Source: Chondrosia reniformis
Taxonomy: Eukaryota; Porifera; Demospongiae; Chondrillida; Chondrillidae
DNA length: 64,000 nt
Assembly (NCBI GenBank): GCA_947172415.1
Contig: OX359200.1
Location: 1,614,501-1,678,500, forward strand
Reading direction: 5' to 3'
This document shows positions 1 to 64,000 of this stretch, one piece after another (the stretch's first letter is position 1; every line of letters begins with the position of its first letter). The notes under the pieces were generated by a model, which saw nothing but the letters and a program-made list of their open reading frames with translations, did no database searches and had not been told where the DNA came from. The position numbers and the translations under genes are program-made.

Positions 1-2250
1 TGAATGTAGTCTCCAAGTTTAAATTTCATATTTAGCCATTTGACAGAGCTACGGCACTAAATGTACAATGTATTAAGAAAATGTATGGGGAGAGATAGGG
101 CAAATTTATGTAGAAATCAAAATTTCTAGAACTGTTTGGAAATGTGTCATACATGTCTGTGAATACTGATATAGAGTTTCAGATCCATATTTCTTCATTT
201 GGCAAAGTTAGAGCCAGAAATGTTCTTTGAATTATTGCTATACAAAGTTAATGTATGGTGAGAGATAGGGCAAATTTATGTAGAAATCAAAATTTCTAAA
301 ACTGTTTGGAAATGTTTCATACATGTCTGTGAATGTAGACTCCAAGTTTAAACTTCATATTTAGCCATTTGACAGAGTTACGGCACTAAATGTACAATGT
401 ATTAAGAAAATGTATGGGGAGAGATAGGGCAAATTTATGTAGAAATCAAAATTTCTAAAACTGTGTGGAAATGTTTCATACATGTCTGTGAATGTAGACT
501 CCAAGTTTAAACTTCATATTTAGCCATTTGACAGAGTTACGGCACTAAATGTACAATGTATTAAGAAAATGTATGGGGAGAGATAGGGCAAATTTATATA
601 GAAATCAAAATTTCTAAAACTGTGTGGAAATGTTTCATACATGTCTGTGAATGTAGACTCCAAGTTTAAACTTCATATTTAGCCATTTGACAGAGTTACA
701 GTACTAAATGTACAATGTATTAAGAAAATGTATGGGGAGAGATAGGGCAAATTTATGTAGAAATCAAAATTTCTAAAACTGTGTGGAAATGTTTCATACA
801 TGTCTGTGAATGTAGACTCCAAGTTTAAACTTCATATTTAGCCATTTGACAGAGTTACGGCACTAAATGTACAATGTATTAAGAAAATGTATGGGGAGAG
901 ATAAGGCAAATTTATGTAGAAATCAAAATTTCTAATTAACTGTTTGGAAATGTGTTATACATGTCTGTGAATACTGATATAGAGTTTCAGATCCATATCT
1001 CTTCATTTGGCAAAGTTAGAGCCAGCTAGAAATGTACTTTGAATTACTACTATACAAAGTTAATGTATGGGGAGAGATAGGGCAAATTTATGTAGAAATC
1101 AAAATTTCTAGAACTGTTTGGAAATGTGTCATACATGTCTGTGAATACTGATATAGAGTTTCAGATCCATATTTCTTCATTTGGCAAAGTTAGAGCCAGA
1201 AATGTTCTTTGAATTATTGCTATACAAAGTTAATGTATGGGGAGAGATAGGGCAAATTTATGTAGAAATCAAAATTTCTAAAACTGTTTGGAAATGTTTC
1301 ATACATGTCTGTGAATGTAGACTCCAAGTTTAAACTTCATATTTAGCCATTTGACAGAGTTACGGCACTAAATGTACAATGTATTAAGAAAATGTATGGG
1401 GAGAGATAGGGCAAATTTATGTAGAAATCAAAATTTCTAAAACTGTGTGGAAATGTTTCATACATGTCTGTGAATGTAGACTCCAAGTTTAAACTTCATA
1501 TTTAGCCATTTGACAGAGTTACAGTACTAAATGTACAATGTATTAAGAAAATGTATGGGGAGAGATAGGGCAAATTTATGTAGAAATCAAAATTTCTAAA
1601 ACTGTGTGGAAATGTTTCATACATGTCTGTGAATGTAGACTCCAAGTTTAAACTTCATATTTAGCCATTTGACAGAGTTACGGCACTAAATGTACAATGT
1701 ATTAAGAAAATGTATGGGGAGAGATAGGGCAAATTTATGTAGAAATCAAAATTTCTAGAACTGTTTGGAAATGTGTCATACATGTCTGTGAACACTGATA
1801 TAGAGTTTCAGATCCATGCATATCTCTTCATTTGGCAAAGTTAGAGTCAGAAATGTACTTTGAATTAGTGCTATACAAAGTTAATGTATGGTGAGAGATA
1901 GGGCAAATTTGAGTTGATTTTAAAATTTGCAAAACCCAATGTAAACCTTTCATGCATCTCTGTGAATACTGATATTAAGTTTCAGATTCATATCGCTCCA
2001 TTTGGAAGAGTTACAGAACTTAATGTACTTTGAATTACTGCTATACAAAGTTAATGTACGTATGGTGAGAGATACGTACGTAGGACAAATTTGAATTGAT
2101 TTCAAAATTTGCTAAATTCATTGGAAGCCTTTCATACATCTCTGTGAATACTTACACAATGTTTCAGCTTCATATCTCTCCATTTGACAGAGCTACAGCA
2201 CTCTAATGTACATTAAATTTCTACTATACGACCTTTAATGGTGTAGCATA
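1..2250 (+). repeat. Satellite array, 159-bp and 170-180-bp monomers
   Basis: Tandem array of diverged monomers. Using the recurring 'ctgtgaatgtagac' or 'ctgtgaatactgat' as phase marker, starts fall near 161, 331, 490, 649, 808, 969, 1143, 1313, 1472, 1631, 1790, 1964 and 2145. Spacings are 159 bp for one monomer type and 161-181 bp for a second type. Every monomer carries a conserved block, 'agagatagggcaaattt'. Long and short monomers alternate in blocks, which looks like higher-order duplication. No coding potential seen. The same family recurs near 13.1, 23.4, 44.3 and 63.0 kb. Confidence 0.93.
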
Positions 2251-3636
2251 TATATCGTGCGATACTATTATGCAAATTATCGGCATACCAAGTTAAAATG
2301 TTTTGACATGAATGTGGCAACTAGAAACACGCAGAGACAGTCCAGAACGCAGCTGTCAGAAGGTCTTTACATAGAGGCAGGTAGCCATTATGCTATTACT
2401 GCAATTGAGATTGAGTGTGGCTGGTTATACCAGTTTACGTTCATATCGGAACACCTCTCGCTAAAATCGTTTCTACATGGGACCAGAAAAGTTGGTCTCC
2501 TCCGTCAATCAAGACACTTACAGGATTCTATCCATTTTTCCCAGTTTCTAGATGAACCACGAATACTGGATATACCTTTAAAACGGCTTGGGACGATGCA
2601 CTCATCCCGAATTAACTTGATATAATTTGACTACATTTTTCTCGCAAATACCCTATTCTTAAGTATGGAATTGCGCCAACCACAATCGTTTCCTTTTGAA
2701 ATTTTCTTGTTTAAATAGAAGCGTAAAACCTTATAAAGTAGGCCTACCTGGACACATCTCTATGGTGGTAGCGGTTCCCATAGGGGTTGGTAGCGCTTAG
2801 ACTCTGAAGCTGTCTCCTAATCGGTTGGTGCCATAGAGACGTGCTCACCAATAATCCGGATTTCGGGGGGGTTCCGCGTAATGTGGGATTGGCATCTGAT
2901 ATCTTTAAGGATTCATATGAGTCGGCCATATCGAGAAGAACTGGTTCTTCTCACGCAAGTGACACCCAAAGCTCAACTCGGCAGAGCGTTACCACCGATC
3001 CCGGCCTCTGAGCGTCGTGGATGGTAGCGTTCGGTATGGTCCAACTTTTTTTCTTTGGAGTTTCGTTGGCCGTCGATCGGCAAAATTTCACTTTAACGAC
3101 ATCCATATAATATATGTGGATAGATCTGCTTCAACAACAATCAAGTACTACACAGTGCATATCCATGTGTATAAGAAATCTTTCAAAGAGTTCTATTTTT
3201 TCAGAAATATATACAGTACCGCATTTTCACTCTTACACCTACTCAAGGTCGGCCATTTATAGTATTACGCAATTAGGGTTAGTTAATGCAGTGAAACTTC
3301 TTGCCTTCAATAATCAATTGCAAGACATATGGGAAGGGTACATTATACATAGAAGTCTGTATACAATTAATTTCATTTTTTGTATATATATATATAGCCC
3401 AGACTGGGGCATCCTTCAACTGGTGTATACATGTGACTGGAACCATTCGTATCTATATACGTTGCTATATAGCTATACGTATTCAATTGCAATTAACATT
3501 TTCTCTATCTTTGATACAAAAATGTAGTCCAATATACAATGTGTGTACATGCATGTATAGCCTTTACAAAATGATGATATGTTGCAAACTACTATATAGA
3601 TACATTACTTTTTGACAAAATACAAATGTTCCAAGT
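2251..3636. other. Intergenic; GC-rich island at about 2740-3055, function unknown
   Basis: No gene is recognised here. The stretch 2740-3055 is clearly richer in G+C than its surroundings, contains a perfect hairpin (gagaagaac / gttcttctc around 2932-2951) and ends in a run of seven T near 3045, as a polymerase III transcript would. I compared it by memory with 5S, SRP, RNase P/MRP and spliceosomal RNAs and found no match. A 61-residue minus-strand ORF (2744-2929) and a 122-residue plus ORF (2257-2625) show no recognised motif. The rest is AT-rich. Confidence 0.35.
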
Positions 3637-4413
3637 TTAAATACGGCAGGCATGTATATTAAAACACCTATGTTCAAATTTAATTTCTGACAAAATATAC
3701 CAATTCATTGTTTGAGAATTATAATACTGAACAGTTCTAGAACATTCCTCAATGCCAATGAAAACAATCTTTCCCTGATATGCTAACAGATTATACCTTG
3801 TTGGAATAGTTTGAGGTTTGGACATTCCTGAGATCATTTTCCAAGTTTTAGTAGCTGGATTGAACACTTCTGCATCTTCATTGACAAATGCTTCTGTTTG
3901 ACAAACACCTGAAAAATCGACTTTTGAAACATCTAGATCTATGGTTGCTTTCTTCAGGACATCACAGCCATGTACATCAACAAAAATAAGCATTTCAAGG
4001 CAATTTTCAATGTCCAGATGTTTGACGAGAAATTAACCGCAGACTTCCACAACCTTCTCCATCTGCCACTGAGCTGCTAAAGCGAGGACTGAAGTGGCAT
4101 TCTCTACAGTGATAGTTAGAGTAGATTCATACACACAGTTGATAAGGGTCTCAACAGTCTCCGCATTGGCTCCTTTCAAATTAATTTCTTTCTGAGCACT
4201 CTCCTGAAGTGCACCAGTTAACATAGCTTGGAAATATGGGCTACTGGCCGCTAGTATGACTTTGTGAACGTGAAACTGCTTCATTCCAATGGTCAGTATC
4301 ACATCGCACAGTTCTCTGTTCTCCAACATCTTTTTGAAGGAGTTCAGAAGAGACGAGCAGTGGCCTTTAAAGTCACATTTTACCTCGCCATTATCCATCT
4401 TGGTTCTTATCAC
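3637..4413 (-). pseudogene. BTB-kelch protein pseudogene (KLHL-like, intronless)
   Basis: Reading from 4413, the first 126 codons encode an N-terminal extension and a BTB/POZ domain with the family phrase CDVILTIGMKQFHVHKVILA and the usual end QMEKVVEVCG. BTB-kelch proteins are usually substrate adaptors of cullin-3 ubiquitin ligases. A stop codon (TAA, 4033-4035) interrupts the frame exactly where the family usually continues; the same frame then runs on without a shift through FLVKHLDIENCLEM, the start of the BACK domain. After about 20 more residues the protein jumps to kelch-like sequence (FNPATKTWKMISGM), so most of the BACK domain and the first kelch blades are missing. The lack of introns, the internal deletion and the nonsense codon point to a decayed retrocopy. 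Confidence 0.8.
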
Positions 4414-4596
4414 TATATATTATACAAGAAAGACTTTGATACAGGAATACTAAACTATTCAGGCAAGATTACAGTGTCCGAATTAGTTAAACTACATGAA
4501 AATACAGTACACTCTCTGTATCTTCTATTTCTTTTCCAAAACCCATTTCATTCGAGATTTCTGATAACTATAAACCGAACTTGTCTTGTCCTTTAA

Positions 4597-5140
4597 TGCC
4601 GACACAGGTCCACGTTGCACGTGCTAAAATCGACCGGCCCATGCCAATTTGGCACTAGTCTGATGAAATCAGACCTTATCGACTGTGTGATAAGGTCTGA
4701 CAACTTACCCTCGATTTTCCGTTGCTGAAGAGGCGTGTCCAATTGACCTCAATTAACACATGCAAAAGGTGAAGGTGATTTACAGAGTGGGATGATGTGG
4801 GTAATGTAGATAATGTAGGTGCATGTATACACAAAAGTAAAAAGAAAGTAATAAAATATCCATAAAATATAAGTGAAATAATATATAGGTTATAGATATA
4901 TTAAGTTTAGAGCAATGAAATTAATTTGGGATAACAGATTAAAGATTGACTCAGAAGTGAATGAAGGCTGAGAAGAACAGATTATGGAATTATTGTTTTA
5001 AATTTTTATTCCAAGAACAACTGCATGCTTTTGTATAGTGCTGTTTTGGGTTAATAACCCTAGTCAGTCTGTGTACATATAATGCACTTAAATAAATACT
5101 CCCCTTTATAATACATATGTACATAATTGTATACATTTAC
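4597..5140. repeat. Intergenic with hairpin and dispersed repeat copy
   Basis: No gene seen. At 4670-4699 there is an 11-bp perfect inverted repeat (cagaccttatc / gataaggtctg), next to smaller palindromes, perhaps a small MITE. The stretch 4770-4860 (gatttacagagtgggatgat...) closely matches 47995-48100, so it is a dispersed repeat. Confidence 0.55.
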
Positions 5141-6452
5141 CTTTAAAGGTGTTTGACCAAAACTTGCTATATACTTCCCACAGCACAACCCCAAAACTCC
5201 ACACTGTAATACAAAAGAGCCACAACAATTATTAATCCAATCTAATAGGTAGCATCCTTAGATGCTGTGGCTTCGATTATTTGATAATTTCTTTCTTAAA
5301 TCTTAAGTAATAAACTAATATATATATATACCTTCAGTTGTGCATGTACGTAATATGGTTAAAACGTTTATTATTATTGATGTTAATAAAAAAGGATGTC
5401 TATGCAGCATGTAAGTATTTGGTGTTTTGTATACATTCTATGGGCAACCTCCGAGAAAGGACAACTTCTTTATAAAGAACAATATACTTAGGTCTTTATT
5501 TGGAGGTTTTACTGTAGCTGTAAAAGGAGCTTGATGATAATCTTGCAGTAGATAAAGTAAACTAGTTGTTTGGTATTCTTAAATAGAAGCTGGATCTCGA
5601 GTAGAGCCAGGGGTTTCCCGAAACTATTACACATTGGGTTGAAATGTGAACCAATTGTAATATCTAAACCAGTCTACATTGCAGTAGCACTGCCAGAGTT
5701 ATTATTTATGTCTCCTTCAAGTAAAAGGGGCTGTGAATGGTGCCGTGAAAAGACTAATTAAGTGCCTCCAGAGGCAAAGGGCACTGACACCAAAGTATAT
5801 ATTTTTATAGAAGCCAGGTTGCTGAAAGGGATACTGGCCTGGAATTGAGGCTGGATAAAAAATGACCAAAATAAAATTGAGGTAAGGGCCTCTAGATCTA
5901 CGTAGGATATGTATATCAAAGTAGTTTGTTTTAAAGTTTAACATAAAAGACACAATAATTGTCTGTTGAAAACCTTCCTGTATATTTACTTACCATCACT
6001 ATAAGTGGAGAACTTCTTATAGTCTATTGCCTCAGGAGCCATCCATTTAAATGGCAGCTTACTGTTAGAACTCATCTCGTAGTATGAGTCATCTTTAGCA
6101 AGCACTCTGGACATACCAAAATCAGCAATGACACAATGAAGACCATCTCCAACTAGAACATTCTTATATAATAATACAACATATTGCACAATATCACAGT
6201 CTCACTCAAATTAGATACAATATTATGATGAGATACCTTGCAACCAAATCTCGATGAATGAAATATTTAGAAGCCAAATATTCTATTCCTAATGCAATCT
6301 ATAGGATCAAATGGTAGCTGATAGTTTTAATGATTAATCACAATTTTAATGAACCACTATTTATCAAACTGTTTACTTGTCCAGAAATACGAATCAAATC
6401 TCCAACTTGCAGTTGAGAATTACTTCTCCCTTCTTTTTTAGCTTTCTGAGCA
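5141..6452 (-). CDS. Protein tyrosine kinase catalytic domain, partial gene or pseudogene
   Basis: Four exons on the minus strand give much of a tyrosine kinase C-lobe: 6452-6377 (ends GDLIRISGQ), 6298-6237 (IALGIEYLAS then HRDLVAR, the catalytic loop), 6162-5994 (NVLVGD, DFG, and FKWMAPEAI, the APE motif) and 5203-5141 (VWSFGVVLWEVYS). HRD, DFG and APE motifs are all present, so the piece could be catalytic; HRDLVARN replaces the commoner HRDLAARN. Exons 1-2 and 3-4 join in phase. The exon 2-3 junction does not: using the only visible GT and AG sites shifts the frame. The ATP-binding N-lobe exons and the end of the domain were not found, so the gene is partial or decaying. I cannot tell which kinase family it belongs to. 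Confidence 0.72.
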
Positions 6453-6745
6453 CTACAGAGTTGCATATTATATGTAATGACATGTCACTTTGGTAACCCT
6501 TTGGAAACTATTGTATAAAAATTAGAGTGATGTATGTGTGATTAGTTAATTTGTAAGAAATTGGCAATTCTTGTTAATTTAAAAATGTAAAATCATGAAA
6601 ACTATTAGTGATATAGAGAGACCATGCACAACAAAAATAGATTGCCATCTTATTATTGTTAAAGTGTTTCTACTTCTGAAGAAAAGAAATTGCTAGCATC
6701 TCAGAAGATATACGTATAATAATGTACTGATGGTACAGATATAAG

Positions 6746-7469
6746 ATGGCGCTCACCAATGGGTTGTTGGCTTACCTCAAGGCTTTTCGCCAGCGCGCTG
6801 ACTGTGAGTCAATTCGGAACCAGATCTTGAGCAAAAGTGACGCTAAGTCGATCCGTGCTGCTAAGGACACTCTGTGGAGCGATTGCAGCACTGATCTGTC
6901 GAGATTATAGCTGGAGAAGAAAGTGAGACGAAGCTCGACGGTACGCTTTCAAGAACTGGCCGACCTTGATGATAATTATTATTGAGGCTTTTGATACGCT
7001 GGATAGCGATGCTTGTCTACCAGAGGATCTCCTTCAGATGCCTTAGCTTCTCCCTTTGCGTGGCGTTGATCGAGTGTCTGAGGATGTTCGCACTTTGCGA
7101 GTAGATGTATGCTCCCGTCTCGAGGGTATTGAAAAACGTCTTCAACACTCTCTCTCTACTCCCTCTATGTCCGAGAATGGGTCCAATGCAAATTTGCATA
7201 GTGGTTCGTCTCAAAGGCAAGCTCCTGACACGCTCGAACGCGGAAGTAATGTTGTTCTTTTTGGTATCCCGGAAGATCTTTCAATTGTTTGTGATGTTCT
7301 GCAGACTGCTGCTGGCAGTCATATTGCTGTCAAAGACACGTTCAGATTGGGCAAACAGTTAAAGCAACCCCAGCAGACAAGAAAGCAACAGTCAAGCAAT
7401 GTCCCTAGGCCTGAAAAGAACGGCTGGATAAATTACAGTAAACGGACACGGCCATTTCACGCTCTATGA
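6746..7469 (+). pseudogene. LINE ORF1-like relic
   Basis: A broken coding region in at least two frames. It starts with ATG at 6746 (MALTNGLLAYLKAFRQRA), meets a stop near 6907, and resumes in another frame at about 7056 with a heptad-like stretch (RVSEDVRTLRVDVCSRLEGI) followed by NVVLFGIPEDLS. A coiled coil followed by an 'N-V-V-L-F-G-I-P-E' strand is typical of ORF1 proteins of CR1/Jockey-type non-LTR retrotransposons, which bind RNA. No reverse transcriptase follows. The relic ends exactly where the tandem 0.6-kb unit begins at about 7470. Confidence 0.65.
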
Positions 7470-7470
7470 C

Positions 7471-8602
7471 GGTACAAATTAATCGTCTATATGTAGCATA
7501 GGATGGTGCTTTGGGGGCGATTGGTAGACACCTCAATACACTTAACTGTTATGTTAGTGCTTGCTGGTGCTTAGAGCAAAAAGTGACTTAAGCACCGGCA
7601 AGCTTATAAGATGTGGGCGTAGGACAGTTGGCAGACAGCTATGCTTAGAGCAAAAAGTGACTTAAGCACCAGCAAGCTTATAAGATGGGCGTAGGATAGT
7701 TGGCAGACACCTGGACCCCCTTAACTGTCAGTTTGGGGTTTTCCGGTGTATAAAGCCAAAAGTGACTTAAGCACCGGCAAGCTTATAAGATGGGCGTAGG
7801 GCAGTTGGCAGACACCTGGACCCCCTTAACTGTCAGGGAAAATCCCTTCACGTGACCATATACTTAGCTAGATCTCTTCGAAATATGCGATTCGACACGT
7901 TTGATCAAATGTAGGTGAAGAACCTGAACAGAAATTACAATTACAGTGTGGTTGAAAGCTTACGCAATCATCCTTTAGTGTCCAAACAAAACAAAGAAGA
8001 CAAAACACACTACATAACGTTTTCGACCATCCAGGACGTGTGTTTATAGTAAACCTTCAGGAGAGAGGGTACGGTACAAATTAATCGTCTATATGTAGCA
8101 TAGGATGGTGCTTTGGGGGCGATTGGTAGACACCTCAATACACTTAACTGTTATGTTAGTGCTTGCTGGTGCTTAGAGCAAAAAGTGACTTAAGCACCGG
8201 CAAGCTTATAAGATGGGCGTAGGATAGTTGGCAGACACCTGGACCCCCTTAACTGTCAGTTTGGGGTTTGCCGGTGTATAAAGCCAAAAGTGACTTAAGC
8301 ACCGGCAAGCTTATAAGATGGGCGTAGGACAGTTGGCAGACACCTGGACCCCCTTAACTGTCAGGGAAAATCCCTTCACGTGACCATATACTTAGCTAGA
8401 TCTCTTCGAAATATGCGATTCGACACGTTTGATCAAATGTAGGTGAAGAACCTGAACAGAAATTACAATTACAGTGTGGTTGAAAGCTTACGCAATCATC
8501 CTTTAGTGTCCAAACAAAACAAAGAAGACAAAACACACTACGTAACGTTTTCGACCATCCAGGACGTGTGTTTATAGTAAACCTTCAGGAGAGAGGGTAC
8601 GA
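7471..8602. repeat. 0.6-kb unit duplicated in tandem, with 85-100-bp subrepeats
   Basis: The sequence beginning 'ggtacaaattaatcgtc' at 7471 starts again at 8073, an offset of 602 bp, and both copies end 'caggagagagggtac'. Apart from a roughly 70-bp extra subrepeat in the first copy they are nearly identical, so the duplication is recent. Inside each copy a subrepeat (agtgacttaagcaccggcaa ... cagttggcagacacctgg) occurs two to four times. Each copy has one E-box CACGTG. There is no coding potential. It could be tandem LTRs or LINE 5-prime UTR monomers; no TG...CA ends were certain. Confidence 0.8.
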
Positions 8603-9168
8603 AGGTGTTCTTAACTTTATCTGATTATTACTGACACCCTGCCAAGTTCATTAATCTATTCAAACTTGTCTTAGACTACTGTACGTATATGAATGTATTA
8701 ATGTATCATTTGTCACATTAAGGTCACATCTCACATTTCTCTATTGTTTTGTATTTGATCAATCATTGATGATTTGGTTTGTCAAAAAATGTATTCAATT
8801 TTTGGAAAATATAGACTGCTAAACTAAATAGTTTCTTTAGATTTTTAATGCCCAAATAGGATGTTAATAAGGTATACATAATTCTTTGACTTTGTCCTAG
8901 GATTAAAATAAAGGAATGAATTTTATTTTAATTGTAAAATCCACTAGCTGAATTTATTTAGCTACTAATATAAGATAGATATGTAATTAAATATAATTGA
9001 GGAATTAGTGAGCTTTCCATATATATAGCAGGGCGAGCAGGACTTTTCAGTCCGCAGACCTTCTATCATAGTTACAACGTAGCAATGAATCTCTATTCTA
9101 TCATAATATTACTTTTTTACCTCAAGATCAAGAAGTATTTGTGTCCAACAATTACAACTCACCGAAAT
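8603..9168. other. AT-rich intergenic stretch
   Basis: No gene, RNA or clear repeat recognised. A short open stretch on the minus strand near 9020-9090 (VCGLKSPARPC in one frame) may be an exon continuing the minus-strand exon at 9169-9265, but only the splice-like context supports it. Confidence 0.3.
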
Positions 9169-9265
9169 CCATTTCTTCCAAACTGCCTCACTATAATGTC
9201 CAGGAGCTCCACATTAATATCCATATACCTCTGATATCCATACTCACTGACAACAGTAACATGCC
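9169..9265 (-). CDS. Hypothetical exon (minus strand)
   Basis: An open stretch encoding HVTVVSEYGYQRYMD and NVELLDIIVRQFGRNGF, followed on the minus strand by a good splice donor (GGATTTCG|GTGAGT) and preceded by a possible acceptor (gtctcag). The piece LLDIIVRQFGRNGFR faintly resembles LCDIVRQKTGKSFQV in exon 3 of the nearby RING/TRAF-zinc-finger gene, so it may be a remnant of another copy. No partner exons were placed with certainty. Confidence 0.35.
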
Positions 9266-9399
9266 TGAGACAGGTATATCCAGTGAGTTTGATTATGTAA
9301 TATACACATAAATAGTTCTGTAATCTTTACAAAAACAGAATAATGTTGTTATCCTAACACCCTCAAGATCTAAAATTCCCTATTTTTGTGCGCTGTCTG

Positions 9400-10009
9400 T
9401 GACTATTGTCTACAAGTTGCAGATTCATGGATGTCTTCCATGCAGTGCGTTAGTTTGCCATTCTTGTTTTCTTCACAAACGGAACTCCTATTTTTCAGTC
9501 AATATGCAGCCAGACACCATATGCAGGTATCACCACAGAACTCAATGGAAAAGAGAATTAGGAACTATATATGTGGTATTCATCTATAACTAACATGCTG
9601 GCAACAGGGACAGCACTCAATGAAGGCGGACTGTTAATTCCACAGATAATTTCAGGAGTCTTCTTTAAGGCTAATTCCATTATAACTGACTACCCTTTTG
9701 TATGCTTGACATGCACGTACCATTTCAATTACCATGTTCACAATCCGTGCCACTTCAATTCTTCATACAGTTACCTTATATATCTATGAGATTGCTGAGG
9801 ATATACACTGTTATCATGGAAAATTTACTACATGTAGCTTGGTTTTGAGGTTATATATACCGTAGTTCTATTAATTTATATGGGTATTAAATTATATACC
9901 ACGCATACATTTATAGAACTACGGTACATTATAGGTTTGATAGTGATATTTATAGGCTTAATATATACAATGCAAGTTACAACATACTAAGGTAATCTAA
10001 ATAAATAAA

Positions 10010-10040
<31 letters not shown>

Positions 10041-10150
10041 TAAATAATTCATATGGCTCCAAGAAAGGATCTAGAAACAAAATGGGCATATCATCATAAA
10101 GTATAGGGTATAAAACTCGTTTTAAATTAAGGGATTTCTTATTTAGGCAT
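9400..10150 (+). pseudogene. Damaged copy of a C-terminal exon duplicated at 48.2-48.8 kb
   Basis: This segment matches, in inverted orientation, 48160-48800. Shared landmarks include 'cagtcaatatgcagccagac', 'ctcaatgaaggcggactgtt' and the AT-rich stretch ending 'cgttttaaattaagggattt'. The copy at 48.5 kb keeps an open frame; this one has small indels that break it, so it is the degenerate partner. Function of the encoded protein is unknown. Embedded at 9857-9926 is a hairpin with 13-14-bp arms (taccgtagttcta / tagaactacggta), a MITE-like insertion or loop. Confidence 0.6.
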
Positions 10151-10380
10151 CCGTTTGTTAGAAAACGGAGGACAAAGTCTGCATATAAAAGGCCATAGGA
10201 CTATAGAAAACCTATGGAAAATTTATATTCAAGCCATGTGTTATATTAGTAAAAATTTTCAATTTGTCAGATAACTATATATATATATATACCTTCAATG
10301 ATATACATACACATACATGTGGTATATGAATGATATTATATACTTGTGGTACGTATATATGGAGACACTTTCTCCTTTAG

Positions 10381-10792
10381 TTGGTCACACCCTCCTTCAT
10401 GGCCTTGGTGAAAAAGAAGAGATTGTCTTAACTGGTATTAAGGCAAGCAAGTATGACCTAATGAGCATTAAAGGATTTTTAAATATTGCAATGAACGAAG
10501 GAGCTCAAGGAAGTGTTTATGGAAAGGTGAGGTTGTGCAACATGTGAAAATTTCTATCTTCGAGAGTCTTTTTCTGCAGATTTCAGTTGTGTATGGATCA
10601 AACAGAAGACAAATTGGACTGTCGGGTGGTACTGCCATTCTTGCAATAGCTTTGGTTACATCATCAGGTCACTTATTTGGTCCACAGATTTGGAATAAGA
10701 GTGGATTTGAAGACATCCAGAAACTTTGCCAGGAAAGAGAATTCCCAGATAAATGTGCATTACTCCTTTTTATCCGTCCAAAAAACCCATAA
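10381..10792 (+). CDS. Partial paralogue of the C-terminal domain of the RING/TRAF-zf gene
   Basis: Two exons, 10381-10526 and 10580-10792 (stop TAA). The first has a strong acceptor (actttctcctttag) and begins in phase 1; the donor is GGAAAG|GTGAGG. The protein reads GHTLLHGLGEKEEIVLTGIK ... and ends PDKCALLLFIRPKNP. It aligns with the last two exons of the minus-strand RING/TRAF-zf gene (11011-11450): FLVDGTEYVIMGA with LLHGLGEKEEIVLTG, G.GRALGL with NRRQIGL, and PEECVLLLVI with PDKCALLLFI. Intron position and phase are the same. No upstream exons for RING or zinc fingers were found on this strand, so this is a partial duplicate or the tail of a gene whose front is lost. The two genes point tail-to-tail, about 220 bp apart. 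Confidence 0.62.
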
Positions 10793-11010
10793 AACTTGAA
10801 CCTAATAATTATACTAGTAACAATGTTATTAAATGATTGTACTTATTTGCTTATATAGATATACTACCTCCTTTCTCCAATGGGCCAGACAGATGTTTCT
10901 GGGAATTCCACCCATTTTTATATGTACATACTATCGAAACCCTTCAAATCACATTATTATATACCATACAATTAGTAGTGTATTTTAATCAGAAAATGTT
11001 ATATTATTAG

Positions 11011-12762
11011 TTAGGAGATTACTAAGAGCAGTACACATTCTTCTGGGAGGTGCTTATTCGGCATTGCTTTTTTGACTGCAAGAGTAACGTTTTCACTTTG
11101 TGTGCAATAAACTATCTGATGGTTGTCCTTAGTAACGATTATAACTGCATGAATGGTATTATGTGATCTCAGTCCAAGTGCACGGCCTATTCCATCCAGA
11201 TTGACAGACGCAACCTATAAAATACGTATATATATATAATTACTGTATAAATACATACCAAATGTAAATAATACATAACATTTGTAAAAGACATATATAA
11301 TATTAAAATTTACCATATTAGTCCACCTGGGAAAAAGTTTGATGCCCAAAAAAGATTCAACATTTTGACTCTGGAGAGCTTCTTTTTGTGCAATGGCACC
11401 CATAATTACATATTCAGTACCATCTACTAGAAATTCATAACCTAGCATTTCTGAAACACAACAAAAGTGATTCATATTTTGAGACAAAAATAAAATTAAA
11501 CAACTATATATTTAAGTTACCTTCTCTAAATGCTTCAAATTGTGGAAGAAACTTCTTGTTACAACAGATATCAACTTGAAAAGATTTTCCTGTTTTCTGT
11601 CTCACAATATCACACAAGGTTGGATTATATCTCCTAGCCAATTTAGTCACAGGAGTACTATCCACATGTGTGACATAATCAAGAGGTCTGACCAGAAAAC
11701 CACTTTCCATATCCACTGCACACACTAGGAGCTACAGTACAAACATCATGTTCGTACACAGGCTAGGATGACATATTACAAAAACAAACCCCTTTCAGCT
11801 GTGTTCCTGGTATCTCTTGTAGGGCACCTCTATCATAAAATCTTATACCTTTAGCTAAATGTGGGTATAGCTGAAATGTATGTGCTGTAAAAGGTGAATA
11901 AAAAATAATTCACAGTTCCACTGTGTCACTGTACATGTATTATTGATGTACCTTCATAATCACATGACCAATGCAGTCTGTTTAAAGTCTTCTGTTTCTG
12001 CAGTTCTGTTTCAAGCTTATCAACCCTTTGAACAACCTTGTTCAGTTGACTAGTAACTAGAGAGAGGTGCTTGTGTACCTTATCATCCAAATGTTGTGAG
12101 AGCTTGTACCTCGTACACTCCTCTCCACAGCCCTGCTCCTTGAAGGGACAAGGGATGACTTGCAGATGACATTCAGTCAAGTGTCTGGACACTTCTCCAC
12201 GAGGTATATTGCACTCCTCGCGACATCCATTGGGACACGAAACCGGATACTTCACACACTCCACATAATGCACTCTAGTAACTTCCAGATAGGTCGCACT
12301 GTAAGTGCAGTACTTGCAAGTGTACGGTCTCTGAGAGCATTCCTTGTTCACGTGATTCTTCATGTCGCAACGTTTCGGCTTTCTTCCACATTTGTATGGA
12401 CACAAAAGAAACTCATACCTGCATTCGCCTTTTATTTCACTTGGACGAAGATGGTCGTCGATCTCCTTAACCGTTCCCTTCCAGGTACATCCGCCCTTCC
12501 GATTAGTACAGTACACCTTCAGGCTGAGGATCTTTCTCTCCTCCTTCAAGTCGCGCATCGATTGGAAATTTACCCTTCTACATAGAGGACACTGCGAGCT
12601 ACGCTCTCTTATAGACTGGATACAGCTCTCACAAAAGTTCCGTCCGCAGCATCCTGTCAAGTGAGGATTGCGAAGAACCAGTAGACAAATGGGGCACTTG
12701 AAATCTTCACTTGGCTCTTCAACGAAAGTGTAATTGTAACCACCTTTATTAGCCATTGGCAA
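11011..12762 (-). CDS. RING and TRAF-type zinc-finger protein with a novel C-terminal domain
   Basis: Five exons: 12762-11952, 11884-11790, 11731-11521, 11450-11314 and 11214-11011. Splice phases all agree and the total of 1458 nt gives 485 residues. Residues 23-61 are a C3HC4-type RING (FKCPICLLVLRNPHLTGCCG ... CPLC), expected to recruit an E2 and ligate ubiquitin. Residues about 85-220 hold TRAF-type zinc fingers rich in C/H pairs, followed by a short coiled coil (about 230-258). TRAF proteins normally end in a MATH domain that binds receptors. Here about 215 residues of different sequence follow (starting HTFQLYPHLAKGIRFYDRGA, ending CVLLLVIS), which I do not recognise. The same domain occurs in pieces at 10.4-10.8 and 14.0-14.1 kb. 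A cytosolic signalling ligase is the likely role by analogy with TRAFs; the ligand side is unknown. Confidence 0.82.
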
Positions 12763-12939
12763 GAGGAGGCGTGTCAGTGCATGGGGCGTATTCTCTAGCT
12801 AGCTAGATCACATGCTAAGCCGTATGTATAACATCGCATCATGCTGCCAAGACTATACATACTGTATATATAGACTAGTTCATGCTGCTTGCTTGTTGCA
12901 TATGTAGGTAGAATAATATTTTATCACAAGTACTAAGTT

Positions 12940-13280
12940 TAAATTTGGATTCATTAATAGTTTGGATTCAACTGTTGCTAATTTCCTTTTTCAATTTCTT
13001 TCTGAGCTCTACCAGCAGCTTTCTGAGCATGTTCTCTCCACTTCCATCTCCCCAGAAACTGTCTTTGTTCTCATCTTGCTCCTTCTCATCTAGAGATATG
13101 AAGCTAAACCTCTTTGTCAGCATTAACAGACATTATAGAGCCTGTCCAAAGAGTTTGATGGAACTTATATTTTGCCCTATCTTTCACCATACATTAACTT
13201 TGTATACCAGAATTTAATGTACATTGAGGGCTGTAACTCTATCAAATGGAGATTTTAAGAGATAACTTGTAACTTTCTGA
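12940..13280 (-). repeat. Satellite-family monomer and neighbouring sequence
   Basis: About 13130-13275 matches the 159-bp satellite family in reverse orientation (tttgccctatctttcaccat, then attaactttgtatacc and ctgtaactctatcaaatgg). Just to its left, 12960-13110 contains a minus-strand open stretch (DSFWGDGSGENMLRKLLVEL) behind a possible acceptor; it may be an orphan exon but has no partner. Confidence 0.6.
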
Positions 13281-13291
13281 CCTTCTCACAG

Positions 13292-13456
13292 ACTTACATT
13301 GAGCGATTTGAGGTGAGTGTCTTCTGAAGAGCTTAAAGACACAGAGTCACTCCGTGCATCTGCTCTTCCTTCCTCTCCCTTCAGGCCATCCCCAAGATCA
13401 AGGCTTGCATGGAGTCCCCAGAGGTTATGAAGAAGCCTTGCAATAACAATTGCTAA
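13292..13456 (+). pseudogene. Glutathione S-transferase (Mu/Sigma-like) C-terminal fragment
   Basis: A 21-nt exon, 13292-13312 (TYIERFE, donor GAG|GTGAGT), joins in phase to a terminal exon at 13385-13456 (AIPKIKACMESPEVMKKPCN, stop TAA). The phrase RFE followed by I..I..YM.S..F...P is the C-terminal signature of cytosolic GSTs of the Mu group, which conjugate glutathione to electrophiles. No upstream exons with the N-terminal thioredoxin fold are present; a satellite monomer abuts the short exon. The piece is therefore a fragment or truncated gene. Confidence 0.6.
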
Positions 13457-15214
13457 ATGGAAGTAGTTGCCTCTTAAACGTCTCTATATACGTTTTTATA
13501 TAAGTACAGGTATTTAAATAATAGGTTATATATTAATTAGGAATAAAGAATAGGAAGAGATAACATTGAGTATAAGTATTTTTGATACCAATTATTAAAT
13601 ACAACAGTCAGTCACCTTGAGTTATTATAACCTCTATTAGAAATACCATGGTTCTATATAGATATGTGACAGCATACACTCATTTCATTATATCTTTGTA
13701 TATAGTATCATCAACAGTCAAAGAGATATTTATATATATACAAATGTAAAATGCAAGGAATTACAAAAGACAAGAAAAAGACCAATTTAATACTCCCCAG
13801 TTAGGGTCACTGACATGACAAAAGGTGGAATTCCCAGTAGCAGCTGACAGTGTCTGGTCCAGTGCAGAAGACTCATATCCTCATCCAAAGCTCTCACTAG
13901 GTTTAGTTCTCTATAGGCCTTTTTACTCTAAAGTAGATGTAGCATGTTGAAAGATGGTGTTTTAGATGATTCATGTACCATAGCAAAAATTTAAATATAA
14001 TCATTACAAATTAGTCTTGTAGTCATTGCTAAGGACATGCACCTATCAGATATTTGAATGGAAATCAAATGAAATTGTTACTTTTGCAGTCAAAGAAGGA
14101 ATGCAGAATAAGCACTTTCCAGAAAAATGTGTACTGCTATATTAGGAGTCTTGCAATAGATAATCAGAGAGTATGGCAGTACTCTCTAAGTAGGGATGGC
14201 CGAAAAAAATCACTCCCTATTCAATGTATTATCAATTAACACCTCATAAATCAACAACAATGGGATTTTCGGTTGTATTCGAGTGTTTGCAGTCGTTTTG
14301 CATGCTTTTAAACATGTTTCGATGCTCTACAACCTTCGCAAAGTGGTTAACCCGAAATAGGCTAAATTCTGAAATTCCTCATTTGTTTCCTCTATTCCTC
14401 TATTGTTTTCATAACACGATTTATGTATGGCTTCATGTTACGGATATATATAGGCCCCAGCCTTTATTTCCCTTGTGTGCAAGTTACCAAATTGTCTCTC
14501 ACCCTGTTGTTTATGTGAATGCATGCAAGTAACCAACGGTACTCCTAGCTCATACTCAAGGCAAGTCAAATCTGCGGTGATTATTGGCTGAGACCCCTTG
14601 CATGAGACTGAAATTTTTGCTGATAATAGCATGCAGATGCATCATCTTCAGTCTATACTAAGGTGTGAAAAGGTAATTGGAAGGCCATGCGTTTAACCTT
14701 ATATGATCTGTAGAGACTACTACTCTGTATGCAGCAGTTGAGAATTTCAGTGTGGCTAAAGTCTTGTAGCGTTTAATATACCTGATTGTGATTATTTTGG
14801 GAGTCATTTGCATCCGTATTATATTATATACCTCAGTGTGATTATCTTGGGAGTCACTTGCATCCGTGTATAAATTTGTAACTTATATATATATATAGAA
14901 GAGCCAGTATAATATGAGACAATAAAAGGAGGCAGCTATACTCTTTAATTGTAGATTACCTTATTATTGTAGATGATGAGACAGAACTCTTCCGGATATC
15001 CTTATAAATCAAATTGTATACGTACCCTTAAGATGCACAGTAGATTTGAGTTGAGTTTATACGTATATGTAGTTAATTGATAAACAAAAGTATAATACAT
15101 TATACTCCTTCACAGAAGGCTAATTATTATTAGATACAAAAGTACTTTCAAAAGATGAATTTGAATGATTGAGTTTGGTTGTAATAAAGACTTGAACTCT
15201 ACATGTTTGCATTC
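13457..15214. repeat. Intergenic region with SINE, paralogue fragment and dispersed repeats
   Basis: 13775-13945 is a copy of the SINE-like family described at 60060-60290. About 13995-14137 (+) is a broken copy of the C-terminal domain of the RING/TRAF-zf gene: VIAKDMHLSDI, then after a shift AVKEGMQNKHFPEKCVLL, matching AVKKAMPNKHLPEECVLL. 14185-14300 matches 62870-62985 (ggaatggccgaaaa..., caacacctcataaatcaac), a dispersed repeat. 14775-14865 is a short tandem duplication (gtgattattttgggagtca). The remainder is AT-rich with nothing recognised. Confidence 0.6.
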
Positions 15215-18200
15215 TCATAAAATTCTATTGCAGAGTACACAAAACCGATTTAAAAGATATTTGCAAAATGTTTTCTTTTCTAATGTTGACCTTAAACCTG
15301 TCATCTTTGAGGCAAGATGAACACCATATGCTTTCTCTTTCATAGTCTTCATATGCTCAGCAAAGGAACTTTCAGAAGTGTTTTGAAAACATTGCTCTTC
15401 AACCACATCCCAAGAAAACATATAAAAAGCATTTTTTTCCATAACTTGAACATCTGAGCCATTCTGTTGGTATAAACCATTTGCATCCTTCCACTTATCC
15501 AGTATTCTTGTTAATAACCCTGGACCATTATAATCCCACTTATCACCTCGATAAGTTTCAGCAAATTCCTTTAAGCAATCTCTTAGAAAGGTGTGACCTT
15601 TTTCAAACATTATCACACCATTATTCAGCCAGTTACCATCCAAGTCGTGCCAAACGAGTTTATTCAACTTCAAGTTGTCAAATGAACGCACAAGAATGAC
15701 ATCATTATCAATGTAGACACCTCCCCACTTGTACAGTACTAATAAGCGAATCAAATCTGATTCATGTGTATACCAGTATTTGCCTCCTGTAGCGTTCTTC
15801 AACTTATCACCTACAAATGTTGCCGCTGGTGTGTCTTTCACCAAGTCTTCTAGAGTGTAGGCTAGTACCTCAACATTGTATCCCACTTCAGTCAACACAT
15901 TAAATTGTCTTTGTAGCAAAGTGCTGCTGTGAATTATTACTTTAGCAAAAGGATGGTGATAGAAGATTGACTCAATTGATCGCAAATGTCTCGAAGTAAA
16001 ACCTCCTGGCCCATTGGAAGTTTTGTTATTCAAAATAGTTACAAAGTTTGAAGTGGTAAAAACCAGATGAAACAAAAGCTCTTTCTTTTCAGCTACAGAA
16101 GGGGGTGAGAAAGGAATAAGACCAAACTTTTGCGAGGCATCATAAAAGTAGCTTCTTTGACGGATCACATCCCAAGCTGTAGCTCTGATTCTCATCAGCT
16201 TACCAACATCCGGATTAGGAGGGGGAGCCTGCCAGTTAAAAGTGCTCAGCCACTCCTTGGCATCTTCTGCTGACATTGTGTACATGTCCAGTGTATGAAA
16301 AAGAGATAAAAGTCCTGTTGTACGTGGACTAGGTTTTGTGTCGCTTCCTCCTCCACCCTTCAAATTTGGGGAATTTATGAAGATCACTGGTGTTCCCATG
16401 GCAACACATGGTAATGCTGCATGTATTCTCTGTGTGATGACTATGGAGGCACGGGAATACTTTTCTATTAAGTTGTATGCAGCAGAAAAACGTTTCATAT
16501 TATCATTTTTCTCATTACCCATTAAGTAGTGTTCAATTTTAATCGCATTTTCTGTAATTTTAACTGGTAAAAGGCTTTCATAATCACTTTTGACATCGAC
16601 TAAATAAATATCTTTCCTATGATTGCTACTAATCTGGTTGGGATTCTTCAGCAGTAGAGTCAAACAACCAGAAAAATAGGCAGCATCTGGTCCCAACAAA
16701 TTTTGGAGAATATGGAGTGTTTTTATGTCACGAGTTCCAATGGGTGCTTTATTCCTAAAATATTCAAGGTTCTCTTTGATGATAGGTATAATATCACTGT
16801 CTAGGTGAATAGACAGAAGAAGAGGATCAATATTGCTTGGAGGAGGCCAGCTAGTCCTACTATCACCCCACCATGCATTAAAGAAGACAGTTACATGCTC
16901 TGTTCCCTTGGACTGATCAAGATTGTCTCTTTCAAGAAATTTGTTCACATAAGGAAGAATTTGTAGTCCAGAAAATCCTTGAATTTCATCTCCTAAGTTA
17001 GCTCCTTTATATTTAGCAACACGTTGATCATAGGTTAGCGTAGCAAAATGATGGCTGACTTTCATTGAAAAATTTAGTTCTGATACATGTAGGGTAATGA
17101 TTGTGGGACATGTATCAGTGTTCAATGAGCAGAATTTTGCAAAGGTATCCCTTATGGTCCTCTGAAAGTCAAATGCAAGAGGCCAAGTGGAATTGTTGAT
17201 ATCTCCAAACTTTGGATAATCTTTAGCATAATTTTCCATCAGTTGAGCCACAAAGGGATGGTGTGATGGAAAGTTTGATATTTCAAATTTGAAAGTTTGT
17301 TTAGTCAAGTTGCTGGTTCTAGAAGATATGCAAGCATTGTGTTGTTGAGAGGGCATTATAAAGTTCTTAACACTGAGTGTGGGATTAAAGTACAATCCGC
17401 CATGGTGCCACTGGAGAGCAAGTTGAACTACTTCTTGGAGGTGATTTTCAAATTCAGGACCTACCAAAACTTTGTTAATAGGATGATGACTAAACCATGA
17501 TTCCAAGGGTGTATCCTTCAGAATTTTAGGAATCACAAGAAACTCAGAATTAATTAGATGATTTTTCAGATCTGCAATCGCTTTGATGCACTGAGAGGTA
17601 CCGCAATACACACAAAGGTAAGTGTTTGGATTAAGAAAGTGCATGCTATTGATATTTGAGACAACCTCTTTTGGCAACTCTTTGGAATACATCCATGCTG
17701 TGGCAATTTTTTGCAGCTTTCCAAAATTTGTGGCTTTATCCTCATAGTCTACATTTTCTATTGAACTGCTATTGTGATACACTAATAGAACACTTAAGAC
17801 AAGCAAAAAGGAAATGGATATACACACTATACATTTTAAGGAATTATATTTGATGTTAAATAATTTGAGCACATGTGGCTTTGATGACTTCAAGTGATAC
17901 ATTACAAGACCCAAGAGAAACACTAGAAATCCAAAAGCCACGATCAATGAAAATGGAATAGAAAAGAAAATAATGTTAGCCAGGATTACAATAACTCTTT
18001 TTGAAAGATTGAGAAGTGAATGGCTTAGAGGACCAACACTTTGTAATACAGATATAGAAGCAAGGTTATACACAAAATGAAAGAACGAAGAAACAGCATA
18101 TTCAGTCCTAAGAGTTGCTCCAGGTAGTGTTTTGAGAAATACTACTTTATTTCCCAACATAAGTAAAACAAGAGGTAAAATGAATATACCGCCATAGAAT

Positions 18201-18820
18201 GAAATAATTGTATATTTTTGGAAAGAATTCTCTCTGAGTGTGTACAACTTCTTCAAAAAGATATTTCGTACAGCAAAAGCGATATTGGAAACAACAGCTG
18301 CACCTACACCCCAGACATTGAGTGAGCTGTCACCTACCACAAACAAGGACGCACCTAGGCTCATTAGAGTGACAGAAGACAAAGCAATATAGGTCAAATT
18401 CTCTTCTTCCTCCTTGTAGAAACACCTCATAAGAGTAAAGATAAAAATGGGTTCAAAGGATTTGATTACCTGTGTTGAACTAGAGCTAATAGTGGCATAA
18501 GCAGCATTGGTTGCTAGGTTACCAACTAAATTTGCAATGATGGCTGCCACAACTGTATATTCACTAGCCTTGGCATGTTGAGAAATAGACATACTTCTGT
18601 TTCCAGTTGTCCTCAACCATATTATGGCTACTGTCCCTCCAAACAGTAACTGAAATGCTGTCAGTTCTATCCATCTCAGGTCCACAAAAGCTGGTGTCCA
18701 ATTGGTGACTCCACTGGTAACAGGGCTTCCATCAATCATAAGTTTCTTGGATATAATGCTAACAATAGTGTTTGCAACCCACCAGAGTATCACTACAGCA
18801 AACAGTAATGTCCGCTTCAT
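15215..18820 (-). CDS. PEP/triose-phosphate translocator-like - pyruvyl transferase - glycosyltransferase fusion
   Basis: One uninterrupted frame of 1201 residues. Residues 1-310 look like a TPT/SLC35E-type nucleotide-sugar or phosphate translocator with about ten membrane segments; it has the family patterns SSSTQVIKSFEPIFIFTL and LLNLSKRVIVILANIIFF (K274-R275 in the place of the phosphate-binding Lys-Arg of plastid translocators). After a basic loop comes an extra membrane span (about 329-348), which would place the rest in the Golgi lumen; N-glycosylation sequons (NSS 350, NLT 504, NST 543) fit. Residues about 395-600 resemble a degenerate DXD glycosyltransferase. Residues 607-890 look like polysaccharide pyruvyl transferase (GANLGDEIQGFSGLQ, IGTRDIKTLHIL, FSGCLTLLL, ITQRIHAALPCVAMGTPVIF). 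Residues 955-1190 look like a GT32-type transferase with the DXD motif D1038-N-D1040 in KWGGVYIDNDV. Pyruvyl transferases use phosphoenolpyruvate, a substrate of PPT-type translocators, so transporter and enzyme appear matched. ATG at 18820 is the first in frame. Confidence 0.85.
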   Translation of the reverse strand: MKRTLLFAVVILWWVANTIVSIISKKLMIDGSPVTSGVTNWTPAFVDLRWIELTAFQLLFGGTVAIIWLRTTGNRSMSISQHAKASEYTVVAAIIANLVGNLATNAAYATISSSSTQVIKSFEPIFIFTLMRCFYKEEEENLTYIALSSVTLMSLGASLFVVGDSSLNVWGVGAAVVSNIAFAVRNIFLKKLYTLRENSFQKYTIISFYGGIFILPLVLLMLGNKVVFLKTLPGATLRTEYAVSSFFHFVYNLASISVLQSVGPLSHSLLNLSKRVIVILANIIFFSIPFSLIVAFGFLVFLLGLVMYHLKSSKPHVLKLFNIKYNSLKCIVCISISFLLVLSVLLVYHNSSSIENVDYEDKATNFGKLQKIATAWMYSKELPKEVVSNINSMHFLNPNTYLCVYCGTSQCIKAIADLKNHLINSEFLVIPKILKDTPLESWFSHHPINKVLVGPEFENHLQEVVQLALQWHHGGLYFNPTLSVKNFIMPSQQHNACISSRTSNLTKQTFKFEISNFPSHHPFVAQLMENYAKDYPKFGDINNSTWPLAFDFQRTIRDTFAKFCSLNTDTCPTIITLHVSELNFSMKVSHHFATLTYDQRVAKYKGANLGDEIQGFSGLQILPYVNKFLERDNLDQSKGTEHVTVFFNAWWGDSRTSWPPPSNIDPLLLSIHLDSDIIPIIKENLEYFRNKAPIGTRDIKTLHILQNLLGPDAAYFSGCLTLLLKNPNQISSNHRKDIYLVDVKSDYESLLPVKITENAIKIEHYLMGNEKNDNMKRFSAAYNLIEKYSRASIVITQRIHAALPCVAMGTPVIFINSPNLKGGGGSDTKPSPRTTGLLSLFHTLDMYTMSAEDAKEWLSTFNWQAPPPNPDVGKLMRIRATAWDVIRQRSYFYDASQKFGLIPFSPPSVAEKKELLFHLVFTTSNFVTILNNKTSNGPGGFTSRHLRSIESIFYHHPFAKVIIHSSTLLQRQFNVLTEVGYNVEVLAYTLEDLVKDTPAATFVGDKLKNATGGKYWYTHESDLIRLLVLYKWGGVYIDNDVILVRSFDNLKLNKLVWHDLDGNWLNNGVIMFEKGHTFLRDCLKEFAETYRGDKWDYNGPGLLTRILDKWKDANGLYQQNGSDVQVMEKNAFYMFSWDVVEEQCFQNTSESSFAEHMKTMKEKAYGVHLASKMTGLRSTLEKKTFCKYLLNRFCVLCNRIL

Positions 18821-19395
18821 GGCAAGTACTGGTGTATTACTAATTGGACTATAAATCTACATAGTGTGAAATGACAAATGGATTAAATTTGAAAAATAAT
18901 ATAACAATCTGTCTATGATTCTATCAACTGTATCAATTCCTCTTGCCAAGAGGAATTGATACTACAGTTTACATATAGAATCATACTACAGTTGATAGAA
19001 TTATCAGTTAGTCCAACCCACTGATCACTCCTGGTACATACTATACAGCTTAGAAGTAGCCCCAGCTTTGCAATGTGCCTGGTGGACACTATATAGTACG
19101 TATGTATACTGTCTCCATATTCTTTAATAAGCATACACCATGCATAATAGTATAACCATATATATACAGAATTTTGTAAGCCTTAAGGTTTGTATACCAA
19201 TATATACGTATATACCCATATTTTTGAGGATAGAAATTTTCGTGAATCTTAAAGTACTCAAGTAATTTGTGCATGGTTAGCTCCAAAAAACACAAAATTA
19301 TAGTCCTTGTGAAAATTTCTTGCTATAACTTTGCATACTCTTAACTTAACAAATAGAGATTACTATGAATCTCAGCAACACAAATTTTTTAACAT
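18821..19395. other. AT-rich intergenic with nested inverted repeats
   Basis: 18918-19001 is a nested foldback: inner arms of 16 bp (gtatcaattcctcttg / caagaggaattgatac, 18930-18962) and outer arms of 15 bp (attctatcaactgta / tacagttgatagaat). This looks like a small MITE or hairpin insertion. No gene recognised upstream of the fusion gene start. Confidence 0.6.
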
Positions 19396-19396
19396 T

Positions 19397-20110
19397 GAAC
19401 GTTTCAAACTGAAGGTTCATCAGCAATGAATGATCATGAGGAATGGAAATTACTGTACAGCTTGGGTTAAATAGAAAAGTTGATGGGGATGAGTGATGAT
19501 GTAATATTATTAGTCCACCACGTAGGATAGCAAAAAGTTGAAGATAAAAATAATTTAAAATGTTAATTAATAGTCATTCCAGATGGGGTCCAAATGCATT
19601 CCTGTGTCCAAGTTGATGCAGGGATTGTTCTGGATCAGCATGGTCCCTTTGATTTTCCTTTTTAACTGGTGCATGTTGCTCTTGTGATGTAACAGTGGCT
19701 TGGTCCCATGCAATATTGTGTGATGTCCTCATGACATGGACAGCTACAGAATTACTAGTGTCCATTAATTATGCATGTTGCCATTTGTGTTTTTTACCTA
19801 CTCCTGGATAGCTAGTCTTCCCTGTACATGTCTTACTGTATCACCACAGCTGCAGGGAATTGATATATATGATTCCAGTCTTTTGGTGGCTGTTCAGCAG
19901 AGTCTTGGCCTTATACATATTTAAGGTAGATCTCTCAAGTTGATGGCTTTGTCGACAATTCTGATATTGAGTTGCTGACAGGTTCTCTGTAACTTTTCTT
20001 TCATCAGGCCCCTGGTGTATGGAATTCTCCTTTCTTATTTGTCCCATCTCCTCTATCTTCCCCTTCCTTGCTCTCTGCAGATCTCGCTGACAAGAGGAAG
20101 CTTCAATACA
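19397..20110 (-). mobile_element. Penelope-like element 3-prime remnant (GIY-YIG end plus hammerhead-like core)
   Basis: On the minus strand the sequence near 19740-19860 gives an IPC-SCGDT...GRLAIQE-like stretch, and further on SNSVAVHVMRTSHNIAWDQA, then after a frame change PCINLDTGMHLDPIWNDY before a stop at about 19571. These are the usual phrases of the GIY-YIG endonuclease and C-terminal tail of Penelope-like retroelements. About 150 bp beyond the stop, at 19423-19397 on the same strand, is CTGATGA...GAAA, the core pattern of a hammerhead ribozyme, which Penelope-like elements are known to carry in their terminal repeats. Frame changes and missing RT show it is a relic. Confidence 0.6.
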
Positions 20111-20588
20111 GTGTTGTTTTGGGGTGACTGAGATGCAGAATCTCATTTGCACTGCTCCAGTCATCCATCATGGCAATCCATGGATTAAGGAGTGCACTAT
20201 CAGACATTCTCCTGATAACCAGTGCATGAGGGGAATGTCCCAAGATTGTGAAAAGATCATGATTGCTGCCAGCAGTTGTGTAACCATTGATCTGCCAACA
20301 TCCTACAGCTGTGTGATATGCTTGACATACACGTATGTATCATTTTTATTCTTAATCTACTGACTCACAATATTTTGTCTATAAATTTTGTTTCATTGAT
20401 ATATATAATAGACTTTCTCAGCTGCAACACTGTCAAATTTATATATATTCTGCCAATTTGCAATATCCAATATTGTGCAAATAAGTTTCATGCCATATGA
20501 AACCTGAAATTTGATCCTGTGGGATACCTGCAAAGACAAAAGTTCCCAAAAGAAATGTAATAAAAGAAACTTAGTCTGTTGCAATAGA

Positions 20589-20704
20589 GGAAATAAAGGT
20601 TAGGCTGGTTGGTGGCAGTCAAGCGAATGAAGGACGAGTTGAGCTGTACTACAACAATGCTTGGGCTCAGTATGCAGCTACAGTTGGGAATGGGACATCA
20701 TAAC
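20589..20704 (+). pseudogene. SRCR domain fragment
   Basis: The open stretch KVRLVGGSQANEGRVELYYN NAWAQYAATVGNGTS then stops. VRLVGGS..EGRVE.YYN..W is the start of a scavenger receptor cysteine-rich domain, an extracellular binding module. The usual continuation with the first cysteine (WGTVCDD) is lost and a stop follows, so only the first strand region survives. No other SRCR exons seen nearby. Confidence 0.6.
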
Positions 20705-20719
20705 AAGTATTTTGAGTTT

Positions 20720-21065
20720 AAAAACTTGTGGGGCTGCCACCCCCTGTACTCAAACTACTTGGCCGCATCGTTGGGCTTTAATAAGGATCATGGAAGGTAT
20801 GCTCACAGCCCAATTATCTTTCATACTCAAGGGCTGCTCAGACACACTTCCAACTCCCGTGAATCTGGGGTGCTGGAAAATACAGGTGGATCCCAGATGT
20901 AAACTCTGCAGTTCTAAAGCAACCACAAACCACATCCCTATATTTACTGGATGTCCAGTAGCCCTAGAAAATGGTCGATACACCTGGAGACATGAATGTG
21001 TTCTGAGTCACATTCTAAGAGCTTTGCATTTGGTAATCAACAAAGAATCAGTTTTACTTATTTAG
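20720..21065 (+). pseudogene. LINE reverse transcriptase C-terminal zinc-binding fragment
   Basis: The frame ending at 21065 encodes LGCWKIQVDPRCKLCSSKAT, then NHIPIFTGCPVALENGRYTW and RHECVLSHIL. The C-x2-C...H...C pattern followed by ALxxGRYTWRHxxVL is the usual tail after the RT domain in several non-LTR retrotransposons. It sits upstream of, not after, the RT fragment at 21853, so it belongs to a separate or rearranged copy. Confidence 0.6.
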
Positions 21066-21852
21066 ACAATATCTGTGCATGCTTTGGAAAAACCCTCTAC
21101 CATCCCCATCCAACTTCTAACCACTACAGTATAGGCCAGATGTGGTGATATACAAGTGGAAGAAAAATAAGAATGTTAGAACTTACCATTTGTATTGATT
21201 AAGAATGCAGGTAAGAGGAATTAAGACAAAATAAGCCAAATTATTATACAACATCTACAGCTAAGTAATGGGCAAGTGCCCCCACTTCTAAGGTGATGTA
21301 TTTGTTTTGAAAACCTTGCCTCTTTAAATCACCTTGCATGACCAAGTAACCTTACTATATACGCCAGACTTTTCCAGAGATGAAGAAGAGAGAATGGAGA
21401 AACATTTTGGATAAAGCAGCCAGGATTTCTATCAGCTGTTCTCAAGCAATTTACTAAGGAAGAAATTCTGAACATTGGAATCTACAATAAATACTTTCAT
21501 TATACTATATATACATTCAACAACATTCTTGGCAGATGGCACGAACTATATATATATATATACAGTATAAAAATACTTTATATTACTTTATATTTTGTTT
21601 ATGTATCATCAGTCTGTGTCCGAGATTCATCCCCACATTTTTGTCTTTATTCTCGCACCCTTGTACTGATTGAATTACAGAGAGAGATGAAATAAGGCCA
21701 TTTTTCAGGTCAAAAAGGCTCATATGTATACATGCCTTCTGAAACCTGAGATTTGATCCTATATGGCAGCACCTATATAGCCAAAACCATTCTCTGCAGT
21801 ATAGCTGATATAGCTCCCAGCTATCTGACCCAAACATGAACTGGAGTTTTTA
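21066..21852. other. Intergenic, no gene recognised
   Basis: AT-rich sequence between LINE fragments. A minus-strand stretch (21583-21837) includes a phrase whose DNA (cctgagatttgatcctatat) resembles 20508-20525 (cctgaaatttgatcctgtgg), so it is probably repeat-derived. Nothing else stands out. Confidence 0.4.
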
Positions 21853-22779
21853 CAGAGTATATTCTAAAGGAGAGGCTGGCTACTGTGGAATACAATTTGG
21901 TTGTGGAAGAACAAGGTGGCTTCAGGCGGGACAGAGGCTGCAGGAACCAAATTGTTTCATTGATTCTATTGGGTCAGACTAAGGTTGCATTGCAAGAAGA
22001 TGGCTTTTTGGCTGCCTTTATTGATTTCAGTATGGCCTATGATAGAGTATGCAGAGAGAAGCTGTGGGAGTGTTTGAAGGGGTAGGGTGTGAAGGGAAAG
22101 TTCCTATCATTGCTTCAGGCTTTATACCTTGGAAATTCAATGGAACTGAAGATAGGTGATAATAGGAGTGGCCACTTCCCAGTGAGTAATGGTCTCAGAC
22201 AAGGCTGTGTTTTGTCTCCCCTGTTATTTTCACTCTACATCAATGGTTTAATTATGGAATTGAAGCTGAAGAAGTATGGGGTTGTATGTGGTGGTCTACT
22301 CCTTCCTGAGTTATTGTTTGCCGATGACACTTCTCTGTTTGGTGAGGATGTTGAGGGATTGGAACAGAGTCTTATAGTGTTGGAGGAATGGTGTACAGGA
22401 TGGGGGATGAAGATTAATGCGGAGAAATCTGCTATCATTCATTTCAGGAGGAAATCATGTCCGCAATGTGACCAGCTGAGAGCCTTCCGATCCTACTGTG
22501 GTGTTCCCAGGACTCATCTTAGAACATCACTTTTTGCAGAGATAGAGGTATTATCAGTGGGCTGGGAAGCCAGAATAAGGCACATTCTTTTCTTCTGGCA
22601 TAGAATATTGGCAGACCAGCGGTATCAGCATTGTCTGATATGGAGATTGGCTTGTGCAGCTCTGACGGCTCCAGGAAGAGGTCAGTGGATGGGAAAGCTG
22701 AGAACCTGTTTGGTTGGCATGACTACAGCTGTGCTTCTCTGGCTGGGGTGTCAGGGGGATAACTCAGGACGATGGTGAG
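21853..22779 (+). pseudogene. LINE reverse transcriptase fragment
   Basis: Reads VVEEQGGFRRDRGCRNQIVS, AAFIDFSMAYDRVCREKLWE (RT motif A), a stop at 22083-22085, then NGLRQGCVLSPLLFSLYING (motif B) and LLFADDTSLFGED (motif C, the FADD catalytic box), followed by GMKINAEKSAIIHF. This is a non-LTR retrotransposon reverse transcriptase, which copies its RNA at a nicked target. The internal stop and a probable deletion after motif D show it is dead. Confidence 0.85.
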
Positions 22780-24123
22780 AAGTGTGGTGTGCAGGCGTGT
22801 GGAGAAGGATTGGGCTGAAGATCGTAGCAGCAAACCCAAACTCTAGGTTTTGAACTCTGTATGGGTGAACTGTTTCAATGGTAGGTGTTGGAAGGTGAGG
22901 GAGAAGAGCCATAGGAGAGTACTGATGATGTTGAGATATACATGACTGTAGATGTAGTACTACATATAGTACTTACTTGCAATAAACTGTTCTTTGCTAC
23001 TTTTGGTTAATATATTAAAAGTCTGCTATATTGTTTTGGCCTACTGAGCTTACACAAAACTTGTAAGATATATATATCGAACTGATATAGTATCTGACGC
23101 TTTTATCAGTATATAGCAGCTTATATTAATTACTCTAGTGGGGTTTCATTTTATACATTCTACACTTATCTAGTATTTCAAGTATTGTGTTGGCTTGATC
23201 AGGAGTAGCAAGGCCAGTCATTTGAGCATATTAAGTAAAAGTAAAGTTAATTGGAACTATATTTTTGATGGCTAGCTTAGAATTTGATCATTTATGTATA
23301 CAGTGCATATGCAGTATATTATACTGCATATACGTATACCTAATTATAACACAAACTAAACCTTAATTGCTAACATGCGTAATAGTTCACCATGACACCA
23401 AGTTTCATGCATGCGCAGCTTCATATATCTGTCCATTTGACACTGTGCATGTGCATTAGATTATGGTATACGAATTCAATGTACGGTGAGAGTTAGGGCA
23501 AATATGAGTGAACATCAAAATTTAATGTGTATATGTTCAATCATGCAATTAATACCTGTGTATGTAGATATAATCATCTCAGACATATATACATGTTCAT
23601 GTAATTGTATTGACCAAACCAAATCAGTTAAATATATATAGTAGAGATTAATGAAAATACTGTTCTTTTACAGTCTTTGTTGGCTATTCATGATCAGTTT
23701 GTTAAGTATTAATTCCAGTTCTGTTTATATCCCAAAAGTACAGGATTCCATTCTACATGCAGGTAATTAAGAAATACATGCCCAATCTTAATTTAACATT
23801 TAACATATGCAGATCACAGGCATATATATGCACATGTATATATACAGTTGTGACACTGGTACACAGACATGACATTGTAGGATATAACTGACAACATACA
23901 CACACATATTATAGTGAAAGTTCCATGCTCACTTATATACCATACTACAGGAGGAATGTTTGCTGCATAATATGTAGTACATGCATGATGACATATAATA
24001 CAACTGTCCTCATAATGTAGACCTCTCTATAGTCCAGGGATCAGAAAAAACAAAAATGTGTGCAGATGTTCATAGTTTAGTGATTTATATATAGGCACAG
24101 ATAATAATGAGCCAATAAAATAC
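22780..24123. repeat. AT-rich intergenic with satellite patch
   Basis: 23385-23545 is a diverged patch of the satellite family (gagagttagggcaaatatga, then catcaaaatttaatg). The last exon of the WDR88-like gene should lie in this stretch on the minus strand, but I could not place it. Otherwise simple AT-rich sequence. Confidence 0.5.
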
Positions 24124-27100
24124 CTTTCCACAAGCTGCCACTCCATCTGATCCAGATGTGAATGAAACTGCATTAATCCAGTCATTATGACCCTACAGAC
24201 ATGCATGCAGAATATATATATATACTGCATATACATGTAGTATGATGATAATCTTTATCTTGATGAGCCTCAGCAACAGAAATTCATGATCAGTTAAATG
24301 AACCCATAGGTCTTCATCAGCAAAAATGAGGGTATTGCTACAACTGTTGTAGCGGGTCGAAACGTTGAATTTCTGTTGCTGTGGCTCATCAAGATAAAGA
24401 TTATCATATATAATATACGATACAACTACACCTTATCACTTCAAATAGTATGATATATAAGTGCATGGGCTAAACACTTAAACAAATATAATGTGCATTC
24501 AGTGAAATTTTCACTTACTCGTAGAGCACATTCTGGTATACTCTTCTGAGATAGAGGAAGTGTATACAGTGCAAGGATTCTGTCATATCCTCCAGCAGCC
24601 AGTATTCTTCCTTTATACACAAGTTGAAAAGGGTAAAAAATATATGCAAACTTCATATATCAATTAATGATTATATGCATGGCTGAGCCTTTTAAATGTA
24701 ATTACATATGAATAAAATTATTCTCTTAATGGTCTCGGAGGGTGATTTTTAATTTCTAAATGTTATTCCTACATGTTTTGTTTTAACTTACCATCGGGTG
24801 AGTACTGACAGCAGCTAACACATCCTTCATGTCCAGAGAGTACATGAGGACCCTTTACACGGTATCCTCCAGTTGATACATCATAGACATGTATTCTCCT
24901 GTCCCACCCACCAGTGCTCAGGCAACGCCCATCAGGCGAGAAACAACAAGAAGATACCACATGGGTGTGACCTCTGCAGTTTAAACCAAAATGAGATGGA
25001 CTCACAAGATGAGAAGGACTCACAAGATGAGATGGACTCACAAGATGAGAAGGACTCACAAGATGAGAAGGATTCACAAGATGAGAAGGACTCACAAGAT
25101 GAGATGGACTCACAAGATGAGAAGGACTCACAAGATGAGAAGGACTCACAAGATGAGAAGGACTCACAAGATGAGATGGACTCACAAGATGAGATGGACT
25201 CACAAGATGAGATGGACTCACAAGATGAGAAGGACTCACAAGATGAGAAGGACTCACAAGATGAGAAGGACTCACAAGATGAGATGGACTCACAAGATGA
25301 GATGGACTCACAAGATGAGAAGGACTCACAAGATGAGAAGGACTCACAAGATGAGATGGACTCACAAGATGAGAAGGACTCACAAGATGAGAAGGACTCA
25401 CAAGATGAGATGGACTCACAAGATGAGATGGACTCACAAGATGAGATGGACTCACAAGATGAGATGGACTCACAAGATGAGATGGACTCACAAGATGAGA
25501 TGGACTCACAAGATGAGAAGGACTCACAAGATGAGATGGACTCACAAGATGAGAAGGACTCACAAGATGAGAAGGACTCACAAGATGAGATGGACTCACA
25601 AGATGAGAAGGACTCACAAGATGAGATGGACTCACAAGATGAGAAGGACTCACAAGATGAGAAGGACTCACAAGATGAGAAGGACTCACAAGATGAGAAG
25701 GACTCACAAGATGAGAAGGACTCACAAGATGAGAAGGACTCACAAGATGAGAAGGACTCACAAGATGAGATGGACTCACAAGATGAGATGGACTCACAAG
25801 ATGAGATGGACTCACAAGATGAGAAGGACTCACAAGATGAGAAGGACTCACAAGATGAAATGGACTCACAAGACGAGAAGGACTCACAAGATGAGAAGGA
25901 CTCACAAGATGAGAAGGACTCACAAGATGAGATGGACTCACAAGATGAGATGGACTCACAAGATGAGAAGGACTCACAAGATGAGATGAGATGGACTCAC
26001 AAGATGAGAAGGACTCACAAGATGAGAAGGACTCACAAGATGAGAAGGACTCACAAAAGACCAAGAAGAAGAAGACAAAGACTCCTTAGGGTCATTGATA
26101 AAGGGTGGCACAGCTGTCTGGCCCAGTGGAGTAGAAGAAAAAAGACTATCCTCATCCAAAACTCTCACCATGCAGGTTTAGTTCCCATATAGGCCTTTTC
26201 TCTAGAATACGTAGATATAGCATGTTGAAAAACACACAGTTATCTACTGATATTATAAGCCCTTACAAATGCACAATGACTAAAAATCTACAACATGACT
26301 GCCTAAGTAAAGGTATGATCTAGGTATTGGAGACTCAAATTGATTGCTCTCACTTTAAAGTGACTAGTGGCTTATTCGTTCTAATGTCCCATATCCTGGC
26401 TGTCTTGTCCATAGACGCTGAGCAGAGCCCTTTCTCATCTGGGGAGAGACTGACACACGTGATGGCTTTAGAGTGACCTGCAGTGGGTGTGCATGGGAAC
26501 ATAGATATGTATACGAATAACTGTGATTAGAACTAATTATGCATCGATATTATTATACAAAAATTACAATAATCGATAAATTATAAAATGGCTGCCAGAG
26601 GAAGGGGTAGAGGAGGCCCTTCCATCAACCCTCCTCCAAGTCCAGGCATACAACCTAGTGCTTCTCACGGAAGTATGACTGCGCCTATTCCAGGTCCGAA
26701 ACAAGAGGCTGATAGGACGCTGTCTGACATTAAAGAGGTGGCCAAATACCTGCATTCTCTGAACCATGGTAATCTATCAAAGTACGGTCCGATTTTCAGT
26801 GAAATGGTAATTAATTTCATCAAAAAGGACCCAGATAAACGATTAAGGGAGGTGGCGTCACTTTTAGTCGAGACGATTACGAAATCGAAGGATTTTGCTC
26901 CCTTGGGAGGAAAGGTATGTGGAGGTATTTTAAATCAAGAGAGTGACAAGGAAATGCGAGGGAAACTCAGAAATGAGATTCTAAGCCAATGTAAAATGCA
27001 GTTTAAACAAAAGAATGGCTTAAGAGCGAAATCTATTGAGCAGTGGCTGGCAATCTTTGCGTTTATAGGAGCATTGTATCAGCGAATACTCATAAATGGT

Positions 27101-28479
27101 CAACACTTGTCTGCTTTGGGAACAGCAATTTTGGAAGGCATTTCCTTCACCTTTTCACTTTCAGACACTGATGATGATGAGATAGAATGCGTTTGTGCTT
27201 TATTTAAGGAGATAGGCCCAGTTATTGAAGGAGACGAAAAACTAAAAGGAAAATGTAAAGAAGTGCTTCACATGTTACGTACAAGAGTGATTTCACGTAA
27301 AAGTACTGAAAGGACGAGATGTCTTATATTAGAACTTTTAGAGTTCAGAGCAATGGGTTACAAGGACAGCGGGAAGGAGCTGGATGACTTTTATCCTGAT
27401 GCCATGATGGATGCTATAGCCAATGATGACCTGCACTTGTAATGATTCTATGTGGAGGATGTATATGTACGTACGTATATCTTTTATATCCATTGTTTTT
27501 CTCATATATTTCAAGTTTCTGACCTTTTAATTCTCTTATTTTATCCGCACATCTGAGGTCCCAAAGTGATAAACATGAACTATCCAACCCTGTTACTGCT
27601 AATGCATGCTCCTCTGAGTGACAGCAGCTGAGAATCAGGCTTTGTTCCTTTCTACATAACTACCCCAAGTAGCAATCAAAATATGAATGTAAATTAGATC
27701 TATATAACTCAGTGCATGGCAGAGCACTGGTGGTCATAACCAGCTGTCCTGGGTTTGATTCCCAGCAATTGTTTCTTTTATGTTTTTCCATCTTCATGAT
27801 GCTTGAAGGTCAACGATTCTTGTGGTTTAATTATCACCTCAAGTATTCATATAATCCAAGAGTGTGTGTATATGTGTGTTTAGTATATGTATACACATGC
27901 ATGTTACATAAAGTCATGCAAGACATTTCCTTTATTAATTGTGTACATGCATGATTCCCGGGACAGCTATATGGTTATGACCAACAATGTTATGCATAAA
28001 ATTTTGAAGGATATATCTATACTTAGACAGAACTTACCATGCAGAAGGAGCACATATATACAGTATATATAACTGGCTTACAAGTTGCCTTCCTGTGTTG
28101 AGATCCCAGAATGCCAACTGTCTGTCCCATGATACACTTAAAAGTTTTTCACTAGGTGAAGAGTGATTCTTGTAGGCCAGTGCATATATTTATAGTTGCA
28201 TGCAGTGTAACGCACCTCTGCCTTGGAGGAGCAGTGCAAGCTATATCAGTGACTTTATCAGTGTGCCCTTCTAATGTTTTAATGCACTCTTGGCTGGGAA
28301 ATTTCTAGAAATGATATTTCAAGAATGATATTGCAATTGTTGTCTAATTAGTATCTGTACATTGAAATACTTACCCAGATTTTCATGGAGCAGTCGTCCG
28401 AAGCGGTAACTAGGCGCCCATTCTTCAACCATTGACAGCTGTTTACACTGCTGGGATGTACCTGTATGCTAAAAGACAT
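24124..28479 (-). CDS. WDR88: WD40-repeat protein, WDR88-like
   Basis: Eight exons with agreeing phases: 28479-28375, 28304-28216, 28151-28082, 27647-27524, 26477-26354, 24973-24792, 24610-24519 and 24192-24124. They encode 285 residues; the terminal exon with the stop was not found. The start MSFSIQVHPSSVNSCQW runs straight into the first blade. WD40 blades follow one another: DDCSMKIW, SVSWDRQLAFWDL, GLDSSCLSLWDLR, SASMDKTARIWDIR, GGWDRRIHVYDVS, GGYDRILALYTL. The phrases GHEGCVSCCQYSPDG and GHNDWINAV are close to those of vertebrate WDR88 as I remember it. Function in animals is little known; WD40 propellers act as scaffolds. The gene contains another gene in intron 4 and a 1-kb minisatellite in intron 5, and shares a 93-bp divergent promoter with codanin-1. 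Confidence 0.8.
24241..24410. mobile_element. Foldback element in WDR88-like intron
   Basis: Inverted repeat of about 40-bp arms (gataatctttatcttgatga / tcatcaagataaagattatc), between exons 7 and 8. The middle includes 'gggtcgaaacgttgaatttc', a hammerhead-like GAAAC block, and the arms resemble the Penelope-like terminal region near 19360-19440. It is probably a Penelope-derived terminal inverted pair. Confidence 0.6.
24990..26060. repeat. 18-bp minisatellite in WDR88-like intron 5
   Basis: About sixty copies of an 18-bp unit (gactcacaagatgagaag or ...gagatg). Because the unit is a multiple of three, several frames are open by chance (a DSQDEK/DSQDEM repeat on plus, LVSPSH on minus), but both intron borders are well supported, so this is intronic. 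Read in the sense of the host gene, each unit contains GTGAGT, a perfect splice-donor hexamer. The array stops only about 16 bp before the 3-prime splice site of exon 6. Confidence 0.93.
26050..26245 (+). mobile_element. SINE-like repeat copy
   Basis: Copy of the dispersed family at 60060-60290: 'gggtcattgataaagggtgg', 'ctgtctggcccagtggag', 'aggtttagttcccatatagg'. Immediately adjoins the 18-bp array. Confidence 0.7.
26588..27442 (+). CDS. MIF4G-domain protein (MIF4GD/PAIP1/CTIF-like), intronless and nested
   Basis: A single-exon gene of 284 residues lying within intron 4 of the WDR88-like gene on the opposite strand. The N-terminus is Arg/Gly- and Pro-rich (RGRGRGG); from about residue 60 the protein has the helical repeat style of the MIF4G fold (YGPIFSEMVINFIKKDP, ASLLVETITKSKDFAPLGGK, WLAIFAFIGALYQRILI, LGTAILEGISF, CLILELLEFRAMGY). 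MIF4G modules bind eIF4A, eIF3 or stem-loop binding protein and regulate translation. The length fits MIF4GD or the core of PAIP1 or CTIF, and I cannot separate them. The single exon suggests a retrocopy that has stayed open, or an ancestral intronless gene. Confidence 0.75.
   Translation: MAARGRGRGGPSINPPPSPGIQPSASHGSMTAPIPGPKQEADRTLSDIKEVAKYLHSLNHGNLSKYGPIFSEMVINFIKKDPDKRLREVASLLVETITKSKDFAPLGGKVCGGILNQESDKEMRGKLRNEILSQCKMQFKQKNGLRAKSIEQWLAIFAFIGALYQRILINGQHLSALGTAILEGISFTFSLSDTDDDEIECVCALFKEIGPVIEGDEKLKGKCKEVLHMLRTRVISRKSTERTRCLILELLEFRAMGYKDSGKELDDFYPDAMMDAIANDDLHL
27700..27860 (+). mobile_element. tRNA-derived SINE
   Basis: The head resembles a tRNA: 'aactcagtgcatggcagagc' as A-box region, 'ctggtggtcataaccag' as anticodon-like stem-loop and 'gggtttgattcccag' as B box with T-stem. 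The anticodon loop lacks the T at position 33, so it is not a working tRNA. Related tails lie at 43725-43830, 39195-39310 and 30210-30300. Located in intron 3 of the WDR88-like gene. Confidence 0.65.
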
Positions 28480-28572
28480 TACAATACTGGACAGCGTACA
28501 GCTAAGTGTAATGGAGCGTTGCTATATAGATATTTAATGCAGAGTTAACGAAAAACAATTAAGATGTAGAAC
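28480..28572. promoter_or_regulatory. Bidirectional promoter of WDR88-like gene and codanin-1
   Basis: Only 93 bp separate the two start codons (28479 on minus, 28573 on plus). Both coding regions begin in their first recognised exon, so 5-prime UTRs and core promoter must fit in this space or overlap coding sequence. The codanin start has a good context (gaacATGGCGG). Confidence 0.6.
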
Positions 28573-31500
28573 ATGGCGGCAAAGGACGCAACGAGTTGTC
28601 TCAGTCTTGATCTGGAAGATATACACGCTTGCTTTCTTTACATTGAAAATGAATCGACAAAAATTTTGGAAGCAGAAAATAATAAAAGTAGTGTACAAAG
28701 GATAGAAGCAGCTACCTTCTCTAAGTTTGAAGGAAATCGTTCTTTTGGTGCTAGCCGACAACCCAAAGGAACGCAAAGAAGCGGAAAATCACGAAGTAAG
28801 CCAAGCAAGAGCCCTCATTTAAACAGAAGCGCCCCACCAGACGTGTGTAGCTTGGAGGATTTCCCGCCAATTGTAGCAAGTCCTTCTGTACCTCATGAAA
28901 GGTGTGTTACACATACAGACATATGTAAAGTGTATGTGTGTTTGAGATATAGTCACTAAGGGGATATTGGCATCATATTGCACAAACCTTTTTGGTGTGC
29001 CATTTTGTTGTGCAGCTATAAACCACAGAAAGTGCATGCTCCCACTGGCAGGCAGTCTCGTCGAATTACCCCCACCTCCCTGGTGACCCCTCAGAGTGGT
29101 TCTGTTTGGACATCAGGTCATTCACATGGGTGGGCTGATAATCCAGCATTCATCAGTCCCATTCCAACTTCCAATTCATGGAAAGCACAATCTGAAGATA
29201 GAAAACTTCTGCATGAACAGTTAAGAAAGCAAAAAAGGACCAATCCATCCAGACCCCATCACTCAGGAGATCCCACCTCATCCAGACCCCATCACTCGGG
29301 AGATCCCACCTCATCCAGACCCCATCACTCGGGAGATCCCACCTCATCCAGACCCCATCACTCGGGAGATCCCACCTCATCCAGACCCCATCACTCGGGA
29401 GATCCCACCTCATCCAGACCCCATCACTCAGGAGATTCCACCTCATCCAGACCCCATCACTCAGGAGATCCCACCTCATCCAGACACCATCACTCGGGAG
29501 ATAAGCAAATTATAAGAGGTGCTCAGAATTGTGCTGAACCTCCTGAGGGTGGTCCTGTTAAGGTGGTGACAGGAGGTGTGACCAACATCACGGCAGGAGG
29601 TGTGGCTGATGTTCCAGAGGAAGGGATGCTACTTGAAGAAGCAACGTTATCAGAAGATGATAAAAAAGATATAAAAGAATTTGCTCGGGGTTATTCTGCT
29701 CTTTTACGTAAGTCACTAAATCGTGCGCAATGTGTATATGTGTCACCACAACTGTGTATGTATATATTTGTGTTAAAATTGTGAATTAACCATTTCTTGA
29801 ATTATCCCAGATTTTTATAGAAAATGTTATACAGTTACAACCAAATCTACCCATATTACCTATATTTGCTTACATACTAAAATATCCAGAAAGACTTTCA
29901 GGATCAGCATGTTTAGTTCAGTGGAGCTGGGGAATAAAGAGAAGGAGAAGAAGAAAATCCTTGTATCTTCATCCAATGCTCTCACTAGGTTTAGTTCCCT
30001 ATAGACCTCTTACTCATAAATTGGAGTGTACGTACACGTATGTAGTACATATGTAGGCAATTGGTGTTTCAGATTACATAATGTATACGTATATAGTCAT
30101 TTCTGGCTAATAGGTGGTGTAGCAGTGAATGTGGTACCAGAAGTGCTTCGAATCATTCAGCTGATATCATTCAAAGGAACTGTAATTTCAAGTGGTCAGT
30201 AAACTTTGGAAATGATCTCTTTCTTTTATGGATTGATAAAAGTTGTGGTTTTGTTATCACTTTGATTACTTGTGTAATTGATTCACACAGCTTGACATAG
30301 GTTTTTCGTCATTTACCATAAACGTATGTGTATTTTACCAGTTTCTGTCCAGTAATTATTCCACTTCAGCTGTTATGATGCACGTTATGTGTATTAAAGT
30401 TTCAGTATGCCACTTCTGTATGGTTAGCTCCTTATCACATGATGGTCAATATCCCATGATGGTCAATATCACATGATGGTCAATATCCCATGATGGTCAA
30501 TATCCCATGATGGTCAATATCCCATGATGGTCAATATCCCATGATGGTCAATATCCCATGATCCCTTTCAAGTTTCGATACTTTTTCCAGATGTGCCAGT
30601 CACTCTTGCAGATGCTACCATCCCTACTTCATTTTTTATGTTTTACCACATGGTATTCACATATGTCACTTTGTATAATAAAATAGAAATTATAATCATA
30701 TTAAAATAGAAATGTAAATTAGTTGTATATTTACTTGATTGAGCTTCGCTGTGAAGGTTATTGCTAATGAAGATATCTGTAGACTAAAGCTTGCTACAGC
30801 AAAGTTTTTCTTTAAGAAATTGTTTAGATTCACCAAGGTTAGATCAATATGCATCACATCATATACGTACGTAGGTGGCAATGAAGGTTTGCAGAAGCAT
30901 GTGAGAATGCTGGGAACCAGAGATAAGAGGTCCTACTTTGCTGTGCAAGTCTTGGAGTGTTTAAAGGAGTAAGTATCATTGATGAATATCTTGCTTCCAA
31001 GGTCAAAGTTCAAAGGTCTTAATTATTCTTCTATACATGTATATAGATTTCTAGCAGTGTTTAGTAAAGAGACATTGCAGTTGTTGAGTAACTGTCAACA
31101 GTTGGGTCACTTTAGTGCTGAAATGAGAGATTGTCTTGAAAGGCAAATCCAACTTGAGGAACCTGATGTATGTATGTAGGTATATACCCTTACCTGTAAG
31201 TATGTACGTACATATGACTATATGCCCCTGTCCTAGCCATCCCTGCCCTAGCTGTCCCTGTCCTAGCCGTCCCTGTCCTAGCCGTCCCTGTCCTAGCTGT
31301 CCCTGTCCTAGCCGTCCCTGTCCTAGCCGTCCCTGTCCTAGCCGTCCCTGCCCTAGCCGTCCCTGTCCTAGCCGTCCCTGTCCTAGCCGTACCTGTCCTA
31401 GCCGTACCTGTCCTAGCCGTACCTGTCCTAGCCGTCCCTGTCCTAGCCGTCCCTGTCCTAGCCGTCCCTGTCCTAGCCGTCCCTGTCCTAGCCGTCCCTG

Positions 31501-34500
31501 TCCTAGCCGTCCCTGTCCTAGCCGTCCCTGTCCTAGCCGTCCCTGTCCTAGCCGTCCCTGTCCTAGCCGTCCCTGTCCTAGCCGTCCCTGCCCTAGCTGT
31601 ACCTGTCCTAGCCGTCCCTGTCCTAGCCGTCCCTGCCCTAGCCGTCCCTGTCCTAGCCGTCCCTGTCCTAGCCGTCCCTCTCCTAGCCGTCCCTGCCCTA
31701 GCTGTACCTGTCCTAGCTGTCCCTACCATCTCCTGTATCTGTGTGTTAGATGGATGAGAGCACTTCACCAAAGCAGTCATCTTTTAGAGTACTATTCAAT
31801 GCAAAGACAGACAGTAAACAGAATTTTTCTGATGATAAAACTTTTCATTCCTTTAAGAAGCAGAGGTCAGTACAATGTATTCACAATACGTATCTGATAT
31901 ATTAAATGTGTTTGAGACCTTTGATTTCATTGGATGGTTTCTGTCCAATCAAAGTTATAATAAGATTAAATTTCTAGTGTTTATTTGTTATAACTTTGTT
32001 TTTATAGTTAATGGTGTCATAATTAAGATTTGTGTATAAGCATCTTAGCTTTTCATATATACGTACTCTCACTCGGTCATAACAGACCATAAGTTGAAAC
32101 TCACTTTTATGTTGTATACAATTGTTAAGCCGTATTCAAATAGAAGAATTAGAAGCAACAGGTGGATGCAAGGGTATAATAGTTACAACACAGTAACACA
32201 TTTACTACATCAGGGTCATCTTTCGACTTTGGAACGTCTAGAGACTGAAGAAGACCCCCAGGGTCGAAACGTCTGGCAGAAAGAAGAACCAAAAAACTGC
32301 GTCTCTAGACGCTCCCAAAGTCGAAAGATGACCCTTTCCAAAGATACGTTCAACGCAGTTAGAAGAAATCCTTATTCTATTACATTTACTACACTTACAC
32401 ATGTGTATTGAACCAAAGTATTACTCATTGTTCTATGTCAGAGGAGAAGAAGGTATATGGATGGCTTGGTAGACTAAGACTGGAGTGTTCAGAGAGTCCT
32501 AATGTGTTTGTATTCTGTAGAGATGGTTTTTATGAATTTTATCGGTTGTGGAGAAGTCACTCTAATGATTTAGAGTGGTTTATGGACAGTAAAGAGATGG
32601 TTGAAAAGATAAGGTAATTCTATGCTCTAGCTTGTTTTAATGTGTGATCCACAGTCAATTCTTATGCACATGTATGTGTATTAATAATTGAATTGATAAT
32701 CAAGCCACAAGTTATTACGACCATTATGAAGAGGGAAAAGCATGAAATAAGTAATTGCTGGGGATTGACCCCATGGTTGTATACCCCCAGGGGTCATTCA
32801 TTTGCTCCACTGACAGTTATTGGTTAACTTCCATTTTGTGTAGGTACATAGTATCACTATCAACTGACTGTCTCACTCGAGAACATTTCGCTATGTTGTT
32901 TCAACAGCAACTTCTTGAAGTGAGACTCTTTAACTTGAGCACTGTATATTTATAAAGTATAAAGAGAAAGAGATGGAAATGTATGTATAGACAGGAAATT
33001 TGTTTTGGTGGCTGGACTGTTGACGTTCAGAAAACTACGTAACTACGTACCTATTTATGAACCACCAAACCATGCACCTAACCATGCCTGATAGTACGTA
33101 TTTATGAGAAATCAGGCAAAGTAGATCCACCAATTTTTGCAAACAGTTGAAAGTTTAACCATCCACCCACTTTTAGCTCCTCTTTACATACAGTAATAGT
33201 TAAATAGAGGTTGGCCATGTTAGGCAGTAATATGGTCAAGTTACTTGCGTACATTAAGACAACATGAAACAGCTTTGGGATAGTAATAAGGTTTGATAAC
33301 ATTGCTTGACTTTAAGAGAGTAACTTAGAGATCTACTTACTGTATATAGCTTACTTGGAAATATTTGTAGTAGAAGCTATTAAACTTTGTCAGTACTACG
33401 TACTAGCTATGGGAGTGGTGAGTTTTTCTCTTAAATGTTACCTGTAGAGTTGTAGGAGTGGCCCAGCAGCGTCACTGGATGGTAGTTTATATGAGAAGTT
33501 TAAACAAGAAGATCCACGCAAGCTGAGCAAACTAAAGGAACGTTTTACAGTTCCCTTTCAGCGGCAGACTAGTATACAGCAAAATCTGCAAATTAGCACA
33601 AGTGAAGAGTTTTTTAATGAGTTTGTCATTTTAGCTGACAGGTTGGTATAGCAATAAACTGACCTAAATACATTCCAGTTAAGTTACACTGCAACCTTTT
33701 TATTGTTGTAGCTACTCATTTAATGAGCATCTAAAGATCTGTCTTGTGAGAGAAATAGTAAAGGTTTGTATATATGGTATATATGGCATACTGTGTGATT
33801 GGGTATATGTCTGGTCGAAAAGGAAGTAGGAGGTAGCAGTCCGTGGTACCCGAGACTATTTGAGGGCCTGTTCTCCTTGAGAAGCATTGTTTGTGTTAGC
33901 TAAAACCAACGCACAATCTATTCAAATAATAAGGGAGGGTAATATCCTAGGCATTTGCTGTTGTGGGTTAAAAAAACTTTAAATACCCGGGACACGGGAC
34001 ACAGTTTATTTTCCGGGACTGCCCTGAGCAATCCGGGACAGTTGGCAACTATAGGCTAATCATATGTGAGATACAGACACTGCTCTCTATCCCATGCAGT
34101 TGACTAAAGATGGCCTCCTCTCCACTGCTCTACTGGAATATGAGGCTGTCCACAGAGACCTGCTAATACTAGCTAGACTCCTCGGCATTGTGGTATACCA
34201 GCCGTACAAGGGGCTTCATGGTAACCTCCCTCAACACAGTAATGTGAATTATGTAAGTGTGATACCAGCATCTCAACACAACAATGTGAACTACGTATGT
34301 GAGTAGCAATGTGAACTATGTACGTGTCAGGGTTTCATTAAGCTGGTTATGTAACTGTTGTTCATGCCTTGGCTTCAGCTTAATTGATGCACCAGAAGCA
34401 TTTTAAACAGCTTAAAAATCAAGGAGCATGTGCCATTGCCCAAAACCCTCTTTTATTGTGCATATTTCCACTGCCCCTGCAAACATTTTAAAAGTCAATT

Positions 34501-37500
34501 TTGCCCCCCTTCCAAAAATTTCTGGATGAAACCCTGAGTTTGATACTGACTTGAGTTGTCTCATGTGATTAGGATAACAGGAAATAGAGATGAATCTGGA
34601 TTGTATATCCATACTATATGTCTACATACTATCCATACTATATGTCTACATACTATCCATGCTATATGTCTACATACTATCCATACTATATGTCTACATA
34701 CTATCCATACTATATGTCTACGTACTATCCATACTATATGTCTACATACTATCCATACTATATGTCTACATACTATCCATACTATATGTCTACATACTAT
34801 CCATACTATATGTCTACATACTATCCATACTATATGTCTACATACTATCCATACTATATGTCTACATACTATCCATACTATATGTCTACATACTATCCAT
34901 ACTATATGTCTACATACTATCCATATTATATGTCTACATACTATCCATACTATATGTCTACATACTATCCATACTATATGTCTACATACTATCCATACTA
35001 TATGTCTACATGCTATCCATGCTATATGTCTACATACTATCCATACTATATGTCTACATACTATCCATACTATATGTCTACATACTATCCATACTATATG
35101 TCTACATACTATCCATACTATATGTCTACATGCTATCCATACTATATGTCTACATGCTATCCATATTTTTTTCTTCTAAGCTCTTTTATCCACACTATAC
35201 ATACATTTTGTCTCTCTACTCCTTCTCTCCTCTCCATTCTAAACCTCTCCATCCCTCGCTTCTCCATCCTAATCCTCTCCATCTCTCCCCCCTCCATCCC
35301 CCTCCATCCATCTCCTCTCCATCTCTCCCCCCTCCATCCATCTCCTCTCCATCTCTCCCCCCTCCATCCATCTCCTCTCCATCTCTCCCCCCTCCATCCA
35401 TCTCCTCTCCATCTCTCCCCCCTCCATCCATCTCCTCTCCATCTCTCCCCCCTCCATCCCCCTCCATCCATCTCCTCTCCATCTCTCCCCCCTCCATCCA
35501 TCTCCTCTCCATCTCTCCCCCCTCCATCCATCTCCTCTCCATCTCTCCCCCCTCCATCCTTGTCTCAATTATCTGTCATCTGTCTCTTCAGATTTTGACA
35601 CATTCTGTTGATATCCTGTCATGCCTGAGGGATGCACTAAGGGCATGCCATCTTATTCTAACTGTCCCATGGATAGTGGAGTATTTAGGGAAATTACGGT
35701 TACCACAGCAACAATGGAGAAATGAATCCCTTGGACTCCTCAGCACTCTCTTTAATATTCTAAAGTGAGACAATATTTATGTCTATATCTCTGTCTAGAT
35801 GTTCCTACACTTAACCATTTGGTGTATGTCAGTGTACCATTAAACCTTAATTGTGATTAGTTAGTAGAATTGACTAGATTAACTGATCCACTACACAGGA
35901 GAGTCATTACATCTTCCATGTTGTTCTTTTTGTGTAATGTAGAGTTGTTTCCCAGCTTCAAGAACTTCCTTTCAGAAACAGGTACTTGATTCAGCTATCC
36001 TTGGCGCATCTTCTAGAGGTGCGTACACTCTATAGTGCTTATTCTGTTAGAATAACCTCTATGAATCTAATTATCTTGGGCCTACTTCCTATAAAGGTAC
36101 ACGGGATATGGAGTCTTTATAACGAATACTGTGCTCAAGATCAAGGGGTAGACCCTATTGTTAAAGAGTGGGTGGATACACTTAAATTGGATCAAGAAAA
36201 TTTGGTATGATTATAATAATTGTCAATCATTGAATGCACAGCTGCAATTGACCTCAAATCTTCTCCTATCTGGTCATGTCCCCTTAGAACATATTAATAT
36301 TGATTAAGACCAGTTGATGTCAGCCACCTCCGTAGTTGTCCGAATAGAAACCCGCCCCTCTGTTTCGTTCCAGTTATTTTGACCCAGTCTCTATTTGAGC
36401 CTGGCTTTTATTAATATATGCCCATCTCCCTAGCAGACATCTACTTAGTGTTTTTTGCAGTGCACTCGCAGCCTTTACTTGAGGGAGACATCGTAGAACA
36501 ATCCCTTTGGATCACTACTGGTTAGGCATCACGATTGATTCACACTTCAATCCGGTGTATTTATTCAAGAGACCCCACCTCTATTTTGACCCGACCTCTA
36601 TTTGAGACCCCACCTCTATTTGAGACCCCACCTCTATTTGAGACCCACCTCTATTTGAGACCCCACCTCTATTTGAGAGCCCACCTCTATTTGAGAGCCC
36701 ACCTCTATTTGAGACCCACCTCTATTTGAGACCCACCTCTATTTGAGACCCACCTCTATTTGAGACCCACCTCTATTTGAGACCCCACCTCTATTTGAGA
36801 CCCACTTCTATTTGAGACCCCACCTCTATTTGAGACCCCACCTCTATTTGAGACCCACCTCTATTTGAGACCCACCTCTATTTGAGACCCCACCTCTATT
36901 TGAGACCCACTTCTATTTGAGACCCACCTCTAAGCTGCTAAATGAGACCCAGCTTCTATTTAAGTATAGCGCAGCCCTGGCTGTACATGGGGAATACCCG
37001 GTATGTAGTGAATGGGTTATAATTGAATGTAGTTGGTTGCCATTGCCTCCATCAGCTTCACAGTACTTACAGTAATGTTGTCATTCTATTTTGACATTTA
37101 ATAGGATACAAAGGAGTTTGTCAGGCCAAAGACAATACTGTGTACTTGTCCAACCTTAGGTACATACATATTTGTATGTATATCAATACCTATCTTTATA
37201 CAGTATCGGGAATTGAATGCAAGGGTTATATATTGCGAATTATCCAAATTACAGGTATAAGTGAACACATTCTGGTTAAAAGAGTGCGAGATGAAGCTAT
37301 TAGTATATGGAATTACTGAGTTGTCGAATAAATTTGCGTCAAAAGATTGTTTGTCAAAAGATTATGGATGTGGGCAAAATTTGCAATCTCACATTCTTTA
37401 GATACATGTATTCAATTCCCAGTATACGTATATGGTACAGTAGAGAACCTCACTTATCCGATTCAGAAGGGGCCAGACCATTGCCAGATATGTGATTCAC

Positions 37501-40500
37501 AATATTCTTAATACATTGTGCACAATAATAACGTTCTTAATACAGTGTGCAAGTACTCGTCCACAAGTTTCTCTTGAGTTTCTCCATCCTTCAGGTGGTC
37601 GAGTACTGTTATTTTATCCTCTAAGGTAAGAATTAAGCGCTTTCTTTTCCTGGAATTACTCTTGTCACTGCTCAAAGTAGCCATATTGTTATTGCCATGA
37701 AGGCCAGATAATCCGAGCAGCCAGTTAATTCGGGTGCGGATAAGTGAAGTTCTACTGTATATGTAGTTTCAGTAGCCCCATTGTCCAGTATGTACGTATA
37801 TATAAGAACATTACACATGCAACTTTCTTAGGTGAAATCCACTCCGCTTTAGTGGGACTCAACGCTGGCCAGGCCATTAAACCAAGTAAGTGAAAGACTT
37901 ATGTTCAATGCTTATGCAATAACTGAGTATAGGAATGTATTATGCATGTATATGAATTTTAAGTTTAGCAAAATAATGTAGTCTGATTGCTAAGTGCACT
38001 GAATGGGTAGGGATTTCTTCTTACTGCATCCAAATTTTGATAAGGGTAGGACCCTAGGCTTGAAGAGCATTTGGAGATGCAGTTGGTTCTTCTTCTTGAG
38101 TTCATGGTCAAACGTTTCAATCCAGTGGATCTTCTTCAGTGACTGATTGTTTGGTCTGGTGCTGGAAATGACATCACAAATTGGTGGGAAACTAGAGGCT
38201 ATAAAAAGCCCAGCACCAGACCCAACAATCAGTCACTGAAGAAGATCCACAGGATTGAAACGTTTGACCATGAACTCAAGAAGAAGAACCAACTGTATCT
38301 CCAAATGCTCTTCAAGCCTAGGGTCCAACCCTTATCATAAGTGCACTGACTTGCATATAATTCTAACTATTGCTGTACATGTCATTGCTGATGCTTTTAA
38401 TTCTTTCTAGTCTTTTAAATATGTTTTATTCATCCAAAGAAATATATGTCATACATGGGAAGTCAGTCATCCAAACTTAATAATGCCTGTCCTTAGAATT
38501 ATTTTGTAGACAGCAAAGAAGCAAGGCATGAATCGAAACAAGCAAACTAACTTAACAGACTGTAACTAATAACAAACAAATCATCCATAGTACATATTTG
38601 TGTACACTCTAGATATGATCTCTTTCAAATTATAAAATTGTCCAAAATCCCTCAATGTATTGAGATAAGTGACTGCCTATAGTACAGTACTTGTCCTTTA
38701 GCTGTGTATATTAAGTTTTACTGATCATGTATTTTCACAGATACTATGCGCAAGATCAAGCCCATTCCTGTTTATTCCAATCAGTTACTCTCAGTTCAGC
38801 CAAAGAACAATATGGAGGTACGTACCAAGTATGTCTGGACACAAGTAGAGATACTGTATTATCTCTAATATAAGCCCAGATCTCTAATGCAAGCCCATCT
38901 CCAATAGAAGCCCACCTTTACGAGTCATTGAAAAAATAGAAGCCTAGTCTCTTATACAAACCCAGCCTCCAATAAAAGCCCAGGTTCAGAGGGGTTTTAA
39001 AAAATATAAGCCCTGGGCTTATATTAGAGATAATACGGTAATTGAATTTGTCAATATGTGATTAGAAAAGGCTGGAGGATGCATTTTTCAAAGGTCAGCC
39101 GGCCTATCTGAAGCAGCTTTGTGATATTATGGTGACCAGGTCAGTAACACTGTTACAACTACTTGTGTTTGTATCTCTTTCAAGTAGTGAAGCTTCTTAT
39201 ATATGTGGCAATTCCTGGCTATTGTTTCTTTAGTATTTTCCCTCTTTATGATATATTTGAGGATGATTATAATTACTTGTGGTTTGATTATCACTTTGAT
39301 TAGTCATGTATGTGTATGTATACAGACTGGCCAGCAATCTGGAGTCTATTTGTAGAGATGAAATTATACCTGGAGTGGTTGTATCTGGAATGCAGGAGCT
39401 TGCAAACTGGATCAGACGGAAGATTCAGTAAGAAATGTTCAGTTTTTACCATTTTAAATGTCAGATAGTAATAGGGCAGGTAAAATTGAGTCTGAATAAA
39501 ACATGAAATTATATTCTATTAAGTTTGATTCCAGTGGACCTTGCTTGTAACTGTGGCCTACATTAATTACTAATTGCATGGGTTGAGATGTCAAATTTTC
39601 TCTTTTTATCTTTTCAGAGAATCTGAAGACGAAGAAGACAGTGAACAGAGATGTGTAGATTTCCTTTCTCAGGTAAACTTCCATCTTTGTAGTAGCCTAG
39701 GGGATTATTTTAATGTGGGGGTATTCTTTTTGTATCCAGTCTATTTTTATTACTACATAGATAATTTAAATCGCCATTTCATAGGTACACATAAAGCTAA
39801 GCTAATAAGGAAAAATGGAATGGATTTTTTTAGACTTATTTAAAAACAGTAAATCCTTTATTATTAGCATGCTATTAAATTTAGCTATATTAGTGATTTG
39901 ACATTTACCGCTAAAATTAGAGTTCGCTAAATATAGTACTACTACTATACTGTATTACTGTAATTAACTAACAAAACTTCCCTGCATTTTGTAAGTCGCT
40001 AATATTAAATTCCGCTATGCAGGGATAAAATTCAGTTTTGCTAACTTTTGGTTCCGCTTAAATAAAGGGATTTACAGTACATAGAGAAAGCCAAACGAGC
40101 TTTAGATGAGGATACAGTTTTACAAGACTTTAAGATCTGAAGCTGATTATAAACTGCATGTGATGTCATTTGACTCTGAACCTATTTGTAGAGTCAAATA
40201 CAGTTACACACTGACTATTCTTCCTTTTCTACTGGGCCTAATACATACGTACATAGCTCCATATTTCTGGGAATTCCCCCTTCATTAGTGAACTTGTGTG
40301 TGTATGTAGCTTATAAGACTATGTCATACTGTGTAGTCATATACTGTATGTTTTCTGTAGCCTGAAGTAGCAGCTTTCTTGTCCTCAGTGAAGAGCCAGT
40401 GCGTATCACAGGGATGTACTCAAGTAGCCAATCGTACTGAAAGGTTCTGTTGACCAATCATGCAGATTTAAATTTATAAAAGATCACAAAAAGTAGTGAC

Positions 40501-43500
40501 ACAGATTTAGCACTTTCAAGCTAGAAATTGTCCAAATTTAATTCATATATGTGGTTTAAGCAGCCATCTTCTAATTAGCTGCTATTTGTTAATGACGTTA
40601 TAATGGCCTATATATGTACGTATATACATAGGTGTTTTCTAGCCTCATTAATTCTTTATTAAACAGTTTTGTTCCCCATCTTGTACAACAATTTGCAGTA
40701 AACCTATAATTACTGATGTAGTCCAAAAAGAGTACAATGAAAAATCTAAGATACCATTTTCCTACATGCTATGCCTATTCTGTAAAAGAGCCTATAGGGG
40801 AACTTAACCTGAACAATGTGTTATTCACTCAGCCCTGTATATATTTTTTTCACTGTGTGCTGTGTTTGGTGATTCATTGTTTATGTGCAGATATAGTATG
40901 ACCAATATGTACATACGTACGTATGTGTTTATAAGTAAGGAGAAGTTATTTGAAGTGTTTAGTAAGTAATTGGTTGATGTCCGAACCATTTTGTTTCTTT
41001 AGGTATTTGCAAGAGACCTCTCATAAGACACTAGAAGCACTTTGCTTTCCTGAACTCACCAAACCTGTAAGCTTTATTACAGTTTTGGCTTTGTAGTTAC
41101 CGCACCTCACTTTAGTGTCCATTTATGGCATTTTCGTTGCCATGACTACAGGTTATTGATGCATGTTGTAAGATATGTATCCACCGTACTAAGACCAAGC
41201 TATACCAATGGGCCCAGGGTAATGTGATTAGTGAGTTCTTGCACATTTAATTAACTAGTCATAATTCTCATTAATCATTAATTGAAGCTAGTACGTATTG
41301 TATAGAAACTTGTTTTTGTTAATACTCAAATTTATGTGTGTATACTTATATTAAGCTGCCATACAAGAAACTATTCAACAGAACTTTGGAAAAATGAAGC
41401 GTCTTTTGGCCATGAAAAGCAACAAATTCAAGATTAATATACCAATGTCGTTATTGAAAGCTTGTGCATATCGTGACAACAGCATAGCAAAGTCACATGA
41501 ACAATCGGGTTACCATGGTGATCATACTAAAGGATCCCAGCTAAATGTCACGCACGCTTCCTCACCTTTAAATGCATCAACACAAATTGTCAGTAGACCA
41601 ACCAGCTCTCCTCTGGTTGTCGGGAGACCAAGCCACCTCAGCACCTCCCAGCTGTCGGGTCAAGTGTTCCTGTCACCTGTAACGCCAAAGTCCATCACTC
41701 AAGTCAGTGATAAACCTGACCCTCTATCATTTCATGAATGTTGTGACAGTATTCAAGGACTTAATTGTGCTTCTGTCCTGGAATACCTCAAGGTTTGTAT
41801 TATGTAAAGCTGATAGTATGAAATGTAGCTATCCACTTAAACCCTTTGTATAGAAAAACCTCCATAATATGGACTCTGAACCAGAGAGCTGTGATGGATT
41901 TTCTGAAAAAGGTATGAAAATGTAATGATTGTCAGATTAGGTTGCCTACCCACCTAATAGAAAAGCTAAATATTGTTTATTTAATTTATGCAGAGCATAT
42001 ATTGTTGTCATTACTATGCCAACTGTTGCTAAGTCTTCATGAAGATACAACTATTAATGGACTTGTGTTGCCAATGGTGTGTTACTATATATTATTATTT
42101 TTATTATATTGATAATCTGATACTGATTAAACTGCTCAGGCAAGTTTTATTATATCTTGCTCATTCTACTGTTTTATCAACTAACAGTTGCTTGACTCAT
42201 GTTTGGCATCAAATGTAGCTGAAACCTCAATTGATCTTGCTGTTAAAATGGGTTAGTCTCTTCCTTGTTAATGTTCAATGCTTGACTTATAGGTACAATG
42301 TTATGTAAGATGTACAGTAACTAATACAAATAGATATGAAAATAGGGACTTACCCCACCCATTCACGTCTCTTGAGGAGCGCAATGAGAAAAGGGTGGAA
42401 CAGAAGTTTGCTTGATGGGAATCTTATCCCCTTAGCCACTCAAAGAGATGGTTGAGCCATATACAGCTGTTTCTTCCTTATTAGGACTCATCAGTGATGG
42501 AAGTTTTGAGTGGTTATCTGCTAATAAGTATTCCCAAAACTAGCCACTTATAACTTCCATTGTGTATAGTGTTTTGATTACTTATATTACGTATGTATAG
42601 TGTGTATATTTGGTCTCTATGTAATTGATACTATACAGTATATGTACATATACATATATATAGTCCAGGCTAGTTATTTCAGTGCTATTGTTCTGCAGTT
42701 GAAAGAGGTGCTACGACCAACTGCACAGAGGTTGATTATAAAGATGTGTTGATAGAGCTGTGGAAATTGCTAAAAGGTAGGCTTCTTCTTGTATGACTTG
42801 TGATGTCCTTACAATTAACACACCATTGTGGCTTTATTAATTGATAAATGTAAATTCTGACATCTACAGCTTGCAAAACTGATATTCCTTGGCAACGTAT
42901 GCTGGCCACAGAAATTATTTCATCTCTTTCCAAGAAATGTGATATTACTGTTAGTGCCTGAGATACATTCACAGTGAATCTATATATTCAACTCTGTTCA
43001 TATGAGGGATATTTCCTCAGATTCCACAGAAGCAGCTTGCAAGTCTTTTTGTTAAAATGTCACACAATGAGATTGCATCATCAGCAGAGTTAGAAGGACT
43101 TTTTCTGGCTCACCTCAAGACAGACAGTAGTGAGGTGAGTACAGTAACCTGTCCTATGTTAATTGTATAGCTGTCTCTCAGTTGACTTCTCATATATATT
43201 ATGTATTATACCTGGTCCATATTTCCTTGAATATAATACCCATATACGTATGGGTATTATTTATTTCAATATGATTAGCCATGCAGGGACTATTCAGGGG
43301 CGGGGTATATTCGAGGGTGGATACTCTTTCTTCAGCTATCATCATTCCAGTCCTGGATGTTCCAAGATTATAATCATTGTTGCCTTAGCTTTTAACTTGA
43401 AAATGTATTGCAATTCCTCTTCATAGACATTCTTGTATGCTTTATTATTACCTTTGGTGGGAGTTAATAGTGCAGTGCTTATTCAAGGTTGAGAATTAAA

Positions 43501-44008
43501 TAGCTCAGTATGTTTTTTAATGCAGTGACTCTTCACGGATTAGTATTATTGGAAATATGGTATATATCTTGGCTGTATATACACTGTGAATGCACAGTAA
43601 TTACTAGATTGTATAGTAATTTCTCCTCTTTTCCTATGAAGGGCCTGGAGTGGTATCAGAAGTTAGCAGTTCAATTCTTAGATCTGTTTTATAGTCATAG
43701 CTTGGTCACATGCGATGAAAAAGGTTGGTTTTTCTGCTGTCCTGGATGGGTCTGATTCCAAGCAATTGCTTGTACATCTTCCATGTTTTCCCTCCTAAGT
43801 TATGTAGTCTGGTTGTCATGTGATGTCATCTACGTACGTATTTATTTTTTCAGCAACAGGAGATAACTCGGAGTCCAATGGTAGATCCAATTTTATTCAG
43901 TCTCAGCCAAAAATTCATTACAGAAGACTAATAAATTATTTCTTAGTACTAGATTTAAATTTATTACCAGTAAACCTTCAAAAGTTTGGTTTCATATTAC
44001 ACCATTAA
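28573..44008 (+). CDS. CDAN1: Codanin-1 orthologue
   Basis: 32 exons, all in phase, total 4128 nt, 1375 residues (human about 1230). Exons: 28573-28901, 29016-29707, 30126-30194, 30875-30968, 31047-31167, 31750-31865, 32521-32613, 32844-32919, 33448-33641, 33712-33763, 34100-34252, 35592-35764, 35943-36018, 36097-36204, 37105-37159, 37832-37885, 38741-38817, 39066-39139, 39326-39427, 39618-39672, 40361-40443, 41003-41066, 41152-41218, 41356-41792, 41854-41911, 41994-42076, 42188-42251, 42699-42776, 42870-42949, 43021-43134, 43642-43723, 43854-44008. Codanin phrases: LEDFPPIV, SRRITPTS (residues 124-131, the B-domain that binds ASF1), SYFAVQVLECL, FSDDKTFHSFKKQRDGFYE, LLGIVVYQPYKG, LILTVPWIVEYL. 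Human codanin-1 holds the histone chaperone ASF1 in the cytoplasm. Exon 2 carries an in-frame 33-bp tandem repeat. Introns hold minisatellites, SINEs and MITEs. Confidence 0.88.
29243..29505 (+). repeat. 33-bp coding minisatellite in codanin-1 exon 2
   Basis: About eight nearly identical 33-bp units encode an 11-residue repeat (SRPHHSGDPTS). The unit keeps the frame, so copy-number change alters protein length in steps of 11 residues. It lies about 80 residues after the ASF1-binding B-domain motif, in a region predicted by composition to be disordered. Confidence 0.9.
29885..30090 (+). mobile_element. SINE-like repeat copy in codanin-1 intron 2
   Basis: Diverged member of the family at 60060-60290 (gactttcaggatcag, cttcatccaatgctctcact, aggtttagttccctatag). 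Confidence 0.6.
30437..30562 (+). repeat. 17-bp minisatellite in codanin-1 intron 3
   Basis: About seven copies of 'cccatgatggtcaatat'. Confidence 0.9.
31222..31725 (+). repeat. 15-bp minisatellite in codanin-1 intron 5
   Basis: About 33 copies of 'ccctgtcctagccgt', with small variants. It is open in several frames by chance (unit divisible by three). The array fills the intron between exons ending 31167 and starting 31750 and ends about 26 bp before the 3-prime splice site. Confidence 0.93.
32213..32334. mobile_element. Foldback element with hammerhead-like core, codanin-1 intron 6
   Basis: Arms 'gggtcatctttcgactttgg' and the complementary 'caaagtcgaaagatgaccc' enclose CTGAAGA (32245-32251), a five-pair stem with short loop (gaccc-cca-gggtc) and GAAAC (32266-32270), then ...CGTC at the far side. 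This is the order of conserved parts in a type I hammerhead. Tails similar to its right flank (cagttagaagaaatccttat) recur at 51270-51290, and a degenerate core at 57134-57158. Confidence 0.55.
34328..34536. mobile_element. hAT-like MITE in codanin-1 intron 11
   Basis: Ends are inverted repeats: 'cagggtttcattaag' on the left and 'ctggatgaaaccctg' on the right. CAGGG termini are typical of hAT-type elements. No transposase and no clear 8-bp target duplication. Confidence 0.55.
34605..35165 (+). repeat. 24-bp minisatellite in codanin-1 intron 11
   Basis: About 23 copies of 'ccatactatatgtctacat' plus 'actat' (24 bp). Long ORFs over this array are artefacts of the unit length. Confidence 0.93.
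35277..35560 (+). repeat. 30-bp pyrimidine minisatellite in codanin-1 intron 11
   Basis: About nine copies of a 30-bp unit (ctccatccatctcctctcc then atctctccccc). It is almost pure pyrimidine in the sense of the gene and ends 31 bp before exon 12 (35592), so it extends the polypyrimidine region of the acceptor. Confidence 0.92.
36570..36955 (+). repeat. 17-18-bp minisatellite in codanin-1 intron 14
   Basis: Over twenty copies of 'cacctctatttgagacc' with a 1-bp length variant (accc or acccc), so the frame shifts between units. Confidence 0.9.
37436..37759 (-). mobile_element. Tigger/pogo-type DNA transposon remnant
   Basis: Flanked by TA and ending in inverted repeats 'cagtagagaacctcacttat' and 'ggataagtgaagttctactg'. 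On the minus strand, from about 37683, it encodes MATLSSDKSNSRKRKRLILT then LEDKITVLDHLKDGETQEKL, the N-terminal DNA-binding helix-turn-helix of Tigger/pogo transposases. The DDE catalytic part is absent, so the copy is internally deleted and immobile on its own. Confidence 0.75.
38037..38340. mobile_element. Large foldback element with hammerhead-like cores on both strands
   Basis: Near-perfect inverted repeat about 300 bp long within codanin-1 intron 16. Each arm contains CTGAAGA - stem (gatcc..ggat) - GAAAC (plus at 38236-38261; minus at 38139-38112). The arms end in 'gataagggt' / 'acccttatc' and the centre includes a TATAAA-like segment. No ORF. Likely a dimer of inverted Penelope or retrozyme-type terminal units. 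Confidence 0.65.
38852..39040. mobile_element. MITE in codanin-1 intron 17
   Basis: Terminal inverted repeats of about 26 bp: left 'tattatctctaatataagcc', right 'ggcttatattagagataata'. The interior has degenerate repeats of 'ataagccca'. Non-coding. Confidence 0.75.
39846..40079. mobile_element. MITE in codanin-1 intron 20
   Basis: Ends 'cagtaaatcctttatta' and 'aataaagggatttacag' are inverted repeats. AT-rich, non-coding. A partial reversed SINE copy (gggaattccccc, tactgggcct) follows at 40215-40285. Confidence 0.65.
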
Positions 44009-45008
44009 CAATTTCTGTTGCAACTATGTACGTATACTGTATTATTTTTATCATGAATTATAATAGTATTACCTGTGAGTATATATACATATAAATATAT
44101 CCAGTTTAAGTATCAGACTGCTTGTTAGCTATAATTGCTACGATCAGAGATTACAGGATTCGCTAATCACACAGACATCACCTAACAAGTACAGTATACA
44201 GTATATACGTACGTGCGCTAAGGATTTCTTCTTTGAACTTATCTTTTATAGATGCATTATCTTTTTGCCTTTTTTGGCACATTATGTATAGGTACTCATG
44301 TATAAAAGGTTTCCAATGAGTTTTGCAAATTTTGATATCCAGTTAAATTTGCCCTATCTCTCACCATACATTAACTTCATATATCAGTAATTTTATGTAC
44401 ATTTAGTGCTGTAACCCTGTCAAATGGAGATATATATATATATATATATATATAGTATATTCTGTATATATATGAAGCTGCAACTTTGTGTCACCATTCA
44501 TAGACATGTATGAAAGGTTTCCAATGAGTTCTGTAAATTTTGATATCCAGTTAAATTTGCCCTATCTCTCACCATACATTAACTTCGTATACCGGTAATT
44601 TTATAGTGCTGTAACTCTGTCAAATGGAGAGATATGAAGCTGCAACTTTGTGTCACCTTTCATAGACATGTATGAAAGGTTTCCAATGAGTTTTGCAAAT
44701 TTTGATATCCAGCTAAATTTGCCCTATCTCTCACCATACATTAACTTCGTATACCAGTAATTTTATGTACATTCAGTGCTGTAACTCTGTCAGATGGAGA
44801 GATATGAAGCTACAGCTTTGTGTCACTTTTCACAGACATGTATGAAAGGTTTCCAATGAGTTTTGCAAATTTTGATATCCAGCTAAATTTGCCCTATCTC
44901 TTACTATACATTAACTTTGTATACCAGTAATTTTATGTATATATACATAATAGAACATTTAGGTATTATACTAAATTGGGTACGCTATTATATGATTAAT
45001 TAAAGTAT
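44009..45008 (-). repeat. Intergenic with satellite array
   Basis: 44295-44955 contains four monomers of the satellite family in reverse orientation (catgtatgaaaggtttcc at about 44508, 44667 and 44838; spacings about 159 and 171 bp), with a TA-repeat inserted near 44430. The rest, 44009-44294, is AT-rich with nothing recognised. Confidence 0.85.
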
Positions 45009-47633
45009 ATGGAAACTTGCAATTGTGATCTGTCGGCGAGAAAATTGGCCGAAATCCTCGATCGCGTCTCATCAGACGGCTCGGAGTCTTCCTGGGATCG
45101 CCTGTTCTGTTTCCCTGCCCGCTGCCTACGAGTGCCAGATAGAGGCGGCCATCGCAGAAGCTTGGCTTCACACACCAACCAGCTTATCAAAGAGGAAGCG
45201 GACCCTACCTTCGTCCAGTCTGCCCCTAACAGACGAACAGGTAAATTCACTCGCGATCCAGTAGACACTTTAGCAGGGAGAGTTTCTGCTAAACTAGAGG
45301 AAGGAGATTTTAAAGGGGCAGTTCGTCTTGCCTCTTCTGAAGACAGTATTGCAATCCCTAGCAGTGAAACGCTTGCCACCCTTCGGGAAAAGCATCCTCT
45401 GCCCCACCCGGATTCTGCTATTCCACTAGTGTCCACCGAGGATCAACCAATGCCAGTCCAGGTATCAGAGGACGAGGTAGCAAGAGCCATCTGCTCTTTC
45501 CCTTGTGGTTCCGCTGGTGGCCCAGATGCCCTGCGTCCGCAACACCTGAAGGACATGATAAGTAAGTCAGCTCTGGGGGGTGGGCAGATGTTGCTTCGAT
45601 CTGTCACCTTTTTTGTGAATTGTGTGCTGAGAGGTGAAACTGCTGTCCCGGCTCGGGCCTCCTTCTTTGGAGCCACCCTGATTGCTTTGAACAAAAAGGG
45701 GGGAGGTTTGAGACCAATCGCCGTTGGGTGCACATTGCGTCGCCTTGTGGCAAAGTGCGCAGGTGCCTGCGTGAAGGAAGCCATGGGAGCGCTCCTGGCA
45801 CCTCACCAATTGGGATTTGGTGTACCCTTGGGAGCGGAGGCCGCTGTTCATGCCAGCCGCATCTTCCTCTACAACCTGCAGCCTGGGCACCTCATCTTGA
45901 AGCTTGACTTCAGGAATGCTTTTAACTGCCTTCGTCGAGATAAGATGATTGCTGCTGTGAAGCAGCTGGCACCTGAGTTGCTCCCTTTGGTCACCTGTGC
46001 CTACAGTGCTCCTTCCTTCCTTTTCTTTGGGGAAGACATTATACCATCCTCAGAAGGTGTGCAACAGGGTGACCCCCTCGGCCCATTGCTCTTCTGCCTT
46101 GCTATCCATGACTTGGTGCAACAGTTGCAAAGCGAGTTCAATGTTTTCTTCTTAGATGATGGCACACTTGGTGGCAGCTTGGAGGAGGTCCTTGAGGATT
46201 TCAGCATGGTGGAACGAATGGCAGGGGAGCTAGGTCTCCAACTCAATCGAGACAAGTCAGAAGTCATATGTGATGACAGCACCACAAGGTCAGCCATGCT
46301 TCGTGCTGTCCCAGGTCCCAGTGTGACAGAGCGAGACCATGCCACTTTGCTTGGGTCTCCCATTGGCACTGCCAATGGCATTCAAGACACCATCCTAAAG
46401 AGAACAAAGTCACTTCAGACCCTGGGGAGCAGGCTACAGCTTTTACGTGCTCACGATGCCTTCTGTCTTTTACGCAATGCCCTGGCCATCCCCAAAGTGC
46501 TGTACATCCTGCGCTCCTCACCATGCTTCCTCGTCCCGGCCCTGCATGATTTTGACTCCCTCCTTAGATCTTTGCTGGGCACCATCCTAAATGTCAACCT
46601 CTCTGACTCTGCATGGACCCAAGCATCTCTCCCAGTCCGAGCTGGTGGGCTGGGAGTTCGTAGCACAACCCAGCTTGCACCTTCTGCTTATTTAGCATCG
46701 GCTGCGGGTTGTGCACAGCTGGTCCAGCAGATCCTGCCCCAAAGACTGCTGAACTCCCCATTCCCAGCAGCCACAGAGGCATTGGTAGTCTGGCAACAGG
46801 GCCACAAAGAACCAGCTCCATGTGCCCCTGACTCTTCTCATCAGAAGGCTTGGGATGGCCCCGTGGTGACAGCAGCAGCAGAAGCCCTTGTGAGGGAATC
46901 TCCTGATGAGTTAGCTCAAGCTCGTCTGCTGGCATCTCAGAGGAAGGAGTCGGGTGAATGGCTACATGCGCCTCCAATGTCGGCTATTGGTCTCCGAATG
47001 GATGATGAGGTGCTTCGAGTAGCAGTGGGGCTCCGCCTAGGGGTTGCCCTGTGCAGACCCCACAAATGTCATCAGTGTGGCGCTGAAGTGGACCATTTGG
47101 GTTTGCACGGCCTTAGCTGCAGGAGGAGTCAGGGCCGGCACCCAAGACATGCAGCAGTGAATGACCTTCTCAAACGGTCACTGGCCTCAGCAAAGATCCC
47201 CTCTCTCCTGGAGCCCACAGGCATCGCACGCTCTGATGGAAGAAGGCCGGATGGGATCTCAGTGATGCCCTGGAGGAACGGACGGACACTGGTATGGGAT
47301 GCCACTTGCCCTGATACATTCGCCCCTTCCCATGTAGCCCTCGCTGCAAGGGAAGCAGGGCTGGTGGCCAGCCAAGCAGAGAAGGCAAAAACCCAGAAGT
47401 ACGCCCTTCTTGGTACCAGCCACCATTTCGTTCCATTTGCAATCGAAACATCAGGGGTTTTTGGGCCAGAGGCCATTACTTTCATCAAGGAGCTGGGTCA
47501 CAGGATCAGGGCTGAGACCGGGGAGCCACGCTCCTTGCAGTTCCTGATGCAAGGTATTGCGGTGGCTGTCCAGCGGGGCAATGCGGCCGCAGTGAGGGGC
47601 ACTTCTCCCCCAACAGACAATGTTTTTATTTGA
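45009..47633 (+). mobile_element. Intact ORF of a non-LTR retrotransposon with restriction-like endonuclease
   Basis: An uninterrupted 874-residue frame. Residues 215-430 are a reverse transcriptase: ATLIALNKKGGGLRPIAVG, LILKLDFRNAF (motif A, D300), EGVQQGDPLGPLLF (motif B), FFLDDGTL (motif C, D383-D384) and LGLQLNRDKSEV. Residues 687-704 form a C-x2-C-x9-H-x3-C zinc knuckle. Then RRPDG (P747-D748) and LVWDAT (D764) followed by KTQKY give the PD...D/E...K order of the restriction-like endonuclease found at the C-terminus of R2/NeSL/CRE-type elements, which nick the target and prime cDNA synthesis. G+C is far above that of flanking DNA. Both flanks are AT-rich within a few bases of the ORF, so UTRs are short or missing; the 5-prime end may be truncated. 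All key residues are present, so the ORF looks recently active. Confidence 0.82.
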
Positions 47634-48546
47634 CTATTTAGAATGATTATGCACATTATTATTTTATTTATTATAATATGAACAATCAGTATTTTGATAA
47701 ATATAATATGTATAATATAAATATTTACAAAAGCTTAATTAAAAGGAGAAATTGTAATTCACATTACGTATACATGACCCAAATTTTGTATATATTCAAA
47801 TTCACTTAATTCAATATTATTGTGCATGCATGTATATGCATGTATATGCATGTCTATTTTAATTTTGGCACATCTTCAATTCTCTTCATGCAGATATCTT
47901 ATATGTATATATGTATGATACATTACATCTGTCAATTCTACGTATATATTATTATTATAATATTATTATTATTATTATTATTAGAGTGCCCATGCATACA
48001 ACAGAGATTTACAGAGTGGGGTGATGTGGGTAATGTAGATAATATAGATGTATGTATACAATAAAGGTTATAAAAGAAAGCAAATACGGTATATCCAGGA
48101 GATATATGAAATATGAAATATATATACAGGGGAGGGAACCATATATATACATATACAGAGCCCTAAATAAGAAATCCCTTAATTTAAAACGAGTTTTATA
48201 CCCTAAACTTTATGATAATACGGCCATTTTGTTTCTAGATCCTTTCTTGGAGCCATATAAATTATTTAATTATATTATTTATATTATTTATATTAGATTA
48301 CCTTAGTATATTGTAACTTGCACTGTATATATGTATTTATACTATTCTGACATATATATATATACCTTTCAAGGAATGCATTTTAATTGTATAGGATTTA
48401 TTATGCTATATAAATTTATATAGACCAAACTCGAGCTCACAAGTAACTTACTAAGGTAACTGAATGTAGAAGCAACTGGGATTGTGGTACTTGAAATGGT
48501 ACAGTCAAGCATACAAAAGGATAATCATGTTATAATGGGATTAGCC
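47634..48546. repeat. Intergenic, dispersed repeats
   Basis: 47950-47985 is a short TTA-rich microsatellite. 47995-48100 matches 4770-4860. 48160-48546 matches, inverted, 9660-10150, the sequence downstream of the duplicated exon. No gene recognised. Confidence 0.6.
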
Positions 48547-48800
48547 TTAAAGAAGACTCCTGAAATTATCTGTGGATCGAATGAACAGTCCGCCTTCATT
48601 GAGTGCTATTCCTGATGCCAGCATGTTAGTTGTAGATGAGTACCACATAGTTCCTAAGACATTCTCTTTTCCATTGAGTTCTGTGGTGATACCTGCATAT
48701 GGTGTCTGGCTGCATATTGACTGAAAAACAGAAGTTTGGTTTGTGAAGAAAGCAGGAGTCGCAAACTGAGGCACTGCACAGGTTTTCACAAACTGCACAC
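48547..48800 (-). CDS. Hypothetical C-terminal exon (intact copy of 9.4-kb pseudo-exon)
   Basis: Open for over 80 residues on the minus strand and ending in a stop: FVKTCAVPQFATPAFFTNQT, then SICSQTPYAGITTELNGKEN, TMWYSSTTNMLASGIALNEG, GLFIRSTDNFRSLL. A degenerate inverted copy lies at 9400-9660. I do not recognise the family. The cysteines and N-x-T sites would suit a secreted or luminal protein. A possible upstream start (MVVLRDKGIRIAVNILFVMA, near 48873) lies in another frame and could not be joined convincingly. Confidence 0.4.
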
Positions 48801-49403
48801 TGTACGTAATACAGCCATCACAAATAGAATATTGACAGCTATCCTAATACCTTTGTCTCTAAGAACAACCATTGTTATATTTTAAGTTGCATTCAAACTT
48901 ATACTTAATTTGTTGCACGAATTCAGCTCCTTTTCAGTTTAAAAATGAACTTTCAGATTTTATCTATATCGGAAACCTTCTTGAATTTTGAAGATGCGGC
49001 GAAAAAATGTATATATAGGGCCGACCGCATTAAATATATATATGCACGAAGACGAGATATATATAGCGATCTGGTTCAAGAGACAATTTTATATAGTCCA
49101 ATCGCACATTATCGTTGGCCATTTTTTCTCACGATCGTACGTAATTAAACTGAATCAGAATGCGTATACTATTCTAGGTACAAATGTACTGCAGTCAGTT
49201 TCATTTTTATTAACCTCAAAATGTATAGTAATTATGATGCATTATCATATAAGGATAAAACAATAATTAAGGGTCAAGAGAATTTTACAATATTTATTGA
49301 ATACAGTAATTTGGTAAATAATTAAAATCGTTATAACTTATAACATCATAAATGCATTTAATTCAGCTTATGTGAGTACAGTAGGTATGCTAGTTTTCCA
49401 ACT
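48801..49403. other. AT-rich intergenic
   Basis: No gene recognised. Short ORFs at 48945-49266 have low-complexity composition and no motif. The 3-prime UTR of the phosphatase gene should lie at the right end. Confidence 0.4.
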
Positions 49404-60948
<11,545 letters not shown>

Positions 60949-61277
60949 TTCTTTACCTACTTCTGCGTGTTCAATTACTCCGTAACCATAGACATACGAT
61001 CTTCCTTATGTGGAAGCTGCGGTTGTAACCCATATAAATTTAAACCGCATATTGCCTACACTTCCGGTTAGTATATTAGTGGCTTAAGGGACCCGCAGCT
61101 CATTTTCTATAACTAAGCAAATATATAAATGCTGTGCAAATGGTTTTGGTTTAAGAATGTCGAAATAACTAAACTTGAGAGTTAAATTATCGAGAGTTAG
61201 CACAAAGCAATTTATTTTAAGGCTTTTCAAATTCCGTATATCTAGATCGGATACCTAAACATAATTGCCCTTTCAAA
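60949..61277. promoter_or_regulatory. Head-to-head promoter region of phosphatase and M20 peptidase
   Basis: The start codons are 329 bp apart on opposite strands. The interval contains an ETS-type core (cacttccggtta, about 61058-61069) and a second 'cttcct...ggaag' pair near 61001-61017. A TATAAA-like run at 61033 may serve one direction. Confidence 0.5.
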
Positions 61278-62456
61278 ATGGCCTCTAGTTCTGGTGAAAC
61301 TGCAATTAGAAATTATGTTGCTTCTAATAGTACCTCTCTTACCAACATAAGTCAAGCTATTTGGGAAAATCCGGAGGAAATGTTCCAAGAATACAGGTCT
61401 TCGAAATTATTAAGAGATTTCCTTCAAAAAGAAGGTTTTCAGGTTAAGCAACTGGAAGGACGGCTAGAAACCGCCTTTACGGCGACCTATGGCTCAGGAA
61501 AGCCGAAGATAGCTATAATATGTGAATACGATGCGCTTCCGGGAATAGGTCATGCGTGTGGACATAATTTGATAGCAGAAGCGGGCCTTTTAGCTGGATG
61601 TGCGTTGAAGGCAGCAGTTGATGCCTTGTCTCTTCCTGGCACCGTTTACGTAATTGGCACTCCCGCCGAAGAAGGAGGAGGCGGAAAACCGCTGATGATA
61701 GACCAAGGTTGTTTTAATGGTGTTGATGTTGCCATGATGGTTCATCCGGCAAACATCAGCGATGCCTTTCCATCCCAATACTTGGCTGTTTGTCACTTGA
61801 CTGTAACCTTTAGAGGTTGCAGCCTACATACATGTAAAAATGGCTGTCTGAATGCAATGGACGCAGCAGTTCATGCATACAGTAGTATAGCAGTTTTACG
61901 TCAACAGTTCAAGCCCAGCTGGAGAGTTCAAGGTGTAATATCCAAAGGAGGTACTAGTGTTGGTTTGTGTGTAAGTGAAACAGAGTTAAGTTACTACGTC
62001 CGTGCACCAACTGTGGAGGAGCTGCTTGTTTTAAAGGGTAAAGTAGTGGCATGTTTTCAATCAGCTGCTTCTGCAAACAACTGTGAACTGAACATTAAGG
62101 AATCTTCCCCAATGTATAAGAATCTCATTACAAACTCAGTAATGGCCAGACGATTTGCAGAGCATGTTTGTAGATTGGGTGTTGACTTTCCTTTGGAGCC
62201 GATGAACTGCTTATGTGGATCCACTGATATGGGAAATGTGTCACACATTGTTCCATCCATTCATCCTAAATATAAGATCTGTGAGCACTCCAACCACAAG
62301 GCAGCCTTTGCTGTTGCCTCCAACACAGTAGAAGCACACATGGTCACTCAGACTGTTGCTCAAGGACTAGCATTGCTTGCTTTTGATTGTATGCAAAACA
62401 GTACGTTTCTGTCAGAAATCAAATGTGAATTTGAGCAGACACTTTCAAGAATATGA
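61278..62456 (+). CDS. PM20D2: M20 family metallopeptidase (PM20D2-like), intronless
   Basis: A single exon of 392 residues starting in a good context (caaaATGGcc). M20 enzymes use two zinc ions to hydrolyse amide or peptide bonds; PM20D2 of animals cleaves dipeptides with basic C-terminal residues and helps proof-read carnosine synthesis. Seen: AIICEYDALPGIGHACGHN (D84, H92, H96, metal-site region), GTPAEEGGGGK (E131-E132, catalytic base and ligand), MMVHP (H156), and GSTDMGNVSHIVPSIHP near the end, all in the order of the amidohydrolase-type M20 group. The lid/dimerisation domain (about 165-290) is present but has SLHTCKNG where relatives read GKAAHA or similar, so the substrate pocket may differ. 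The lack of introns contrasts with neighbouring genes. Confidence 0.85.
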   Translation: MASSSGETAIRNYVASNSTSLTNISQAIWENPEEMFQEYRSSKLLRDFLQKEGFQVKQLEGRLETAFTATYGSGKPKIAIICEYDALPGIGHACGHNLIAEAGLLAGCALKAAVDALSLPGTVYVIGTPAEEGGGGKPLMIDQGCFNGVDVAMMVHPANISDAFPSQYLAVCHLTVTFRGCSLHTCKNGCLNAMDAAVHAYSSIAVLRQQFKPSWRVQGVISKGGTSVGLCVSETELSYYVRAPTVEELLVLKGKVVACFQSAASANNCELNIKESSPMYKNLITNSVMARRFAEHVCRLGVDFPLEPMNCLCGSTDMGNVSHIVPSIHPKYKICEHSNHKAAFAVASNTVEAHMVTQTVAQGLALLAFDCMQNSTFLSEIKCEFEQTLSRI

Positions 62457-63805
62457 AATTAATATGTAATTGTATCAATTGTACATATCAGATATACTTT
62501 ATATCTATTATTTATCCCTTTTCAAGAGAGATCCTGTAGATAGACACATTTTAAAATGACTAAAATGTGCACACAGTATAGTTATAAATTTCTCCATAGC
62601 TTTCACCTAAATACATACTTCTGTTGCTGTGAATTTTCAATTATTTGACTGCTGTGTCAATGCTCAATACAGATAATATCCATTTTCATTGCCATAGCAA
62701 TGAGCCTTTCTCCTATTGTTAATTTCATTACTCTATATTGAACAGTATAATTAAAGAAGTTTAATTAACGGGGGTTTATAATCTGAGCTGTTTGCATCCA
62801 CGGCAACTTAATTGAGCTTGTATATTCCTGCCTTGGATGTTGTTTCAGCAGCTAATAGGACTCTATCACTCTAAGTAGGAATGGCCGGAAAAAAAGGCCG
62901 CCCTATCCAATGTATTAGCAAGCAACACCTCATAAATCACCAACGAAGCGATTTTCGGTTATATTTGGTTATTTGCAGCCATTAATGTACACTTTTCTAA
63001 ATGCCAAAACATATGCATGTTTCTAAATACTGAGAAAAAGTTGCAGCTTCATATCTCTCCAGTTTACAGAGCTACAGCACTAAATGTACATTAAGTTACT
63101 GGAATACGAAGTAACGTATAGTGAGAGATCGAGCAAATTTGAGCCAGATATCATTATTTGCAGAACTCAATGGAATCCTTTCATACATGGCTGTGAGTAC
63201 TGAGACAAAATTGCAATTGCAGCTTCATATCTCTGCAGTTTACAGAGTTACAACACGAAATGTACATTAAATTACTGGTATAGGAAGATAATGTATGGTG
63301 AGAGATAGGGCAAATTGGGGGATATCAAAATTTACTAAACTCACTTGAAACCGTTCTTAGATAACTGTGAATACTGACATAAAAATTCAAATTCATATCT
63401 CTATTTGACAGACTTATAGCACTAAATGTATATTAATTTACTAGGTATACAAAGTTAATGTATGGTGAGAGATAGGGCTTTTAGTTTGATATGAAAATTC
63501 ACAAAACTCATTGGAAACCGTTCTTAGATGACTGTGAATACTGACACAAAGATTCAAATTCATATCTCTCCATTTGACAGACTTACAGCATAAATGTACA
63601 TTAAATTACTAATGGTGGCAAATTTACACAGATATCAATTTTCTAAAACTCCTTGGAAAGGTTCCATACATGTCTGTGAATGCTGACACAAAGTTTAAGC
63701 TTCATATATATTGCCCCTATGACTGAGTTTCAGCCCTAAATTACTGCTATAGGAAGTATGGTAGGAGATAGGGTAAATTAGTAGAAATCAAATTTCCCAA
63801 AACTC
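62457..63805 (+). repeat. Intergenic with dispersed repeat and satellite array
   Basis: 62870-62985 matches 14185-14300. 62990-63790 is a diverged satellite array in the same orientation as 1-2250, with 'gtatggtgagagatagggca' in most monomers and spacing of about 150-175 bp. The first 400 bp after the peptidase stop are AT-rich with no feature. Confidence 0.8.
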
Positions 63806-64000
63806 CAACAGTGCCTGTCAAAAGCTGAGGTTCGAAGCCTTAACCTGACCAAAGGTCAGACAGTGGCCATCAAGGAGTTCAAGTCGGACCCTGATACCAT
63901 CATCCTTCTGGTGGATAAGGGAAATGCCACTGTCCTCCTGGGCAAAGAAGAATATGACCGCAAGGTATGAGATCTTTTTGATGACACAAGCTATCAACCA
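63806..64000 (+). pseudogene. Penelope-like reverse transcriptase fragment at window edge
   Basis: The frame reads SKAEVRSLNLTKGQTVAIKE, then DTIILLVDKGNATVLLGKEE and YDRKV, a TGA stop, and DLFDDTSYQP. The pattern I-I-L-x-x-D-K-G-N-A-T-V followed by DY..K...LL.D..Y is the region just before the RT core of Penelope-like elements. The in-frame TGA shows damage. It continues beyond the window. Confidence 0.65.

Follow-up and report, generated by a model that had tools for sequence, protein, structure and literature searches.

A translocator-pyruvyltransferase-glycosyltransferase fusion in sponges, starfish and a soft coral is a candidate for PEP-fuelled glycan pyruvylation

In fission yeast, ketal pyruvylation takes place in the Golgi and is catalyzed by Pvg1, a type II membrane protein that, in the available text of PMC4872226, depends on phosphoenolpyruvate (PEP) carried into the Golgi by transporters; section 5 of PMC6801904 likewise describes this reaction with imported PEP. 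The portion of PMC10435577 at hand gives R148, R306, H308, and K328 as the PEP-binding residues of CsaB and reports that the R148K mutant is inactive, and that of PMC9010763 assigns phosphate coordination in the Galdieria translocator to K204, K362, and R363. Reports of pyruvylated sugars on a sponge aggregation proteoglycan and on sea hare glycolipids date back to the early 1990s (available text of PMC4872226 and PMC6994554), and sections 3.7 and 5.1-5.3 of PMC6801904 and the accessible part of PMC6994554 name no animal enzyme for them. The term 'polysaccharide pyruvyl transferase' was absent among the matches listed in our literature search for the animal pathway. The fusion family described here is a concrete candidate for animal pyruvylation and, since starfish and a soft coral amenable to study have it, the question becomes testable.

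The window, a 64,000-nucleotide stretch of the Chondrosia reniformis genome, carries on its minus strand a single frame that is open from ATG to stop and comprises 1201 codons plus the stop (positions 15215..18820), bearing out the original prediction of a single 3.6-kb coding unit. At the base composition of the window, an open frame of 1201 codons has a chance probability of about 2e-36, and each of the six pairings of the four gene copies in the genome gives a whole-frame dN/dS of 0.40-0.57, which rules out a chance or broken frame. The occurrence of relatives with the same build, together with the whole-frame dN/dS, supports the view that all domains are read as a single protein. These relatives also speak against two genes read through as one, and they rule out an oddity confined to C. 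reniformis.

The encoded protein consists, in order, of a TPT translocator, an eleventh membrane span, a GT-A-fold domain, a pyruvyltransferase, and a DXD glycosyltransferase. Each of these domains is of a known kind; their fusion is new. The original prediction had listed a TPT/SLC35E-like membrane domain at residues 1-310, an added span, a pyruvyl transferase at 607-890, and a DXD glycosyltransferase, and all four were recovered by the independent matches given below; the list had left the DXD-less GT-A domain unnamed. It had also stated that its author knew of no earlier account of such an architecture. The matches listed in our literature search, which was thin on subscription journals, include no published account of the fusion, but the build itself recurs in the starfish Patiria and Asterias, the soft coral Xenia, and the sponge Halichondria, where NCBI labels the proteins uncharacterized. 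A search of the same literature for transporter-glycosyltransferase fusions returned nothing, and the papers covered yielded no experiment on any family member. We collected 79 relatives, 69 of them at least 1077 residues long, and one relative search recovered both TPT and PS_pyruv_trans in 50 of 58 proteins. The profile search missed members that another search found, such as P0039 of Halichondria, and so carries no claim of absence from other phyla. Five of the 84 collected proteins (P0080-P0084) were excluded from the family alignment; structure alignments A2 and A3 contain 68 and 72 rows, respectively.

The translocator domain (residues 8-308; 17897..18799, minus strand) matches Pfam PF03151 over profile positions 5-290 of 291 (E 2.2e-29, 103 bits against a cut-off of 30). 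The NCBIfam tpt subfamily of phosphate/PEP translocators also aligns (E 4.3e-27), at 95.4 bits against a cut-off of 317.9, which by sequence places the domain in the tpt superfamily but outside the tpt subfamily as NCBI defines it. Its best relative of solved structure, by both profile and Foldseek, is the triose-phosphate/phosphate translocator 5y78, which ranks far ahead of SLC35B1 by profile (3.3e-30 vs 1.3e-5) and first in Foldseek among solved structures, where nucleotide-sugar transporters also match. Other nucleotide-sugar transporter Pfam families, which we take to be UAA, Nuc_sug_transp, and SLC35F, gave no match at E up to 1, itself weak evidence. When the TPT part alone was used as query, four proteins were recovered, none with a name. 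Alignment to 5y78, assuming its residue numbering as we understand it, identifies K120 (18461..18463, minus) as the equivalent of phosphate-binding K204, and K274-R275 (17996..18001, minus) as the equivalents of K362-R363; thus the phosphate-coordinating Lys of TM4 and Lys-Arg of TM9 are both present. The Lys-Arg pair is no proof of PEP transport, because it also occurs in a second C. reniformis gene that, judging by motif, is presumably SLC35E1-like. The eleventh span (residues 330-348; 17777..17833, minus) appears as a hydropathy peak preceded by a basic loop; when P0018, one of the relatives, was modelled at full length, ten long N-terminal helical segments were followed by an eleventh, helix 304-328. 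The span is expected to leave everything C-terminal to it on the luminal side.

The pyruvyltransferase domain (residues 601-870; 16211..17020, minus) is delimited by Pfam and by bacterial single-domain relatives. PS_pyruv_trans (PF04230) matches at 685-816 with E 1e-11 and 45.7 bits against a cut-off of 25.3, and Foldseek pairs the luminal model with Pvg1 (5ax7; E 2.0e-3, probability 1.00) over 334 columns whose aligned range was not printed; rows of VIA-align barely cover this part. Equivalences to known PEP-binding residues were drawn by motif. R697 in G-C-R-D (16730..16732, minus) corresponds to CsaB R148 and Pvg1 R217, and R798 and H800 in R-I-H (16421..16429, minus) correspond to CsaB R306/H308 and Pvg1 R337/H339. 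R833 in R-x-x-G (16322..16324, minus) is a possible counterpart of CsaB K328 and Pvg1 K361; 60 of the 73 members with a residue at this position have Arg, and R-x-x-G is found in the bacterial relatives as well. Mean conservation is higher here (0.60) than in any other domain compared.

Two glycosyltransferase-like domains flank the pyruvyltransferase. The middle one (residues 370-588; 17057..17713, minus) has the GT-A fold, with a DXD in none of 79 members. The C-terminal one (residues 909-1200; 15221..16096, minus) matches Gly_transf_sug at 944-1053 (E 6.9e-16) and Gb3_synth at 1072-1199 (E 3.1e-23), both above the curated Pfam cut-offs, and carries the DXD motif D1038-N-D1040 (15701..15709, minus), both Asp residues of which are present in 41 of 69 tree rows.

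The sites of the translocator and pyruvyltransferase tend to change together. The window copy keeps every phosphate-site, PEP-site, and DXD residue examined, whereas its three C. reniformis paralogues (88-90% identical) share K274E and R697K with the DXD kept. R697K is the same type of substitution as the inactivating R148K of CsaB. Among 305 columns conserved at 75% or more, three depart from the consensus in every one of the paralogues but not in the window copy, and K274 and R697 are two of them (hypergeometric P 0.0013); when the threshold is raised to at least 80%, K274 (59/74) leaves the conserved set and R697 remains. Across the family, both sites are kept in 47 of 73 rows and both lost in 11 (Fisher P 1.9e-4 on raw counts, which also include two of the paralogues, P0002 and P0003); in five rows only the pyruvyltransferase site is changed, and in 10 only the translocator site. 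The three-way count omits ten of the 79 rows (P0027, P0053, P0055-P0058, P0075, P0077-P0079), and so does the tree (P0027, P0034, P0055-P0058, P0075, P0077-P0079). In one omitted row, P0058, the transporter and pyruvyltransferase sites are both changed and no DXD aligns.

The strength of this family-wide association depends on how shared ancestry is treated. With R833 counted, a second site definition beside the initial one of three residues, four of 10 translocator-site losses share a branch with a pyruvyltransferase-site loss (tree permutation P 0.007); the same-branch value without R833 is P 0.07, and counting nested losses gives P 0.06-0.09, so the test is sensitive to definitions. Phylogenetically independent pairs numbered about four with and one against (median P 0.375), or 3.9 to 0.4 the other way round (median P 0.125), neither significant. 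The tree was built by a quick method and carries warnings on long branches that meet. Joint loss of the two sites is thus strong in raw counts and weak to moderate after correction for shared ancestry.

We consider it likely that the gene encodes an endomembrane protein, probably of the Golgi, that takes up PEP and, from this self-supplied donor, adds pyruvate ketals to glycans in the lumen. The TPT domain would bring cytosolic PEP in and carry luminal phosphate out, and the eleventh span would place the remaining domains in the lumen. There the pyruvyltransferase would use PEP to form a pyruvate ketal on a terminal sugar, by analogy galactose, releasing phosphate for return by the translocator. 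The C-terminal DXD domain would attach a sugar to glycans of this kind, and the DXD-less middle domain may be a non-catalytic or acceptor-binding partner. Coupling through PEP, as originally proposed, is favored by the paralogues' shared K274E and R697K with the DXD kept, and by P0080, in which a TPT domain is joined to a different pyruvyltransferase. In this 853-residue protein, one or two hydrophobic stretches separate the N-terminal TPT domain from PS_pyruv_trans. Its pyruvyltransferase is of another type than that of the present family, the two domains giving no match in a profile comparison, and it lacks a glycosyltransferase match.

The cargo could instead be a nucleotide sugar destined for the C-terminal glycosyltransferase, with PEP arriving through another carrier. 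Nucleotide-sugar carriers are among the members of the TPT Pfam family, the fold comparison also matched nucleotide-sugar transporters, and a nucleotide sugar is the donor that a DXD glycosyltransferase would require. However, 5y78 stands ahead of SLC35B1 and the nucleotide-sugar transporters among solved structures, and 21 of 69 rows have a changed DXD while keeping the translocator and pyruvyltransferase sites. Moreover, none of the 10 translocator-site losses falls on a branch of DXD loss, and four are nested with one, against a chance mean of 4.8. We regard this alternative as unlikely.

Retention of all three phosphate-site residues in 52 of 73 rows, and conservation of the TPT part about equal to that of the enzyme domains (19 columns at least 95% conserved, vs 22 in the pyruvyltransferase and 14 in the C-terminal glycosyltransferase), argue against a translocator reduced to a membrane anchor or scaffold, with PEP obtained elsewhere. 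The 10 rows that keep pyruvyltransferase sites despite changed translocator sites fit such a role, as does P0075, which has no TPT match but may be a truncated gene model; we find the idea rather improbable. Similarly improbable, in our estimation, is a protein that is mainly a glycosyltransferase, its pyruvyltransferase-like domain catalyzing another reaction or none. The Pfam score of 45.7 bits is moderate, PEP-site residues are changed in 14 of 69 rows, and the great sequence diversity of pyruvyltransferases calls for caution in prediction (PMC6801904, section 5.3), yet R697, R798, and H800 are all kept in 55 of 69 rows, mean conservation peaks in this very domain, and changes are commoner in the DXD (28 of 69 rows).

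Building on PEP import coupled to pyruvylation, a wider reading can be offered tentatively; taken with all of its clauses, we rate it a little short of an even chance. Non-vertebrate animals, from sponges to starfish, would make acidic sugar caps with a dedicated, PEP-fuelled single polypeptide, in which a bacterial-related pyruvyltransferase is joined to a phosphate translocator and two GT-like domains, of which one would be a conserved, non-catalytic reader of the acceptor. The caps would supply the negative charge that elsewhere comes from sialic acid, and the aggregation factors of sponges may owe their pyruvylated, self-binding glycans to this system, a conceivable link to cell adhesion. 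Gene copies would split the work, some retaining PEP import and pyruvylation only, and others the glycosyltransferase only. The family further suggests that a single polypeptide can serve both to carry a donor and to transfer from it.

The proposed role most resembles that of fission yeast Pvg1 with the PEP transporters Pet1/Pet2, where Golgi ketal pyruvylation is fed by imported PEP and the R/R/H residues of Pvg1 match by motif; however, the yeast parts are encoded by separate genes, whereas those of the sponge form one protein, and sequence similarity to Pvg1 is very weak (5ax7, E 0.22). Bacterial single-domain PS_pyruv_trans proteins (for example L017 and L018 of Planctomycetales bacterium ZRK34) show 25-32% identity over their best segment, which lies within residues 564-870, with a profile match of E 1.9e-63 and the motifs NxGDxIQS, WPP, PIGCRD, FSGCLTL, and RIHCALPCVAMGTPV common to most. 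In contrast to the sponge protein, L016, L017, and L019, the three frames scanned with Pfam, have no TPT or GT domain; L017 adjoins GT2, sulfotransferase, and GT8 genes. The sponge TPT domain keeps the equivalents of K204, K362, R363, T188, and Y339 of Galdieria 5y78, the positions and roles of the last two being as we understand them, and what we take to be H185 is replaced by Asn; 5y78 is a stand-alone plastid carrier, whereas the sponge domain is fused and predicted to be in the Golgi. Gb3 synthase-like glycosyltransferases, presumably CAZy family GT32, share Gly_transf_sug and Gb3_synth domains with a DXD. They are normally type II, single-span proteins, whereas the sponge domain is the C-terminal part of a polytopic fusion that includes a second, DXD-less copy.

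On the minus strand, positions 15215-18820 hold one open reading frame of 1201 codons, whose chance occurrence at the base composition of the window is about 2e-36. Its product matches four Pfam domains above cut-off: TPT (residues 8-308), PS_pyruv_trans (685-816), Gly_transf_sug (944-1053), and Gb3_synth (1072-1199). The single fused gene claimed in the original prediction is thus borne out, along with the assignment of its N-terminal and pyruvyltransferase parts, and we regard the fused architecture as all but certain. The best reading of the protein is a predicted luminal pyruvyltransferase fed with PEP, which we consider probable. Among the nine neighbouring frames scanned, none matches a glycan enzyme. 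The frames at 11926-12762, 24769-26064, 26588-27442, and 61278-62456 match RING/TRAF zinc finger, WD40, MIF4G, and M20 peptidase domains, and those at 45009-47633 and 22089-22778, with reverse transcriptase domains, are probably retroelements. Strong GC skew (-0.425) at 34001-36000 overlies a frame with a weak, below-cut-off match to the GLTT repeat.

The fusion extends to other animals. An initial protein search returned 58 proteins, 50 of which carry both TPT and PS_pyruv_trans in precomputed domain annotations; after a second search, the family alignment comprised 79 proteins, 69 of them at least 1077 residues long. Named members come from Patiria miniata (three), Asterias rubens, Xenia sp., and Halichondria panicea, the last answering the proposal that other sponges be searched for the same fusion. 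NCBI labels these members uncharacterized, and the legible UniRef names refer to a sugar phosphate transporter domain. As the protein searches were incomplete, this animal range is a lower bound.

By sequence, the closest solved relative of the TPT domain is 5y78, the Galdieria triose-phosphate/phosphate translocator (E 7.6e-15), which is favored over SLC35B1 in both profile comparison (E 3.3e-30 versus 1.3e-5) and fold comparison (E 2.5e-10 versus 9.8e-8). The LTHA..N..KR pattern presumably resembles that of plant TPT and PPT carriers. Alignment to 5y78 pairs K120, K274, and R275 of the window protein with Galdieria K204, K362, and R363, in what we take to be the numbering of that protein. 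The K-R pair also occurs in a sponge gene on contig C6 that we take to be SLC35E1-like, and is absent from one on contig C14, presumably SLC35C1-like; thus, the pair alone does not demonstrate PEP transport. In the Galdieria translocator, K204, K362, and R363 coordinate phosphate (PMC9010763).

For the pyruvyltransferase domain, motifs identify R697, R798, and H800 as counterparts of R148, R306, and H308 of the known pyruvyltransferase CsaB, with R833 a possible counterpart of K328. In CsaB, R148 and H308 have an important part in binding PEP, and modelling places R306 near PEP; no activity remains with R148K, R148Q, H308A, or H308R, and turnover falls about eightfold with K328R (PMC10435577). 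Two peptide patterns, searched in the genome collection, gave 23 matching stretches, and six loci among them carry single-domain relatives: two from Planctomycetales ZRK34 and one each from Verrucomicrobia, Flavobacteriaceae, Lentisphaerae, and Proteobacteria. This spread is a lower bound because the patterns are biased toward close motif matches. These relatives have long motifs in common with the animal domain (profile E 1.9e-63), which we read as putatively of bacterial origin. At one locus (L017), the neighbours are GT2, sulfotransferase, and GT8 genes. Among 16 pattern-matching viral stretches, one further single-domain relative, belonging to this pyruvyltransferase subfamily, is encoded on contig L022 (IMG/VR, 16.3 kb).

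We scored the transporter as intact when K120, K274, and R275 were unchanged, and the pyruvyltransferase when R697, R798, and H800 were. Among 73 family rows, which include two of the sponge paralogues (P0002 and P0003), 47 keep both sets, 11 have lost both, five keep only the transporter set, and 10 only the pyruvyltransferase set (Fisher P 1.9e-4, relatedness disregarded). The DXD motif of the glycosyltransferase is associated with the pyruvyltransferase sites in the opposite direction (P 0.02) and not significantly with the transporter sites (P 0.096). In the 69 rows scored for all three features, all are kept in 24, DXD alone is lost in 21, both site sets are lost with DXD kept in 10, and other mixtures make up 14; loss of all three occurs in none. 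The fragment P0058, left out of this count, has both site sets changed and DXD not aligned. The site association weakens once relatedness is considered: phylogenetically independent pairs run about four in the same direction to one against, which is not significant. On tree branches, four of 10 transporter losses coincide with pyruvyltransferase loss when R833 is included (permutation P 0.007), versus three without it (P 0.07); counting nested losses gives P 0.06-0.09. None of the 10 falls on a branch with DXD loss.

Within the sponge genome (117,379,552 bases, 15 contigs), four PS_pyruv_trans and four Gb3_synth matches all lie within four fused genes at 1.46-1.63 Mb of contig C12. Four of the eight TPT matches are these genes; the remainder represent the C6 and C14 genes. 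These counts cover best candidates only (PS_pyruv_trans 4, Gb3_synth 5) in six frames with introns ignored, and diverged or split genes may exist beyond them. The three paralogues (L013, L014, and L015) are 87.8-89.9% identical to the window protein, and all carry K274E and R697K while keeping DXD; L014 and L015 additionally carry D611N. Of 305 columns that at least 75% of the relatives conserve, only K202, K274, and R697 are changed in all three with the consensus in the window copy. Two of these three are among the seven site residues (P 0.0013), a threshold-dependent result, as K274 (59/74) drops out at 80% conservation. Because the paralogues may descend from one ancestor, each site may reflect one event rather than three. 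Whole-frame dN/dS is 0.40-0.57 in all six pairs, indicating that the four copies are not plain pseudogenes. The alignment of the paralogues with window positions 15211-18820 spans nearly exactly the coding region, and similarity directly adjoining the gene reaches at most about 130 bases (L014 versus L015), with almost none for the window copy. It is as if the copies were made from transcripts, perhaps, or as cassettes.

A second fusion, the 853-residue P0080 from a 5.8-kb contig, passes the cut-off for both TPT (36.3 bits) and PS_pyruv_trans (34 bits), and one or two hydrophobic stretches separate the two domains. Its pyruvyltransferase motifs (SMHG...GIPA) differ, and profile comparison with the window-gene family gave no match; thus, as far as this single gene model on a single contig shows, the two functions may have been joined independently. 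The literature matches listed include no description of a fusion of the window type. In fission yeast, the PEP transporters and the pyruvyltransferase Pvg1 are separate proteins (PMC4872226).
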